Shown: in pieces, positions 1 through 55,357 of the stretch
Layout of the letters: every line of letters begins with the position of its first letter
How positions within the stretch are numbered: position 1 is the stretch's first letter
IMG/VR virus record: IMGVR_UViG_3300010401_000009
Coordinates: 1-55,357 of that record
Source: a virus
DNA length: 55,357 nt
Strand: one strand, 5' to 3'
The notes under the pieces: generated by a model
What the model saw: the letters and a program-made list of their open reading frames with translations, nothing else
What the model was told of the DNA's origin: nothing
The model's database searches: none
Program-made: the position numbers and the translations under genes

Positions 1-123
1 GCGGCGTTCGCCTTCGTCGTGGCGTCGTAGTTTTGGTACGCCGCTGACTCCGCCCTGTGGAGCCCCTGCTCGGCGGCGACCTGCGCGTCAATCGCTGCGC
101 GTTGCTCGGCCTCGGTTCCGGCC
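1..123. repeat. 123-bp terminal direct repeat (circular overlap), left copy
   Basis: Bases 1-123 are identical to 55235-55357. The minus-strand frame entering from the right end continues in the same phase after position 123, so this is an overlap left by opening a circular sequence and not a second genomic copy. A genuine short terminal repeat cannot be excluded from sequence alone, but P22-like headful phages normally lack fixed ends. Confidence 0.95.
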
Positions 124-611
124 AGGCGCTGCTCGAGCGCGTCGACACGCTGACCGAAGGTCTGTGGGCGCGCTGGTGCCGCCGGCGCAACCGCGCGCGG
201 TGACGGTGCAGAGGTCGCGGGTACTGGCGCAGTAGCCGCCGGTGGATGGGTGGCGTCCGGCGTCGGCGCCGCCGACGCTCGGGGCGTCGCGCCCCCGGGG
301 GCGTACGAAACCTGGCCCGCTGGTAGTTGGGTGACCGGCGTCGATGGGGCCGCCGGGATGACGGTTGGGATCCCGCTGGGCGCCGCGTCGGGAGCATGGC
401 CCAGATGCGCCCAGCCGAGGTACTGCGGGATCGATACCGGCAGGCCTCCCCAGTCGGCCGCGACCGGAAGTGCAGGAGGATTCACTTCGCCGAGCCCTTG
501 CGCGGTGGGAGCGCCACCCCTGGTGATCATGTCGTAGACCGACGGCGGCAGCCCACCGATCTGCACCGGACCGCCGGTCAGGTCGCCGGGCATGTCATCG
601 GGCATCGGCAT
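1..611 (-). CDS. Putative ejection (internal virion) protein, N-terminal part; gene spans the circular junction
   Basis: This is the first part of a 734-residue protein whose remainder lies at 53641-55357. The ATG at 609-611 directly precedes the stop-proximal end of the S74-like gene. Residues 1-150 are rich in Pro, Ala and Thr and look disordered. From about residue 150 a Gln/Ala-rich helical region begins (FGQRVDALEQRLAG) that carries on across the junction. No enzyme motif is visible. Its place between the S74-like virion protein and the 1164-residue protein matches the position of DNA-ejection proteins in short-tailed phages. The function is inferred from size, composition and neighbours only. 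Confidence 0.75.
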   Translation of the reverse strand, partial: MPMPDDMPGDLTGGPVQIGGLPPSVYDMITRGGAPTAQGLGEVNPPALPVAADWGGLPVSIPQYLGWAHLGHAPDAAPSGIPTVIPAAPSTPVTQLPAGQVSYAPGGATPRASAAPTPDATHPPAATAPVPATSAPSPRAVAPAAPARPQTFGQRVDALEQRLAGTEAEQRAAIDAQVAAEQGLHRAESAAYQNYDATTKANA

Positions 612-2006
612 CTACTGCGCTCCGGTGTCGCCGGGGTAGAACCCGCTGCTGTCCGGCGTGAGAGCGCTCATGTACCGCGGCCACTGAGGCGCCGGCGCGG
701 CCGGAGCAGCAGGCTGAAAGTACGCCGGCGCGGCTGGCGCGAGCGCACCGAGCTGCTGCGCGAGCTGGCGTTGCCGCTGGGCCGCCAGCACTGCGGCCGG
801 ATCGATAGCGACGGGTGGCTGGCCGTACTGGATCCGGCGCTCTGCCGCGGCGGCAGGCATCGTCCTCGCGGCGCTGGGGGTCAGCGGCCGTCCGCCGGCG
901 TCCTCGAGCTGCTTGAGGCGCTCATGAAGGCGTGCGCTCGCCGCGAGCGCCACCATCGCGGCCTTCTTGGCGTCGACCACCTTGCCGGACGGGGTGTCGG
1001 CGACAAGCGAACTCCCGGCCGGGCTGCGCTCGAGGTCCTGGGCCATGACGCCGGTGACCCGCCCCCCGGCCGCCGCGGTCGCCGCCGGGTCCTTGTACAC
1101 GAACGACACGGGACCGCGCGCGGTGGCCAGCCCATCGAGCATCCGATCGATGTCGCCCCGCGCGTCGGCCACCGCGGTCTTGGCGCGCTCGTCGCTCACG
1201 GTGCCGTCGGGCCGCATCAGGTCATCGCCACCCCCGCCGCCACCAGCGCCCATGTACCATCCTGGCACCTGCGTAGGAGCCTGGCCCTGACCTCCGCGCT
1301 GGCCGAGCAAACCAGCTGCCTGCCCTCCGGCGGTCAGGAGGGAGCCGCGAAACGCGTTCTGGTTGGCGGCATTCGCCTGGGCCGCCGCGTTGGCGCCGCC
1401 GAGTTGGGCCGCGTCCATGGAGTTCATCCCGTTGAGAAGCGCGAGGTAGTTGCTGCTGTTGAGCTGGTTGATGGCGAAGTCGCCTTGGCGCCCGGCGGCC
1501 CCCACCTGCGATAGGAGCCCCTGCGCGTTCATCTGGTCCTGGAGCGCAGCCTGCTGGCCGAGTCCCGCGGCACTGAGGCCGTTGGCGGCGGTGTTGTTCG
1601 CCGCATTGCGGTAGGCGAGCGCGGCGTTTCCGCCGCGCGCCATGCGCGCGATCGATTGCTGTGCCGCGTTGGCGTTGGCCATCTGCCGCTGCACGGCCAG
1701 TTCTCCGGCACCCTGCTGACCACCGCTCGCGATCCCCTGGAGCTGGGCCATCTGCCGAAGCTGGGCATCACGGAACGCGCTGTCCTGTGGATAGCTCGTG
1801 ATACCACCGGAACCGTACCCGGCTCGGATCCGAGCGAGCATTTCCGAGCGGTCCTGGTAGTTCGCCGGCTTGACCTCGTCGGGTCCGCTGAACAACCCGA
1901 TCGCACCACCGATGAGCCCACCGGCCGCGGCGCCCCATGGCCCGAGTGCAGAACCAGCGAGAGCTCCAGACGCTGCGCCGGTGGCGGCGCCTCCCCAGTT
2001 GGCCAT
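612..2006 (-). CDS. Virion protein with glycine zipper and internal S74-like autoprocessing domain
   Basis: 464 residues from the ATG at 2006, preceded by a strong ribosome site (GAAGGAGTCGAC). An upstream in-frame start is ignored because it lacks one. The N-terminus is a small-residue hydrophobic stretch (ATGAASGALAGSALG and GGLIGGAIG) like the glycine zippers of ejection and pilot proteins. The middle is Ala/Gln/Asn-rich. Residues about 271-370 resemble the Peptidase_S74 intramolecular chaperone: SDERAK at its start, GVMAQDLE in the middle, and a closing helix LHERLKQLE. S74 domains trimerise tail spikes and fibres and cut themselves off before the Ser. Here a Pro/Ala-rich tail of about 95 residues follows, which is atypical. 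Probably an ejection or tail-tip protein. Confidence 0.7.
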   Translation of the reverse strand: MANWGGAATGAASGALAGSALGPWGAAAGGLIGGAIGLFSGPDEVKPANYQDRSEMLARIRAGYGSGGITSYPQDSAFRDAQLRQMAQLQGIASGGQQGAGELAVQRQMANANAAQQSIARMARGGNAALAYRNAANNTAANGLSAAGLGQQAALQDQMNAQGLLSQVGAAGRQGDFAINQLNSSNYLALLNGMNSMDAAQLGGANAAAQANAANQNAFRGSLLTAGGQAAGLLGQRGGQGQAPTQVPGWYMGAGGGGGGDDLMRPDGTVSDERAKTAVADARGDIDRMLDGLATARGPVSFVYKDPAATAAAGGRVTGVMAQDLERSPAGSSLVADTPSGKVVDAKKAAMVALAASARLHERLKQLEDAGGRPLTPSAARTMPAAAAERRIQYGQPPVAIDPAAVLAAQRQRQLAQQLGALAPAAPAYFQPAAPAAPAPQWPRYMSALTPDSSGFYPGDTGAQ

Positions 2007-2016
2007 GTCGACTCCT

Positions 2017-5000
2017 TCAGGCGCTGCGCGCCGCTCCAGGTTTGAACGCCGGCCCAATGCCGGCTCCCACAAGCAGAAGCTCGGAAAGCTCGAAGCTCGC
2101 GCCGAAATCCCCGTCAGCCTCGAGGTCGCTGATCAGGAATGAGATCGCCTGGCAGCGCTTGTTGACGTGGATCCGGCGCTGGTACCGCTGGGATCCGCCA
2201 CCCGGGCCACCGTAGTCGCCGGCCCCGTAGAGCCCGGTTCCGAATAGCGTCGGAGCAAAGTTCGCGTTCACGTTGCTCTCGACCGGGCTCTCATAGTCAT
2301 CGTTGTAGTCGAGCCGAAATCTGACCACGAGCCGGTGCGGTGATAGGTACTTACCAACGAAGTACGCCCAGTGCGTGCGCTGCCAGCCCTGTAGATAGCT
2401 CGCGAAGTGGAGCCATGCGGTCTCGATCACAAACGGGATGTGGAGGTAGTCGTCCTTGTAGACCCCTGGGGTCTCTACGAACACGCGGGAATCGTTGCGT
2501 AGGTAGTAGTACAGATCATCGAGGACCAGCGCGTCTATGCCTTCGTGGTTGGTGAAGGTAGACCACGCGTTGCGGTTGTAGTCCCACACCAGGGTGCGTC
2601 CGCTGTCCGTCAGGTAGACCAACCGCTGTGAGGTCGTGATGAGGGTCGTTCGCACGATGTTCTGAACATCGAATTTCTGGACGTCGTTGCCGATGTTAAC
2701 GATCTCCCGCGCCCGCGTCAGCAGCATGATCCCCTTCTTCGACTTGAACGTAACGCCGAGAGGCGTCTGGCCAATGCTGCGCTGGCTGATACAGCCGACA
2801 TCAACGGTGATCAGTTCGATCGGGGTGAATGCGTTGGAGCTTGCGTCAACCGACGGATTGGCCAGTGGACCAGGTCCCCCGAATATGAAAGCCGCGGTCT
2901 CCGAGAACGGGATGATCGTGTCGTCCATCGACACCAGACCCACGATGTCACCGCCGAACTGATCCTTGGTTACGCTGAGCGACACCGGAGCATCGAGAGC
3001 TGTATCGTCGTCGCGCTGCTGCGAGTAGCGCACCATGTTGGGATCTGTTGGGTCGGTCCAGAACAGGCGGCCCTTGCTGCTGGTGATCACGCCTCCGGCC
3101 CACGGAGCTGGGTCGTTGGATAGCACTCCACCGTTCGTATAGAGTGGCTCGCGCGTTGCGATTGCGGTATCTGAAAGGGCATCGACGAATGTCACGGTGT
3201 CGACCGTCGGATCGTTGACGACGTACCGATTGGCACCAGTGGACACTGTGGGGTCGTTGGATGTGACCTTGAACATGTCGATCGTAAGGTCGGTTCCCGT
3301 GGCCCCTTGCTGAGAACGGGCCACGCAGATGCGCGCGTTGGCGAACCGCGTGAGCCGGCACGTTGGGAGCTGGATGGAGAACGACTTGGGTCCGCCGGCC
3401 ATCGTTGCCAGCACCTTGGTGCTCACCGCCCCGCGATGGAGCTCGCCCTGCGCGTCCTGGCTCTCGTACCAGAAGGCGTAGAGGTAGGTGCCGTTGGCGA
3501 CGTTGCCTGCGCCATCGATCGTGATCAGCGTCGACATCTGGACCGGTGCACCGTTGACGTCGAAGCCGATATCAGGCGCGCAATGGAAATCTGCTTCGCG
3601 CCACTGCTCGCCATCGTAGTGCTGAGGGGCCGCGCTGGCCAGGTAGAGCCCGCGCCCGAGCGCAGCCGTCGTGTACGCCGGTTCCATGTCCAGGATGGCG
3701 AGCTTGATGCCCTGCTCGCTGAACTGGTCGCCGTTCTGTGAGCTCAGCTGGATGCGATACGGCAGCGGGCACGCGTGCGATCGCGAGTACACGTCGGTCG
3801 GTCCGAGCCCGAGCGGGATTACGCTGGGGAGCGCCTGCGTCCATGCGAGCACCCCGGCCCCGGTCGGGCGCATCAGCGACCCAGAGGCCTCGCCGGGCAG
3901 CAGGCGGGCCACGATCGTGTTCCCAGGGCTGTTGATCCCGCTGTCGTCGCTCAGCCGGAGCGCTGCGACGTACGGGAAGAAACGCACGGTGTGCGCGATC
4001 ATCACGTACACGTCGCCGTCCGTCGCCGTGGCGTCGAGCGTTGCCCCATCGTGCCACGCCCGCGACACCAACCCATGGCCGTGTAGGGTGGTTTGTATCG
4101 CATCGAGCGTGTTCGAGGTCTGGAGTACCGCACCGCTCGTCAGCACCGTGAGGTCGGATCGTGCTGCGGTGGTTTCCATCGCCCAGTACAACTTCGCGCG
4201 CCCATCGGTGCCGTTCGCCCCGAACGCAGCCGCAAGCCTGGTTGCGCCTGTCGGAATCACCCCTCCAATATTCAGAGCAGAGCGGGTAACAACGAGCGCC
4301 GAGCCAGAAAGAAACGTCGCGCTCAGAAAGACGCCGTTGCCGGCGACCATCACCGCGACAACGTGAGCTACCGGATCCCATGCGACCGCGAGCGGACCGG
4401 TGTTGCCAGCCGGGAAGGCCACGGCCGACGGGAGGCCGGTGAGGACTGACCCGATGGCCCCCTGGGGGTTCACGTATCCGACGCGGAATCCCCCGGTGTT
4501 GATCGCCCACGCGATCACGGCCGGGCGCGTCGCGAATACCCCGGATGGTCCGTTCACGGCCTGCTCGGCATCAAAGAACGGCGATGCCCCGTTGAGGTCG
4601 CTGGCGAGGATGTTGATCACCGGAGCGGCAGAAGGCGCCGCGGTGTCGATGACCGCGACCACGAGCTGGCCGCGATCCGCGCGCGTCCAAATCACCTGGA
4701 GCGACTCTCCGACCGCGATGCACCGCGTGTTCTTGGCCTGGGCCGAGGCATCGAGCTGCTGTTGGCTGAGCAGGACGTGGCCGCTCGCTGCCTCGAGCAC
4801 GGTGCACCACACGCCGCCGCGGTTGTCCTCCCACGCCACTAGGCGAATGCCGTTGCGCTCGGCGACGTCGGGCTGCGCCTGGACGGTTCCGCTGCGGGCG
4901 ATCGGCCTGGTCGTGCAGGTCGTGGCCGCGACCTCGCCGGCGTCGGCCCACGTGTCATCGCTCGGGCGGTACGAGAAGCACCGCTTGTCGGTGAAGACGA

Positions 5001-5229
5001 GGACGTCGTTGTTGGGCGAGAGCGCCATCCCGCGCGCGCCGCCGACATGCCCCCCATCGTTCTGGACCTGCGTGGACAGGGCGCGGTATCCATTCCGCTT
5101 CGAGAGCGTGAACTGCTTGGTTATCACCGCGTTCTGCAGGTCGAGCAGCTTCAGCTGGCTGACCTGCTTTTCGTCGGTCCTGGTGTCGACGCCGCCGCCG
5201 AACTGGACCGCAAACCCGCCGATGTTCAT
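2017..5229 (-). CDS. Large tail nozzle/hub-like virion protein
   Basis: 1070 residues, beta-rich, with no signal peptide or transmembrane segment. The only in-frame canonical start before the upstream stop is the ATG at 5229; its ribosome site is weak. The N-terminus (GGVDTRTDEKQ..LLDLQNAV) and the aromatic, propeller-like C-terminal half (WSTFTNHEGIDALV, HIPFVIETAWLHF, RLDYNDDYESP) resemble P22 gp10 / T7 gp12-type nozzle proteins, which close the short tail. It is roughly twice the P22 length. It precedes the S74-like and ejection proteins, as expected for tail assembly order. The nozzle assignment is by overall similarity of layout. Confidence 0.6.
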   Translation of the reverse strand: MNIGGFAVQFGGGVDTRTDEKQVSQLKLLDLQNAVITKQFTLSKRNGYRALSTQVQNDGGHVGGARGMALSPNNDVLVFTDKRCFSYRPSDDTWADAGEVAATTCTTRPIARSGTVQAQPDVAERNGIRLVAWEDNRGGVWCTVLEAASGHVLLSQQQLDASAQAKNTRCIAVGESLQVIWTRADRGQLVVAVIDTAAPSAAPVINILASDLNGASPFFDAEQAVNGPSGVFATRPAVIAWAINTGGFRVGYVNPQGAIGSVLTGLPSAVAFPAGNTGPLAVAWDPVAHVVAVMVAGNGVFLSATFLSGSALVVTRSALNIGGVIPTGATRLAAAFGANGTDGRAKLYWAMETTAARSDLTVLTSGAVLQTSNTLDAIQTTLHGHGLVSRAWHDGATLDATATDGDVYVMIAHTVRFFPYVAALRLSDDSGINSPGNTIVARLLPGEASGSLMRPTGAGVLAWTQALPSVIPLGLGPTDVYSRSHACPLPYRIQLSSQNGDQFSEQGIKLAILDMEPAYTTAALGRGLYLASAAPQHYDGEQWREADFHCAPDIGFDVNGAPVQMSTLITIDGAGNVANGTYLYAFWYESQDAQGELHRGAVSTKVLATMAGGPKSFSIQLPTCRLTRFANARICVARSQQGATGTDLTIDMFKVTSNDPTVSTGANRYVVNDPTVDTVTFVDALSDTAIATREPLYTNGGVLSNDPAPWAGGVITSSKGRLFWTDPTDPNMVRYSQQRDDDTALDAPVSLSVTKDQFGGDIVGLVSMDDTIIPFSETAAFIFGGPGPLANPSVDASSNAFTPIELITVDVGCISQRSIGQTPLGVTFKSKKGIMLLTRAREIVNIGNDVQKFDVQNIVRTTLITTSQRLVYLTDSGRTLVWDYNRNAWSTFTNHEGIDALVLDDLYYYLRNDSRVFVETPGVYKDDYLHIPFVIETAWLHFASYLQGWQRTHWAYFVGKYLSPHRLVVRFRLDYNDDYESPVESNVNANFAPTLFGTGLYGAGDYGGPGGGSQRYQRRIHVNKRCQAISFLISDLEADGDFGASFELSELLLVGAGIGPAFKPGAARSA

Positions 5230-5357
5230 CGGCGTGACGGCGACGCCACGGAGCCCGCGGCGATGCGCGACACCTGGTGCGCTGTGGTGTGTGCTACGGC
5301 CGGCATCCCGTGAATCTACTCACATAAAACAGCACAACGCAACGTGTCTCACATATG

Positions 5358-6122
5358 CTACCCCAGGACCTGGAGCACCTGTCGGATGATCGAATACGTC
5401 GGGGTCCCAGTATCGTTCGTGGACGTGATCTTGCAAAAATCCCCGGCGTGCGCCCGGTAGTGGAGCTCCATGATCGGAGTCCTGGTCAGCGACACGCCGA
5501 CCACCACTGTCCCGGTGTTCGAGTCTCCAACGGTGGCCACGATCGTAGTTGGCGTCGACGAGCTGTCGCATACGAAGTCGACATGTCCGGCCTGGCCTCC
5601 GCTCAGCGATAGCGTCATCCCAATCGAAATCGACGCCGTGTACTCGGTGTCGTGAGTGGCGTCGAGCTGGACCGCCGACCCGTTCATGGCGAGGGTCGGC
5701 GTCACCGTCGAGGTCACGAACGCGCCCTGCCCGGCCGGCCCTGTGGCCCCGGTCGCTCCCGTTGCCCCCGTGGATCCCTGCGCACCGGTGGGGCCCTGGG
5801 GTCCGGTGGCGCCGAGTCCGATGGCGGGGTTCGGGTACCAGCGGTTGTCTCCCGTTCCGCTGTCGTCCTCGAAGGCGATCACCGCGATCGACGCGTACGC
5901 CCATTGCGAGTTCGGACCCATCGCGAAGTTGGTGCCGTTGCCGTCGGGGTCTAGGCACACGAGGTACCAAGACCCATCGCCGTTGTCGTGGGTCAGGATC
6001 GCCGGGTAGATGTGCGACGAGTCGTAGCGGTAGAGCACCGACTGGCCGACCACACCGGAGGCCGATGCAAATCCGGTGAACGCGACGATGAAGGCGAGCA
6101 CGACGATGATGCGATTCAGCAT
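5358..6122 (-). CDS. Exported collagen-like protein
   Basis: 254 residues from the ATG at 6122 (GGCGGG just upstream). Residues 1-21 form a clear Sec signal peptide (MLNRIIVVLAFIVAFTGFASA). A globular domain follows to about residue 100, then roughly ten collagen-type G-X-Y triplets (residues 104-133, GATGPQGPTG and GATGATGATG), then a beta-rich C-terminal domain with two Cys. Collagen triplets are common in phage fibres, but a signal peptide is not, because virion proteins assemble in the cytoplasm. It is therefore likely to be exported from the infected or lysogenic cell. It lies just upstream of the nozzle-like gene and shares its direction. Confidence 0.7.
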   Translation of the reverse strand: MLNRIIVVLAFIVAFTGFASASGVVGQSVLYRYDSSHIYPAILTHDNGDGSWYLVCLDPDGNGTNFAMGPNSQWAYASIAVIAFEDDSGTGDNRWYPNPAIGLGATGPQGPTGAQGSTGATGATGATGPAGQGAFVTSTVTPTLAMNGSAVQLDATHDTEYTASISIGMTLSLSGGQAGHVDFVCDSSSTPTTIVATVGDSNTGTVVVGVSLTRTPIMELHYRAHAGDFCKITSTNDTGTPTYSIIRQVLQVLG

Positions 6123-6162
6123 CCCGCCAGCGTACCATGCCCGGCCGGCCGCCGCGGTCAGG

Positions 6163-6423
6163 TCACCATGGGATGCCGGAGCCGGCGACGTCAACTGCTG
6201 GGATCGCGCACCATGCGGGGTCCAGCAGAGCGATCTCCGCGTCGCTCATCCGGCGCCGTGCATGGAGCACGACCGAGCTGCGATCGCGCCTTGTGTTGCC
6301 CGCGCCCACGCCGGCGATCAGCCCGAACACGGTGTCGCGAACGACGCCCCTCGTCTTGAGCCCGCACCGCTCCCACGGTACCTGAGCAAGGTCGCTCCAC
6401 ACTGATATACTTGCGTGCCACAC
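6163..6423 (-). CDS. Small hypothetical protein (uncertain)
   Basis: An open frame of 86 codons from a GTG at 6423, with GAAGG seven bases upstream. Its codons have GC-rich third positions like real neighbours, and it fills the otherwise empty interval between the 43-codon ORF and the collagen-like gene. There is no recognised domain. Start choice is open: GTG codons at 6429, 6423 and 6402 are all possible. Competing frames are Arg-rich and look like shadows. Confidence 0.35.
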   Translation of the reverse strand: MWHASISVWSDLAQVPWERCGLKTRGVVRDTVFGLIAGVGAGNTRRDRSSVVLHARRRMSDAEIALLDPAWCAIPAVDVAGSGIPW

Positions 6424-6447
6424 GGGCACGCCTTCGAAGGCGTCCAG

Positions 6448-6579
6448 TCACTTGTTGACGGTGAGGATCGTCGATAGCGACATGGAGCCGATCCATAGCG
6501 CCCGGTAGAACTCGCTACGGAGCGCGTCCCTTGCGTTCGCGCAGGGATTCGCAATCGCGATCAGCTGGCGCGGCGTCAC
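6448..6579 (-). CDS. 43-residue small protein, translationally coupled
   Basis: The GTG start overlaps the stop of the preceding coiled-coil gene (GTGA). The product (TPRQLIAIANPC...EFYRALWIG) has a balanced composition, unlike the Arg/Ser-rich alternative frames. It has a mildly amphipathic helix and no known family. The overlap architecture matches the three genes upstream, which are joined by ATGA overlaps, so it is probably the last member of that operon. Confidence 0.5.
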   Translation of the reverse strand: MTPRQLIAIANPCANARDALRSEFYRALWIGSMSLSTILTVNK

Positions 6580-7097
6580 GGCGCCCTCCGGAATCCCGGA
6601 ACTGCCGCCGATATGGCAGCGCGGTTGAGGGCGGCGTCTGCCTCTTCATGCTCGCGCCGACGCATCCGGTCGCGGACCGCGCCCACCATAGCCTCGAGAT
6701 CGGAACGGGCGTCCGCGAGCACCTTGGCGCGTCGCTCGAACTCGGCGTCGAGGTCCTTGCTGGCCGCGAGCTGGCCCTCGAGACCGCGGATGCGATCGGC
6801 ATCCGCCACGGCGTTCGCTGCCGCTGCGGTCACGCGGTGCTGGAGCCCGGCCACGCGGCACTTGAGATCGTCGCGCTCGCGCTCCAGCACCCGGTACGAC
6901 ACACCAAGCTCCGCGATCCGCTGGCGGTCAAGCTCCTGAGCGGCCTGGTGCTCTGCCCGCGCGTTGACCAGCGCGGACTCGACCATGGCCGCGGCCTTGG
7001 CGGGCCATGCGGCGAGCTCGGCGGCGCCGCGCGAGATAAGCAACGCGCTTTGCCGCAGACGGTCGGTGAGCTCCTCGATCCTGCGCGCGGGCTTCAT
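6576..7097 (-). CDS. Coiled-coil protein of unknown function
   Basis: 173 residues, almost wholly helical, with long runs of Ala, Glu, Arg and Gln (RIEELTDRLRQ; DDLKCRVAGLQHRV; RGLEGQLAASKDLD). It starts at an ATG that overlaps the stop of the zinc-ribbon gene (ATGA). No enzyme motif. Its operon neighbours are also unknown proteins downstream of the 358-residue gene, and the operon leads into the structural region. Confidence 0.7.
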   Translation of the reverse strand: MKPARRIEELTDRLRQSALLISRGAAELAAWPAKAAAMVESALVNARAEHQAAQELDRQRIAELGVSYRVLERERDDLKCRVAGLQHRVTAAAANAVADADRIRGLEGQLAASKDLDAEFERRAKVLADARSDLEAMVGAVRDRMRRREHEEADAALNRAAISAAVPGFRRAP

Positions 7098-7519
7098 GGG
7101 GCCTCCGGAATGTCGGCGTGCCTCGCAGCGGTTGCGCCGGCGATCGCGGCTCGCTCGCGCAGTTCAGCCCGCATGACTCGGTAGGCGTCCCGGGCTATCA
7201 CGCCAGTCTCGGTGAGCTTATACAGCGGCTTCTTGCCCGGCATGCTGCGTTCGACATCGGGCGTGATGAGCTTGAGCTTGACCATGGTCTTGCCAAGCAA
7301 CGGGCACCGAGCGATCCTGATGTGCGCAACGGCTATCGTCGAAGGATCGCTGAGCTCCTCTAGCAGGTCAGCGCGGTCCTTGTTGAGGCGAGCCTTGTCG
7401 GGCGCACCGCATGCTGGGCACTTCTGGGTGACGCCGAGTTGTGCTTGGCATCCGCACGAGCAGACCGCAGTCACCAGGGTGCGACGGGACGCATGGGCTC
7501 TCACGAGCGCGTCTCTCAT
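7094..7519 (-). CDS. Zinc-ribbon / winged-helix-like protein
   Basis: 141 residues from the ATG at 7519, which overlaps the preceding stop (ATGA). The first third has a four-cysteine ribbon (CSCGCQ...KCPACG). The C-terminal half (MVKLKLITPDVERSMPGKKPLYKLTETGVIAR) looks like a winged helix: a short wing with GKKPLYKLTETG followed by a recognition-type helix. A DNA-binding regulator is likely, but the target is unknown. Confidence 0.65.
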   Translation of the reverse strand: MRDALVRAHASRRTLVTAVCSCGCQAQLGVTQKCPACGAPDKARLNKDRADLLEELSDPSTIAVAHIRIARCPLLGKTMVKLKLITPDVERSMPGKKPLYKLTETGVIARDAYRVMRAELRERAAIAGATAARHADIPEAP

Positions 7520-8592
7520 GGCGCCACCGCCGGGCAGGAGCGCGCTCCGGGGATCGGGCAACCGTCATCGACGTCGACATCATGCTCAGCGAGTGGCTGC
7601 CCGCACACCGCGCACGACCCGTCGTCGCGCGGCGTCCTGATGCGGGCGGGCAGCTGCGCGAATGAGGCGTCGCGCGGAATCGAAGCGGCAATGCGCTCGG
7701 CGTCCGTCGTGCCGTTGCGCGGCCGCGGACCGGCGAACTTCGCGACCGCGTCCCGAGCGGATCCGGGGATCACGTCAAGCGCCACGGATGGGCGGTATCG
7801 CGCCGGTCCATCGATCGGGTCAGGGTTGGCCGCGCGCCGCGCGATCTCTGCCCGCTCTCGGATCTGCACCACGCACCAGGTCCGCGCCTGGGCGATGATC
7901 TCGGCTGGGCTCTTGCCGCGCGCCAGCGCCCTCCCATCGGCCACCGGGCCGCCGAGCCCGAGCGCGACGATGCAGGTCTGCCGAGCGAGCGCGGATGTCA
8001 CGGTGCCATCGCGCAGGGTGCGCGCGTACGCCAGAATCTCGTGGTCGGTGACGTCGTGCGGACCGGAAGCGTCGAGCTCGAGCGCTGGCTGGGATCGTCG
8101 TAGCTGGTCGGCGAACCTGCGATCGAGCGATGACAGTACGGCGAGCGCGCGCTCCGCGGTGTCGAGCCTGACCAGCGCGGTCGGGGACAGCGGCTCCCCG
8201 CGGGCCAGCATGCGCTCGACCGCGACGTTGGCGATGAGCCACTCGTCGATGACGGCCTGCCAATCGGGCTGGGTCTTGATCCAGCGAGCCATCTCCTCGC
8301 AACCCGCGCGCCCTACCACCTTCTGGGCGGGGGGGCCGGCAAGGAACGATCGGGCCAGGTCCTGAGCGCGGTGGCGGTCCGGTGGCTGCAGATCCGGGCT
8401 CGGCGCGCCGTCCGGCATCTCGCCTGGCGCGGTCAGGATGGGCTGCGTTGGTCGCTCGTCCATCCGCGCTCTGCGGGCTTCTGCGGCCTCCGGGGGGAGC
8501 CCTCCAAGGGTACGCTCGTCGGGTCCGATGGGGCGCGATCCGGGAGGGGTTGTTGGTTTGGTGTCTTCTGGTGGTTGTCGGTGGGGAAGCAT
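7516..8592 (-). CDS. Hypothetical protein with C-terminal zinc motif; first gene of its operon
   Basis: 358 residues if the ATG at 8592 is used. That codon lies inside a 12-bp-arm inverted repeat. An alternative ATG at 8463 (MDERPTQPIL) would leave the repeat in the leader. The N-terminal 75 residues are Pro-rich and disordered; the middle is helical; the C-terminus has CAVCGQPL....C....C, a likely zinc site. No family was recognised. It heads a four-gene coupled operon and faces away from the plus-strand RHH gene, so the two may share control. Confidence 0.65.
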   Translation of the reverse strand: MLPHRQPPEDTKPTTPPGSRPIGPDERTLGGLPPEAAEARRARMDERPTQPILTAPGEMPDGAPSPDLQPPDRHRAQDLARSFLAGPPAQKVVGRAGCEEMARWIKTQPDWQAVIDEWLIANVAVERMLARGEPLSPTALVRLDTAERALAVLSSLDRRFADQLRRSQPALELDASGPHDVTDHEILAYARTLRDGTVTSALARQTCIVALGLGGPVADGRALARGKSPAEIIAQARTWCVVQIRERAEIARRAANPDPIDGPARYRPSVALDVIPGSARDAVAKFAGPRPRNGTTDAERIAASIPRDASFAQLPARIRTPRDDGSCAVCGQPLAEHDVDVDDGCPIPGARSCPAVAP

Positions 8593-8619
8593 CGATTCCA
8601 GGTTTGCATCGATGCTTCC
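8585..8619. promoter_or_regulatory. Perfect 12-bp inverted repeat (operator or leader hairpin)
   Basis: GGAAGCATCGAT (8585-8596) and ATCGATGCTTCC (8608-8619) are exact inverted copies separated by 11 bases. The left arm contains the annotated start codon of the minus gene at 8592. Either a dimeric repressor binds here, or the mRNA folds so that the start codon is sequestered. The RHH protein encoded 230 bp away is a candidate ligand. Confidence 0.6.
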
Positions 8620-8843
8620 GGAGTGCCGAGCGGTTTAGCCTCACAGGCACTGACCGCGATCGTGCTTGGGCGCTCTGCGCTACCGGCAGCGTGCGGCACT
8701 GACCACTGCGCCAAAGTCCGGATTGTAGAGCTCCCGCTACGGCGGGCCAGCACGCCCGCAGCAGCCTTGCTTAGTTCCAGTGGAGATTGCTCGCCCGACA
8801 CGTGCTGGCATCGCGATTGCCCTCGAGTGACTCGAGGTGACCA
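8597..8843. other. Divergent intergenic region
   Basis: 247 bp between the minus operon and the RHH gene. It holds the right arm of the inverted repeat, a 10-bp direct repeat GGCACTGACC (8646-8655 and 8696-8705), and the palindrome in front of the RHH gene. No clear -35/-10 pair and no credible ORF were found. Confidence 0.5.
8821..8837. promoter_or_regulatory. 17-bp palindrome next to the RHH ribosome site
   Basis: CCTCGAGT-G-ACTCGAGG is a perfect palindrome around one central base. It also reads as two CTCGAG boxes three bases apart. It abuts the ribosome site GAGGTGA of the RHH gene and ends six bases before its ATG. Autoregulating RHH repressors typically bind such closely spaced half-sites at their own promoters. 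Confidence 0.6.
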
Positions 8844-9023
8844 ATGTTTCCAAGCGAGAAGAAGACCAAGAGAATCGTGATGCGCGTACCGGACAGCCTG
8901 CACAACCGCATCGCCGAGCTCGCATCCGCCGACAACAGAAAGATCGCAGACTGGGCGTACCTCGTGGTAAAGCGCGAGGTTGAGCGATCACCAAAACGTT
9001 CATCGTCCAGGCCTTCACAGTGA
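8844..9023 (+). CDS. Ribbon-helix-helix (Arc/MetJ/CopG-type) DNA-binding protein
   Basis: 59 residues with a strong ribosome site (GAGGTGA, six bases before ATG). A beta strand KKTKRIVMRVPDSL is followed by helix NRIAELASADN and helix KIADWAYLVVKREVE, the canonical RHH order, with the strand able to pair in a dimer and contact DNA. Length fits the family (45-60 residues plus a basic tail). RHH proteins act as dimers or tetramers on tandem half-sites. The palindrome at its own ribosome site suggests autorepression. It is followed by the sigma-54-activator-like gene after 82 bp in the same direction. Confidence 0.85.
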   Translation: MFPSEKKTKRIVMRVPDSLHNRIAELASADNRKIADWAYLVVKREVERSPKRSSSRPSQ

Positions 9024-9105
9024 CTCCCGTCGTAGAGCATCGCCTTGGCCCGCCGCGAGCATCGCAGCCGTCCCACGGTCGAATGATCGATCGCAGGAGG
9101 ACAGC

Positions 9106-9933
9106 ATGGAAGATTTCGCTGATGACCCCAATTCCTACGAGGAACCCACCCCGGCTCCTCCACCGAACATCACCCAGTACCTCGAGAGGCTGATCGGCTG
9201 GGGGCCGGAGCATGCGTCAGCCGTTGCGCGCGCAGCTGCTGCCGTCGAGCTGGCTCGCCAGCGACTCTCGCACCTGGCGCTGTTTGGCCCCGGCGACCTC
9301 GTTCCGATCGCGATGTCCATCCATCGACGCTCGCTCGGCGGTGAGCGTCCGTTCGTGGTGGTTGACCCCCGGCGTCTGGTAGACCCATGCTGCGGACGAT
9401 CACAGGCGCGCGCCATGCCGACCCTCGCAGCTGCCATGGACGCGGCGCAGGGGGGCACGGTGTGCATTCGCGCGGTCCGGATCCCGCGCGACTGGTACAC
9501 GGCGAGCGGCCGACTCGCCGACCCGCGCGACGATGTCAGGCTGATGGTGGCTTACCCGCCGACCCGCCTCGGAGACCTCGAACTCGCGCGGCCGTCACCC
9601 ATCGTCATCGCTCCGCTGGCCGGCCGTGACATCGCTCGGCTCATCGACGAGTACGCCGAAGAGGCGCGCGCCGACCTCGACATGCCGGCACCGGTCACCG
9701 CGGATCAGCGCGTCTGGATCACCGAGTTCTGCCACGACCACAACGCCGTCGAGGTGGCCGTGCGCCGATTCATCGCGCTTTCGTGCACGAGCGGCGTGTG
9801 CGATGCGGCCTACCACCTCGGGATGGCCCCGGTATCGCTCTCGAGGTGGATGAGGCGCCGGGGGCTGACCGTGCGAGCGGTGACCGGGCTCGACCCCTTG
9901 CCCGGCGCCCCGGGCCATAACACCGACACGTAG
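9106..9933 (+). CDS. Degenerate sigma-54-activator-like regulator (AAA+ relic plus HTH)
   Basis: 275 residues from the ATG at 9106 with an excellent ribosome site (AGGAGG, six bases). Residues 57-187 follow the order of an NtrC-type AAA+ domain: ALFGPGDLVPIAMSIHRRS in place of the Walker A helix, PFVVVDPRRL, QGGTVCIRAVRIPRD in place of GGTLFLDEI, VRLMVAYPP for the VRVIAAT strand, and IVIAPLAGRDIARLIDEY for the PPLRER-DI segment. The Walker A GKE, the Walker B acidic pair and the GAFTGA loop are all missing, so it cannot hydrolyse ATP. The C-terminus (AAYHLGMAPVSLSRWMRRRGL) is a Fis-like HTH. It may bind DNA without activating, or interfere with host sigma-54 regulation. Confidence 0.6.
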   Translation: MEDFADDPNSYEEPTPAPPPNITQYLERLIGWGPEHASAVARAAAAVELARQRLSHLALFGPGDLVPIAMSIHRRSLGGERPFVVVDPRRLVDPCCGRSQARAMPTLAAAMDAAQGGTVCIRAVRIPRDWYTASGRLADPRDDVRLMVAYPPTRLGDLELARPSPIVIAPLAGRDIARLIDEYAEEARADLDMPAPVTADQRVWITEFCHDHNAVEVAVRRFIALSCTSGVCDAAYHLGMAPVSLSRWMRRRGLTVRAVTGLDPLPGAPGHNTDT

Positions 9934-10176
9934 AACTCCGGACATGGCGCGCGCATGCGCCGCGAGCGCCTGAGCGCGCAGCGGCATGCACTCGATGTCA
10001 TGCCGGGTGGTTGCGCCTGCGTTGCTCTGGCGCGCTACGAGCATCTCCGATGCGGCATGAGCGCCCGCCAGGCCGCCACACCAACGCGCTCGCAAGGAGA
10101 CCAGCGATCGCGCCACCAAGACGACTCGGCGGGCCAGAGCACCATGCCACGCAACCGCGGTCGTGGGGTAGCGCAT
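9934..10176. other. Intergenic stretch without a confident gene
   Basis: Frames are open on both strands (plus from 9955, minus from 10176), but each runs into a better-supported gene in antisense and has Arg/Ala-biased composition. No promoter or terminator with a U-run was seen. A short plus-strand piece (ARYEHLRCGMSARQAA) looks faintly HTH-like. Confidence 0.4.
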
Positions 10177-10431
10177 TCAGCGCTTGGCGCCACCGATCTC
10201 GGGCGCCGGCGCGATGGCCACGTCGAGCGCGTCAACCTCGGAGAGCAACGCCCTGACGTGCGCGCGGCCGGAAGTCAGGCACAGGAACCGCGGCAGCAAA
10301 CGACGCGTCTCGGCGCACGATCTGCAGTGCTCGCCTTCGGAGTCGACGAACTCGGCCGCGCAATCCCTGCATCTGCGCGTGACCGGTCGAGACCGCGCCG
10401 TCGCCACAGCATCTTCGTCGGCTACCGACAT
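10177..10431 (-). CDS. Small zinc-ribbon protein
   Basis: 84 residues. CRDCAAEFVDSEGEHCRSC makes a four-Cys zinc site in the middle, followed by a helical C-terminus (HVRALLSEVDALDVAI). The composition is natural, whereas the opposite frames are not. It stands alone on the minus strand between two plus-strand genes, so it would need its own promoter. Function unknown. Confidence 0.5.
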   Translation of the reverse strand: MSVADEDAVATARSRPVTRRCRDCAAEFVDSEGEHCRSCAETRRLLPRFLCLTSGRAHVRALLSEVDALDVAIAPAPEIGGAKR

Positions 10432-10691
10432 CGTATCCAGTGTACAGGTTCCGGGGAAGCGGCGCGGCTCCCTGTCCGGTGGTGCGAGGTATCACGCCTC
10501 ACCGCACACCGCGCCGCTTTCCCGACTGTGCAACGGTGCCACTACCGATCACGTAATCCAATCCGGAATGACAGTCTCACCTTTGCCGTTGCATGGCCGG
10601 TGACGTTTTGTTGTAGTGCGCGCGGGCGCCACGGCGCCCTATCAACATGGCGGCTTTCCCTAGCCGCCCTCACAAGGAAAGGTATCGACGT
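10432..10691. other. Intergenic region upstream of the secreted-protein gene
   Basis: 260 bp containing a 16-bp palindrome GGGCGCC-AC-GGCGCCC (10624-10639) and a hairpin GGCGGCT/AGCCGCC (10649-10655 and 10662-10668) just before the ribosome site. These probably control the plus-strand gene at 10692. No convincing -35/-10 pair was found. Confidence 0.45.
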
Positions 10692-11642
10692 ATGAGAAGA
10701 CTGTGTTTCGCGTTCCTGTTTTCGTTGTTTTGTAGCGCAGCATCAGGTGGTTGCGACCAGCTGAGCGATGACCCGGCCAGCTCTCAGGTGGTAGCGGCTG
10801 ACACCTCGAGCGGGTTCACGATCAACCCGGCGTCGGGGTGGCCAGATCCCGGCCAGGGCCAGAACTGGATCCGGCTCGCTAGCACCGTGACCGGGACCGG
10901 CGCGTGGAACGTCGGGCTGTCCCTTCCGGTGGGTATCACAGTTCCCCAGATCGCCACCAGCATCATCGACAGCTCGACGTCCGACGTCGTGATGATGCTC
11001 GTGAGCTACTCGGGCGCCAGCCTCACGACCTTCACGATCCTCGGCCAGGCCAACTCCAACGGCACGGGCGCGCAGACGCTGATCATCCCCGGCGGCCACG
11101 TCGTGACCTCGACCGACAGCCTCGTGATCCGGTTCACCACGCCGGGGTCGACTTCGACACCAACCGTAGGCGCTATCGGGGTGGGTGCCATACCTGCGCT
11201 GGCATCGACCAAGCGAGTTCACATCAACGCTGCAGCAGCCGCCACGAACACTGACGCGCCCGCTGCTATCCTGGGTGCGGGTACCACGTGGTATGTAACC
11301 AATCCAACACGCCTATTCTACCCTCTATCGATGGCCACAGGAGATCGCATTACTGGATACCGAGTGTGGGCTGGTAAGTTCAGCGATCTTCACACGGTGC
11401 TCTGCGCCAGGCTATTTCGCTCAGACTCAAGCCTAACGGTGTCGGGTAACGGCGGTAACACCGTAGAGGTAAATAAGCAGTGTTCATCGGCCTCATCTCC
11501 AGGAGCGATCACACTTGGCGCAGACACGATCAGCGAGGTGGTTGGCGACGGCGCATCGTACAGTATATCCGTAGACTCAAGCAGTGGATCGGCTGTCGAT
11601 ATGTTCGGAGATGCCGAGCTAACGTTCGCAACGTCGCCTTAG
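10692..11642 (+). CDS. Secreted (lipo)protein sharing a C-terminal domain with the convergent tail-fibre gene
   Basis: 316 residues; ATG at 10692 with GGAAAGG nine bases upstream. Residues 1-20 are a signal peptide (MRRLCFAFLFSLFCSAASGG) ending at a Cys that could be lipidated, although the lipobox is imperfect. The middle is Ser/Thr/Gly-rich beta structure. The last 120 residues (RLFYPLSMATGDRITGYRVW ... SPGAITLG) align with the end of the opposing gene (QILCPVNLTAGRVATTWSVF ... APGAITLG). This is a single gene on the plus strand inside late minus genes with its own upstream palindromes, i.e. a moron-like cargo gene. Its last four bases overlap the opposing gene. Codons in the 3' third are AT-richer than in neighbours. 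Confidence 0.7.
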   Translation: MRRLCFAFLFSLFCSAASGGCDQLSDDPASSQVVAADTSSGFTINPASGWPDPGQGQNWIRLASTVTGTGAWNVGLSLPVGITVPQIATSIIDSSTSDVVMMLVSYSGASLTTFTILGQANSNGTGAQTLIIPGGHVVTSTDSLVIRFTTPGSTSTPTVGAIGVGAIPALASTKRVHINAAAAATNTDAPAAILGAGTTWYVTNPTRLFYPLSMATGDRITGYRVWAGKFSDLHTVLCARLFRSDSSLTVSGNGGNTVEVNKQCSSASSPGAITLGADTISEVVGDGASYSISVDSSSGSAVDMFGDAELTFATSP

Positions 11643-12736
11643 CCGATCGACCATCCGAGTAATTTATCACCGGTGGCAACGCCGCCACCGGCAGTTTCAA
11701 TCTCTAGCACATGGTTGGCGGATACAGTGAACGTTCCGGTTGTGCCGAGCGTGATTGCGCCCGGGGCGTTGGCGTTGTTAGACGCAGTGGCAAGCTGCGT
11801 GCGCACGTTGGTCGACATGTTCTTGTCCCAAAGCGTTGCAGTCAACGTGGTTGCGTTGCTGGTCGCCTTGTTGAAGAACACAGACCACGTTGTCGCTACA
11901 CGACCTGCCGTGAGATTTACTGGGCAGAGGATTTGTTGCGCGCCGACACTGAGGTCAATGAACTCACCGGTTACGCCGTTAGCCTTAGTGAAGGTGTATC
12001 CAGCACCTGATGCGAATATAGCTTCACCGGCAGCGTGGGGCTCCTGCCCAACGAATCCGATGATGCCGGTCGCATCGACCTGCAGAGGTATCGGGCCGGA
12101 TGGCAGCGCACCAGGTAGCGTGAGCTGGAACGTGCTCGCCAGCCCGGCCGGCGCCTTGATCGTCACCGAGTTGGTTGGTGCGGGGGTGTTTCCCACCCCG
12201 AGGAACTCGAAGAAGCTGATGTCCGAGGTCCGCTGCTTCGCGAACTGGCGCACCCCGGCGCCGGTCTGCTGCTGGAACAGGTAGGCGTCCAACGCATCGA
12301 CGAACGAGACCAGCGCGCCGACGCCGTTGTAGTCGCCCCCGATCCCCCCGGTGAAGGCGTTGATGTTCATCGCGGCGCCCAAGGTCAGCTGCACGTTGGC
12401 GCCCACCTGCGTGCGCCAGTAGAGCTCGCCGGAGATGGTCCCCGACGTCCCGTCGCCCACGAACAGAGACCCGTTGAGGCCGATGGGCGGCGGCACCGTG
12501 GCGAACGCGATGGCCTTCAGCCCCGTGAACGCCCGCTTGTTACCCCCGGCGTCGAACATCGGGAAGTCGGCGTCGGGGTTGATGGTCGAGAGCTGGATCC
12601 GCGCCCCGGCCCCCGGCGCGTGGCTGTGGGCGTCGATCGCCAAGAACATCGCATCGAGCAGGACATCCCAGACGTCGCCGTCGCCATGGTCGGTCGGCCG
12701 GATCAATCCCATGTTGGGTGTAGCAGGCTGTGGCAT
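11639..12736 (-). CDS. Tail fibre/appendage protein
   Basis: 365 residues with a good ribosome site (GAGGAGCCAGCT-ATG). The N-terminus (NMGLIRPTDHGDGDVWDVLLDAMFLAID) is typical of virion-anchored appendage proteins, followed by repeats of short beta strands. The C-terminal 120 residues form a beta-sandwich-like domain with APGAITLG, homologous to that of the secreted protein encoded convergently. It ends within four bases of that gene. Located after the glycine-rich adhesin and a small protein, it probably forms part of the host-recognition device. Confidence 0.65.
   Translation of the reverse strand: MPQPATPNMGLIRPTDHGDGDVWDVLLDAMFLAIDAHSHAPGAGARIQLSTINPDADFPMFDAGGNKRAFTGLKAIAFATVPPPIGLNGSLFVGDGTSGTISGELYWRTQVGANVQLTLGAAMNINAFTGGIGGDYNGVGALVSFVDALDAYLFQQQTGAGVRQFAKQRTSDISFFEFLGVGNTPAPTNSVTIKAPAGLASTFQLTLPGALPSGPIPLQVDATGIIGFVGQEPHAAGEAIFASGAGYTFTKANGVTGEFIDLSVGAQQILCPVNLTAGRVATTWSVFFNKATSNATTLTATLWDKNMSTNVRTQLATASNNANAPGAITLGTTGTFTVSANHVLEIETAGGGVATGDKLLGWSIG
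11670..11691 (+). terminator. Possible hairpin terminator for the plus-strand secreted-protein gene
   Basis: CCGGTGGC (11670-11677) and GCCACCGG (11684-11691) form an 8-bp stem with a 6-base loop, 28 bp after the plus gene stop, followed by a weak T-rich tail (CAGTTTCA). It lies inside the 3' end of the minus gene, so it may equally be coding coincidence. Confidence 0.35.
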
Positions 12737-12746
12737 AGCTGGCTCC

Positions 12747-13001
12747 TCAGGAGGTTGGCCCGCCCCACACCGTGATCACGGCATCGGGCGGGATGGGGTC
12801 GTTGAGCTCGAGGGATAGAGCGCGCGCGGCATCGATGATCGCTGCGGTGGTGCCGGCGACGTCGAGCCCCATGGTGATCTGCGCGGTGCCAGAGCCGAAC
12901 TGCTGCCGGCCGTCCATGAACCAGCGGAGCTGCACCTGGCACTTCCCCGGCTCCGCGCCGAAGCTCCCGCCGATCTGCACGACCTGGATGATCACGAGCA
13001 T
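12747..13001 (-). CDS. Small beta-rich protein of the tail-appendage cluster
   Basis: 84 residues from the ATG at 13001 with AGGAG seven bases upstream. It begins MLVIIQVVQIGGSF and contains QVQLRWFMDGRQQFGSGTAQITMGL, an alternating strand pattern. No Cys-rich site and no signal peptide. It sits between the glycine-rich adhesin and the fibre gene and may be a chaperone or small structural partner. Family not recognised. Confidence 0.65.
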   Translation of the reverse strand: MLVIIQVVQIGGSFGAEPGKCQVQLRWFMDGRQQFGSGTAQITMGLDVAGTTAAIIDAARALSLELNDPIPPDAVITVWGGPTS

Positions 13002-13009
13002 GAGGTCTC

Positions 13010-13834
13010 CTAGCTGTAGGGCACGAGGATGAATCCGCCGGCCGCGCCGGCGCCGCCGGCGGCGCTGACACCGCCACCACCACCGCCGCCGAGCCCGGTC
13101 GTGGGCGCAGCCTGTCCCGTTCCTGAGGCGACGGCGACGCCGCCGGGCCCGAGGTCGGTCGCACCGCCCGCCCCCGACCACCCGGCGACACCGGGGTCAC
13201 CGAATGACGATCCTCCGAGCCCGTACGTGATGATCCCTCCGGGGCCGGTACCGCCAGCGGGTACGCTGCTGATCGCGCTGTTGATCCCGGCAGCAGATGC
13301 CACGCCGCCACCAGGACCTCCACCGCCGAAGGTGTAGGTCACGCCATTGATCGTGATCGTACTCGGCCCGCCGAAACTCCCGCTCGATCCCGCGGCGCTG
13401 CCCCCGCCCCCACCGGCCCCCGAGGTCCACGTGATCGCCAGCGAGGCCAGCGGAACGCCGGGCGTCCCGATCCACTGGTCCATCTTCGCACCGCTCGAGC
13501 CGCCGGCCGCCGCGCCACCCACGACAGCTCCCCCGCCACCGCCACCGCCACCGATGCCGGTCAGATGCACGACGCACGTCCCCGCGGGCAGCGTGTCGCT
13601 GCCGCTCGCGGTGAGCACCATGGCAGCGGCCAGCAGGCGGCCAGACGTCGGCACCGCTGCCGCGGCGCTCGCGGCGGCGTCAGCCGAAGTTTGCGCGGCC
13701 ACCCCGACCGCGAGCGCCTGCTGCATCGACGGACCGATGTGCTGGAGCGCGCGCTGCGTGTCGTCGTCGGTGCTCACGCGCGGCAGGAGCATCGCAGCGC
13801 CGGGTGGTGGCCGGCTCGGCGGCAGCGCCGGCAT
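13010..13834 (-). CDS. Glycine-rich adhesin
   Basis: 274 residues; the ATG at 13834 overlaps the adaptor stop (ATGA). Residues 1-85 contain a helical attachment region (DDTQRALQHIGPSMQQALAV). The remainder carries many poly-Gly runs alternating with hydrophobic strands and ends in AAGGFILVPYS. Known glycine-rich adhesins of this kind (polyglycine-II sandwich type, as in phage S16 gp38) sit at fibre tips and determine host range through loops between Gly motifs. Assignment is by composition and the typical C-terminal pattern. Confidence 0.65.
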   Translation of the reverse strand: MPALPPSRPPPGAAMLLPRVSTDDDTQRALQHIGPSMQQALAVGVAAQTSADAAASAAAAVPTSGRLLAAAMVLTASGSDTLPAGTCVVHLTGIGGGGGGGGAVVGGAAAGGSSGAKMDQWIGTPGVPLASLAITWTSGAGGGGGSAAGSSGSFGGPSTITINGVTYTFGGGGPGGGVASAAGINSAISSVPAGGTGPGGIITYGLGGSSFGDPGVAGWSGAGGATDLGPGGVAVASGTGQAAPTTGLGGGGGGGVSAAGGAGAAGGFILVPYS

Positions 13835-14535
13835 CAGAACAGGTCGTCTTCCCAGCCGGGCCCGATGCGCTCGTGGCGCGGGCCGGCCGGGTCGAGGTAG
13901 AAGGGCTCCCCCTGGTCGCGGTTGCCCGCGTCCGTGCGAAGTCCAGACATGCCCTCTGCGATCTTCCGGTCGCCCGGCGTCGGGTCGAGCTCGGAACGGA
14001 ATAGCGTCTCGCGGTACGCGTACGCCACCACCAGCATCTCCTCGCTCGGGACGTCGAACGTGATCGCCGTGGGGTCCGTCGTGCTCGCGAACTGCGGAGC
14101 GGTCGGGATCCAGAAGATCCGACCCGTGCCCGCCGGCGGGACCGGCACGAAGATCAGGTTGCCGGCCTGCAGCCGGTATCGTAGCCGCGCCACCGTCGTG
14201 GACGGCACCGCGCTCCACCGGTGCGCCGCATCGATGTCGTGCGGCGGGCACTTGCGGAACCGCACGCCGTCCGAGCTCACGTCGAGGTGACGGAGCTCGA
14301 AGAAGTTGGGTGCGATCGTTGCGAGCGCGTACGTGTCCACGCCCGCGACGATCGGAAAGTTCGCCTGCAAGGTGTAGTAGTCCTTGTAGGCATTGGTCAT
14401 CGCCCGGTAGCCAACGATCAGCCCGTAGTTGATGTACTGCAGTAGCTTGTCGGGCGTGATGTCCGACGATCCCTCCCACCCGCCGAGTTGCTGAACGGCG
14501 AGTGAGAGCTGAGCGAAGGTCCGGGTGTAGGCCAC
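13834..14535 (-). CDS. Head-tail adaptor (P22 gp4 / T7 gp11-like)
   Basis: 233 residues. The N-terminal helices (MAYTRTFAQLSLAVQQLGGW, DITPDKLLQYINYGLIVGYRAM), followed by strands LIFVPVPPAGTGRIFWIPTAP and a helix EEMLVVAYAYRETLF, match short-tailed phage adaptors that dock under the portal. Length is in the family range (about 160-240). Position after capsid and decoration genes and before tail genes supports it. Confidence 0.7.
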   Translation of the reverse strand: MAYTRTFAQLSLAVQQLGGWEGSSDITPDKLLQYINYGLIVGYRAMTNAYKDYYTLQANFPIVAGVDTYALATIAPNFFELRHLDVSSDGVRFRKCPPHDIDAAHRWSAVPSTTVARLRYRLQAGNLIFVPVPPAGTGRIFWIPTAPQFASTTDPTAITFDVPSEEMLVVAYAYRETLFRSELDPTPGDRKIAEGMSGLRTDAGNRDQGEPFYLDPAGPRHERIGPGWEDDLF

Positions 14536-14543
14536 GGTTTACC

Positions 14544-14966
14544 TCAGTAGGTCGGCTTGACCTTCTGGCCGAAGATCGTGAAGGTCACGAAGTCGGTGGC
14601 CGCCAGGTCGGTAGCCACCAGGCCATCGGCGTTCAACACGCTGAAGCTGATGGTCTGCGTCGAGTTGTTGTAGTCCTGGATCTGGACCTTCTTCCCATCG
14701 GTTCCGGCCAGCGTCGGGATTATCTCGATGACGTGGCCGGTGACGTCGCGCAGCTTCGCCGTGTACACGCCGGCACCGCTGCGCGCGATGTCCGCAGCCG
14801 TCGTGCTCACAAAGTTGTTGCTGGCGAACATGAAGCCCTTCCACGACGTGTTTGAAAACGTCGTGGGGGCTCGGACGGGGGCAGCCGCGCCGGCGCCCTG
14901 CACCTTCGCGAAGAAGATGACGAGCTCGGCGGGCATTCCATATGCTGGGTTCTCACTCTGCTGCAT
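14544..14966 (-). CDS. Putative capsid decoration protein
   Basis: 140 residues, beta-rich, no Cys (NTSWKGFMFASNNFVST; VIEIIPTLAGTDGKKVQIQ). It directly follows the major capsid gene with a 9-bp gap, the usual place for head decoration or fibre proteins. Function is inferred from position and fold tendency. Confidence 0.55.
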   Translation of the reverse strand: MQQSENPAYGMPAELVIFFAKVQGAGAAAPVRAPTTFSNTSWKGFMFASNNFVSTTAADIARSGAGVYTAKLRDVTGHVIEIIPTLAGTDGKKVQIQDYNNSTQTISFSVLNADGLVATDLAATDFVTFTIFGQKVKPTY

Positions 14967-14975
14967 GGCGATACC

Positions 14976-16235
14976 TCACGGAAGGATGATCACGCAGTTG
15001 TATCCGGGGGCCTTGCAACTGAAGTTGAAGTACTCCCCCACGCGCGCCTCGTAGGAGTCGGATGCCTCTGACACCTTGATGATCGACCCCGCGCGCTTCT
15101 GGAGGAAGTTCGGCGCGGGGCCCGCGCTGAACATGCACCAGCTCGACCATGTGAGGACGTAGATGCGCTTCAGCGGGCAGCACCGGTCCGTATAGATGGT
15201 CAGGTCATGGCCGTTGAGGTTGACGCTGAACCCCTTGTAGCCAATCGTGGTCATCTTCGTCCCGTCGTACGCGACCGGAGACGTCGTGATCCACTTGCCC
15301 TCCATCTGCTTGGTGAGCGTCCCGAACTGCACCGGGTTCATCCAGACGACGTCGGGGTCACCCGAGATGTTGTCGACGAGCGCTACCGCATCCACGAGCA
15401 GGTTGGCGATGCTCTGACCCGCAGTTCCGGTGATGCGCACGCCGCCCAGGAACTCGGTCTCCGCCGTGCGGTCGACGCCATAGAACAGCGTCGAGGTGGG
15501 AGCCGTGTCGGGAACCCAGTCGGATAGTCCGCTGGGCGCGAGTGCGGTTCCGCCATTCTGACCATCGCCGTTCAGGTACACGAAGTCCGTGTTGACCATA
15601 GCGGCGATGCCCGCGGTACCGTTGCCCGTTAGGGTAAATGCGCCGGTGGCGCGCGTGACCGTCGCGATCGTCACGGTGCCGGCGCGGAGAGCGCTTCCGA
15701 GCGTCGCCGAGGCCTGCAGAATCTCGCCCTGCCGCACGCCCCACACCGAGCTGATGTCGGCGAACACGAGGTTCGGTGTGGCGACGTTACACGCACCGTC
15801 GAGCGCTCCGATCTCTCCGGCCTGAGACCGGAAGAAGCGAAAGTTGATGTAGTTGCCCTCGGCCTCGATGGCGTTGTCGAACTCGTCGAACGCGCTCTCG
15901 AACGCGTCCTCGTCTCCGGTCGCGGTCGCCTCGATGGCCTGGTTGTCGACGCGCGCCAGACGATAATGCGCCCGGCGAGACACCAGGAATGCCTTGTAGC
16001 TAGAGGTGTTGTTCGCCGCGTTCGTCACCGCGGTCGAGAACGTCGAACTCCCGCCCCCCGGCAAGGCGATCATGATGGGCTGCACCCATTCACGACCACC
16101 GGCGTTGGTCTTCTTCTGGCTCTTGGCGAGCATCCCGGTCGCCTTATTGCGCTGCATCGCCATGCGGGCGAGCTCGAACGGCGAGTAGTGCTCCTTGATG
16201 ACTGGGTCGAGTACGGTCAGATCTGTGACGGCCAT
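14976..16235 (-). CDS. Major capsid protein
   Basis: 419 residues. The N-terminal segment (DPVIKEHYSPFELARMAMQR) is followed by mixed alpha/beta sequence with DAFESAFDEFDNAIEAEGNYINFRF-type spine helices, and a C-terminal strand region (EARVGEYFNFSCKAPGYNCVI). The order portal-scaffold-this gene-adaptor and the length are those of HK97-fold capsid proteins of P22-like phages. It is expected to form the icosahedral shell on the scaffold. Confidence 0.8.
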   Translation of the reverse strand: MAVTDLTVLDPVIKEHYSPFELARMAMQRNKATGMLAKSQKKTNAGGREWVQPIMIALPGGGSSTFSTAVTNAANNTSSYKAFLVSRRAHYRLARVDNQAIEATATGDEDAFESAFDEFDNAIEAEGNYINFRFFRSQAGEIGALDGACNVATPNLVFADISSVWGVRQGEILQASATLGSALRAGTVTIATVTRATGAFTLTGNGTAGIAAMVNTDFVYLNGDGQNGGTALAPSGLSDWVPDTAPTSTLFYGVDRTAETEFLGGVRITGTAGQSIANLLVDAVALVDNISGDPDVVWMNPVQFGTLTKQMEGKWITTSPVAYDGTKMTTIGYKGFSVNLNGHDLTIYTDRCCPLKRIYVLTWSSWCMFSAGPAPNFLQKRAGSIIKVSEASDSYEARVGEYFNFSCKAPGYNCVIILP

Positions 16236-16253
16236 GGGTCAGGTCCTCGTGGG

Positions 16254-17621
16254 TCAGGTTGTGGGTTGCCCGGACCGCTGCACCGCCTCGTTCCGCGCGC
16301 GGATCTTCGCGAGGGTGGCGCGGCGCGCCGCCTTCGCATCGGTGATCGCGTCGGACGGGTCGCGGGGCTGTAGCTCCGGCTTCGCTGCGGGCGTCGGTGC
16401 GGGACCTGGTGCACCACCTGGTGACGCGCTCTGCTGCGGTTTCGCGGGAGCCGCGGGCTGGGCTGGCTTCGCCGGCGGCGCGGCCGCGGGCGTAAAGAGA
16501 GACTGGATGCGGGCCGCGCGCTTGGCGAAGGCCTCGGCCTGCGCGCGATAGTAGTCGTCGGCGTACTTCACGGCGCTCGCGAGGTCAGGCTTCTGTCCGA
16601 GCTTCTGCTGCTCCTTCATGACCTCGTACACGATGACCGCCGGCTCAATTCCCCCGGTGATCTCGCGGTCGTGCAGGAAGCGGTACTGCGCCGCGGTCGG
16701 AGCGATCACCTCGCCGACCCGCTGCACGTACGCGAGTTCCTGCTGCTTGGTCTCGCGGGCGGTACGCTCCTCGGATGCCTTCTTCTCCGCGGCGGCCTCG
16801 CGATCCTTCAGCGCGCGCTCGCGCTTGTCTACGTCGGTCGCGTAGACCTTGACCATCCGCGTGGCCCGGCGCGCGTTCATACCCGTCACGTGCTCGTCCG
16901 GCACTCCGATCTTAAGGCCCTTCACAGACAGGTCGGTGATCAGGTCGGCGACCGCGGTCTTGAGGTCGTTGTCGTCGGTGATCCCGTACGTGTCCTTCAG
17001 CCATGCGATGGTCGCGCCGCCCGGGTCGTCGATCAGCTTGCGGCGGTCGGGCAGCAGAGCCTCGCGTTCCGCCAGCGCGGCTTCTCGCGCGGCGATCGCC
17101 TGCTCTCGCTCGGCCAGCTTGGGGTCGGGCGACGCCGGCGGCGACGCCGCGGGAGCCGGATCGGCTTGTAGTGGAAGATCGGGCAGCTCGGGGAACCCGG
17201 GAGGCGGGGTGACCGGCGCTGCGTCGGCCACATCCGGCTGCGCTTGGGTCGCTGCCGCGGGTACTGCGGGAGAAGCGGTCATCGCTGCAGGATCTGCCGC
17301 CCGCAAGGTCGGCGCCGGCGCATGCTCCATCGGCTGTAGGTCGTCCGCCATGTCGGCTCCCACGCCCCCCTTGGCCGCGAGCTGGCGGAACAGCGCGCGC
17401 GACTTGCCAGACCACACGCGCGGCGCCTTGGGGCCCGGCTGGGGTCCGGCGGCCTCGTCATCCTGGCCTGGGGGCAGACCGATCTTCTCTGCTGCATCGG
17501 CAGATGACGCCGGATCCGATGCAGTGGCGGCCTTGCCGGCCGGTGACGCCTCGACGCTCGCCTCCGCGTTGTTGCTGGCCGGCTCGATCGCCGGCTCGTA
17601 TCCTTCGAGATCGTCGCTCAT
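16254..17621 (-). CDS. Scaffolding protein
   Basis: 455 residues, highly charged and Pro/Ala-rich. The acidic N-terminal half is disordered. Coiled coil spans about residues 165-200 (LAEREQAIAAREAALAERE) and again about 265-300 (KRERALKDREAAAEKKASEE). The C-terminus is basic (KAARRATLAKIRARNEAVQR), as needed to bind capsid protein. It lies exactly between portal and capsid genes, and its start overlaps the portal stop (ATGA). Confidence 0.75.
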   Translation of the reverse strand: MSDDLEGYEPAIEPASNNAEASVEASPAGKAATASDPASSADAAEKIGLPPGQDDEAAGPQPGPKAPRVWSGKSRALFRQLAAKGGVGADMADDLQPMEHAPAPTLRAADPAAMTASPAVPAAATQAQPDVADAAPVTPPPGFPELPDLPLQADPAPAASPPASPDPKLAEREQAIAAREAALAEREALLPDRRKLIDDPGGATIAWLKDTYGITDDNDLKTAVADLITDLSVKGLKIGVPDEHVTGMNARRATRMVKVYATDVDKRERALKDREAAAEKKASEERTARETKQQELAYVQRVGEVIAPTAAQYRFLHDREITGGIEPAVIVYEVMKEQQKLGQKPDLASAVKYADDYYRAQAEAFAKRAARIQSLFTPAAAPPAKPAQPAAPAKPQQSASPGGAPGPAPTPAAKPELQPRDPSDAITDAKAARRATLAKIRARNEAVQRSGQPTT

Positions 17622-19504
17622 GAGACTCCTGGGGGCAGTGGTGCGGGTAGCGGCATGCCGGCGGCTGCCTGCGAAGTCATCCCGCCGAGCGGGTCGGGGA
17701 AGCCGGATGGCCCGGGCGGTCCTGGAGGCCCGGCGGCGCCGGCAGGCGGCATGACACCAGGGTTGCCGGGCTGCCCTTGGATCGCTGGTCCGACGGGTTC
17801 CGGCATCGGCGGGGGCGCCAGCTGCTTCTCGAGCCCATCGAGCATTTGCAGGAACCAGCGGTAGCGGCCGAGGTAGACGTCCTTCGCCCCCTCGGCAAAC
17901 GCGTTGCTGTACTCGCCGATGATGATCTCCTTGGCGAGCCCCGGCGGCGTGAGCATGAACGGCGTGGGCACGCAGTCCTCGAGCGGAACCGTCAGGTCGC
18001 CGAGCATCTCCGCCAGCTTCTGGAGCGCGCGGATCGGTCCGAGCATGTGTCGGTTGGCCGCGGCGATGTCTGGCTCGTCGAACAGGCTGGCGATCAATAG
18101 CGGGTTCGAGAACAGCCCGGGGATCTTCATCATGTCCCCGACCGTGTCGAGCTTGCCGGCGCGCGCCTCGGGCAGGAAGTTGATCGGCTCGATGTTGAGG
18201 TGGAATCCGCCGCCGTCGAAGTCGAACTTGTCCCAGTCGATCTCACGGATCCACGGCGCGAGTTCGGCCTTCGACTTCTTGTCGTCGGCCTCGGTCATGA
18301 GCAGCTTGGCCTCATCGATCATCGCCGTCCCGCAATCCACCCGGCTCATCGAGTACTGGAGATCGAGGTACGAGAACCGGTCGCTCTGCAGATCGTCCAT
18401 CGTGTCGAGCGCCTTGCCCGACGCGTTGGGCCCCAACGTGCTCTTGCTCGAGGCCGCGAGCTGGCTGATTCCGGCGATCTCGTACATCTCCTGGATGAGC
18501 CACCGGAGCGTCTGGATCGCCTGATCGCTCGCGGGATTCGGAGCGAAGTACTTCGGGTCTGCGTCGTCGGTCTCGATGACCACGGGGTCACGCGCTCGCA
18601 GGTGCCCCTTGTTGATGTTCGAGCCCCGGCGCGCGAAAATCTTCAGGCCGGAGCCCCAGTAGATCGCGGTCTGGATGTCGCTCCACAGCTCGTTGACCTT
18701 GTTCTGCGACCCGGCGAGCTGCTGCACGAGGCCGATACCCAGGAATCCGCGGAGCGCCGGCGTCCATGTCACCCGCGCAAGAGGGAAGCGCGGCCGATGC
18801 CACCCGCTCTCCTTGAGCGGCGGGCCCTGGTCGCGGATGCCGATGAGGTGCTTGCCGTCGTCGGCGCCAGGGAAGCTCGGTAACCGCCAGGCCTTGATGA
18901 CCTCGATCTGGTCCTTATCGATCGGCGCGTCGTAGTCGTACGGCGCCCAGATGTCGCGCGTCGCCGGCGCGGCCTTCATGATGCGCGCGCGCGCCTCCGG
19001 GAACTTCGCCGCAAGCACGTCGCGGTCGAGCAGCTTCACGCGCGCCAGTGTCCACGGCCAATCGTTGTGCCGCGGCTCACCGTCGTCGAACACGAGCTCG
19101 CTCCGCGGGAAGCGCTCTGGGATGACGTCGCCGCCGATGCGCAGGATCTCAGCGAACCCGTCGCCGCGCACCACCGCGTCGCGGAGCTGGAGCGGCATCG
19201 TGCGCTCTATGTTCGGCGACCCCATCTTTCGCCGAATCACCCGGCTCGCGCGCCGCGCGTATAGCTTCTCGCTGTACTCGGCGTCGTCGGCCGAGATGAT
19301 CGGCATCGAGCGGTGCTTGCCGATCCTCGACACCACCGTATCGATCATCGACTGGATCAGATTGAGGTAGCTCGAGGCCTTCGACTGCGCGCGCAGGAAG
19401 TCCATCGCGGCGGTACCCAGCCGGCGCCCGACCGGCCGGCCCTCGTAGATCGCCTCGTGGATGAGGTCCATCGCGTGGTAGCCGCGGAGGTACGCGCGGC
19501 GCAC
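17618..19504 (-). CDS. Portal protein (start uncertain)
   Basis: 628 residues from a GTG at 19504, the first canonical start in frame. The sequence shows portal-type features: QSMIDTVVSRIGKHR near the N-terminus, a long helical middle, IQEMYEIAGISQLAASSKST, and a Pro/Gly-rich C-terminal tail. Upstream of 19504 the same frame stays open to about 19735 and reads like protein (GWWRLSGEEALDALWQWSDV), which resembles the missing N-terminus, yet contains no ATG, GTG or TTG. The true start may be non-canonical, near AAGGAC at about 19613-19618. It forms the DNA entry ring and docks TerL. Confidence 0.8.
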   Translation of the reverse strand: MRRAYLRGYHAMDLIHEAIYEGRPVGRRLGTAAMDFLRAQSKASSYLNLIQSMIDTVVSRIGKHRSMPIISADDAEYSEKLYARRASRVIRRKMGSPNIERTMPLQLRDAVVRGDGFAEILRIGGDVIPERFPRSELVFDDGEPRHNDWPWTLARVKLLDRDVLAAKFPEARARIMKAAPATRDIWAPYDYDAPIDKDQIEVIKAWRLPSFPGADDGKHLIGIRDQGPPLKESGWHRPRFPLARVTWTPALRGFLGIGLVQQLAGSQNKVNELWSDIQTAIYWGSGLKIFARRGSNINKGHLRARDPVVIETDDADPKYFAPNPASDQAIQTLRWLIQEMYEIAGISQLAASSKSTLGPNASGKALDTMDDLQSDRFSYLDLQYSMSRVDCGTAMIDEAKLLMTEADDKKSKAELAPWIREIDWDKFDFDGGGFHLNIEPINFLPEARAGKLDTVGDMMKIPGLFSNPLLIASLFDEPDIAAANRHMLGPIRALQKLAEMLGDLTVPLEDCVPTPFMLTPPGLAKEIIIGEYSNAFAEGAKDVYLGRYRWFLQMLDGLEKQLAPPPMPEPVGPAIQGQPGNPGVMPPAGAAGPPGPPGPSGFPDPLGGMTSQAAAGMPLPAPLPPGVS

Positions 19505-19637
19505 GTCTGACCACTGCCAGAGCGCGTCGAGCGCTTCCTCTCCGGACAGCCGCCACCAGCCGCGCCCGTCGCCGGCGGCGTCCTTGGGGCCGTCGTCGTA
19601 CTGTCGTCCGACCCGCTGGTCGGCGACGTCCTTGCGC

Positions 19638-19814
19638 TTACGGCGCGTCGGTGGTGCGCGGGTGCTGGTGCGCTTGGGTGGTTTGTTCGTCGATCTCGAT
19701 CGTGCCGTCGCTCCACACGCGCCCGACCTGATTGCCCTCGATCATCACCTTGTGCGTGACGCGCGGAAGGTTAACCCAGTAGCGCACCTTGGCCTCGTAG
19801 CAGTCGTTGCTCAC
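19638..19814 (-). CDS. 58-residue small protein upstream of the portal gene
   Basis: GTG start overlapping the preceding stop (GTGA). The product (SNDCYEAKVRYWVNLPRVTH...VWSDGTIEIDEQTTQ) is beta-rich with a well-mixed composition. Its stop lies 133 bases before the portal GTG, and its last codons overlap the open N-terminal extension of the portal frame. No family recognised. Confidence 0.6.
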   Translation of the reverse strand: MSNDCYEAKVRYWVNLPRVTHKVMIEGNQVGRVWSDGTIEIDEQTTQAHQHPRTTDAP

Positions 19815-20281
19815 GCTGCTCCCTCCGCGCCGTGCTCGATCTTGACGCCGTGCTTCCGGAGCCACGGCTCGACCTCGGCCCACACGGTTTCCTCTCCCTT
19901 CGCCATCGCCGCCTGCCCCTTCGTGAGGTCGACGTGCGGCGTGATCAGGCGGATGACGCGGTCGACCGGCGGAGGTTGACCGGGGTGAGCCTCGCGCCAC
20001 TTCCGCAACGCGCGGGACATCGCGACGCCCTCGATGATCCAGGGGCCGGGCTCGTCCAGCCACATGCTCGCGATCCGCGACGCCTCGGACCATGCCTCCT
20101 TGCCGAGGTGCTTGCACTGCTCGATGAGGTCGTCGGTGTGGCGGATCGCGCCGCACGAGCACGCCTCGTCGAACGCGGAATCGCAGCTCACGTGCAGCGG
20201 CGCCGCGAGGTTGCCGGCCAGCGTCGTCTTGCCGGTCCGCGGTCCGCCGGTGATGCAGATGCGTGTCACGGTCAGCTCCAT
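19811..20281 (-). CDS. P-loop nucleotide-binding protein (kinase-like)
   Basis: 156 residues. Walker A motif GGPRTGKTT at residues 12-20 after a first strand (TRICIT). WIIEGVAMSRALRKWRE is the second strand with a following helix, and DRVIRLITPHVDLTKGQ resembles the third. Three Cys lie in the N-terminal half (CDSAFDEACSCG). The small single-domain layout suggests an NMP-kinase-like or AAA-like NTPase. It lies inside the packaging cluster between TerL and the portal gene; role unknown. Confidence 0.65.
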   Translation of the reverse strand: MELTVTRICITGGPRTGKTTLAGNLAAPLHVSCDSAFDEACSCGAIRHTDDLIEQCKHLGKEAWSEASRIASMWLDEPGPWIIEGVAMSRALRKWREAHPGQPPPVDRVIRLITPHVDLTKGQAAMAKGEETVWAEVEPWLRKHGVKIEHGAEGAA

Positions 20282-20628
20282 ACCAGCACGACGCCGACAA
20301 CCTGCGCCGATGCGTTGAGGATGAAGCTCGCCTGCGTGGGGTCGAGCGATATCGAGTCGGGGTCGGTCGGGTGCAGCTTCACTCCGGTGTCCCCGCCGGC
20401 CCCCTTGATCTTGATCGTCGCGGTGTTCGCCGCCGGCTTGATGATAGTCACCGCGGTGGGGATGGTTCCTCCGGTCGGAACCGCGATCGTGTTGTCGCCG
20501 ATCGCCAGGCTGATCGGTGGGGCGGTCGCCGCCGGGCTATTCACGTTCGCCGCGGCTGACGCCGACGGGTTGCTCACGCGATCACCCGAGAACCCCAACG
20601 TGATCGCGCGGGTTGATGTCGCGCTCAC
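20272..20628 (-). CDS. Small beta-rich protein
   Basis: 118 residues from a GTG at 20628 with GAGGAG eight bases upstream; the earlier start lacks this. Almost entirely short strands (TISLAIGDNTIAVPTGGT-like, TATIKIKGAGGDTGVKLHPTD), ending in VVGVVLVWS. This resembles small virion or head-completion proteins, but no family is recognised. It overlaps its neighbours at both ends. Confidence 0.65.
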   Translation of the reverse strand: MSATSTRAITLGFSGDRVSNPSASAAANVNSPAATAPPISLAIGDNTIAVPTGGTIPTAVTIIKPAANTATIKIKGAGGDTGVKLHPTDPDSISLDPTQASFILNASAQVVGVVLVWS

Positions 20629-20780
20629 CAGTACATCTCCTCGATGAGGTCGCCGTACTCCGTGCGCAGTCGGCGCCACCGCGGCGCTGTCATGATCATC
20701 CCGCCGTTGTCAGGCGTGCCGCTGTTCGGCGTGCGGTACGCGTCGAACAGGAACGCGGCCACGAGCATGCAGCGGATCAC
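20625..20780 (-). CDS. 51-residue small protein
   Basis: GTG start overlapping the upstream stop (GTGA) and a stop overlapping the downstream GTG (GTGA). The N-terminus is hydrophobic (MLVAAFLFDAY) and the C-terminus charged and aromatic (RWRRLRTEYGDLIEEMYW). Being locked between two overlaps and having non-random composition support a real gene. Function unknown. Confidence 0.6.
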   Translation of the reverse strand: MIRCMLVAAFLFDAYRTPNSGTPDNGGMIMTAPRWRRLRTEYGDLIEEMYW

Positions 20781-20965
20781 TCGAACATCCTACCCGCGAG
20801 CGCTTCGCTGATGTGATGGTCGATCGCTTTGTTCTCATCCGGAGTCGCGTGCTTCCTACATGGCAGGCCGCTGTGCGGGAAAATCATCGCGCAGTCTCCG
20901 CAGAACACGGTCAAGCTCCCGATCTTCTCTTCGCTCCGCGCGCGGACCTCGTCCCACGTCAGCAT
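20777..20965 (-). CDS. Small CxxC protein
   Basis: 62 residues from the ATG at 20965 (TGATG overlap with the preceding stop). CGDCAMIFPHSGLPCRKH supplies three Cys and two His for a likely zinc site, followed by a helix (NKAIDHHISEALAG). No known family. Confidence 0.65.
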   Translation of the reverse strand: MLTWDEVRARSEEKIGSLTVFCGDCAMIFPHSGLPCRKHATPDENKAIDHHISEALAGRMFE

Positions 20966-21285
20966 CACCCACCTCGCCCGATCGCAGGCTGCAGCTCGGT
21001 GCCCGGCACCTTCTCGCCTGCTACCCGCCGGTAGAGCTCGCCGCCGAAGGCCTCCATGATGCCGCCGTCCGGGCGCTCGTCGTCGCGATCGCTGCCCGGT
21101 GTCGGGCGGTGCAGCTTGATCGATGCGCATCCCACGCTCAGCTCGTCGACCTCGAAGCCTCCATCGCGCAGCCGCTCGAGCGCCGCCACCAGCGCTGCCG
21201 CATCACCGGTAAGCGCCGTACCCGCTGTACGGGTCGCCTTGTTCGTCTTGTGGCTCACAGATTGCGCTCTCAAGTTCTCGCTCAT
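20965..21285 (-). CDS. Hypothetical protein after TerL
   Basis: 106 residues if the ATG at 21285 is used, overlapping the TerL 3' end by 83 bp. A GTG at 21189 would remove the overlap. The common part (ALERLRDGGFEVDELSVGCASIKLHR ... GELYRRVAGEKVPGTELQPA) is a compact alpha/beta protein. Its position between TerL and the portal cluster is typical for small packaging or head accessory proteins. Confidence 0.6.
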   Translation of the reverse strand: MSENLRAQSVSHKTNKATRTAGTALTGDAAALVAALERLRDGGFEVDELSVGCASIKLHRPTPGSDRDDERPDGGIMEAFGGELYRRVAGEKVPGTELQPAIGRGG

Positions 21286-23068
21286 CCCTTATAACCGCTT
21301 CTGGACTTCCTGGCACGATTTTTGGCTCTTCTGGTCGGTACCGGTGGTGAAACGACTCGCGGTGCGCGTACAGGCCGCCGTCGCTCGCGTCGTGCGGTGT
21401 CCCGTCCTCGACCTCTCGGCCGTCCTCGGTGCGTAGCGGCTTCCACCGGTGCGCCTTCCACTCGACCATGAGCACAGAGTCCTTGCGCAGCTTCAGCAAA
21501 CCCTTGCGAATGTCAGTATTTAGCTGGTTCTGTGCGATCCTCTTGTTCTGCTTAGTCGCCTCGATGATCGGCAAATGGTACCGGTCCACCCACCGTTTGG
21601 ACCACCCCATCACGGCCGGCTTGCCGCCGCCGCCGGCGTCCGCCGCCCAGAGCGAGATGCCGACCTGTGCGCGCACCGCATGGAGGTGGCCGGCCATCTC
21701 GTCGTAGTCGAGCCCTGACCGCTTCCAGCTCGCGAGCTCGTACAGGATCGGGTCCTTGAGCGACCACGCCCAGATCACGAACGCGAACGCCGCGCGCGTC
21801 CCGAGGTCGGCGCCGAGCGCGAGGAAGTACTCGCGGCCACCGCGGCGCTCCGGGAGGTCGAGCATCGCAGCGCGCAGGTCGGGGAACCCGTCGGCGGCCA
21901 GGCGGACCGGCGCGTAGACGATCTCGTGCTCGGGCACCTTGTGGAGCTCGTAGACGTAGCGAGCCCCCTCCTTGACCCAGCGCGCCTTCCACTCGCGCAG
22001 CACGTCGGGGTCGTCGTCGTCGAGCCCGTTCTTGCGGATCGCCGACGCCGCCGCGCGCTCCCACCGGACCGCGATCGCCGCCGTGTCCGCGTCGGCCTCG
22101 GTAGCGAACGGGCCCCAGCGGTGCGCTCCCTCGGTGATTTCGGCCGCCGACCACGCGTGCGTCGAGCGCTCGGTACCCGGCTGGTCATAGAGATTGTCCT
22201 CGACGTACCACCGCCCGCCCTCCCACACGACGCGCCCAAAGAACGGGTTGTCCGTGACGGTGAGCTCGTGGACCTCCCACCCCTTAGAGCGCTCCGATTC
22301 GTCGTCGCGCGTGACCTCGTAGAACATCCCGACCAGGTCTCGGCTCGGCGTGCCCGTGAGCCAGCACTCGGCTCCGAAGTCCGACATCCCGGCCATGATG
22401 ACCGCGCGGTAGAGCCGCTCCAGCCACCGGAAATCCTGCGCCTCATCCACCCAGTAGACGTGCTTCGCGAGGCCTCGAAGATCCATGATCTTACCCTCGT
22501 CGTCGGCTCCGAACAGCTCGATCTTGGAGCCGTTGCTGAACCTGAGCTCGAGGTCGGCATCCCGCACCTCGACGGTCACCCCGCCCAGGTCGAACTTCGG
22601 CACACCACGCTGCTCGAGCCGGGTTCCGTATCGCTCGATGACGTCGACGAGCCCGCTCTGCGTGTCGTTGCGCCAGCAGCGCGCCCTCGCGTTCACGCGC
22701 GTGTCGGTGATGTACACGGCGCGGAACCGCGGGTGCTCCACCGCGCGCGCGATCAGCTCGCGGCAGCCGCCGGCCGTGGCCCCTGAGCGCCGAGTCTTCT
22801 TGGTGGCCCGCTGCTTCGCCGGCGATCGAAAGAACCCGCGCTGCTTCGGGTGGTAGAACCCGCGCAGCGTGTCGACGAGCTCCTGGATGCGCTTGCCGAC
22901 GGCCTCGCCCGGGTCAGCCGCCGGCTCGGCGCGCGCGGCATCTGCCTCCGCTGCCGCAGTTGCCGCGGCGCGCAGCCGGTCGAGCTCATCCTGTTCTGCG
23001 CGGAGCTTCGCCGCCTGCTCGAGCCGCCGCTCGCGCGCCTGGCGCAAGAGCTCGAGGTCGGCATCCAC
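21203..23068 (-). CDS. terL: Terminase large subunit
   Basis: 621 residues from a GTG. An N-terminal coiled coil (residues 1-45) is followed by the ATPase domain: Walker A region KKTRRSGATAGG (91-101) and Walker B HVYWVDEAQDF (203-213), then LTGTPS motif III. The nuclease domain has the expected acidic residues in LALGADLGTRAAFAF, LWAADAGGGGK and HDASDGGLYAHR. The lysine usually found in SGKT is Ala (SGAT); basic residues just upstream may serve instead, as in deviant terminase Walker A motifs. It packages DNA into the prohead through the portal and cuts it. No small subunit is recognised. Confidence 0.9.
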   Translation of the reverse strand: MDADLELLRQARERRLEQAAKLRAEQDELDRLRAAATAAAEADAARAEPAADPGEAVGKRIQELVDTLRGFYHPKQRGFFRSPAKQRATKKTRRSGATAGGCRELIARAVEHPRFRAVYITDTRVNARARCWRNDTQSGLVDVIERYGTRLEQRGVPKFDLGGVTVEVRDADLELRFSNGSKIELFGADDEGKIMDLRGLAKHVYWVDEAQDFRWLERLYRAVIMAGMSDFGAECWLTGTPSRDLVGMFYEVTRDDESERSKGWEVHELTVTDNPFFGRVVWEGGRWYVEDNLYDQPGTERSTHAWSAAEITEGAHRWGPFATEADADTAAIAVRWERAAASAIRKNGLDDDDPDVLREWKARWVKEGARYVYELHKVPEHEIVYAPVRLAADGFPDLRAAMLDLPERRGGREYFLALGADLGTRAAFAFVIWAWSLKDPILYELASWKRSGLDYDEMAGHLHAVRAQVGISLWAADAGGGGKPAVMGWSKRWVDRYHLPIIEATKQNKRIAQNQLNTDIRKGLLKLRKDSVLMVEWKAHRWKPLRTEDGREVEDGTPHDASDGGLYAHRESFHHRYRPEEPKIVPGSPEAVIRDERELESAICEPQDEQGDPYSGYGAYR

Positions 23069-23071
23069 GCG

Positions 23072-23326
23072 TCAGTTCTCCGCGAGCGCGCCTTCGTCGA
23101 CGTCGTGCACTTCGACCTTCATGCCCATGCGCTCGAGCTTGAGCTTGGCGCTGTCGCCGATCATGTAGAGCTTGAGCAAGCACGCGTTGCAGTCGGCGAG
23201 CTGGATGCGCTCCACCGCCTGCGCCCAGTCCCGCGCCAGCATGATCGCGTCGCCCGGCGGGACGTCACCAGCGCGCAGGCCGCAGAACGTAACCACGTTG
23301 GGCAGGAACTCGACGTGCGTCGTCAT
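23072..23326 (-). CDS. Small hypothetical protein upstream of TerL
   Basis: 84 residues from the ATG at 23326; a TTG at 23335 overlapping the previous stop is also possible. It contains VVTFCGLRAGDVPPGD and VERIQLADCNACLLKLYMIGD with three Cys. The stop is three bases before TerL. Might be a small terminase-associated factor by position only; no HTH is obvious. Confidence 0.65.
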   Translation of the reverse strand: MTTHVEFLPNVVTFCGLRAGDVPPGDAIMLARDWAQAVERIQLADCNACLLKLYMIGDSAKLKLERMGMKVEVHDVDEGALAEN

Positions 23327-23331
23327 GGAGG

Positions 23332-23553
23332 TCAATACGTTCGCTTGCCGCCGCGTGGCCTCGGATCGATGGGCATCGCGCGAGCTGCCTTCTTCAACGC
23401 ATCGTGGTGCGCCACGTGATCGAACGTGCGGCCCTTGTCGTCCTTGACGAACTCCTTGGCCACACTCTCCGGGACGCCCGTACGCTGGGCCTCGGCCGGG
23501 TTGCGCGCGACCATCTCCATCAAGTTGTGCTGCTTCTTGCTGGTGCTCGGCAT
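23332..23553 (-). CDS. Small basic phage protein
   Basis: 73 residues with a good ribosome site (GAGGAGCTGAC-ATG). The N-terminus STSKKQHNLMEMVARNP resembles a widespread family of small phage proteins that start with a TSKKQQ-type motif and have no assigned function. The C-terminus is very basic (KKAARAMPIDPRPRGGKRTY), so it may bind nucleic acid. Confidence 0.7.
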   Translation of the reverse strand: MPSTSKKQHNLMEMVARNPAEAQRTGVPESVAKEFVKDDKGRTFDHVAHHDALKKAARAMPIDPRPRGGKRTY

Positions 23554-23562
23554 GTCAGCTCC

Positions 23563-24216
23563 TCAGGTCACCGAGTTTCCGTCCTTGTCGATCGTCACGG
23601 ACTTGGCTCCGTTGATCGCGCAGCATGCGGTCGGGAACACGCGAGCATCGATCTTCCGGCAGTACAGCGGCCGGCCTACCGAATCGGGTCGCTTGGACGG
23701 GACGCCGAACGGACACCGCTTGCATCCCCATCCACCTACCGCCGACCGAGCGAAGGCAGCGAGACCGATCGACGACCATAGACCCCATGCCTCGGGGTCG
23801 CCGGCGCACTTGTTCTCGTAGTGGCGGCAGCTGTCGGCGTCCAGCTTGAGCCGGATCGGCGTGCGCCCATCCGACTGCACGACGCGCAGGCACTTGCCGC
23901 CCTCCTCCTTGTTGCAATCGCCGCAGACGTAGTCTCCGTCATCGTCGACAGTGCGCGGGTTTCCGGTGTACTTGTCGGCATAGTCGAGCTCGTTGGCGGC
24001 GGCCAGCCTCTGGTGGTTCTCGTACTTCTCGCGATCTGGGCTGAAGTCGTCGGGCTGGATGCACAGGCCATCTGGGCCCCGCGTCGGAGTCGTCACCGTG
24101 CGGACCAGCGGATGCTTGGTCCTGGCCTCATCCATCGACCGGAACGGTCCCCCGACGATATCGCCGGCGTCGCCCTTCACGAAGAACCGCCCCCCGCTCG
24201 ACTTCGTGTACTTCAT
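23563..24216 (-). CDS. Cysteine-rich protein of unknown function
   Basis: 217 residues. After an N-terminal strand region (SGGRFFVKGDAGDIVGGPF) it has many cysteines in spaced groups (CGDCNKEEGGKC, CRHYENKC, GCKRCPFG, YCRKID, TACCAI), enough for two or more zinc or iron-sulphur sites. No signal peptide, so the cysteines act in the cytoplasm or virion. Family not recognised. The ATG overlaps the next gene upstream (ATGA). Confidence 0.65.
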   Translation of the reverse strand: MKYTKSSGGRFFVKGDAGDIVGGPFRSMDEARTKHPLVRTVTTPTRGPDGLCIQPDDFSPDREKYENHQRLAAANELDYADKYTGNPRTVDDDGDYVCGDCNKEEGGKCLRVVQSDGRTPIRLKLDADSCRHYENKCAGDPEAWGLWSSIGLAAFARSAVGGWGCKRCPFGVPSKRPDSVGRPLYCRKIDARVFPTACCAINGAKSVTIDKDGNSVT

Positions 24217-24755
24217 GGCTCCTGCCCACCCGACGCGCCCGCGCAGAACGCCTGGAACGCGTCCCGCAGCGCGGTGTTGGTCGCGACAACCGCCTTGGTC
24301 GCCTCGTGCGCGGCCCGCGCGGCGTCCTGCAAGGCGCGGTAACGAGCGGCGTCTGGTCCGGTGAGCACGATGGCGTCATCCGGGATATGGCGTAGGTTAG
24401 GGATGCAGGAGAGGTGGATCCTCGCCTGCGTCTCCAGCCCAGGATCGCATGGCTTGCCGCAGCGCTGGCAAGCGGCCACCTCGACGCAGGATGCGACAGA
24501 TAGGCCGGCGACCGGTAGCGTGGTGCCGTTGCCATCTCGGTAAGCGGTCGGCGCGTCGCGAAGCTCGCGCACGCCTTCCTCGGCCGCGCGGTCGACTGCC
24601 TGCATGGCGATCTCCAGGCCGGTCGGATCCGCGCGCGCTGCCTCGATGTCAGCCATCGCCTCGGGCGTCCGGCGTGGACCGCCGCGCATCACTCGCGCCA
24701 TCTCTCGTTCCGGCGCTTGATCGAGCAACCCTGGCTTGTCGCCGACGATCGTCAT
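24213..24755 (-). CDS. Hypothetical protein with zinc-type Cys pairs
   Basis: 180 residues from the ATG at 24755 (ATGA overlap). Mostly helical; CQRCGKPCDPGLETQARIHLSC makes a CxxC...C...C site in the centre. A charged Ala-rich helix closes the protein. Member of a coupled series of small genes ahead of TerL; unknown role. Confidence 0.65.
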   Translation of the reverse strand: MTIVGDKPGLLDQAPEREMARVMRGGPRRTPEAMADIEAARADPTGLEIAMQAVDRAAEEGVRELRDAPTAYRDGNGTTLPVAGLSVASCVEVAACQRCGKPCDPGLETQARIHLSCIPNLRHIPDDAIVLTGPDAARYRALQDAARAAHEATKAVVATNTALRDAFQAFCAGASGGQEP

Positions 24756-24976
24756 CGCTTCGGGCCCCACGTCGTGCCCGGCAGCTGGCCCGGGATGCCC
24801 GTGCGCCCCTTGACCGGCTCGCGCGCCGCCGCGGCCTCTGGCGTCACCGCGGGCTGGGTGGCCGCGCCGGGGTCCGCGGAGCCCGGCATCTTGTGCGCGG
24901 CGTCGATCTGCTCCTGGGCCTCGGGAGTGCGCGTGGCGACCTTGCGGGTCGTGAAGTCGATCGCGGTGTCGCTCAC
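24752..24976 (-). CDS. Small hypothetical protein
   Basis: 74 residues; GTG start and stop both overlap neighbours (GTGA and ATGA). Charged N-terminus (SDTAIDFTTRKVATRTPEAQEQ), Pro/Ala-rich end with GRTGIPGQLPGTTWGPKR. Probably disordered. No function assigned. Confidence 0.6.
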   Translation of the reverse strand: MSDTAIDFTTRKVATRTPEAQEQIDAAHKMPGSADPGAATQPAVTPEAAAAREPVKGRTGIPGQLPGTTWGPKR

Positions 24977-25161
24977 TTCCCGCCCCCGTATCCTGGCAGC
25001 TTGCTCGGCGCCCCGGGGTGGCTCTCGGTCGGACGTTCGGCGTCAACGACCTGTTCGCTGTCACCGCGCCGGCGATCGGCGTCGGTTCCGCTCTGCCAGT
25101 TCGCTGGCATCGCGCGGGCGGTGGCAATCTGGGCTTCGCAGTCGGGCAGTCGCTTGGGCAT
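24973..25161 (-). CDS. Small hypothetical protein
   Basis: 62 residues with a strong ribosome site (AGGAGGACACG-ATG) and a GTGA overlap at its end. N-terminus PKRLPDCEAQIATARAMPANW, then a hydrophilic, Pro/Gly-rich tail. No function assigned. Confidence 0.6.
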   Translation of the reverse strand: MPKRLPDCEAQIATARAMPANWQSGTDADRRRGDSEQVVDAERPTESHPGAPSKLPGYGGGK

Positions 25162-25194
25162 CGTGTCCTCCTGGCGCAGCGTAGCGCGCCGCCT

Positions 25195-25220
25195 GGTCAG
25201 TCGTCGAGGTCAGTCGTCGA
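25195..25220. repeat. 13-bp tandem duplication
   Basis: GGTCAGTCGTCGA occurs twice head to tail, at 25195-25207 and 25208-25220. The second copy includes the stop of the next gene, so that gene's terminal Asp-Asp-stop segment is repeated just beyond its end. Probably replication slippage. Confidence 0.7.
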
Positions 25221-26028
25221 GGTCGTACATGTCGAGCACCACCCGCGTCCGCTCGCGCTCGGCTGCAGCCGCGACCTTGGCGCGGAGCTGCGCTGACCAG
25301 TGGGAGCTGACCGCTTCGCGCTGGGCTTGCGTGAAGCACCGACGAGCGGTCTGGCCGACCACGTTTTCCATGCGAGCGTGGTCGTCGAAGTATAGCAAGC
25401 TGCGCAGCTTACGATCGTCGTACTCGACGTCAAGCGGGTCGCTCGCGTCATCGGCCTTCGCCCAGTTCGCCCAGTCGATCTTCGCGGGTCTGTAGCGCGA
25501 GTGCGCGGCCTCTGCGAATCGATGTTCGTTCGGCTGTTGTCGGGTCGGCGACAGTTCGCCCGTCGCGGCCGAGATCTTGACCGGTCCGTGCTGCGTGTCG
25601 ACGTACAGCGCGCCGTCGCGCTCAAATAGCCGGAAGGCGGGCTCTCCTGCCGGCGGCAGCTGGGCATACGGCGAACGCACATTGATTGGTGTCGCGAGGT
25701 GATCGACCTGCTTCGCGATCGTCTTCTCCGCGACCTGAGCGATCAACGAGTCCGGGTGCCGGTCGGCCATCTTATCGCCGAGCGCGTAGGGACCTGGGAC
25801 GCGGCGTAGGTTAGAGCAGCTCGAGTACGAGATGTGATCGCCGGGCTTGTATTGGTGGCTACCGCGCTCCACACGGAGCGCCGCGCCGCGCGTTCCATCG
25901 CCGCAGTCGTACACGCGATCGATGGTCCCCTCGAACCATCGGGGATCTGCAGCATGCCAGCGCGGATCATGCTCATTGCCGCCGCGCACGTAGTCGCCGC
26001 GGCGCAGCGGAGCATTATCCGCCGTCAC
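25210..26028 (-). CDS. Hypothetical protein with SH3-like N-terminus
   Basis: 272 residues; GTG start overlaps the preceding stop (GTGA). The N-terminus (LRRGDYVRGGNEHDPRW...WFEGTIDRVYDCGDGTRGAALRVERG) looks like a small barrel (SH3/Tudor-like) with GDYV and EGTI strands. A middle extended region and a helical C-terminus (TRRCFTQAQREAVSSHWSAQLRAKVAAAAERER) follow. Function unknown. Confidence 0.65.
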   Translation of the reverse strand: MTADNAPLRRGDYVRGGNEHDPRWHAADPRWFEGTIDRVYDCGDGTRGAALRVERGSHQYKPGDHISYSSCSNLRRVPGPYALGDKMADRHPDSLIAQVAEKTIAKQVDHLATPINVRSPYAQLPPAGEPAFRLFERDGALYVDTQHGPVKISAATGELSPTRQQPNEHRFAEAAHSRYRPAKIDWANWAKADDASDPLDVEYDDRKLRSLLYFDDHARMENVVGQTARRCFTQAQREAVSSHWSAQLRAKVAAAAERERTRVVLDMYDLDD

Positions 26029-26336
26029 TTCTTTCCCGCTACTGGCTTGGTCTCCGGGGGCCTCCGCTGCACCTCAGCCAGGTTGGAGGCCGGGACCTCG
26101 ACGTCGATGTCGCCGTTCGCTCCGCCCATGCGGACCTCGAACACGATGGAGGTCCGCTGCTCGCCGAGATCGGGGTTACCAGGCCTCGGAGTGACCTTGC
26201 CGGCGACCTGGCTCGACGATGGGGCGCTCGCGATCCAGAAGTCCTCGGCTCGGTTGCCAAGCGTGACCGGGACGTGCATGCGCACGGCGATGATGGGGCG
26301 GTCGTTGCTCATGGGGTCGGTTATTCCTCTCGTCAT
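26025..26336 (-). CDS. Small beta-rich protein
   Basis: 103 residues (or 95 from the ATG at 26312). PIIAVRMHVPVTLGNRAEDFW and RTSIVFEVRMGGANGDIDVEVPASN are paired strands. Lies between the GroES homologue and the SH3-like protein, with overlaps at both ends. Unknown function. Confidence 0.6.
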   Translation of the reverse strand: MTRGITDPMSNDRPIIAVRMHVPVTLGNRAEDFWIASAPSSSQVAGKVTPRPGNPDLGEQRTSIVFEVRMGGANGDIDVEVPASNLAEVQRRPPETKPVAGKK

Positions 26337-26704
26337 GATGGTAGTTCGAGGTTGCCGCCATCGACGCTCACGATCGACGTCACCTTGTCGAGCCCGCGCA
26401 GGATGCCGGCCACGTGGCTCTCACGGATCAGCATCTGCTCCGACCCATCGTCGGTCGGGTAGATCAGCTGCTCGCCGCTCGAAGGCGCTCGGAAGAACAC
26501 CACGACGTCACCGGCCGCTACCAGCAGCGGAACCGTGGTCCCCGCGGTCGTGATGCGGCCCTGCCCGACCGCGATCACCTCGGCCTTGAGGTACGGCGTG
26601 TTGTCCGTCGCCATCTGCGGGACGTAGAGCCCGGACCGCGTGCGCTCCTCGGGGCGCAGCAGCCGGACAAGCATGCGGTCGTAGAGCGGCTCGATGGTGG
26701 GCAT
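26333..26704 (-). CDS. GroES-like co-chaperonin
   Basis: 123 residues, starting at an ATG in a TGATG overlap. The sequence follows cpn10: IEPLYDRMLVRLLRPEERTRSGLYVP for the first strand pair and mobile loop, AEVIAVGQGR, LLVAAGDVVVFFRAPSSGEQ, and MLIRESHVAGIL at the end. GroES caps GroEL; phage versions (e.g. T4 gp31) fit GroEL to the capsid protein. No GroEL-like gene is seen, so it would work with host GroEL. It is about 20 residues longer than bacterial GroES, at the C-terminus. Confidence 0.85.
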   Translation of the reverse strand: MPTIEPLYDRMLVRLLRPEERTRSGLYVPQMATDNTPYLKAEVIAVGQGRITTAGTTVPLLVAAGDVVVFFRAPSSGEQLIYPTDDGSEQMLIRESHVAGILRGLDKVTSIVSVDGGNLELPS

Positions 26705-27231
26705 CAGCGTGGCCTCGTCGGTGACAGGAACTGGTCCAGCGGGTAGTAGGTGCTCGCGCGGAAGTGCTCTCGCATCGCGGTGGAGCTCGGGCCGTCGCTC
26801 GTGCAGGTGACCAGCGACGTGCGCGCGATCCCGATGCGCGCGAAGATCGCGCGGACCAGGCCGCGGCAGCGCAGCTGCTCGCCGGCGTCGTCGTGGTCGC
26901 GGGTGTACGCGTAGTGGACGATCGGAAGTCCAGCGGCGTCGACGTAGACCACCCACGCGAGGATGTAATCCCGCGCCCCCCGGCCGTTGCCGGCCTGGAC
27001 GGACACGAGTGCCTTGGTGTCGGCGCGGTCGAGCACGGCGTCGATGCGACGGTTGTGCTCGGCGATCGCGTCGTGCCGGAGCTGTCCCTTCGAGCGCGGC
27101 GCTGTCTCCCGCTTGATCCCATGTCGGGCGATCGCGTGGCCGCCCTGGCGTATCGAAGCCATACTGCGGCTCCACGTGCGGGCGATGTAGCCCTGATCCT
27201 CGGGTAGCGGCGGGCGGATGATCGCGTTCAT
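26704..27231 (-). CDS. GNAT-like phage protein
   Basis: 175 residues from the ATG at 27231. The first lines (AIIRPPLPEDQGYIARTWSRSM) match the start of GNAT-type phage proteins, followed by ILAWVVYVDAAGLPIVHYAYTRD (central strands) and LRCRGLVRAIFARIG in the acetyl-CoA loop position. A catalytic function is not certain. The start codon is within a perfect 30-bp palindrome, so expression is probably regulated there. It ends one base into the GroES gene. Confidence 0.65.
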   Translation of the reverse strand: MNAIIRPPLPEDQGYIARTWSRSMASIRQGGHAIARHGIKRETAPRSKGQLRHDAIAEHNRRIDAVLDRADTKALVSVQAGNGRGARDYILAWVVYVDAAGLPIVHYAYTRDHDDAGEQLRCRGLVRAIFARIGIARTSLVTCTSDGPSSTAMREHFRASTYYPLDQFLSPTRPR

Positions 27232-27253
27232 GTAACGGGCGTTACATGAACGC
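27224..27253. promoter_or_regulatory. 30-bp perfect palindrome over a start codon
   Basis: GCGTTCATGTAACG (27224-27237), GG, CGTTACATGAACGC (27240-27253): 14-bp exact arms with a 2-base centre. The start codon of the GNAT-like gene (27229-27231) is within the left arm. As DNA it could be an operator; as RNA the 2-base loop is too tight for a full hairpin, which favours a DNA-binding role. Confidence 0.6.
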
Positions 27254-27287
27254 CCACTGTGTAGACAATCACACGCCGTGCCAGGTG

Positions 27288-27797
27288 TCAATCATTCGTC
27301 GCGTGCGAGCGGATCTCCGCGAGCGGATCGCGATCGCTGCCTGACCGCGCGGCGCGAGCGGCGTCGACGTCCGGGCGCTCGAACAGGTGCCATCTGCGAT
27401 CGCTACCGAGGTGGCGGACCTCGGCGAACCAGGGTTCGTGGCGCAGGGTGGCGCGTGCCTCCTTTGCGTCGATGGTACCCGCCGGTCCATACCGGCGCAC
27501 GCGCTCGAGCACGAACCCGGGCGACAAGGTGGCGGCCAGCGACGCTCCTCTACGACGCGCCCGGTTCGTCTGCGCCGTGTCTCCTGTCACCCGATTCGCC
27601 GCCGATGCAAATGCCTTCAGCGTCTGCCCGATCACCATGCGCTCGGGTACCTCGTACGCGATCTCCGGACCCCGCTTCGTTTTCGCTGGTTCGTCGTCGC
27701 AAGCCGAGCACACCGACACCATGGCGTCGCCACGTCCGAGCGGGCGCTGCACGAACGGACCGCGGTCGTCAGTGCAGATCGCGCAGAACGCGCTCAT
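27288..27797 (-). CDS. Zinc-finger protein
   Basis: 169 residues. The N-terminus has CAICTDD...VSVCSACDDE, two CxxC pairs 24 residues apart for one zinc ion. The rest is basic and helical (NRARRRGASLAATLSPGFVLERVRRYG). Its ATG overlaps the stop of the next gene upstream (ATGA). Possibly a nucleic-acid-binding regulator. Confidence 0.65.
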   Translation of the reverse strand: MSAFCAICTDDRGPFVQRPLGRGDAMVSVCSACDDEPAKTKRGPEIAYEVPERMVIGQTLKAFASAANRVTGDTAQTNRARRRGASLAATLSPGFVLERVRRYGPAGTIDAKEARATLRHEPWFAEVRHLGSDRRWHLFERPDVDAARAARSGSDRDPLAEIRSHATND

Positions 27798-28039
27798 TTG
27801 ACCTCGATGGCGCCGAGTTTGGCGAGCTGCTTGCGCACGACTCGGAGCATCGCGTGGATGTGGTTCGCGGCCGCATCACGCTTGCCGAGCCCGGTCCCCG
27901 TGACCGATCCGAAGATCGCATCGAACTCCGCGACCAGCATCGGGGTGGCTTCGTCGTACGCGGCGTCGAGGTGCAGGATCATGCTTTCGAGGTGCTGTTC
28001 GATCTTGCCGAGCACGCGGCTCATGTGCGTGTCGGTCAT
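27794..28039 (-). CDS. Small helical protein
   Basis: 81 residues from the ATG at 28039 (ATGA overlap with the membrane-protein gene). Helices MSRVLGKIEQHLESMILHLDAAY and NHIHAMLRVVRKQLAKLGAIEV. No catalytic motif. Unknown. Confidence 0.6.
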   Translation of the reverse strand: MTDTHMSRVLGKIEQHLESMILHLDAAYDEATPMLVAEFDAIFGSVTGTGLGKRDAAANHIHAMLRVVRKQLAKLGAIEVK

Positions 28040-28161
28040 GACCACCTCGCGCGGCCCATCGAGTCGCGCCACTTCAGGTGCGCGATCACCAGCAGGTCAT
28101 CGCCGATCACGGCGAGCAGTCGGCCGAACGCGCGGATCAGGAACCACGCGAGGATCAGCAC
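28036..28161 (-). CDS. 41-residue single-span membrane protein
   Basis: GTG start with a near-ideal ribosome site (GGAGGAGACCA). Residues 2-28 (LILAWFLIRAFGRLLAVIGDDLLVIAHL) are hydrophobic with charges only near the ends; the C-terminus is basic (KWRDSMGRARWS), expected inside. Candidates are a small holin/antiholin or a membrane-stress peptide; its distance from the lysin argues for an accessory role. Confidence 0.6.
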   Translation of the reverse strand: MLILAWFLIRAFGRLLAVIGDDLLVIAHLKWRDSMGRARWS

Positions 28162-28232
28162 TGGTCTCCTCCGAGTCCGATCTCGGCGCGCGACTTGTCG
28201 ACGCTGACAGCCGTGTTGGCCGCGTAGGTCAT
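28155..28232 (-). CDS. 25-residue ORF, possibly a truncated remnant
   Basis: The ATG overlaps the preceding stop (ATGA), and its end overlaps the GTG of the membrane protein. The text SVDKSRAEIG matches the opening of a phage family that normally continues for over 100 residues (VSVDKSRAEIE...). Here it stops after nine more residues. It may be a decayed remnant that still couples translation between its neighbours. Confidence 0.4.
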   Translation of the reverse strand: MTYAANTAVSVDKSRAEIGLGGDQC

Positions 28233-28411
28233 CGCGCACGCTCAGGCGCTGGCGCTGCACACTCAACGGCGTGCTGGCGGTACATCGCGATGACCAGATC
28301 GGCCTCAGCCTGCGCGTGCTTCACGCGCTCTCGCATGGGCTTGCCGTCGTAGATGTTGCGCAGGGCGTCGACGTACGCCGCTGCGAAGATGGCGCGCTCG
28401 ATGTCGGTCAT
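28229..28411 (-). CDS. Small hypothetical protein
   Basis: 60 residues from the ATG at 28411 with GAGGAG upstream. Helical (DIERAIFAAAYVDALRNIYD; VKHAQAEADLVIAMYRQHA). It opens a small operon downstream of the 28.5-kb inverted repeat. Unknown. Confidence 0.6.
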   Translation of the reverse strand: MTDIERAIFAAAYVDALRNIYDGKPMRERVKHAQAEADLVIAMYRQHAVECAAPAPERAR

Positions 28412-28525
28412 GACTGCTCTCCTCTTGAGCCCTCTGATGTTGAGCTCGAGCTGGGCCGGCCGAGGTAGCGCGGCCCACGCCGGGGGCATGACGCCCAGCG
28501 GTGCTCGATGCGCTCACGGTAGCAC

Positions 28526-28558
28526 GGTTTCGCTCACCGATCGCTCGTGAGCGAAACC
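28526..28558. promoter_or_regulatory. 12-bp inverted repeat between two minus genes
   Basis: GGTTTCGCTCAC (28526-28537) and GTGAGCGAAACC (28547-28558) with a 9-base spacer. A further CGCTCAC lies at 28511-28517, so the heptamer occurs three times. It abuts the stop of the 73-residue gene. Either a terminator without a U-run or, given the repeated heptamer, an operator for the operon starting at 28411. Confidence 0.5.
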
Positions 28559-28780
28559 TCAGACCCGCGGGGGCCAGTGCCATGTACCAGGCGACGTGCC
28601 CTCGTCGATGCTGGTCGCCCAGTGGTCTGACGGACCGTCGAGGTGGACCTTGAGGTTGATCTTTCCGCTATCGCCGAACACTCTAACAACGGTCGCCGGA
28701 GCCTCTAGAGCACCGTTGTTCCCGAGCGTGGAGTCCGTCGGTAGGGTGTAGATCACGATGCGGCCGATGGTTGGCTTCAT
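28559..28780 (-). CDS. Small conserved-type phage protein (GRIVIY...GTWHWP)
   Basis: 73 residues; ATGA overlap with the preceding gene. The opening KPTIGRIVIYTLP and the ending SPGTWHWPPRV are characteristic of a family of small phage proteins with a beta barrel-like core and unknown function. It is followed directly by the 28.5-kb inverted repeat. Confidence 0.7.
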   Translation of the reverse strand: MKPTIGRIVIYTLPTDSTLGNNGALEAPATVVRVFGDSGKINLKVHLDGPSDHWATSIDEGTSPGTWHWPPRV

Positions 28781-29109
28781 GAGCCGGACCGTAACACACG
28801 CCGCAGCTCGGCAGCCTCCGGGCTCGTGTCCTGCCATAGCTCGGCGTGCTGCTCGGGCGTCAGGTTGCGCGCCACGCGCTCGAGGTGCTCGCGCCGCTGC
28901 TGCGCCTGCGCCAGCGACAGCAGGTCGAACCCTCGCTCGTCGCGCTGCATAACCCAGTGCTCCGGGGCCGCGAGCACGGAGCGGATCTGGAGCTCGAGCC
29001 ACTCCGACCCCGGGCGTGGCGTCCGGGCATGCAGCGCGGCCGGGGACAGCATCAACTGGTCGATCCCCAGGCGGAACACCTTCGTGCCGAGGCGGACCGC
29101 GGCGATCAT
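28777..29109 (-). CDS. Hypothetical protein
   Basis: 110 residues from the ATG at 29109 (ATGA overlap). Helical with a central EWLELQIRSVLAAPEHWVMQRDERGFDLLSLAQAQQRREHLERVARNL segment typical of small accessory proteins. No motif recognised. Confidence 0.6.
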   Translation of the reverse strand: MIAAVRLGTKVFRLGIDQLMLSPAALHARTPRPGSEWLELQIRSVLAAPEHWVMQRDERGFDLLSLAQAQQRREHLERVARNLTPEQHAELWQDTSPEAAELRRVLRSGS

Positions 29110-29858
29110 CGCCTGGGTTGTCCGAGTTCCAGGAGCGCAAACCGTTGCTCGGCATCGTCGAGCGACGCGGTCGCGACCACGGTGCGCTCGTCGGTCGTGG
29201 TCACGGCATCGGCTACCTCCGCGACCGCGGGGACAAGCACCGCCGGCGCCAGGCGCTTCGCGATCGTCGGCTTGTCGGCGCACGCCTGCGCGCGATCTAC
29301 GGCGTCCTGCCCGATGCTGTCGGCCCGGCACGCGTGCGCGTCGTACTCGCGGCGCGCGACCTCTGGATCCCCAACGCGCAGCCCAGTTAACCCGCACGCG
29401 CAGCGCGCGAAGTAGGAGGCCACAGCAAGCCGGCCAGCCTCGACCTCATGCTCTACGTCGGCCCACTTCGCGACCTGGCCGGTGTCGAGCACCACGTGCA
29501 GCGCGAGCGCGCGGTTGCGGCGGGCGACGTCGGCGCGGACAATATCGACGTCTCGCCGGTACCCCGCCATCCTCGCCTCGAACTTCGCCCGGCTCTCGCC
29601 GTAGCGCGGCCGCGGGGTGCTGTCGACGGAGGTGATCGCCGGCGTGTAACCCTCGCCGGCAGCGAGATCCGCGGCGGTCAGCGGCTCCACGAGGTCTTGC
29701 TGCTCGGCGCCCGCGGCGGTCGAGTGCAGCGCGATCCCGAGCACAAGTAATGCTTGTCGATCATCATTCGAGCCAGCGGCGCGGAACGCAGCCCGACGTT
29801 CGCTGCGGGACATCGCACGGTAGGACTCGAGGTCGAGACGCCCGATGTCGTTGCTCAT
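29106..29858 (-). CDS. Hypothetical protein with central Cys cluster
   Basis: 250 residues. The N-terminus is charged (SYRAMSRSERRAAFRAAGS). A helical middle and ARCACGLTGL...YDAHAC provide three or four Cys for a possible zinc site, then an Ala/Val-rich C-terminus. Coupled to neighbours by ATGA overlaps. Unknown function. Confidence 0.6.
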   Translation of the reverse strand: MSNDIGRLDLESYRAMSRSERRAAFRAAGSNDDRQALLVLGIALHSTAAGAEQQDLVEPLTAADLAAGEGYTPAITSVDSTPRPRYGESRAKFEARMAGYRRDVDIVRADVARRNRALALHVVLDTGQVAKWADVEHEVEAGRLAVASYFARCACGLTGLRVGDPEVARREYDAHACRADSIGQDAVDRAQACADKPTIAKRLAPAVLVPAVAEVADAVTTTDERTVVATASLDDAEQRFALLELGQPRR

Positions 29859-30085
29859 GGCAACAACGCCCCCTGGTACCCGATCCGCTTGGCCTCGTCG
29901 CCAAACACGCGATCGATCTCGATCTCGAGCACCTTCCAGTCGGCCTTATTGTAGTCGTGGGTGCCGACTGCTCGTGTCCACAGGACATGCAGTGCCGTGT
30001 GCGCTACGTGGTATCGACCGAGTAGGTCGCGAACTTCTGGATCGGTCTCCGATCTAAAGGCTTGACGCGTACCCTGATCGCGCAT
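29855..30085 (-). CDS. Small hypothetical protein
   Basis: 76 residues from the ATG at 30085; an upstream extension is possible but Arg-rich and unlikely. DPEVRDLLGRYHVAHTALHVLW and NKADWKVLEIEIDRVFGDEAKRIGY are amphipathic helices ending in GALLP. Looks like a conserved small phage protein; no function known. Confidence 0.6.
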   Translation of the reverse strand: MRDQGTRQAFRSETDPEVRDLLGRYHVAHTALHVLWTRAVGTHDYNKADWKVLEIEIDRVFGDEAKRIGYQGALLP

Positions 30086-30131
30086 GCCATACCGGAGCAC
30101 GACTCCGGGGGCAGGCGCAAGTACCTCGCGA

Positions 30132-30449
30132 TCAGGTCGCGGTCGTCGTCGTATCCGCGGGCAGGAACGCCGCCACCTTCGCGGTCTCGGCACGCATCCC
30201 GTCGATGATCGACTGGAGCGCTTGCGCGGTCGTCGGATCGATGCCTCCGCCGGCGATCGCAGCCTGGAGCTGCGCGATCTGCGCCTGCTGAGCGGTCGCG
30301 AACGCGAGTAGCGCGTCGGTCTTGGCCTCGAGGTTATGTTAGGCGTTGCTGAGGTCGTCGAGCTTGCTCATGATCTGGTCCTGTTTCTGCGTGATCCGTT
30401 GGAGTGCGGCGCGGTCTCCGCGGGTGAAGAACACGCGGTGTGGTAGCAC
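30132..30449 (-). pseudogene. Coiled-coil protein interrupted by an in-frame TAA
   Basis: From GTG 30449 the frame encodes 36 residues (FFTRGDRAALQRITQ...SKLDDLSNA), meets TAA at 30339-30341, and continues in the same frame with 68 more codons (NLEAKTDALLAFATAQQAQIAQL...) to TGA at 30132-30134. The second part has no usable start near its beginning and continues the same helical heptad-like pattern, so both halves belong to one protein of about 104 residues. Similar phage proteins form short coiled coils. Either a recent nonsense mutation, a stop read through, or a base error. Confidence 0.55.
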
Positions 30450-30458
30450 GCGCCGGCG

Positions 30459-30869
30459 CTACTCGTCCACGCTGGCGCCCGGAGGCAACGCGCGCTTGGC
30501 CGCGAGCTCGGCCTCGAGCTCATCGACGCTGAGAGCCCGCACCGCCTCGCGCCCGAGCGCCGCCATCTGCTGTTCGTACTCGTCGTCGGACAGCGGCGCG
30601 CGCCCGCTAACCCGTCGCGCGAGCAGCTGCACCTTCGCGGCCTCGAGCTCCTGCTGGGCGAGGTTTCGGTAGCCGTCCTGGTAGAGCCTGGCGACGCGGC
30701 ACCACTCCTTGCTCGGCAGCCCGACGGGGTTGTCCCGCAGGTCTCGCTCGAGCCGGGCGGCGAGCAGTCCAAGCATGCTCGCCTGGCGCTCTGCCTGTGA
30801 GCGCAGGAACTGGCGCATCCAGCCGTTGTGGCGCCAGGCGTCGCGCGGTTCTGCGGCGGGGGTCGGCAC
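30459..30869 (-). CDS. Charged helical protein
   Basis: 136 residues from a GTG (or 119 from the ATG at 30818). Long helices rich in Arg, Glu, Gln and Leu (RQFLRSQAERQASMLGLLAARLERDLRD; ELEAAKVQLLARR). The ribosome site is weak. It precedes the interrupted coiled-coil gene. Unknown. Confidence 0.55.
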   Translation of the reverse strand: MPTPAAEPRDAWRHNGWMRQFLRSQAERQASMLGLLAARLERDLRDNPVGLPSKEWCRVARLYQDGYRNLAQQELEAAKVQLLARRVSGRAPLSDDEYEQQMAALGREAVRALSVDELEAELAAKRALPPGASVDE

Positions 30870-30903
30870 GTGCTACGCCGACAGCATACACCACCGCGCT
30901 TGA

Positions 30904-31158
30904 TCAGGCGTCGAGATCGATATCCGCCCGCTCCTCGCCCCGGCGCCGCTGCTCGGCGTCGTCCTATCGCTCCTGATCGATCTCAGAGCGCAGCGCACCG
31001 ATGATCTCGTCCAGTGCCCCGCACCGGATCGGTCTGTCCGACGTCTCGCGCTCAGCCTCCGCCAGGGCCAGCACGGTCGTGCCGGTATGCCGAGCGCGCA
31101 AATCCAGCTCCCGCTCGAGAGATGCGGTCTCGCGTGGCCACTCGCTGCGCGGTCTCAC
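30904..31158 (-). CDS. Small helical protein with in-frame TAG before its last 19 codons
   Basis: GTG at 31158 overlaps the preceding stop (GTGA). 64 residues run to TAG at 30964-30966 (ending ALRSEIDQER), and the same frame continues with 19 charged residues (DDAEQRRRGEERADIDLDA) to TGA at 30904-30906. The extension has the composition of real protein and fits the preceding helix. The shorter form may be the product; the longer requires read-through or reflects a recent mutation. Confidence 0.5.
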
Positions 31159-31934
31159 GCGACACCTCGCGCGCTCAGCTGGCCCAGCGTGGCGCCGCCG
31201 GCCAGGCGCTCCGCGGTCTGCTCGAGGTCCCGCATGAGGTCGCCGGTGCTGCATGGACCGGCGGCGAGCACGACACCAGACAGCAACGGCGCCCCAGTGG
31301 TCCGATCTATGCCGGAGTATGCGGCCTGTACTGTCGCCCGGCCCCTGGCATCCGTAGCGCGGTCCCGGTGCGACTGCACCATGCCAGGAGTCAGAATGTA
31401 TCCGGCGGGTAGTGCGGTCGCCACCCGGCCCGCGATGATCGCCTCGAGACCGTCGGCGCTCAGCTCCATCGCGTCTGCGATCGGGCCCCACTGGAACCCC
31501 ACGCCGTTGGCGGCGCGCTCGTAGTCAGTGCGGGCCGCGCGCGCGGCGTCGAGCAGGTCGAGAGCGGTGGGGGCATCTGAGGCGCTTGCTCGGACGGCAT
31601 CGCTCCATGCCGTGTACGCGCGATCCGCCGCGGCATCAAGGGCGGCGCTGAGCGGCGACGACGCGGACACCTCAGCACGCGAATCGGCAGCCGCCCGGTA
31701 CTCGCGAGCCGCATTGACCACGGCCTGCTCGATGCTATCGTCGATCGCCAGGCAATAGCGCGTGCCGCGACCCAGCCCGCTGGTCACGACGGCACCGCCC
31801 TCGATGAGCGAGCCGAGCGCCAGCGCGAGCTCGGCTCGTGTGCATCCGCTGGTAGCGCATAGCTCGCGCGCGGTCAGCGCCTCGTCGCGCACGAGGATGG
31901 TCAGGATCAGCGAGGTCAGTTCGAGGTGACTCAC
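31155..31934 (-). CDS. Winged-helix regulator-like protein
   Basis: 259 residues; GTG start overlaps the preceding stop (GTGA). Residues 1-62 (LTSLILTILVRDEALTARELCATSGCTRAELALALGSLIEGGAVVTSGLGRGTRYCLA) read as a winged helix: helix-turn-helix followed by a wing with GRGTRY. The rest is an Ala-rich helical region and a C-terminal domain. No ligand site recognised. Encoded directly after the 73-residue protein with the conserved leader cassette, so the two are probably co-regulated. Confidence 0.6.
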   Translation of the reverse strand: MSHLELTSLILTILVRDEALTARELCATSGCTRAELALALGSLIEGGAVVTSGLGRGTRYCLAIDDSIEQAVVNAAREYRAAADSRAEVSASSPLSAALDAAADRAYTAWSDAVRASASDAPTALDLLDAARAARTDYERAANGVGFQWGPIADAMELSADGLEAIIAGRVATALPAGYILTPGMVQSHRDRATDARGRATVQAAYSGIDRTTGAPLLSGVVLAAGPCSTGDLMRDLEQTAERLAGGATLGQLSARGVA

Positions 31935-32152
31935 GACTGCGCCTCCGAGTCGGCGATCACGTCAGCGACCTCGGACAGCGCTTCCTCGCGCGACATCGCT
32001 GCTGCCCGCGCGCGCTCTGGATCGGTCAGCGCGATGTCCTTTCCGACGGCAAGGCCGAGCGCGCGGTCACAGATCGCGACCTGCATGTGGTCGCCGTGGT
32101 TTGCCGCCTCGGCGGAGAGAGCGTGGATTTGAGCGGTGGTCGGGGTCTTCAT
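31931..32152 (-). CDS. Small accessory protein, paralogue of the gene at 34400
   Basis: 73 residues. IHALSAEAANHGDHMQVAICDRAL and EEALSEVADVIADSEAQ match the two helices of the plus-strand gene at 34400 (IRALRSEAIAAGDYAQADLCQRAL; DAIEACARVIANAAAQ). Proteins with this helical pattern are common small phage genes of unknown function. Preceded by GGGAGATCACC and by the conserved TGGCACG box. Confidence 0.7.
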   Translation of the reverse strand: MKTPTTAQIHALSAEAANHGDHMQVAICDRALGLAVGKDIALTDPERARAAAMSREEALSEVADVIADSEAQS

Positions 32153-32167
32153 GGTGATCTCCCATAT

Positions 32168-32183
32168 TGCTTGCGCCGTGCCA
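32168..32183 (-). promoter_or_regulatory. Conserved leader box, copy 1
   Basis: On the minus strand TGGCACGGCGCAAGCA, ending 15 bases before the ATG at 32152. It differs by one base from the two copies at 34.2/34.4 kb. The layout GG-N10-GC resembles the -24/-12 elements of sigma-54 promoters, with AA in place of TT before the GC. Confidence 0.6.
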
Positions 32184-32269
32184 CGATGTAGTAACGTGCA
32201 AGTTGTTGTGATCCTACTAGACGCAACGCGCTATATATTCTGGAGTGTTGCACGCCAGTCACACCACCC

Positions 32270-32294
32270 GGATACGAGTCGCAACACTCCGGAC
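32270..32294. repeat. 25-mer repeat, copy 1
   Basis: Matches 34291-34315 at 23 of 25 positions (core TCGCAACACTCCGGAC). It is 86 bases beyond box copy 1, and copy 2 is 85 bases beyond its box, so the spacing is kept. Confidence 0.65.
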
Positions 32295-32342
32295 AACGGT
32301 CCATAGCGCCAGACACTTGACGTAACGGTGCTCACAATGCGA

Positions 32343-33062
32343 TCAGATCCGCTGTCCCGGCGCGATCGGGTGCAGGACGGATCCGGTCACGAGCCGACCG
32401 ACGGCCGCCATGAGCGCAGCGGAGTACAGCCGATCGATCCGGTCGGCGAGCGCTGCCAGCGGGTGGATGATCCCGTTCAGGCGCTGCTCTTCTCGCGCGC
32501 TGGCAACGAACCACGCGAGCTCGTCATCGGGCAGCTCGTAGGCGCTCGACTTGTACGCCGCCGTGCCGGTCGGCATCGGGGGAACCCTGGGCAGGTCGGT
32601 CATCGCGCCTACCACCTGTTTCTGGAGCTCATGGAGCGCTCGCACAGCCTCGCTCCTGGCATGCTCGGCGGCCATCAAATCGGCGTGGTCGCGCTCGGCC
32701 TGGTCGTTGGCCGCGCTGATGCGGCGCTCGAGGTCGACCGCCTTGGCCTTGCGCTCGCTCAGCTCACATCGCAGATCGTCCACGAGCGAGCACAGCCGGG
32801 CGATCTGGTCAGTGGTCTCGCGCGTGACCTGAGCGCGCGCTGCCTGTTCCGCGGCCCGCTGCTTTCGCTCCTCGTCCAGCGCGCTCGCGAGCAGCTCGCA
32901 CCCCTCGCCGAGTTGGTACGCTTCATCGTCGCTCAGCTCGACCTCGTACGGAAGTTCTCGTACAGCCTTCGCCTTGGCTGCCAGCTCGAGCAGATCGTCG
33001 ATGTTGAGCGGCGCCGGCAGCGGATATCGCACGTGTGCAATCCGCTCGGATTCCCGCGCCAT
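32343..33062 (-). CDS. Coiled-coil protein
   Basis: 239 residues from the ATG at 33062 (TGATG overlap). The centre (SALDEERKQRAAEQAARAQ...DDLRCELSERKAKAVDLERRISAANDQAERD) is a long coiled coil; flanking parts are mixed. No enzyme motif. It resembles the helical ead/ea-type accessory proteins of phage early regions. The leader region follows its stop. Confidence 0.65.
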   Translation of the reverse strand: MARESERIAHVRYPLPAPLNIDDLLELAAKAKAVRELPYEVELSDDEAYQLGEGCELLASALDEERKQRAAEQAARAQVTRETTDQIARLCSLVDDLRCELSERKAKAVDLERRISAANDQAERDHADLMAAEHARSEAVRALHELQKQVVGAMTDLPRVPPMPTGTAAYKSSAYELPDDELAWFVASAREEQRLNGIIHPLAALADRIDRLYSAALMAAVGRLVTGSVLHPIAPGQRI

Positions 33063-33280
33063 CACCTCACCTCCATCTGGCGGATGATCGACGCGATCTC
33101 ATCGGCCGCCGACCGGCAGATCTGTTCGAGGGCGCCAGCCTGGTAGGCGAGCCGGCCGCGCGCCGCCATGTCGGGATCGGTGCCGCGCTCAGTGGCCGCC
33201 GCGCGCTCTGCCGTGTACTCGGGCGCCGCAGCGAGCCTCGTGGCCAGCGCGCGTAGCCTGGCGATCGCGTCCGCGCTCAC
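33062..33280 (-). CDS. Small helical protein
   Basis: 72 residues; GTG in a GTGA overlap. SADAIARLRALATRLAAAPEYT and LEQICRSAADEIASIIRQME form helices. Unknown. Confidence 0.6.
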   Translation of the reverse strand: MSADAIARLRALATRLAAAPEYTAERAAATERGTDPDMAARGRLAYQAGALEQICRSAADEIASIIRQMEVR

Positions 33281-33540
33281 GACGCGCCCCCTATCAGCTC
33301 GAGACACGTGCGTCCCAGCGGCGTGAGCGCCGACATCACGGGGCTCAGACCGCCGCCGTACGAGTGCACTAGTGCGCGCCGGTGAACCGATCCGTCTATG
33401 CGGAGCTGCGCGCCGAGCTCGGAATCTACGGTGATGTATCGCTGAGGTCCAGCCTGCAGGTGACGCAGCCTTGCCACGTGGCATGGCCCGCAGCGCGCCA
33501 TAATCATCGCGGCGGCCTGGCGCGCTTCGTCGCGCGTCAC
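33277..33540 (-). CDS. Small protein with possible winged-helix fold
   Basis: 87 residues; GTG in a GTGA overlap. DEARQAAAMIMARCGPCHVARL (with CxxC), GPQRYITVDSELGAQLRIDGSVHRR and the ending LTPLGRTCLEL, which resembles the last helix of small winged-helix domains. Unknown target. Confidence 0.55.
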   Translation of the reverse strand: MTRDEARQAAAMIMARCGPCHVARLRHLQAGPQRYITVDSELGAQLRIDGSVHRRALVHSYGGGLSPVMSALTPLGRTCLELIGGAS

Positions 33541-33596
33541 GACGCACCTGCCGACGTGGTTCGTAGCCGTTCCGTTGCCGCTTCGATGTTGCTCAT
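33537..33596 (-). CDS. 19-residue ORF with strong ribosome site
   Basis: ATG preceded by GGAAGGAGCGAC, overlapping the stop of the preceding gene (ATGA) and ending in a GTGA overlap with the next start. The product SNIEAATERLRTTSAGAS is tiny; it may be a leader peptide that keeps ribosomes flowing into the next gene. Confidence 0.45.
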   Translation of the reverse strand: MSNIEAATERLRTTSAGAS

Positions 33597-33814
33597 GTCG
33601 CGCTCCTTCCGATGGTGGTGATCACGTGCTCGAGGTCGCGGTACGCGCGCTGTGCTGCGATCGTCGCCTCGTCGATATCCTTGACAGCCTTGCGCTGCTC
33701 GCCTGCGGTCACCGATATTTCCCGGCGGGCCACCTGCAGCTGCGCGATCGCGATCGACAGGCTGCGCATCGCGGTGCACGCGCGGGCGTACTCGATGTGG
33801 CGGGTGTCGCTCAC
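33593..33814 (-). CDS. Small helical protein
   Basis: 73 residues from a GTG. TAMRSLSIAIAQLQVARREISV and EQRKAVKDIDEATIAAQRAYRDLEHVITTI give a helical hairpin. Three bases separate it from the preceding stop. Unknown. Confidence 0.6.
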   Translation of the reverse strand: MSDTRHIEYARACTAMRSLSIAIAQLQVARREISVTAGEQRKAVKDIDEATIAAQRAYRDLEHVITTIGRSAT

Positions 33815-33817
33815 GGC

Positions 33818-34174
33818 TCAGATCTCCTGCCTGTCGCCGGGACGCTCCATCGACTGCGAGATCGTGCCGTCGGGATGCACGGCGACATCCGGCACGCCGG
33901 GCACGGGCCATCCGTCGGCGCCGTAGTAGTCGGTCGACAGCCGGGCGCGGGCCGCGGGATCGTAGCCCTGGCGCGCCTCGTCGACATGCCTGGCGGTGAG
34001 GCCCAGCCGGCGCGCGGTCAGGACATGCTCCGGGGCCGCCGGGTCGGCGAGGTACTCGCGGATCTGCGCTGCCGCCGCCGGGTCGCGGTGCATGGCGCCT
34101 GCGTAGTGGATGAGCTCGTCGCGGCCGGTGGCGCGGAGATGGGCGATGATTGATTCCTGGTCGGTGATCGTCAT
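33818..34174 (-). CDS. Hypothetical protein with conserved leader cassette
   Basis: 118 residues from the ATG at 34174. TITDQESIIAHLRATGRDELIHYAGAM and DPAAAAQIREYLADP are helical; VLTARRLGLTARHVDEARQGYDPAARAR may be an HTH. The ending has short strands (AVHPDGTISQSMERP). Divergent from the 34400 gene across a region with mirror-image leader boxes. Confidence 0.6.
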   Translation of the reverse strand: MTITDQESIIAHLRATGRDELIHYAGAMHRDPAAAAQIREYLADPAAPEHVLTARRLGLTARHVDEARQGYDPAARARLSTDYYGADGWPVPGVPDVAVHPDGTISQSMERPGDRQEI

Positions 34175-34189
34175 GATGACATACGATAA

Positions 34190-34205
34190 TGCTTGCGGCG
34201 TGCCA
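34190..34205 (-). promoter_or_regulatory. Conserved leader box, copy 2
   Basis: On the minus strand TGGCACGCCGCAAGCA, ending 15 bases before the ATG at 34174. Exact inverted copy of 34370-34385. Confidence 0.65.
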
Positions 34206-34290
34206 CCTGATCTGGTGGCCCAACATCGCGACATCACGATCGACGCGTATCTTCTGCACGTCACGAGTGACGCAAGATCCTCACGCCTAT

Positions 34291-34315
34291 GGATACGGAT
34301 CGCAACACTCCGGAC
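34291..34315. repeat. 25-mer repeat, copy 2
   Basis: Matches 32270-32294 at 23 of 25 positions. It lies between the two divergent leader boxes. Confidence 0.65.
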
Positions 34316-34369
34316 CTGGTAATCCGGACGCGCGCTGGTCGTTTCTAGCACTTGCGTGTCGATCATACC

Positions 34370-34385
34370 TGGCACGCCGCAAGCA
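34370..34385 (+). promoter_or_regulatory. Conserved leader box, copy 3
   Basis: TGGCACGCCGCAAGCA on the plus strand, 14 bases before the ATG at 34400. The following bases end in GATCACCATG, as for the gene at 32152. Confidence 0.65.
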
Positions 34386-34399
34386 AACCGTTGATCACC

Positions 34400-34609
34400 A
34401 TGACGATCACCATCACCACCAAGCTGATCCGCGCTCTCCGCTCAGAGGCAATCGCAGCCGGCGACTATGCCCAGGCCGACCTTTGCCAGCGGGCACTGTC
34501 AACCGACACCATCGACCAGGACGGCAACCGGATCCCGTACGCCGAGATGACCCAGGACGATGCGATCGAGGCATGCGCCAGGGTGATCGCCAATGCGGCT
34601 GCGCAATGA
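34400..34609 (+). CDS. Small accessory protein, paralogue of the gene at 32152
   Basis: 69 residues from the ATG at 34400; longer starts ignore the conserved leader box. Helical motifs IRALRSEAIAAGDYAQADLCQRAL and DAIEACARVIANAAAQ are shared with the minus gene at 31931-32152. Followed by a DNA-binding-type gene in an overlapping frame. Unknown function. Confidence 0.7.
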   Translation: MTITITTKLIRALRSEAIAAGDYAQADLCQRALSTDTIDQDGNRIPYAEMTQDDAIEACARVIANAAAQ

Positions 34610-34892
34610 CCTAATCGCTGACCTTGGCATGGACATCGACCGTGTAGTGGCGATGCGGCACGGGGTATCACCTGGATGGGTGCAGCGGCTCCGCGCGCGC
34701 CATCGCATACCGCCATATGGAGCATCGGCCCCCGCTCAGCTTGCGACGCCTGACCTCGTAGGTCGATCGCGGCACGAGCGCCGTATGTCCGGCCTGACCG
34801 TGCGCGAGATAGCCGATCAGGACGGATGCTCGCCATCATCGGTGAGCGATGCGATCTCCCTGTATCGATATCGGTCACTCGACGAGTCGTAG
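34593..34892 (+). CDS. Small double-HTH protein
   Basis: 99 residues, overlapping the previous gene by 17 bases (or starting at 34629). Two helix-turn-helix-like segments: DIDRVVAMRHGVSPGWVQRLRARH and LTVREIADQDGCSPSSVSDAISLYR. A small DNA-binding regulator is likely. Its 3' end overlaps the opposing minus gene by 76 bases. Confidence 0.6.
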   Translation: MRLRNDLIADLGMDIDRVVAMRHGVSPGWVQRLRARHRIPPYGASAPAQLATPDLVGRSRHERRMSGLTVREIADQDGCSPSSVSDAISLYRYRSLDES

Positions 34893-35131
34893 CGCGGTCG
34901 TCGCCAGCGCTTGTACCAGCGGATCTCGTGCACCATCCCGCACGTCACGTCGTCGTCCGCGAGCACGACGCATCGCAGGTGCTGCCGGCCGCGGTGCTTG
35001 CCGCGCAGCTGCACGCGCACCGACGCCACGCCGTACCGCCGGCCGGTCTGCGTCTGAATGACGCGACCGACCTCGACGCGAGCAACGAGGTCGACGTAGA
35101 TCCCGACCACTGCTCCGGCAGGAGCTGTCAC
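34817..35131 (-). CDS. Small beta-rich basic protein
   Basis: 104 residues; GTG start in a GTGA overlap with the methylase gene. VVGIYVDLVARVEVGRVIQTQTGRRYGVASVRVQLRGKHRG is a strand-rich barrel-like core; the C-terminus is basic and Tyr-rich. The last 25 residues are encoded antisense to the double-HTH gene. Confidence 0.55.
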   Translation of the reverse strand: MTAPAGAVVGIYVDLVARVEVGRVIQTQTGRRYGVASVRVQLRGKHRGRQHLRCVVLADDDVTCGMVHEIRWYKRWRRPRYDSSSDRYRYREIASLTDDGEHPS

Positions 35132-36285
35132 TCTACGAGCCTCAGCGCCGTGCGGAGGATCGCCGGGTCTGACCTCCCGTGGTCGATCTCGTGCACGATG
35201 CAGCGGGCGCGAACCTCATCAGTGACGTCGGCCGCGTGGGCGTAGAACAGCGCGTGCGGGAACGGCATGTCGCCGGACTTTTCCACGCCCGGAGGCGGCT
35301 CGAACTCCATGCGCTCGCCGACGGGGTGGCACACTACAGCGGTCCGCTTCCAGAGATCGGGGAACCACGCTTTCACGTCCGGAGACCAGCGGAGCAACGC
35401 GCAGAACCGCGTGTGCCCGTAGTGCGCGATCGCCTGCGGAACGAGGTCGTACGGCGGCTGGATCCAGACGCGGGTGAGCTCGTCGGCGACGCCGCTTCGG
35501 GATCCGTGTCGCTCGCCGAGCAGGTAGTTCCCCGGGTGTTCCCCGGGCCTGCCTCCACCGAATGCGTCGCCTCCGTCCTCGAGCATGCACCTGGTCACCG
35601 ACGCGATGTGTGATCGCGGGTTGGAGAACGGGTCGTGGTCCCATGTCCCGACTGCCCGGGCCCACTCGGAGCTGGTGCACCACGTGCCGCGGTCGACTTC
35701 CCCGCTGCCTCCCTTGACGTTCGCCTTGCCGTCCCGCAACACGCGCTTTCGATCCTCAGGCTTGAGGCGCTTGATGGCGTCGATCACCTGGTCGGCGGTG
35801 AGCTCGGCGAAAAGCACCTGCGCCGGGCGCGTCGGCGGTGCCTTGGCTCCGGTCTGACCGTCGTCATCGTCATCCGGATCGGAGGTGCCGCGGGGTCGCA
35901 GGTCAATGCCGGCCTCGGCCATGCTCGGGAGCCGTGTACGCTCGTCTCGTGGTGCATCGGCGTCCAATGCACCACGGAACCGCTCGGCCACGACCTCCGC
36001 GTACCGGATCGCGTCCTTGGCCTTGTCCGCGCCGATTCCAGCGGCCAGCAGGAACTCGGACCAGCGCTTTGCGCCGGGGCCGCTGACCGGGTGACGCGCG
36101 CGCTCGACTGCGAGAGCCTGCCCGAGCTCGAGCCTGGCCCGGCTGGTGAGCTCGCGCGCGGTGGCGTGCCGCTCTAGCGCCTTCGCCTCGTGCTGCTCGG
36201 CGTCGGTGAGGGCGCGCACCTTCGCCTTTACGAGCGCCAGCGATTGCGCGCTGATGCCTTCGATGATCGCCACGGCTTGCTTCAT
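35128..36285 (-). CDS. Dam-like DNA adenine methyltransferase
   Basis: 385 residues. Residues 1-130 are helical and resemble phage N-terminal regions of the DUF3102 kind; an acidic linker (DPDDDDD) follows. From residue 200, WCTSSEWARAVGTWDHDPFSNPRS and RVWIQPPYDLVPQAIAHYG give the D-P-F and (N/Q)PPY features of phage N6-adenine methylases, with FCALLRWSPDVKAWFPDLW after them. The usual NPPY has Gln in place of Asn. It may modify phage DNA against host restriction. Confidence 0.65.
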   Translation of the reverse strand: MKQAVAIIEGISAQSLALVKAKVRALTDAEQHEAKALERHATARELTSRARLELGQALAVERARHPVSGPGAKRWSEFLLAAGIGADKAKDAIRYAEVVAERFRGALDADAPRDERTRLPSMAEAGIDLRPRGTSDPDDDDDGQTGAKAPPTRPAQVLFAELTADQVIDAIKRLKPEDRKRVLRDGKANVKGGSGEVDRGTWCTSSEWARAVGTWDHDPFSNPRSHIASVTRCMLEDGGDAFGGGRPGEHPGNYLLGERHGSRSGVADELTRVWIQPPYDLVPQAIAHYGHTRFCALLRWSPDVKAWFPDLWKRTAVVCHPVGERMEFEPPPGVEKSGDMPFPHALFYAHAADVTDEVRARCIVHEIDHGRSDPAILRTALRLVE

Positions 36286-36491
36286 CGTTCACCCCTGGCC
36301 GCACGGCGCGCCTCGTTTCGCTCTCGTTGCTTGCGCGCGCCCTCGATCGCGGACGGCGTCGTGTTGGCCCGTGCGCGAGCCACGAGATCGGAGATCTCCT
36401 TCTGGCTCATCGGCCGCGGAGCCAGCAGGCGAGCGCGCTTGAGCTGGTTGGCCGTCGTCGTCGACGACTTGGTGAGCGGAAACGCCCTCAC
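36282..36491 (-). CDS. Small basic protein
   Basis: 69 residues; GTG (GTGA overlap) to an ATGA overlap with the methylase. PMSQKEISDLVARARANTTPSAIEGARKQRERNEARR: a helical, strongly basic C-terminus suited to nucleic acid binding. Unknown. Confidence 0.6.
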   Translation of the reverse strand: MRAFPLTKSSTTTANQLKRARLLAPRPMSQKEISDLVARARANTTPSAIEGARKQRERNEARRAARGER

Positions 36492-36838
36492 GGCCGCACC
36501 TTGTCGAGCGCCGCGGCAAGCTCTGCATCGCCTGCGAACCGCGAGCAGCCGCGAAAGTGGCTTCCCCTCGAGCACCGGCCATCTGGGTGATCGCACGGAC
36601 CGCGCATCTTGAGCGCAGCGGCAGCGATCTCTAACAGCACAGGAGCAGCGTTGCGAAGCAGGGCGACGCCAGCGGTGTTCGCCCCGACCGGCACTCGGCC
36701 GACATGGGCGATGAGCTTGAAGAGCTCGCGATCCACCACGTCTCCATCGAGCGCATCGTCGCCGACATCCCACGGCGCCGGTAGCATTTCTCTTTCGCAC
36801 CGCTGTAGGTCGGAGATGCTGTACTTGTAGTCGATCAT
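36488..36838 (-). CDS. Hypothetical protein with C-terminal Cys/His site
   Basis: 116 residues from the ATG at 36838 with GGGGGATAGCA upstream. Helices in the middle (ELFKLIAHVGRVPVGANTAGVALLRNAAPVLLEIAAAALK); GPCDHPDGRCSRGSHFRGCSRF near the end could bind zinc. Unknown. Confidence 0.65.
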   Translation of the reverse strand: MIDYKYSISDLQRCEREMLPAPWDVGDDALDGDVVDRELFKLIAHVGRVPVGANTAGVALLRNAAPVLLEIAAAALKMRGPCDHPDGRCSRGSHFRGCSRFAGDAELAAALDKVRP

Positions 36839-36841
36839 TGC

Positions 36842-37033
36842 TATCCCCCTCTCTCGCGCGGCAGCCTTGGCACCCGCGCTCGTCGTTGATGGTTGGCCCG
36901 CCGCAGTCGATGCACCAGGCGATGTGCATGGGACGGTACTCGCGCGCGGCAAGCTCGGACGGCGCGCTCGCGGTCAGCCACGCGAGATCCTGCGGACGGT
37001 CGTGACGGGCGGATCGTCGTCGACGTCGCTCAC
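36842..37033 (-). pseudogene. Frame-disrupted zinc-ribbon ORF
   Basis: GTG at 37033 (GTGA overlap) gives only 19 codons to TGA at 36974. A second frame from about 37000 reads as convincing protein (LAWLTASAPSELAAREYRPM...) and has a four-Cys ribbon WCIDCGGPTINDERGCQGC after the ATG at 36929, but no stop before it runs far into the next two genes. One extra base in the G5 run at 36846-36850 would place a TAG there. So a single-base indel (real or sequencing) is likely. Confidence 0.4.
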
Positions 37034-37638
37034 GGCGATCCCTCGCGCGACGCCAGCATCTCCTCGTAGGTCTCGACGCGCAGTGCCCAGGTCTTGCGCT
37101 TGCCCGCAGCGCCGCGCTTGCTCCAGCTCCAGAGCTCCAGCCGTCCCCCGGCGTCAATCCACGCCTTGGCGCGCGGCTCGGCCAGGATCTTCGCTCGCCG
37201 CGCAGCATGCACTCCACCCTGCCCACCTGTAGCCTGGATCGCGAGGATCCCGCCTGGCTCCGGCCAGCCGTTGCCGTCCCGATCGAATGGCGGGACGATA
37301 ACCACGAGGTCGATCACGCCGAACAGGTCGATCTTCGTCCCCTGCGGACGCGGGAAAGGGATGTGCCGCTCGACGACTCCCGCGATCCACCCGCGTCTCT
37401 TGCACTCCGCGAGCGTTCGCGCCGTTGGCGATGTCGACTTCTTGCGCTTCTTCGTGGGCGCGGCTTCCTCGGCCTCTGGCGCGTCGTCCGGGATCACGAG
37501 CGCATCGGGGTATCGGCGTAGCTCGTCTTCGAGCACCGCCAACTCGGCCTCAATGCCGTTCTCGCGGATGTTCGCGAGCCCGGCGCCGATGCTCGACTTC
37601 GCGATTAGATCGTCGAGGTTTGCCGTCTGCGAGTTCAT
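37030..37638 (-). CDS. PD-(D/E)XK-like nuclease-fold protein
   Basis: 202 residues from the ATG at 37638 (ATGA overlap). An N-terminal helical part and basic linker (PTKKRKKS), then TLAECKRRGWIAGVVERHIPFPRPQGTKIDLFGVIDLVVI (helix, strand, Asp), ILAIQATGGQGGVHAARRAKIL (strand with Q-x-T where E-x-K is usual) and a final WALRVETYEEML. The fold pattern is that of the restriction-endonuclease-like superfamily; the altered E-x-K casts doubt on activity. Confidence 0.6.
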   Translation of the reverse strand: MNSQTANLDDLIAKSSIGAGLANIRENGIEAELAVLEDELRRYPDALVIPDDAPEAEEAAPTKKRKKSTSPTARTLAECKRRGWIAGVVERHIPFPRPQGTKIDLFGVIDLVVIVPPFDRDGNGWPEPGGILAIQATGGQGGVHAARRAKILAEPRAKAWIDAGGRLELWSWSKRGAAGKRKTWALRVETYEEMLASREGSP

Positions 37639-37892
37639 CGGTGCCACCGTGCTCCCCTGAACGCTTCGTCAACGCGGCGGCGCCACTCCGAGCGGGGGAA
37701 CGATCGCGCGTACAAGAACGCGATCAACTCGCCCTGGCTCATGCCGCCGCGGCAGCCCCCGGTGACGAGCGCTTCCTGCGCCCCGTACAACTCGCAGTAG
37801 ACCTCGTAGGCCGCCATCGTTACAACCTGCGGGACGTGACCGCCGCGATGGCAGCATTCGGTCTGCACAGGGTGAGTTGCGACTTCGCTCAT
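37635..37892 (-). CDS. Small hypothetical protein
   Basis: 85 residues; ATGA overlaps at both ends. CCHRGGHVPQVVTMAAYEVYCELYGAQEALVTGGCRGG has several Cys/His; C-terminal helix RSEWRRRVDEAFRG. Unknown. Confidence 0.6.
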   Translation of the reverse strand: MSEVATHPVQTECCHRGGHVPQVVTMAAYEVYCELYGAQEALVTGGCRGGMSQGELIAFLYARSFPRSEWRRRVDEAFRGARWHR

Positions 37893-38083
37893 CGGTCACA
37901 TCCCGTGCTCACCATGTCGGCGATCATCGCCTTCGTGTCCGCCTCGAGGTCTCCGATCGACGCGACCTTCCGCATGGTCTCGACGTGCCGAGCCGCACCC
38001 CGCGCGGCGCCTACGGCCCCGAGGCCGGAGACCAGACCGCGATCGAACGCGACCGCGAACAGCACCCGCTCTCCCGACGTCAC
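37889..38083 (-). CDS. Small hypothetical protein
   Basis: 64 residues; GTG (GTGA overlap) to ATGA. Helical (GLGAVGAARGAARHVETMRKVASIGDLEADTKAMIADMV). Unknown. Confidence 0.55.
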   Translation of the reverse strand: MTSGERVLFAVAFDRGLVSGLGAVGAARGAARHVETMRKVASIGDLEADTKAMIADMVSTGCDR

Positions 38084-38334
38084 GGCAGCACGACGCCCTT
38101 GGCGAGGAGCAAGCCGACGTCACGCCGCGTCGCCGCATCCTCACTCGATCTCCCGCGATCGTGGTCGTCCCATCCGATGCCGCGCACGCCCGTGGATATG
38201 CTGACGGTCAGCGCGGCAGCTGTGCGCTGCACCCGGGGCTCGTAGCTCATCGGGTCCGCGTCGTGCTCGGTTGGTCGCTTTGCCAGCTGTGCGCGAGCGA
38301 TCGCGACCAGCATTGTTCGTTTGGCTGCGGTCAT
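38080..38334 (-). CDS. Small hypothetical protein
   Basis: 84 residues from the ATG at 38334 (ATGA overlap). KRTMLVAIARAQLAKRP, then strands VQRTAAALTVSISTGVRGIGW and helix DAATRRDVGLLLAKG. Unknown. Confidence 0.6.
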   Translation of the reverse strand: MTAAKRTMLVAIARAQLAKRPTEHDADPMSYEPRVQRTAAALTVSISTGVRGIGWDDHDRGRSSEDAATRRDVGLLLAKGVVLP

Positions 38335-38618
38335 CGCCGCCCTCGTTCCTCGGTGCACAGCTCGGCGGCGAACCTGAGCGCAACGGCGGCAACCTGGATC
38401 GCCTCCCTGCGCATCGCGTTCAAGTCGCGGTGTTTCTGCTTGGTGAACACGTGATCCTTGAGCTCCTTCACCTCCTCGAGGAGAACTCCGAGACCCTCGT
38501 GTGCGCTGTTGAACGTCGGCCACTCATCGCGGGCGTTGTGGGCCTCGGTCGCGGCGTCGTTGATGGCACGGCCGATGTCGCCGGCCGGCGCGGGTTTCGG
38601 CGATGTGCAGACGCTCAT
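38331..38618 (-). CDS. MazG-like protein
   Basis: 95 residues from the ATG at 38618 (ATGA overlap). FNSAHEGLGVLLEEVKELKDHV and NAMRREAIQVAAVALRFAAEL reproduce the EExxE...E-x2-(Q/D)-A pattern of the all-alpha MazG / NTP pyrophosphohydrolase fold, including the acidic metal ligands. It could cleave non-canonical or alarmone n-phosphates and help shut down host metabolism. Single-domain length fits phage versions. Confidence 0.65.
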   Translation of the reverse strand: MSVCTSPKPAPAGDIGRAINDAATEAHNARDEWPTFNSAHEGLGVLLEEVKELKDHVFTKQKHRDLNAMRREAIQVAAVALRFAAELCTEERGRR

Positions 38619-38836
38619 CCTGCCCTCCACGCGCGGCTTCTGGTGGTCTTGCCGGCCTTCGCGGCACCGCGCTTGAGCCGCGCCAGTTCTTCGAGCGCCT
38701 GTTCGTGCGTGATGGTCCCGGCCGTCATGCGCGCGATGAGGTCGCGCCGCACGTCCATCGAATCGGCGATCTCGCCACGCTCCTCCGCGACCGCGACTGC
38801 GGCGAATTTGCGCCGGGCGGTCTCGCGATCGCTCAT
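38615..38836 (-). CDS. Small helical protein
   Basis: 73 residues with a strong ribosome site (GGGAGGCGGGACG-ATG). ARRKFAAVAVAEERGEIADSMDVRRDLIARMTAGTITHEQALEELARLKR; basic C-terminus. Unknown. Confidence 0.6.
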   Translation of the reverse strand: MSDRETARRKFAAVAVAEERGEIADSMDVRRDLIARMTAGTITHEQALEELARLKRGAAKAGKTTRSRAWRAG

Positions 38837-38997
38837 CGTCCCGCCTCCCGCTTGAGCACGCGGTGCAGCCGCGCGAGGTGCGTTGCGACGACCGGACGAC
38901 GCGAAGGCGGGACGTCCGGGCAGTCGATCTCGCGGCACTGCTCGCCCGGCGCCGACCCACAGGTCCCGCAGATGGCGGATTGCTCGCGAGCGCTCAC
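38833..38997 (-). CDS. 54-residue zinc-finger protein
   Basis: GTG (GTGA overlap) to ATGA. CGTCGSAPGEQCREIDCP followed by THLARLHRV matches the small phage zinc-finger pattern CxxC...G..C....H..R. Probable nucleic-acid binding. Shorter than 60 residues but well supported by the Cys pattern and by overlaps on both sides. Confidence 0.7.
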   Translation of the reverse strand: MSAREQSAICGTCGSAPGEQCREIDCPDVPPSRRPVVATHLARLHRVLKREAGR

Positions 38998-39311
38998 TCG
39001 TCGTCTCCGTCGTCGGTGTCATCGTCGGTGCGCTTGGCGACCTTCACCTTGCAGCTGCCCAGCGTCTCCTTGCGGAAGATCTTCTTCAGCTTACCGTCGC
39101 TGGTCTCGTACTCGTAGAACGCGATGCCGTGCTCGACGAGAAGATCCTGCGCGATCTTCTTCGCACCGACCACGGCCTGCGCCGCGCGTGTCGCCTTGCC
39201 CTTCGCCTTCTCGAGCGCGTCGGTCGCATCGTCGAGCGCCTTGATCGGCTTCTGGGGCTCCGGTTCGTTGTCGCCACGCGTGTGGGGTAGTTCTGCCTGT
39301 CGCTTCGCCAT
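38994..39311 (-). CDS. Hypothetical protein
   Basis: 105 residues with GAGGACAGC-ATG. KPIKALDDATDALEKAKGKATRAAQ (helix), QDLLVEHGIAFYEYETSDGKLKKIFRKE (helix, strand hairpin) and an acidic tail (DDDTDDGDDE). Found next to the DnaC-type loader; may be a replication accessory protein. Confidence 0.6.
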   Translation of the reverse strand: MAKRQAELPHTRGDNEPEPQKPIKALDDATDALEKAKGKATRAAQAVVGAKKIAQDLLVEHGIAFYEYETSDGKLKKIFRKETLGSCKVKVAKRTDDDTDDGDDE

Positions 39312-39351
39312 GCTGTCCTCGTTTCGTAGTCGTGTTTGGGTTGGTGGTGAT

Positions 39352-40128
39352 TCACTTCGTCGTCGGTCGTCGTCGCAGAGACTCTCCGGTCATGCTGACC
39401 CACCTGCCGCACTCATGCAGACGGTCGGCGATGCGCTCGCCGTATCGCTCGCGGAACGGGTGTCTTGGCTTGCAGCCGGGCTCCGATGCCGGCTCGTTGG
39501 CAAGCACGTTTGTCGTGATCACGAGCGGTCGCATCGCTCCGTAGAACACGTCAACGAGCTCGTCGAGGTCGACCAAGAACGAGCCCTTCGGGTCTGCGTA
39601 CTCTGCCCCGAGGTCGTCGAGCACGAGCGGGCCTGCGAAAAGCTGCTCGCGCTCGGCGCGATCGTAGCGGGATGTCGCCAGCAGGCTCGCCGCGCGGACG
39701 AAGCGCCATGGCTCGGGCCGCGCCGCTGCTAGCCAGGTCGCGGCCACAGTCTTTCCGACGCCCTTCGGCCCGCTGATCACGACGATTCCGATCGCCGACG
39801 CGCGCATGCGCTCGTACCAAGTGATTCCCGCCGGTGGCATCGCTCCGGCCCGCAGAGCGGCGATCGCGCGCGCCGGGAATCCGCGCTCGGCGAGCGCGCC
39901 GAGCCGCTCCGATCGCTGGTCTCCGCCCTCGGGTGAGGCGGCTCGCGCGGCCGCGATCTTCGCGTCGTGCTCCGCCCATTCCTCGTCGGTCATGCTCGCG
40001 ACGCCCGGCATGAGCTCGGCAACGAGCTCGGCCGCCGACTTCTCGGCGCGCGCCCGGTCGTCGTCGCGTTCGGTCGCTTGCCGATGGTCGTCGTCTGGTT
40101 CGTCGGGCACGAGCTTCAGGTTCGTCAT
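39352..40128 (-). CDS. DnaC-like helicase loader (AAA+)
   Basis: 258 residues. Disordered charged N-terminus; GIVVISGPKGVGKTVAATWL holds Walker A (120-127), GPLVLDDLGAEY is Walker B, RPLVITTNV is sensor 1, and ERYGERIADRLHECGRWVSMTGESLR carries the DnaC-type arginine-finger helix and end. DnaC loaders place the host or phage DnaB helicase at the origin. The gene follows the initiator gene with a 4-bp overlap, the usual initiator-loader pair. Confidence 0.85.
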   Translation of the reverse strand: MTNLKLVPDEPDDDHRQATERDDDRARAEKSAAELVAELMPGVASMTDEEWAEHDAKIAAARAASPEGGDQRSERLGALAERGFPARAIAALRAGAMPPAGITWYERMRASAIGIVVISGPKGVGKTVAATWLAAARPEPWRFVRAASLLATSRYDRAEREQLFAGPLVLDDLGAEYADPKGSFLVDLDELVDVFYGAMRPLVITTNVLANEPASEPGCKPRHPFRERYGERIADRLHECGRWVSMTGESLRRRPTTK

Positions 40129-41366
40129 GGGATTTCGATCACTCCGTCGGGATATAGGCTTGGGTCGCTGGGCTGGACGGCGCCAACCCGAATGTCTCGT
40201 TTCGCCTGCGCGCGCTCCGCGCTGCTCCGCGGACCTGCGCGCGGTCGCATCGCTGCCGCGCCTTCCGGGGTCTGAGCGGCGAGCCGGGCGAAGTTGCCGC
40301 CGGCGAAGATCGCGCCGGTTAGGAACTGGACGCGCCCCTTGTCGGAGATCGCCTCGATTTCAGCCATTGCGACGGCGTGGCGGGCCTGAACGGCTACCGC
40401 CTCGAGCTCAGCGCGCGTCGTCGCGATCGCGAGCTGGCCGGACAGGTCGCTGTCCAGACCGCGGTCGAACGGTACGCAGGGGTGCAGCGCGATGCCGTAA
40501 TTTTTGCCGACGCGGGCTCGCGCCGCGTTGATCTCGCCGCGGATCTCGTCGCGGACCGCTCGCCGGTCGTCGGCTGTCGGGACGGTCTGGCGTCGAGGTC
40601 GCTCGCTCGAAAGTTCGCCAGTCGACGGCCTCTGGCCAGCGCGATCCGGGGTCGGGATGGCCTGCGGATCTGCGACGTTGCCGGCCGCCGAGCTAGCGCC
40701 CTGGCCGGGCGTGTCCGCCCCCTGCTGCGTTGCGTGGGGCCCGGGTTGTCCGCTACCGGGCTGGCGGCCGTCGACTGGCTTATGCGGTAGTACCGGCTGC
40801 CGTACCGGTACTGCTGGATCGCGCGCGGGAGAGAGTTTCTGATCTTCAGGATCTGGGATCTGGGATCTGGGATCTGGGATCTCGCTGGACGCGCCTGGAG
40901 TGCGGGCTGGATGACCACCGATCGACGGCTGGTCGTTTGTTTGATTGCTTACGAAACGACCTCCTTGACCGCGCCCTTGGCGACCGGCGCGCTCCGCTGC
41001 CGACCGTCCGCCGGCCGGTGAACCGGCACGAGCGGCGCGGAGACGGCTGACCGTCTTGTGGGTGCCGCGAAGGTATATCGTACCGTCTGGTCGTGTCTCA
41101 CCCATGGCCAGAGCATCGCACCCGTCGCCAAGGATCCCTTCGAGGCCTCTTGGTCCAAGGAACCTGCGCACGACCGCAGCCGGCACGCAGTACCCGTCCG
41201 CATCATCCGGGGCGTCCTCGAGCCCCCTGTCGCTGCACCAGCTCCACAGCGAGAAGTAGCGACCCAGTGCCTCGAAGACGTTGTAGCCGCAGAAATCAGC
41301 GGTGAAGCTGACCCGCTCCTCCTTGCGGAGGTCGGTCTCCATCGCGACGAACGGCGCTCCCGCCAT
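40125..41366 (-). CDS. Replication initiator (O-like) with internal iterons
   Basis: 413 residues. N-terminus: VSFTADFCGYNVFEALGRYFSLWSWCSDRG...AAVVRRFLGPRGLEGIL reads as a winged-helix initiator domain. Residues about 115-270 form a long low-complexity linker rich in Pro, Gln, Gly and Arg, partly encoded by 7-bp tandem repeats. The helical C-terminus (RAVRDEIRGEINAARARVG) may contact the loader. In lambda-type phages the origin lies in the initiator gene, as seems true here. Assigned from pairing with DnaC and layout. Confidence 0.65.
   Translation of the reverse strand: MAGAPFVAMETDLRKEERVSFTADFCGYNVFEALGRYFSLWSWCSDRGLEDAPDDADGYCVPAAVVRRFLGPRGLEGILGDGCDALAMGETRPDGTIYLRGTHKTVSRLRAARAGSPAGGRSAAERAGRQGRGQGGRFVSNQTNDQPSIGGHPARTPGASSEIPDPRSQIPDPEDQKLSPARDPAVPVRQPVLPHKPVDGRQPGSGQPGPHATQQGADTPGQGASSAAGNVADPQAIPTPDRAGQRPSTGELSSERPRRQTVPTADDRRAVRDEIRGEINAARARVGKNYGIALHPCVPFDRGLDSDLSGQLAIATTRAELEAVAVQARHAVAMAEIEAISDKGRVQFLTGAIFAGGNFARLAAQTPEGAAAMRPRAGPRSSAERAQAKRDIRVGAVQPSDPSLYPDGVIEIP
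40849..40883. repeat. Tandem 7-bp iterons, candidate replication origin
   Basis: GGATCTG four times in a row (40849-40876) and a fifth unit GGATCTC (40877-40883). A 7-bp unit is out of phase with codons, so it is not a protein repeat. Sixty bases away lie an AT-richer stretch and an 8-bp inverted repeat (GGTCGTTT 40931-40938, AAACGACC 40954-40961), together the usual parts of an iteron origin. Confidence 0.6.
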
Positions 41367-41909
41367 CTACGCCGCCTCCTGCACGCGGTGGGCGGGCACC
41401 CACATGGCTCCGGTCCACAGCGCGCCGCGCGGCCTGGCGCGCTCGCCGCGCTCCCATCGCACGCGATCGACGATCTCTGTACCCGGATCGTAGAGGCCTG
41501 GCAGCCACCGGAGCGCGCGGTTTCCGGTTGTGCTCTCGCGGCCCGGAACGACCGCGACGGGAGTCCATCCCGCTGCGAGGTAGCACATGCCCTTTTCGTC
41601 GACGCGCGTGTAGCTGAGTTGCAGAGTCACGCCCGCAGCGGTCATCACGCGCCCAGCGGCGCCGAGCAGCCGGCTCGCGGCGAACCGCGGCGCTGCCGGG
41701 CCGCACGCTAGCCTTACGACATCCCAGCAAGCGCCGTCGTCGAGCTCGGGCGGCGGCGATCCCATAACCACGACCGCGACCAGGTCGTCGACGAACGCAC
41801 CGAGTGCCAACCGCTCGCCTACCGTGCTTCGCTTGTGGTGGCTGTGCCACGCGGCGATCGCCGCGCGCTGAACCTTGCGTGTGATCGGGCGAATCACAAG
41901 CCGGGCCAT
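41367..41909 (-). CDS. XF1762-like GNAT-family protein
   Basis: 180 residues. ITRKVQRAAIAAWHSHHKRSTVGERLALGAFVDDLVAVVVMGSPPP, DVVRLACGPAAPRFAASRLLGAAGRVMTAAGVTLQLSYTRVDEKGMCYLAAGWTPV correspond to the conserved stretches of phage XF1762-type proteins: WHSHH opening, cofactor-loop helix ASRLLGAAGR, and the E-G-x-L/Y-x-AAGW ending. Probably an acetyl- or acyl-transferase-fold protein of unknown substrate. Confidence 0.75.
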   Translation of the reverse strand: MARLVIRPITRKVQRAAIAAWHSHHKRSTVGERLALGAFVDDLVAVVVMGSPPPELDDGACWDVVRLACGPAAPRFAASRLLGAAGRVMTAAGVTLQLSYTRVDEKGMCYLAAGWTPVAVVPGRESTTGNRALRWLPGLYDPGTEIVDRVRWERGERARPRGALWTGAMWVPAHRVQEAA

Positions 41910-42547
41910 CAGCCGGCCTCCGCTAGGTCGACCTGGTTTCGGCGCGGCACGGTGGCCGCGAGGTCAACAAGCCAGCGGGCGAGCGCAGGCGGGGTTCGGC
42001 GGCGCTGCTGCGCGCTGCAAACCTTGATGCCTGGCGGGACGATCCCGCCGCTGCCTTTGCGATCGTGAAGGCGCCCACCGGACACCCAGTGCGTCGGGAC
42101 CTTCCCTGGGAACGGTGGATGGATGCGAGGTCGCAAGATGCCGACGAGGTAAAGCCACGTCCGCTTGCGTGCCGGGTGTCCCCATTCAACCTGACATATC
42201 TCGATGGAGATGCCTCCGAAACGGTCAATAGTGAACGTATACGGGGACAGGAAAGGCTTCGCGCACCCACAATGGTCGAACAGCCTGGAGCCGGCTGGCT
42301 GCTCAAGCACACCGCCCCATCGGCGCACCTGCTCGACAGCGATCGGTCCGCAGTCGGCGTCGTTCCGCCTCTCCCGGTTCGGGACGTGAAGGTGGCGAAG
42401 GTTGCCCCACGGCCCACACGGCGGATGCGCGACCACGGGGTGAGGCCCAGCGTACGTGCGGGCGTCGCGCTCGAGGTCCCACGGGTCAACGTCTGGCATC
42501 GAGAAGTACGGCCCTCCGCGCTCGACGTACAGCGCCGCGACCGTCAC
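41909..42547 (-). CDS. Compact C5-cytosine-methyltransferase-like protein
   Basis: 212 residues; GTG start (GTGA overlap). HPPCGPWG (residues 41-48) resembles motif IV (PPC), GGVLEQPAGSRLF (78-90) motif VI (ENP-like), and WGHPARKRTWLYLVG (123-137) motif VIII. The first strand is short and no clear SAM-binding FxGxG is seen. This layout is that of small phage C5-MTase relatives; whether it methylates, hydroxymethylates or is inactive is open. Confidence 0.55.
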   Translation of the reverse strand: MTVAALYVERGGPYFSMPDVDPWDLERDARTYAGPHPVVAHPPCGPWGNLRHLHVPNRERRNDADCGPIAVEQVRRWGGVLEQPAGSRLFDHCGCAKPFLSPYTFTIDRFGGISIEICQVEWGHPARKRTWLYLVGILRPRIHPPFPGKVPTHWVSGGRLHDRKGSGGIVPPGIKVCSAQQRRRTPPALARWLVDLAATVPRRNQVDLAEAG

Positions 42548-42741
42548 CAGTGCTCCTCGACGGCGATGTCAACGGCGGCGGCATTCGCGCGGCGCGCGTG
42601 GTTGGCGCCGCCGATCTTGGCTCCCGGCTCGTACCAGGTCCACGGCCCTGTTTTCCCGCACCAGCATGACCAGCGGTACCTCGTGCCTTGTCCGTGACCG
42701 TGGACAACCGGCTTCGCCTGGATCGTCACGTCGTGCGTCAC
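42544..42741 (-). CDS. Small Trp/Cys-containing protein
   Basis: 65 residues; GTGA overlaps at both ends. YRWSCWCGKTGPWTWYEPG contains a CxC and a tryptophan-rich turn, then helix ANHARRANAAAVDIAVEEHW. Such proteins are common near phage methylases. Unknown. Confidence 0.6.
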   Translation of the reverse strand: MTHDVTIQAKPVVHGHGQGTRYRWSCWCGKTGPWTWYEPGAKIGGANHARRANAAAVDIAVEEHW

Positions 42742-42968
42742 AGCGGCCTCGGGTGGTACTTGAAATTGCTCGAGACGTGGCCCGCGATCCCGCAGAGCCT
42801 GCAGGTCGGCCGCTTGCGAGGCTTGTCGCCGTGGCCGCGCGGGCGTGTCTCGTCGGGGTCATCCGAGCTCGGCGGCGCGTATCCGGCCACCACGACCGCG
42901 CCGAGTTCGCCCTTACGTGTCGGCGTGGTGATCGTCGCGCTGAGCGACGGCGTGGGGAGGCCGATCAC
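42738..42968 (-). CDS. Small zinc-knuckle protein
   Basis: 76 residues from a GTG (GTGA overlap with the repressor stop). The C-terminus CRLCGIAGHVSSNFKYH has the spacing of a CCHC-type knuckle with the last Cys replaced by His. The N-terminal part has strands and a Pro-rich linker. Possibly a single-stranded nucleic acid binder. Confidence 0.55.
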   Translation of the reverse strand: MIGLPTPSLSATITTPTRKGELGAVVVAGYAPPSSDDPDETRPRGHGDKPRKRPTCRLCGIAGHVSSNFKYHPRPL

Positions 42969-43243
42969 GCCTGCCTCTGGATAATCGGACGGCTCACGGT
43001 ACGCGGCCTTCCCGTGGGGGCCGGGATGTGGATCTTCGGGACGCGCCCGAAGAACCGGTGCAGCGGCAACCGAAGACCCTTCGTGATGACGCTCTCCAGG
43101 ACGAACCACCGGACGGTTTCGGAGCCGCATTCCAGCTTCGTGAGCGTGGGCTGGGTGATGAGCTGACCGGTCCGCTTGGCAACTTCCTGTAGTGTCAGCT
43201 TGAGGTGCGTACGCCAGGTGTAGAGACGCGTGCCAAGGTCCAT
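42965..43243 (-). CDS. XRE-family repressor
   Basis: 92 residues. LGTRLYTWRTHLKLTLQEVAKRTGQLITQPTLTKLECGSETVRWFVLESVITKGLRLPLHRFFG is a cI/Cro-type HTH (LTLQEVAKRTG and QPTLTKLECG). No C-terminal peptidase, so it is closer to Cro or a short repressor. It is divergent from the recombination operon, with inverted GGAATAAT boxes in between, the classic immunity-switch arrangement. Confidence 0.8.
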   Translation of the reverse strand: MDLGTRLYTWRTHLKLTLQEVAKRTGQLITQPTLTKLECGSETVRWFVLESVITKGLRLPLHRFFGRVPKIHIPAPTGRPRTVSRPIIQRQA

Positions 43244-43362
43244 TCGCGATTATTCCTACGCCGATCATGCAGGCGTCAAGGCTTTCAATCCGGAACGAGC
43301 GAGATCGATCTATGGAATAATGCGCTTGACTTTTTCGCGCGGGCCCCGCGATAAGGGAAACC
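43244..43362. promoter_or_regulatory. Divergent promoter/operator region of the early switch
   Basis: Plus promoter candidate: TTGACT (43326-43331), 18 bases, GATAAG (43350-43355), then AAGGGAAACC before the ATG at 43363. Minus promoter candidate: TTGACG (on plus: 43274-43279), 19 bases, AATAAT (43249-43254). GGAATAAT occurs inverted at 43249-43256 and 43314-43321; one copy covers the minus -10, the other sits just before the plus -35. Consistent with binding by the XRE protein. Confidence 0.6.
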
Positions 43363-43872
43363 ATGGCTGACGAACCAGGTCTCGTGGTGCAACTACAAAG
43401 GCGCGTGGCCGACTGGGTGACGCGCGTTGCGCCGCGCATCCGCGACGAACAAGCGCTTGCCAAGCTCGAGATCACGCTCCGGCAACCGCAGGCCGATGAC
43501 GACGGCACGCTCTACCTGGACTTCGAGGTCGTCGAGACCACGGTACCGTCGAGCGGTGGAGGTCGCGTCGCCGGCGTACCGTTCGATGCATCCGACATCA
43601 CCGACGACCAAATCGAGGATCTCGCCGCCGAGTGGCAGGCGAATGGAATGCCAACGCTCGTCGAGGTGGCGCGTGTGGCAGTCGAGTCACCTAACCCGGC
43701 GCGCAAGGCGCACGCGCGACGTCGATGCGCCGACATTCTCGAGCAACGCAATGCAGTCACCGCGTGCACCACGCGTGGCTGTGCTGGTCGATGCGCCACC
43801 GAAGGTCTCGCTGCCGCGGGCTGGATGCAGGTCGCCTCGGGCTGGATATGCACAGGATGCCAGCCGCTGTGA
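43363..43872 (+). CDS. First protein of the plus-strand operon, C-terminal Cys site
   Basis: 169 residues. N-terminal helix QLQRRVADWVTRVAPRIRDEQALAKLEI, acidic middle (ASDITDDQIEDLAAEW), and CTTRGCAGRC...GWICTGC at the end for a zinc ribbon. Read from the promoter opposite the XRE gene. Unknown function. Confidence 0.65.
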   Translation: MADEPGLVVQLQRRVADWVTRVAPRIRDEQALAKLEITLRQPQADDDGTLYLDFEVVETTVPSSGGGRVAGVPFDASDITDDQIEDLAAEWQANGMPTLVEVARVAVESPNPARKAHARRRCADILEQRNAVTACTTRGCAGRCATEGLAAAGWMQVASGWICTGCQPL

Positions 43873-44048
43873 CCGACGCGATCGCCTGCATCGGGATCTC
43901 GCTCGGGATTATCCTCGTGTGCGGGATCTTTCTCGCGCTCGACCGGCCCGGTGCGGTTGCCGCGACCCGCCGCGCGATCACGCGCGACCGTCGCGATCGG
44001 ATCGCCGACATCAGGCCGGCGCTCGCGCGAGGAACGGAGCGATCGTGA
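43869..44048 (+). CDS. 59-residue membrane protein
   Basis: GTG in a GTGA overlap. One transmembrane segment (IACIGISLGIILVCGIFLAL), then a basic cytoplasmic tail (RRAITRDRRDRIADIRP). Small accessory membrane protein of the early operon. Confidence 0.6.
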   Translation: MTDAIACIGISLGIILVCGIFLALDRPGAVAATRRAITRDRRDRIADIRPALARGTERS

Positions 44049-44398
44049 CGGCGCCGGCAGGATTGACCGTGCTCGGGTCTGGAACGCTGGCCGACGCGGT
44101 TCGGGCAGAGATCGACCGCGATCCCGATCGCTACCGTCCGGAGACATGGAGCATCGACCCCGTCGGTCACTGCCCGTGCTGCGACCAGGACGTGTTCCGC
44201 TGCACGACCCGGCACACCGAATGGCAGGAGGGCTTCGCTACCCATGCGAACGTGGTCCACCAGCGGTGCGAACCCGAGACCGCGTTGCCATCGCCAACTG
44301 GAACAGTGGCGGGCTGCTGCTGCAAGGCGCCGAACTGGGGCCCGAAGCACAAGGACGCGCCGCCGCACAAGCCAGCGCGTAGAAAGCGAGCGCGCTGA
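44045..44398 (+). CDS. Cysteine-rich zinc protein
   Basis: 117 residues; GTGA overlap. HCPCCDQDVFRC and HANVVHQRCEP suggest one zinc site, and AGCCCKAPNWGPKHK another cluster near the basic end. Unknown. Confidence 0.6.
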   Translation: MTAPAGLTVLGSGTLADAVRAEIDRDPDRYRPETWSIDPVGHCPCCDQDVFRCTTRHTEWQEGFATHANVVHQRCEPETALPSPTGTVAGCCCKAPNWGPKHKDAPPHKPARRKRAR

Positions 44399-44550
44399 TG
44401 ACGCTCCGTCTGCGCTTCTGGCTGACCGTTCTCGACATCGCGCACACGCTTCGTCTGCCGCGATCGTGGTATCTCTGGATCGTCGGCAAGGCGAGCGACG
44501 CTACCGACTGGGGACCGCCGGTTGACGCCGCGGGTGGGGATCCATTCTGA
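44398..44550 (+). CDS. 50-residue small protein
   Basis: ATG in a TGATG overlap; ends in another TGATG overlap. LRLRFWLTVLDIAHTLRLPRSWYLWIVGKASD: amphipathic and aromatic, perhaps membrane-associated. Supported by tight coupling on both sides. Confidence 0.55.
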   Translation: MTLRLRFWLTVLDIAHTLRLPRSWYLWIVGKASDATDWGPPVDAAGGDPF

Positions 44551-44693
44551 TGTGGTCGTCGCGCTGCGCCAAATGCCGCGCCGATGACCGTTCCGTAGCG
44601 CTGATGTCGATCCAGTCGCTCACCGGATCGCCGATCGACGCCGCTGTGCTGCAGGTCGAGATCGCAACACTCGCCTGCGATGGCGCGAAGTGA
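44550..44693 (+). CDS. 47-residue small protein
   Basis: ATG in a TGATG overlap. SSRCAKCRADDRSV holds a CxxC pair; a helix with one more Cys follows. Unknown. Confidence 0.5.
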   Translation: MWSSRCAKCRADDRSVALMSIQSLTGSPIDAAVLQVEIATLACDGAK

Positions 44694-44701
44694 GGAAACG
44701 A

Positions 44702-44917
44702 ATGACTACCACCGAGGAGCGCGATCGAGCGCGCACAGAACGGGACCGCGCTCGTGACACGCTCGCGAAGATCCGCGGCATCATGGTGGCGCACGCGAAG
44801 GGGGTGCTCGACGACGAGCGCGCACTCGCCCATGTCGCCAGTATTCTCCACGTTGGAGACGGTAACCGCCGCCGTGGCGTTCGTGCGGCACGGCGAGAAC
44901 AGCGAGCAACGCCGTGA
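44702..44917 (+). CDS. Small charged helical protein
   Basis: 71 residues from the ATG at 44702 with GAGGA six bases upstream. ERDRARTERDRARDTLAKIRGIMVAHAKG is a charged helix; basic C-terminus. Overlaps the exonuclease gene by four bases. May assist recombination proteins. Confidence 0.6.
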   Translation: MTTTEERDRARTERDRARDTLAKIRGIMVAHAKGVLDDERALAHVASILHVGDGNRRRGVRAARREQRATP

Positions 44918-45891
44918 GCGACACGCCGACAATCGCTCTGCCCGTCGACCAGCAGCGCGAAGAGTCCATGCTCGGCGCCAGTGAGTCTGGCGCCGTGCTT
45001 GGGCTCGACAAGTACAGCTCGCCGATGACGATCTGGCGCAGGCATCGCGGCCTTACCAGCGGCGACAAGGATAACGAGGCCGCGCTTTGGGGACAGGTCC
45101 TCGAGCCTGTGGTGCGCGGTCGCTACGCGATCGATCGCCAGGTTCGGGTGTGGGTACCGTCGCGCTCGTACATGATGCAGGGGTGGCTACGGGCAACCCC
45201 TGACGGTCTCGTGCAGGAGCGCGACATGTTCGGCGATGCTCCTGCTGGAGTATTCGAGTTCGATCCCCGGGAACCTGATGAGGTCGGCGACGGTGACGCT
45301 TCGTACCTACGGGATCACATCGCGCGCGGCGATATCGGAGGTCTGTCCGTGAAGACCTGCAGCGCGTACCTCGCAGAAGACTGGATCGGCGGACCGCCTG
45401 CGAAGTACGAGGCGCAGGCGCGCGTTGAGATGGCCGTCGTGGATCTTCCGTGGGTCGACGTCGTGTGCCTGATCGGCGGCCAGAAGCTCGTGGGGCCGTT
45501 CAGGATCGAACGCGACGCCGCAGCTGAGCTAGCGATCCTCACCAGGCTTCGCGACTTCTGGACGATGGTCAAGGACGGCAGAGAGCCGACGGTAGACGAT
45601 AGCTCGGCGTGGCGCCTTCACGTCAGCGAGAAACTCGGCCAGGCCCCCGCCGTCGAGATGGTCGCGACCTCCGAACAGCGGGAGCTCGTGGCGACCTGGC
45701 GCGCGCGCCGTCTCGCCCGCAAGGCGGCAGAGCGCGACGAGGAAGCCATCAAGAACGAGATCCTGCTCCACCTGAGCCTCACCGGCGCGACGAAGATCGA
45801 CGCCGGTGAGCTTGGAAAACCAAGCGCGTACCGCGTCGCCAAGACTGGAACGTGGGCGCTCCGAACCCCGACATTTTGGAGAGACGAATGA
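44914..45891 (+). CDS. YqaJ-type recombination exonuclease (active-site change)
   Basis: 325 residues; GTGA overlap start. LGASESGAVLGLDKYSSPMTIWRRH, ALWGQVLEPVVRGRYA, RATPDGLV (Asp97), GLSVKTCS and AKYEAQARVEMAVVDLPWVDVVCLIGGQ follow the order of the lambda-exonuclease/YqaJ family. The E-x-K pair of the active site reads S-V-K (145-147), so the catalytic Glu seems replaced. Partner of the RecT gene immediately downstream: exonuclease plus annealing protein. Activity uncertain. Confidence 0.75.
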   Translation: MSDTPTIALPVDQQREESMLGASESGAVLGLDKYSSPMTIWRRHRGLTSGDKDNEAALWGQVLEPVVRGRYAIDRQVRVWVPSRSYMMQGWLRATPDGLVQERDMFGDAPAGVFEFDPREPDEVGDGDASYLRDHIARGDIGGLSVKTCSAYLAEDWIGGPPAKYEAQARVEMAVVDLPWVDVVCLIGGQKLVGPFRIERDAAAELAILTRLRDFWTMVKDGREPTVDDSSAWRLHVSEKLGQAPAVEMVATSEQRELVATWRARRLARKAAERDEEAIKNEILLHLSLTGATKIDAGELGKPSAYRVAKTGTWALRTPTFWRDE

Positions 45892-46862
45892 GCACCGACC
45901 GAAGAGAACCGCAGCGCAGCGCCTCCAAGCTTGGATACGACCAGGCTGGGCAACGCATGCAGGACCAGGCGCAACGCGACCCGATGGCGCTCGCTCGCCG
46001 GCAGGTCAAGGAGCACGAGGACTACCTGAAGTCCGCGATGCCGAAGATCGAGCGGTGGGTGACCGGAGGAGTTGATGCGCGCGCGCTGGTCAGGTTCGCA
46101 ATCCTCGACCTGAGCGCCCCTGGGTACGCCGGCGACAAGCTCCGCGAGTGCTCGCCGGCAAGCATCCTGATGGGGCTGCTCGCCTGCGCGGTGGCCGGCC
46201 TCGAGCCGGGCGCGTTGAAGGGCGAGGCGTATCTGGTCCCCTTCGCCAAGAAGGCGCAATACATGGCCGGCTGGAAGGGGTACGTGAAGCAGGCGCGCAG
46301 ATCGTTCGAGGTTAGAACCGTGTCGCCACAGGTGGTGTTCTCGAACGACACGTTCGACCTCGACCTCGGCGGTGGCATGCCACCGGTTCACAAGCCGATG
46401 TTGCTCGGACCGCGCGGCGAGATCATAGGTGCGTACGCGGTAGCGAAGCTCGTAGGGTCGCGCGATAGCATCGTGAGCTACGAGGTCGAGTGGATGGACA
46501 AGGAGGATCTCGATGCCGTTCGCCGGAGCGCCAAGCGTGGCGACAAGGAGAGCGACGCGTGGAAGCTGTGGGAGGACCAGATGTACCGCAAGGCCCCGGT
46601 GCGACGGATCGCGAAGCGGCTGCCGATGGGCCACGACTACTACCGCGGCCTGTCGATCGAGCAGGCGCAGGAGGAAGGCAAGAGCGCAGCCGACGTGATC
46701 GACGTGTTCACCGACGGCGAGGGATCGCGTGTCGAGGACGGTGCAGATCGCGCAGCATCGATGCGTGCGCAGGTGAGTGGTGATCCGACGGCCGATGAAC
46801 AGGCTGAGATCGCGCGCGCTGAGCGGGAAGAGGCCGAACGCCAGAAGTCTAACAACGCGTGA
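45888..46862 (+). CDS. recT: RecT-family single-strand annealing protein
   Basis: 324 residues from the ATG at 45888 (ATGA overlap, GGAGAGACGA upstream). CSPASILMGLLACAVAGLEPGALKGEAYLVPF, KKAQYMAGWKGYVKQARRS and YRKAPVRRIAKRLPMG are the conserved RecT blocks. RecT coats single strands made by the exonuclease and anneals them, allowing replication-coupled recombination. Acidic, helical C-terminus as usual. Confidence 0.9.
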   Translation: MSTDRREPQRSASKLGYDQAGQRMQDQAQRDPMALARRQVKEHEDYLKSAMPKIERWVTGGVDARALVRFAILDLSAPGYAGDKLRECSPASILMGLLACAVAGLEPGALKGEAYLVPFAKKAQYMAGWKGYVKQARRSFEVRTVSPQVVFSNDTFDLDLGGGMPPVHKPMLLGPRGEIIGAYAVAKLVGSRDSIVSYEVEWMDKEDLDAVRRSAKRGDKESDAWKLWEDQMYRKAPVRRIAKRLPMGHDYYRGLSIEQAQEEGKSAADVIDVFTDGEGSRVEDGADRAASMRAQVSGDPTADEQAEIARAEREEAERQKSNNA

Positions 46863-47089
46863 GCACGCTCGAGCACGCGTGGGGTCATGGGCAGTTCGAC
46901 TCGCTCGAGCTCGGCAACGGCGCTCGCATCGACATCCAGGTCAGCAAGGATGGGCGCGTGATTGCCGTGCTGACCGGCGTCGAGATCGGCGTACCGATCG
47001 ACATCACGCCGGCGGCGTGCCCGCTCGGATGCGGCCTGCACGAGGCGAGCGCTCGTGCAGCGCAGATTCGCCACAGGGGCGGACGATGA
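46859..47089 (+). CDS. Small protein at the end of the recombination operon
   Basis: 76 residues; GTGA overlap. HGQFDSLELGNGARIDIQVSKDGRVIAVLTGVEIGVPIDITP is strand-rich; CPLGCGLHEASARAAQIRH resembles a minimal zinc hairpin. Last gene before the convergent lysin gene. Confidence 0.65.
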   Translation: MSTLEHAWGHGQFDSLELGNGARIDIQVSKDGRVIAVLTGVEIGVPIDITPAACPLGCGLHEASARAAQIRHRGGR

Positions 47090-47101
47090 TCGGCGTCTGT
47101 G

Positions 47102-47683
47102 CTACGGGATGATCCGGACCATCACGGTCCGGTGCTGCGGCAACGGCCACAGCTTGTCGTGCGCCGCCATTCCGGATCCGGTTCCGCGCACGATCGCCGG
47201 CACGTTCGGCATGCACTCGACCGTGTCGAGCAGAGACCAGTCGGGATGATCGTGGTCCCATGAGGTCACCCGATCGACGCCGACGATGATCTTGACGTGA
47301 CCGATCCACGGGTGAGGGATGCCAAATAAGTGGATCGTCGGGTACATGATCAGTAGGCCTGGCGCCGGTGTGAATGCGACCTCGGCCAGCTCCTGGCCGT
47401 GCTTCGCGTCCTCGATCATGCTGTTACAGTTGAGGTCGTCGACGACGGTGGGTCCGCCATGCGAGTCGTTCCAGCCGCGGTTGTAGCCCGGGCGGTGGCG
47501 CGTGATCCCGAAACACTCGCATACCGCGAACCCAAAGCAGTCCCGAGTGTCGTCGCCGCTCGACAGGATGTCGCCGGTTCCCAGCTGGTAGATGCCATGG
47601 CCGACCCGATCGAGCGCGCGCTGGACGGCCGCGGTAGCGCTGTAGAGCGGGCGCGGTCCGGTGGATGCTCGCGTTGGGCTCAC
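47102..47683 (-). CDS. Endolysin, NlpC/P60-like cysteine peptidase
   Basis: 193 residues; GTG (GTGA overlap). DTRDCFGFAVCE carries the probable nucleophile Cys49, GHVKIIVG the His129, and D/N residues follow in SWDHDHPD. The order Cys-His and the VGHGIYQLGTG opening match phage NlpC/P60-type amidase/endopeptidases of about 150-200 residues. No signal peptide, so it relies on a holin. Last gene of the lysis cluster. Confidence 0.7.
   Translation of the reverse strand: MSPTRASTGPRPLYSATAAVQRALDRVGHGIYQLGTGDILSSGDDTRDCFGFAVCECFGITRHRPGYNRGWNDSHGGPTVVDDLNCNSMIEDAKHGQELAEVAFTPAPGLLIMYPTIHLFGIPHPWIGHVKIIVGVDRVTSWDHDHPDWSLLDTVECMPNVPAIVRGTGSGMAAHDKLWPLPQHRTVMVRIIP
47113..47131 (+). terminator. Possible hairpin between convergent operons
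   Basis: CCGGACC (47113-47119), 5-base loop, GGTCCGG (47125-47131), 24 bp after the plus operon stop. No U-run follows and it overlaps the lysin 3' coding end, so termination is only possible. Confidence 0.3.
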
Positions 47684-47889
47684 GGCGCTGCATCCTTCAG
47701 TAGCTCGACGACTCGCCGAGCGATTCGCTCGACGTCATCATCGGTTAGCCTACAGGGCGCCGTGAATGCCGTCGGGACGGAGATCGTGCATGGGAACGCC
47801 TGCTGGCCATAGAACGGCCGGGGCGCGCAGCACACCATCGGATGCGCGAACGGCACGAGCGGGTGCGCGGGCCATGGGTCGCCGCTCAC
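47680..47889 (-). CDS. Small protein of the lysis cluster
   Basis: 69 residues; GTG with GTGA overlaps at both ends. N-terminus has Pro, His and Cys (WPAHPLVPFAHPMVCCAPRPFYGQQAFPC); C-terminal helix LTDDDVERIARRVVELLKD. Unknown. Confidence 0.6.
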   Translation of the reverse strand: MSGDPWPAHPLVPFAHPMVCCAPRPFYGQQAFPCTISVPTAFTAPCRLTDDDVERIARRVVELLKDAAP

Positions 47890-48152
47890 GGTGCAGCATC
47901 CTCGGCGGCGCGATCGGCGGCGGTATCGGCGTGTGCCTGGGCGATCTGAGCGAGCAGCTGATCGTGGGTGATCGCGCCCGCGGCGTGGTCCTCGAGAGCC
48001 TGGACAGCGGCGCCGGCGATGTCGAGCCCGGTCTGCGCGGCCTGTCCGCCGAGCCCGGTGGCGCCCTGGACGACGCGCAGGACGGCGATCACGTCCTCGA
48101 GTTCTGGCGAGATGGCGCGGAGCTTCGCCTCGAGAGCGGTGAGTGCGATCAT
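47886..48152 (-). CDS. Helical protein of the lysis cluster
   Basis: 88 residues from the ATG at 48152 (ATGA overlap). LEAKLRAISPELEDVIAVLRVVQGATGLG and QTGLDIAGAAVQALEDHAAG form helices; acidic C-terminus. Often seen beside phage holins; no membrane segment. Confidence 0.6.
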   Translation of the reverse strand: MIALTALEAKLRAISPELEDVIAVLRVVQGATGLGGQAAQTGLDIAGAAVQALEDHAAGAITHDQLLAQIAQAHADTAADRAAEDAAP

Positions 48153-48931
48153 GGCGCACCTCCGGTGAGGACGGCGACCGCGGCGAGGGCGTCGTCCAGC
48201 GCGGTCTGCGCGCCGTGGATCGAGTTGTCGTCGTTGACCCCGCGGGCCGCGTCGAGAGCGTAGGTTGCGGCGTCCAGAGCAAGGATTACCCGGTCGACCT
48301 TGGCTCGGAGCTCGCCGAGCGGGGCCGAGCGCGCGAGCTTGTCGGGCGTGGTCTCGATGATCGCGCGCGCGTGGTCGAGCTCGTACGTCCGCACGGCAGC
48401 GCGCGCGGTGACGATCCCGGTGTCGATCGAGGTGATCGTTGACGCGCGCGACGCCTGCGACCCGCCACACGATCCGGCATAGACGCCGAGCAACAGCACG
48501 ATGCCGAACATCGCCGGTCCGCGCAGCGCCGATGACGTCGCGCCCTTGACGGTAGGGTGTACCACCAGAGCAACCGCGGCGGCCAACGCGGTCATGATCC
48601 CGGCGCTGGGTGCGGCACCGATGTGCCAGTTCACGACCGAGATCAGGACGAGGCTCGCGCCGGTAAGCGCGGCGAGCACGCGGCCCTGCGCAAGCCAGTG
48701 CTGCCGCGATAGGAACAGCTGCAGTCCGACGTTGGCCGCGATCACCGCGCCCCACCAGGGGCCGTTCGCGGTCCAGGTGTCCCACGCCGCTCCTCCGGCG
48801 GCGATGAGCACGGGCGATGGGTCGGTTGCGGCGGCGTGGGCCGGGTGCAAGAGGCCGTACGCGATCAGGATGAGGGATGCGATCGCGAACAGCTCGAGCA
48901 GGCCCTGTATGGTGTCACGGGGTTTGGTCAT
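48149..48931 (-). CDS. Multi-span membrane protein (holin candidate) with lipobox-like last span
   Basis: 260 residues from the ATG at 48931 with GAAAGGACCAC upstream. Four hydrophobic spans: residues 10-28, 58-75, 84-102 and 108-125. A fifth (141-154, MFGIVLLLGVYAGSCGG) ends in Ser-Cys like a lipoprotein signal. A helical region with heptad-like Ala/Leu spacing follows. An in-frame ATG at 48511 would give a separate 120-residue lipoprotein with spanin-like layout. Placed upstream of the lysin, so a role in lysis is likely. Confidence 0.6.
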   Translation of the reverse strand: MTKPRDTIQGLLELFAIASLILIAYGLLHPAHAAATDPSPVLIAAGGAAWDTWTANGPWWGAVIAANVGLQLFLSRQHWLAQGRVLAALTGASLVLISVVNWHIGAAPSAGIMTALAAAVALVVHPTVKGATSSALRGPAMFGIVLLLGVYAGSCGGSQASRASTITSIDTGIVTARAAVRTYELDHARAIIETTPDKLARSAPLGELRAKVDRVILALDAATYALDAARGVNDDNSIHGAQTALDDALAAVAVLTGGAP

Positions 48932-48983
48932 GTGGTCCTTTCGTGCGACCAACCTTATCACCCGACCGTGATACAACGCGCTA

Positions 48984-49214
48984 ATGCGCACCCTCGCCGC
49001 TGTGTTCATGATCCTTGCAAGCTCGTGCACGTCGCCAGCGCAGCCCCCTGATCTCCAGGTGACGCCGCGACTCTGCCCGTTCCAGCCGTGCAGCGCGAAT
49101 ATCGACTGCAGGGCAGACCCCCTAGGCGCCTGTCGGTTCTGCGTGGGCGGAGCGTGTGGAGAATTGTTGCCCGCCGGTCCGGTTGGCGCCGATGCCGGAG
49201 CCGACGCCCGGTGA
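48984..49214 (+). CDS. Small secreted Cys-rich lipoprotein (moron-like)
   Basis: 76 residues. MRTLAAVFMILASSC is a lipoprotein signal (lipobox-like ASSC, Cys15). The mature part has seven more Cys in short spacing (RLCPFQPCSANIDC, GACRFCVGGAC), likely disulphides. It is alone on the plus strand between minus lysis genes, with GTGATACAAC about 20 bases upstream. Independent expression from a prophage or early in infection, e.g. for superinfection exclusion, is plausible. Confidence 0.6.
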   Translation: MRTLAAVFMILASSCTSPAQPPDLQVTPRLCPFQPCSANIDCRADPLGACRFCVGGACGELLPAGPVGADAGADAR

Positions 49215-49215
49215 A

Positions 49216-49710
49216 CTACGACGCCGTGAGCGGGTCCTCGGGAGGAACGGTGAGGCGGCACGCCGGTGGCCGCGCGACCGAAGCGAACTCCATCGGCATG
49301 GGGAACGGGTCACCGCCGTGTTGGTCGGTCTGGTTCGGATCAACTCCGGTCACCCGCTGCCACACCGCGCGCAGGTCGAGTCGGAGCTCCCTGATTTCGG
49401 TCGCCTGATCTTCGGCTCGAGCCCGTGCCGCCCCGGCGTCGGCTGCTCGTCCCTGCATCGTGTTGATCCCTACCCACAGGTTGCCCGCGAGCGCGAGCGC
49501 CACCGTGGCCAGGCCGCGGCGAAACCATCGCTCGACACCTTCGCGGCGTGATGCCCACGAGGTTACCTGGTGCGTCGCCTCGGCGACTCGACCGAGCCGC
49601 CAGAACGGAACCGAATCTCCGATGTGAGACCCGACTCTCTCGGCAAGTCGTCCATCATCATCGTTAGGCGGCGGGCGCAGGTATTCCGATGGCGGCGTGT
49701 TGTCGATCAT
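49216..49710 (-). CDS. Single-span membrane protein with coiled coil (spanin-like)
   Basis: 164 residues. A hydrophilic N-terminal 67 residues, basic RREGVERWFRRG, then one transmembrane segment (LATVALALAGNLWVGI), then coiled coil (ARARAEDQATEIRELRLDLRAVWQRV) and a Pro-rich end. This order resembles inner-membrane spanins, although the N-terminal cytoplasmic part is long. Located between virion genes and the holin-like gene. Confidence 0.6.
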   Translation of the reverse strand: MIDNTPPSEYLRPPPNDDDGRLAERVGSHIGDSVPFWRLGRVAEATHQVTSWASRREGVERWFRRGLATVALALAGNLWVGINTMQGRAADAGAARARAEDQATEIRELRLDLRAVWQRVTGVDPNQTDQHGGDPFPMPMEFASVARPPACRLTVPPEDPLTAS

Positions 49711-49713
49711 GGC

Positions 49714-50136
49714 TCAGCGCTTTCCGGCGGCGCGGATGCGTAAGGCGCCGGCCTGGGTGCATACGACCTGCACGCGCATCCGGTGAGTCCCGCTGTTCGG
49801 TACCTCGATGATGGCGCACCCGGCGTTGCCGCCGGCGATGGTCAGGGAACCGGCCGCGAGCGAGCCGGCCGCCGCCGGCGTGATCTCCGTGTTGGTCGCC
49901 ACGAGCTGGCGCTGCCCCCAATCACCGGCGACCACGCTGTTCAGCGCGACCGCCGCCTTGCCGTTCTCCGGGAAGTTCGTCACCCAGAGGGTGATCGTCC
50001 CGATGAAGGCAGCGTCCCACTGGACGTGGACCGCTTGAGCGAGCGCGTTGTCGCCGCTCACGCCGTAAAACACGCCACCGCCGCCGGTGACGGCCTGGTT
50101 ACCGATGTGTACGTCGTCGGGAAGGAAGCTGCTCAT
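49714..50136 (-). CDS. Small beta-rich virion-type protein
   Basis: 140 residues. AVHVQWDAAFIGTITLWVTNFP and AGNAGCAIIEVPNSGTHRMRVQVVCTQAGALRIRAAGKR are alternating strands like small phage structural proteins that cap fibres or heads. The start is three bases after the stop of the giant ejection protein. Assigned by position and pattern. Confidence 0.6.
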   Translation of the reverse strand: MSSFLPDDVHIGNQAVTGGGGVFYGVSGDNALAQAVHVQWDAAFIGTITLWVTNFPENGKAAVALNSVVAGDWGQRQLVATNTEITPAAAGSLAAGSLTIAGGNAGCAIIEVPNSGTHRMRVQVVCTQAGALRIRAAGKR

Positions 50137-50139
50137 CGG

Positions 50140-53100
50140 TCACATTCCTGCTGCTCGGTGGTCGAGCGGTGACATGGTTTGCTGCCCGAGCCTGAGCGGC
50201 CCGGATGTGGATGGTTGCGCCAGACGTGGCGCCGCCGCCGGGATCGACGCCGCCAGATACTGCGCGTGAGCGACCTGCATGGTCCCGTCGATTGGAAGCC
50301 GGTACAGGATCGAAAGCGTCACCCGGCGCGGATACGGCAGCGTCTTCGCCATCTCCTGCGAAGCGCGTAGGAGCGCCTTCTGTGCATAGCCGAACATCTC
50401 CGGGTAGACGACGCGCAGCGTTTCCGCGCCCTCTGCTGAGATGGTGCCGTGCGCGATGTCCTCGATAACGCTGATCGGGTCGTTCACCGCGTGCACGTAG
50501 CGCCCAAATTCCTCCATCGCAGCGATGGATGGGTGCCAACCCCCATCGCCAGGGATCATGCCGGGCAGGAGGGTTTGCCGCGGGCGCTTCGAGTCCAGAA
50601 ACATGATGCCGCGTTGCACCTGAGCGACGATCGCGGCTTGCATCGCGGGATCCGAAGTCGGGTAGCGCTGGCCGATGGCCTGGTCGATCGCTCCCGGTTG
50701 CAGCGCCCTGGTGATGTCGTCTGACCTGGCTTCGAACAGCGCGCGCGGGCTGTCGTCGGCGGCGTCCTTGCCGCCAGGGAACAGCGATCCGGCGAGTAGC
50801 ACCGCAGGGCCCGCGACGCGCGGCGCCTTCGAAGCTGCCTTCGCGCCGCCATCCAGCAAGGCGGACGTTGCGGCGACTATCCGATCCCGCGCCGCAGCCG
50901 CGGTGCTTGCGATCATGCCTTCGGTGCTCCGTCCGATGGAGCCGCCCTTGCGCCCGAGCACACCCATGACGGCGCGCGCCTTGAGCCAGAGCCCGAGGAT
51001 CGGACCGATCACCGGGATGCTCGATACCGCCGGCACGTGCGCCCCAACCGCGCGCAGCACCTCGAGCGCCGACCCGATGTCGGCAAGCCTCCCGCCGCCG
51101 CCCTGTACTGCCTCTTCGGCCGGCACAGCTCCGGGCAGCAGCTTTGGCGCCGCCGCCCCGCGCGCCTCGTGCTGGCGAAGCGCCGTCGTAATCTCGTCGT
51201 CGACCACGGTAGCGTCGACCGCTGGGACCTTGCCGGCTAGGTCGGCCGCCGCCTTGGCCGAGCTCGCCGCCGCGCGATTCTGTCCGGCCTGGATGGCAGC
51301 CCGGTACGCTGCGGCGTTGTCGACTGCGGTCCGCGGGGCCTCGCCGCCGAGCACATCCGTCAAGCGGGCGCTCGCGCTCTCGAGATCCCCTACGACCTTG
51401 GCGGCCCGACCGATATCGGGTCCGATGTCGCCCGCCTTGGCGTTGTGCCGCATGATCGCCTTGGCGATCGCCGCCTCGTCGCGGACGCCAGCCATCCTCT
51501 CCTTGATCATGCTGTCGACGGTGGTTCCTCGCTCGCTGACCGCAGCCTCGCCGCGCGGTGGGTTCAATCCGAGCTGATGATGTAGGCCGGTGAGGCCGGT
51601 GGGAGACGACATAACCTCGCCCGCTCGAGCTGCATCCCACGCCGCCGCGGATGCGGCCTCGCGTGCCTGCGCCTGGAGCTCGCGCTCGTGGGCTGCCATG
51701 GCGGAACCCTCGTGTCCTGCTCCGGGTGTCATGCCCTCGTTCCATGGCGCGGCAGCGTCTCCAAGGCCGGCGCGCTCGGCGCGCGCGGCAAGTGCCCGAG
51801 CCCGGAAGTGCTCGGCGGCACTGGACGCCCGGGACTCCTTGGCAGCGCGCGCGGCACGCGCAGGCTCTCGCCCGACCTCTGCGATCCCGGCACCGCGATC
51901 TACCGCGGCTTTCGTACCCCGAAGCAAGGCTTCGAGGCCTCCCTGCGCTTCGCCATGCCCGGCGCCGCGCAGCACATCCGTCGGAGCGGGCTCGTGGCTC
52001 GTCGTCCACTTCACCTTGATCGGAGCATCAGCCTCAATCGCCGCTGCCAGACGGTGCCGACCGTCGGTGACCAGGATGTTGCCGTCTGGCGACACGCCGA
52101 GCTTGATCGGTTCTTGCTGACCTACGGCGATCGCATTTCGCGCGTTCGCCATGCGAACCTCGTCGACACCTCCGCCAGGCGGCTCGAAGTAGCCACGCTC
52201 TGCGATCTTCCGCGCGGGCAGCGTTTGCTCGACGTAGTCGTGCCCAACGCGATCAAGGTGCGCGTTCAGGGCCCCGTACTCCGGGATGTTGCCATCCTTC
52301 ATCGGCGCTGCCGCGTACCGGCCGGCGACGCGTGCTCGCTCAGGGATACCGGCTTCGATACTAGGACGATCGTCGGTTGCGTTCTGCAAGATCTTCCGGG
52401 CTGGCACGGACTCGATCGGCGTGCCGGAAGCGAGGCGCTTTCCGACAGCAGTTGCAGGCTGGTCAACGAGAGGCGTTGCGGCGACCGGATCTCCGCCAAG
52501 TTCTGCGGCATGCTGCAGCTCGCCCGGCGTCTTGATGCCGCGCGCGCCCGGCGGCCCGAATTCCCCCACGGGCACGGCCCTGGCGTGCAGGTTGCCATGC
52601 AGATCACCGGGCTCGATGCCGGCCAGCTCCCGCTCGAGCTCTGGATCGCCGCCGTCCGCCAACCATGACTCGAACTGGCCGCGGGCCTGCCGGTACGCGT
52701 CGATTGCTCCCGTCACGGCCTCGCGGTTGACGGCTCCGGCGACCTGGTCGCCGATCGCCTGCGAATCGGCCGCGCCGAACACCCGCCGGGTTGCGCTCTC
52801 CCCAGCCCTCGCGACTTGTGCACCTGCGTCGATGTCGGCCAGCCGACGCTCGGCCGCCGTCGTCATCTGGTCGCCATCCCGGAGCACCTGGGCGATTCCA
52901 GACGACGCCTTGGCCTTGATGCCGCTCGCCGCCGCAGCGCTCACCTCGGATCGCGGGAACAGCGAACGGACCTTTTGCAGCGTCGCGCTCGCCAGTACTC
53001 CGGCGCCGCCAATCGGCGCGGCGAACAGGGCCCCGTGCCCCATGCCGGCCACGAAGCCCTCAGCCGACAGCGGCTTGTCCTCGAGGGCCGCGTCGGTGAG

Positions 53101-53634
53101 GTACTGCCCGCCGCCGAAGACCGCACCTTCGGTGGCCGCTCCTGCCGTGCCGGCCAGGATGCGCCCGGCGATCCCCCCGCCTTCACCGAGCTCCGAGATG
53201 GCGCGGCCGGCGCGCCCGACCAGCGCGGCCGGGCTGTGGGACAGGATCCGGGCCCCGAGCCCCGCCGCCTCTTCGCCGGCCGATGCCCCGCCGGTCATGA
53301 TCGCCGGCGCTAGCGCACCGGCTAGCGCTCCGGCGGCGGTCGCGTACGGATGTTCCTCGGTGACGTGGCGCAGCGACGCCATGTTGCCGCCGCCGGCGGC
53401 CAGTGCCTGGTCGGACAGGCCGAGCGTGAGTCCGCTGAGCGCACCGAGCCCGCCCGCCTCCAGCGCCCCGCCGACACCGCCATGCAGCTCGCGGAACGTG
53501 TCGGCGGCAACGCGGTCGAGTCCCTCCTCATGCGTCTCCGGACGGAATCCCTGCTGGATGAACGCCGCAACCTGGTCCTCGGGTACTCCTACCGCGCGCC
53601 CGTCGCTGTCATGGAGCGTTACGACCGGTGGCAT
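50140..53634 (-). CDS. Giant ejection-type protein with ParB-like domain
   Basis: 1164 residues. Residues 1-45 resemble the DGR..GVPEDQVAAFI...G opening seen in phage internal proteins. Residues 50-220 hold several Gly/Ala-rich hydrophobic stretches that could insert in membranes. Residues about 490-545 (RMANARNAIAVGQQEPIKLG ... DGRHRLAAAIEADAPIKVKW) match the ParB/Srx fold with the DGRHRL motif. The C-terminal half is helical with a last hydrophobic area. Size and place after other ejection proteins suggest it is injected with the DNA; the ParB-like domain may act in the host. Confidence 0.65.
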   Translation of the reverse strand: MPPVVTLHDSDGRAVGVPEDQVAAFIQQGFRPETHEEGLDRVAADTFRELHGGVGGALEAGGLGALSGLTLGLSDQALAAGGGNMASLRHVTEEHPYATAAGALAGALAPAIMTGGASAGEEAAGLGARILSHSPAALVGRAGRAISELGEGGGIAGRILAGTAGAATEGAVFGGGQYLTDAALEDKPLSAEGFVAGMGHGALFAAPIGGAGVLASATLQKVRSLFPRSEVSAAAASGIKAKASSGIAQVLRDGDQMTTAAERRLADIDAGAQVARAGESATRRVFGAADSQAIGDQVAGAVNREAVTGAIDAYRQARGQFESWLADGGDPELERELAGIEPGDLHGNLHARAVPVGEFGPPGARGIKTPGELQHAAELGGDPVAATPLVDQPATAVGKRLASGTPIESVPARKILQNATDDRPSIEAGIPERARVAGRYAAAPMKDGNIPEYGALNAHLDRVGHDYVEQTLPARKIAERGYFEPPGGGVDEVRMANARNAIAVGQQEPIKLGVSPDGNILVTDGRHRLAAAIEADAPIKVKWTTSHEPAPTDVLRGAGHGEAQGGLEALLRGTKAAVDRGAGIAEVGREPARAARAAKESRASSAAEHFRARALAARAERAGLGDAAAPWNEGMTPGAGHEGSAMAAHERELQAQAREAASAAAWDAARAGEVMSSPTGLTGLHHQLGLNPPRGEAAVSERGTTVDSMIKERMAGVRDEAAIAKAIMRHNAKAGDIGPDIGRAAKVVGDLESASARLTDVLGGEAPRTAVDNAAAYRAAIQAGQNRAAASSAKAAADLAGKVPAVDATVVDDEITTALRQHEARGAAAPKLLPGAVPAEEAVQGGGGRLADIGSALEVLRAVGAHVPAVSSIPVIGPILGLWLKARAVMGVLGRKGGSIGRSTEGMIASTAAAARDRIVAATSALLDGGAKAASKAPRVAGPAVLLAGSLFPGGKDAADDSPRALFEARSDDITRALQPGAIDQAIGQRYPTSDPAMQAAIVAQVQRGIMFLDSKRPRQTLLPGMIPGDGGWHPSIAAMEEFGRYVHAVNDPISVIEDIAHGTISAEGAETLRVVYPEMFGYAQKALLRASQEMAKTLPYPRRVTLSILYRLPIDGTMQVAHAQYLAASIPAAAPRLAQPSTSGPLRLGQQTMSPLDHRAAGM

Positions 53635-53640
53635 CTACGG

Positions 53641-55357
53641 CTACCTCGGTGCACCATCGGGGCCCCTGACCGGCTCCGCGATCGGGATGCTCGACTGGAT
53701 CTGCTCATCGTGCCCCCGCTCCAGGAGCCGCTTGGCGAGCGCAGCGGTCGCAGGCGATTCCGAATCGCGCGCGATCTTCTCGAGGAGTTCGGTGTTGCGC
53801 TTGCGGATCTCGAGATCGGGCGATGCCATGGACGCCGCGGCTGTCTCCATCGCCTGTCGGACCGATGGGAGCACGTCGCCGGCAGCAATCAGCCGCGTGT
53901 GAGCATCCTCGTACCCTCGGTAGACGCCGTTCTTGTCGACGACCTTTTTGTACTCTCCAAGTGGGCTGAACCGACCAACCTCGTTTTCGAGCACGCCTGG
54001 CGAATCAGCGAACCCGCGGTGAGGGTCAATGAGAGCCTTCGCGAGCGTCTTCTGCTCGTCGGTCTGCTGCGGTGGTGGTTGGTCTGAAGTGTCGGCCCAT
54101 CCGAAACGTGGCCCATTGTATCCACGCGCCTGGATCCGCTCGTTGACCTTGTCCTGAAGGTTCTTGTTCGAGCGCTGAAGCGCTGCGGTCGCGTCGTACA
54201 CGAACGATGTTGGGTCGACGCCGCCTGTTGCCATCTTCTCGAAGAACTTCATCGTCGGCTCGCGGAACGACGTGATCCCGTATGCGTCGTGCAGCTCGGC
54301 GACTGCGCTTTCGAGGTCGGCCTGCATGTTCTGCCAATCCTTGCTCTTGAGGTACCCGCTCTCTCCACCATGATCTCGGATGCCGCGGATCATCTGGCCG
54401 ACGAGACGGTTGTACGACGCGGCAGCGCCGATCATGTTCTGGTCCTTAGATGCGATCTCAGCGCTCCCGGCGAGAACAGGGCTGCCGTCATCCTTCCGCG
54501 CGACGGTCAACTTGCCGTCAGGGCCAGGGATATACAGAGCTCGCTTGTTCTCCTCGTCGGTCAGCTTGCCTTGCTGTTTGGCGGCTAGCGCGGCTGCCTT
54601 AAGCTCGGCATCCTGGTTCTCCTTGTAGACTTGGAAGCCCTCCTCGAACTTGTTGTGCCGGATCGTCTCGCTCAAGTGCCCGCCTGAGATCGCGTTCGAC
54701 TGCGCCTGCAGGTCGTGCTGGCTGCGAAGCTCGACGTAGCCCTTGAGCTGCTGGTCGCTCATCTGCCGCACGTCGGCTGCAGCCTTCATCCCGCGGGCAC
54801 GGGCGATCGGGTCGGCGGTGTTGATGGCTGCCTCCTCTAGTTGCTTCGCGAGGGCGACTCCGGCGAGGCCGTCTTTCTTGTCGAGCTCCGCCTGGCGCTG
54901 CGCGTGGTACGCCGCTGCGTCCTGCTGGCCTTCGCGATCGAAGCCGAGCTTCTGCACGAGCGCGTCTCGCTGCTTCATTTGCGCATCGTTGGCATCGTGG
55001 ATCTGCTGCTGCAGAAGTTCGACCACGGGATTCCCGCCCTGGTGCATCAACCCCTGCCCGATTCCGGCGAGCACCATCGCGATCCCCCACCTGACCTTTC
55101 CACCCACTCCAAGCTCGTCCATGAACTGGTTGCGGTTGTACTTCCATCCCTCGATCTGCTGCCGATCCGCGGCGACCTTCGCGGCGTTGGTCTGGTAGGC
55201 CTTGGCGTACGCGTCGGCCTCGGCCTGTCGCGCGGCGGCGTTCGCCTTCGTCGTGGCGTCGTAGTTTTGGTACGCCGCTGACTCCGCCCTGTGGAGCCCC
55301 TGCTCGGCGGCGACCTGCGCGTCAATCGCTGCGCGTTGCTCGGCCTCGGTTCCGGCC
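53641..55357 (-). CDS. Putative ejection protein, C-terminal part (continues at 1-611)
   Basis: 571 residues here plus 163 from the other side of the junction make 734. After the Gln/Ala-rich coiled coil (EQRAAIDAQVAAEQGLHRAE) comes a short hydrophobic segment (GIAMVLAGIGQGLM), a second coiled-coil region (AQMKQRDALVQKLGFDREGQ; LAKQLEEAAI) and a mixed C-terminal domain (YGITSFREPTMKFFEKMATGG). The layout resembles P22 gp16/gp20-type proteins. It ends seven bases before the ParB-containing gene. Confidence 0.75.
   Translation of the reverse strand, partial: AGTEAEQRAAIDAQVAAEQGLHRAESAAYQNYDATTKANAAARQAEADAYAKAYQTNAAKVAADRQQIEGWKYNRNQFMDELGVGGKVRWGIAMVLAGIGQGLMHQGGNPVVELLQQQIHDANDAQMKQRDALVQKLGFDREGQQDAAAYHAQRQAELDKKDGLAGVALAKQLEEAAINTADPIARARGMKAAADVRQMSDQQLKGYVELRSQHDLQAQSNAISGGHLSETIRHNKFEEGFQVYKENQDAELKAAALAAKQQGKLTDEENKRALYIPGPDGKLTVARKDDGSPVLAGSAEIASKDQNMIGAAASYNRLVGQMIRGIRDHGGESGYLKSKDWQNMQADLESAVAELHDAYGITSFREPTMKFFEKMATGGVDPTSFVYDATAALQRSNKNLQDKVNERIQARGYNGPRFGWADTSDQPPPQQTDEQKTLAKALIDPHRGFADSPGVLENEVGRFSPLGEYKKVVDKNGVYRGYEDAHTRLIAAGDVLPSVRQAMETAAASMASPDLEIRKRNTELLEKIARDSESPATAALAKRLLERGHDEQIQSSIPIAEPVRGPDGAPR
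55235..55357. repeat. 123-bp terminal direct repeat, right copy
   Basis: Identical to 1-123. See the left copy for why this indicates a circular sequence. Confidence 0.95.

Follow-up and report, generated by a model that had tools for sequence, protein, structure and literature searches.

The window, meaning the whole stretch of DNA analysed here, is a 55,357-base virus record from IMG/VR whose structural genes are carried on the minus strand. The features relevant to the locus are given below, where G001 is the related record IMGVR 3300005841_000046 and L112 is a related 15-kb contig.

44.9-46.9 kb: RecT and YqaJ
21203-23068, minus strand: terminase
17618-19504, minus strand: portal
14976-16235, minus strand: major capsid protein
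11639-12736, minus strand: P0002, tail-fibre-type protein of 365 residues
11642-12028, minus strand: fibre tip domain of P0002, residues 237-365
11639-11642: four-nucleotide overlap of the P0001 and P0002 stop codons
10692-11642, plus strand: P0001, predicted exported and probably lipidated protein of 316 residues with fibre-tip-type domain(s), with an ortholog in G001 and a homolog in L112
11196-11639, plus strand: C-terminal fibre-tip domain of P0001, called C1
10872-11195, plus strand: N-terminal beta-sandwich of P0001 (residues 61-168), possibly a diverged fibre-tip-type domain, common to the G001 paralog and L112 (AlphaFold2 strands, pLDDT ~70)
10692-10754, plus strand: signal peptide and lipobox SAASGG/C with Asp at +2, by sequence pattern
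10674-10691, plus strand: SD-like AAGGAAAGG and spacer ahead of the P0001 start (ATG at 10692)
5230-11638: enlarged accessory slot from fibre to g3, holding g4-g9 and P0001 (fewer than 30 nt wide in relatives that have no gene there)
2017-5229, minus strand: g3, large tail or internal virion protein (phrog_511, E = 2.6e-4) with relatives in the g3 scan, forming the far edge of the slot

No relative of P0001, P0002, the capsid or the portal was found in INPHARED, and neither the two proteins nor the fibre tips match a Pfam or PHROG family at a meaningful score. P0001 has no PADLOC match of weight, its C-domain has no plasmid match, a PDB search by sequence returned no relative, and a capsid scan of bacterial genomes found no host. 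A single search of the window for a tyrosine integrase (PF00589) found none, in a record that may be incomplete. Elsewhere in the window, the minus-strand frame at 41370-41909 gives a weak match to the Mom family (PF25680, E = 2e-4, under the family cut-off), and that at 41912-42547 a strong match to PHROG 12600 (E = 3e-56), a family of unassigned function.

The initial annotation placed P0001 at 10692-11642 on the plus strand and P0002 at 11639-12736 on the minus strand with overlapping 3' ends, and these positions are correct: the two genes meet tail-to-tail and have the TTAG at 11639-11642 in common, an overlap that is also 4 nt in G001. Comparison with G001 identifies P0001 as a real gene, 64% identical to the copy in that relative and with dN/dS of 0.17 in the N-domain and 0.12 in C1, against 0.06 in the fibre tip, all rough values because synonymous sites in C1 are close to saturated. 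These ratios indicate purifying selection on P0001. No sigma-70-like promoter was found ahead of the gene, using a consensus that may not be that of the host. At the DNA level there is no long inverted repeat between the two C-domains, which speaks against an inverted duplication at that level.

Export and lipidation of P0001 were predicted by eye and by pattern, without a dedicated predictor. The N-terminus of P0001 is MRRLCFAFLFSLFCSAASGGC followed by DQ and that of the G001 ortholog is MIRAYLTFLSFMVLCIAATGC followed by DP; both match the general lipobox pattern, with AATGC-D of the relative in register, and in both about 40 linker residues precede the domains. The L112 homolog has a Cys-rich N-terminus in which the lipobox and its cleavage site are ambiguous. 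P0001 had been described as an exported protein, and while predicted export stands, the SAASGGC lipobox refines this description from a plain secretion signal to a putative lipoprotein anchor. In E. coli, Asp at position +2 after the lipidated Cys is the inner-membrane retention residue (the Lol rule). The Asp at this position suggests, by the enterobacterial rule, which the host may not follow, that P0001 would be kept in the inner membrane.

The C-terminal domain of P0001 is, by profile comparison, a clear member of the fibre-tip family of this phage group. The peptides quoted in the initial annotation are in register (PLSMATGDRITGYRVWAGK and PVNLTAGRVATTWSVFFNK), and PGAITLG occurs in both P0001 and P0002. 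Direct comparison of the two proteins gives a modest result (27% identity over 70 residues, E = 6e-4; local shuffle z = 5.8, a score that none of 1000 shuffles attained), and the relationship is bridged by the fibre tips of L015, L024 and L112, which match both domains. The L015 tip matches the window fibre tip at 7e-8 and the P0001 C-domain at 1e-4; the corresponding values for the L112 tip are 2e-11 and 2e-8. An HMM built from 46 fibre tips only was searched against six-frame ORFs of at least 60 residues in the window, G001, L112, L113 and 77 related loci, and it matches the P0001 C-domain at E = 3.3e-15, the G001 ortholog C-domain at 6e-12 and the G001 paralog C-domain at 1.7e-5, the nearest unrelated ORF standing at 0.15. 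Alignment of the tips with the P0001 C-domain by hhalign gives 98.0% (P = 2.8e-13, 111 columns) against 0.2% for a capsid control. The profile match and the intermediate tips bear out the claim that P0001 and the fibre end in the same domain, and with the lipobox pattern they agree with one form on the fibre and another predicted to be exported; the P0001 tip would be attached to an export signal and not to a fibre shaft. The N-domain of P0001 may be a second and more weakly related domain of fibre-tip type, as the same HMM gives 8.7e-5 for P0001, 0.022 for the G001 ortholog and about 5e-5 to 0.02 for the N-terminal domains of this lipoprotein family, and hhalign of four tips against the P0001 N-domain gives 1%. 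AlphaFold models have a pLDDT of 57 overall for P0001 (~70-80 in parts of the domains) and 35 for P0002, and Foldseek with the P0001 model returned only generic tandem beta-sandwiches (e.g. a CBM22 tandem and XepA) at TM ≤0.35. Extra proteins with a fibre-tip domain are also encoded in L060 (4165-4866, plus strand; E = 1e-7) and L067 (4098-4769, plus strand; E = 2e-4), on the structural strand and just before the fibre gene.

In G001 the genes are arranged as in the window, with a fibre that is 86% identical, and a second copy of the lipoprotein, which shares the N-domain and has a different C-domain, called C3, lies directly upstream. In L112, too, a lipoprotein of the P0001 family adjoins the fibre, and it carries C3. 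The family therefore keeps its anchor and N-domain with either C1 or C3, which indicates that exported tips, like those of fibres, are exchanged. GC3 is 0.57 in C1 against 0.89 in the P0001 N-domain, 0.61 in the fibre tip against 0.90 in the N-terminal part of the fibre, and across all loci a median of 0.69 in the tips against 0.82. Such low values fit frequent tip exchange, and other causes of codon choice in domains of this kind may apply. L112 belongs to a metagenome-assembled genome labelled Proteobacteria (Chersky.8_6), and the g3 scan found this one MAG to hold two related phage contigs, L112 and L113; their binning is a possible, weak hint at the host. Among 189 genomes of the phylum of this MAG, a match occurs only in the MAG itself, on its phage contig, which makes a fibre-derived domain likelier than a host-derived one.

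The P0001 gene sits, as comparison of related loci indicates, in a recurrent slot with varying lipoprotein cargo. The capsid and g3 scans yielded ~100 locus records, many of them overlapping or from one contig, and the N-terminal part of the fibre was found in 75 of 77 g3 loci. A closer group of 45 loci was defined by g3 similarity, with a boundary set after the data were seen. In 18 of the 45, fibre and g3 are at most 60 nt apart with no gene between them, whereas the other 27 have a gap of at least 200 nt (22 once identical copies are removed). A convergent ORF with a lipobox, its stop lying between -18 and +21 nt relative to that of the fibre, is present in 18 of these 22 gapped loci; the exceptions are L071 and L072, with other exported or membrane-type ORFs, and L053 and L068, with same-strand genes and no convergent lipoprotein. 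Adding the window, G001, L112 and L113 brings the count to 22 of 26 distinct lineages; by comparison, the same lipobox rule picks out 126 of 1710 (7.4%) antisense ORFs at other positions in these loci. In deeper relatives the slot is either vacant or occupied by genes on the same strand. Grouping of the cargo by shuffle z gives the following families, and the remaining cargo consists of singletons.

Family A: L035, L040, L057, L074, L113
Family E: L036, L042, L065, L070, L072
Family M: L041, L108, with an HExxH-like motif by eye
Family D, of the fibre-tip kind: the window, G001 and L112 only

The position and content of the slot bear on two structural or lytic explanations of P0001. One is that the protein is a second virion or tail component whose hydrophobic N-terminus arose by chance, and for this speak its fibre-tip domain and the additional proteins with a tip domain that L060 and L067 encode upstream of the fibre. 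Those copies, however, are on the structural strand, while P0001 is on the opposite one; moreover, the lipobox is found in two orthologs, and many relatives lack a gene in the slot while others carry unrelated lipoproteins there, so that we regard a virion role as highly unlikely. Spanins are unlike a 316-residue beta-sandwich protein. For this reason, and also because so many relatives have an empty slot, a lysis accessory of the outer-spanin kind is the least credible of the explanations, even with small lipoproteins present in the slots of relatives.

How does this arrangement compare with known systems? In T5, the llp gene adjoins oad, which encodes the receptor-binding protein pb5, and its lipoprotein product is made in the infected cell, excludes superinfection and presumably reduces the loss of progeny on debris (PMC9586334, PMC4728585). 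Llp is a small periplasmic lipoprotein that jams FhuA by allostery (PMC9586334), and BF23 (llp/hrs) has an unrelated lipoprotein with an equal role (PMC4728585). Coliphages such as T5 and BF23 carry genes for exclusion lipoproteins next to their receptor-binding genes (PMC9586334, PMC4728585); further cases are the Cor-type proteins and those encoded downstream of gpJ, which are small and placed by the receptor-binding locus (PMC9586334). P0001 resembles T5 Llp in its pattern-predicted lipoprotein signal and in adjoining a presumed receptor-binding gene, here that of the fibre, and the slot resembles the T5/BF23 position in that unrelated lipoproteins swap there. The analogy thus supports a match in gene order to known superinfection-exclusion lipoproteins, provided that it is the fibre that binds the receptor. 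However, P0001 has 316 residues and a fibre-tip domain, whereas Llp is small, and exclusion by P0001 would be a role assigned by analogy; the Cor-type proteins likewise differ in size and are likened to P0001 by gene position, not by family. As described, T5 Llp, BF23 Llp and Cor are small and have no stated domain in common with the receptor-binding proteins against which they protect (PMC9586334, PMC4728585), and in this P0001 differs from them.

Does the exported domain mimic the fibre of its own phage? The initial annotation read P0001 as a receptor-masking decoy, in which the exported tip would sit on the receptor that the phage itself uses, both at the infected cell and on debris, and such a reading would accord with the tip homology of P0001 and P0002 and with a gene order like that of T5 llp-oad (PMC9586334, PMC4728585). 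Comparison of C1 with 72 fibre tips argues against it, as shuffle z is 17.7 for L066, 14.0 for L078 and 11.3 for L112, with L056 also among the nearest, and only 5.9 for the phage's own fibre. In a FastTree tree of the tips, C1 groups with L066 (modest support, 0.75), and the own tip, 27% identical, ranks 15th of 46. C3 behaves in the same way, being nearest to tips like those of L065, L064 and L040 and not to those of its own carrier phages. Coupled variation of lipoprotein type and fibre tip, a further expectation of the decoy, was not seen: cargo family against fibre-tip distance gives p = 0.19, or 0.52 without G001, which makes up the closest pair, with p = 0.17 for the backbone, for 22-23 lineages with low power and few members in most families. 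An association of the short W..C lipoproteins with one fibre-tip type is not significant and is broken by L113. Lastly, if the E. coli rule holds, Asp at +2 would keep P0001 in the inner membrane and so apart from a receptor on the outside. The gene order still fits a block to superinfection, and the self-decoy detail of that proposal is not supported and is unlikely.

We tentatively favor the explanation that P0001 is an envelope-anchored moron with a role like that of superinfection-exclusion proteins. In this mechanism, one fibre-tip domain, perhaps two, would have been placed behind a lipoprotein signal peptide, and the resulting gene would be carried as exchangeable cargo against the structural strand in the conserved slot that separates the fibre gene from the following tail gene. 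P0001 would be made in the infected cell and anchored in its envelope; the many other lipoproteins that related phages carry in this slot suggest that the protein acts on the infected cell's envelope. There its tip domain may bind an envelope ligand of the kind bound by fibre tips, and bound P0001 would hinder the adsorption or DNA entry of later phages. Since its tip resembles those of other phages more than that of its own fibre, the ligand of a competitor is a likelier target than the phage's own receptor, and interference would be more probably directed against phages with the P0001 tip type than against the phage's own kind. We hypothesize further, as a speculative and improbable extension, that tip domains of competitors are moved onto an exported lipoprotein anchor as exchangeable decoys that occupy the ligands of rivals, a modular receptor competition that shares parts with fibres.

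The main rival of the exclusion reading is an envelope moron with another role, in which the tip would serve as a module that binds glycans or proteins and acts in host fitness, in adhesion or in altering the envelope; we consider it somewhat unlikely. Under both readings P0001 is like prophage morons in lying on the opposite strand, in being present or absent among relatives, and in having exchangeable content beside tail genes and a low C-domain GC3. For the other role speaks that its model resembles only generic tandem beta-sandwiches. The cargo of the slot is mixed as well (short W..C lipoproteins, a possible HExxH metallopeptidase and membrane-type proteins), which makes it doubtful that the slot as a whole serves exclusion. 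However, the one integrase search, in a possibly incomplete record, gave no sign of lysogeny, in which P0001 differs from prophage morons, and long-term lysogen conversion is less likely for this reason. A lipoprotein with a fibre-tip domain, in such a slot, makes it possible to ask directly whether phages convert adhesion domains into exclusion factors, and within one phage group the slot supplies ~20 distinct phage proteins that are uncharacterised and targeted to the envelope.

Several cargo proteins have features of their own. The L041 and L108 lipoproteins have HExxH-like motifs (MAHEVAHCAL and LVHEVLHWAL) and are possibly metallopeptidases, and family E proteins are of membrane type with a QT...NP..G pattern in five lineages that differ in their fibre tips. 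The slot of the window itself measures 6.4 kb, enlarged by genes g5-g9 (6448-9933), of which g9 (9106-9933, plus strand) points towards P0001 and matches no Pfam family. At 5358-6122 on the minus strand, this slot also encodes an exported-looking protein with collagen-like repeats (MLNRIIVVLAFIVAFTGFASA...) that is 58% conserved in L014, and a signal peptide on such a fibre-like protein is odd.
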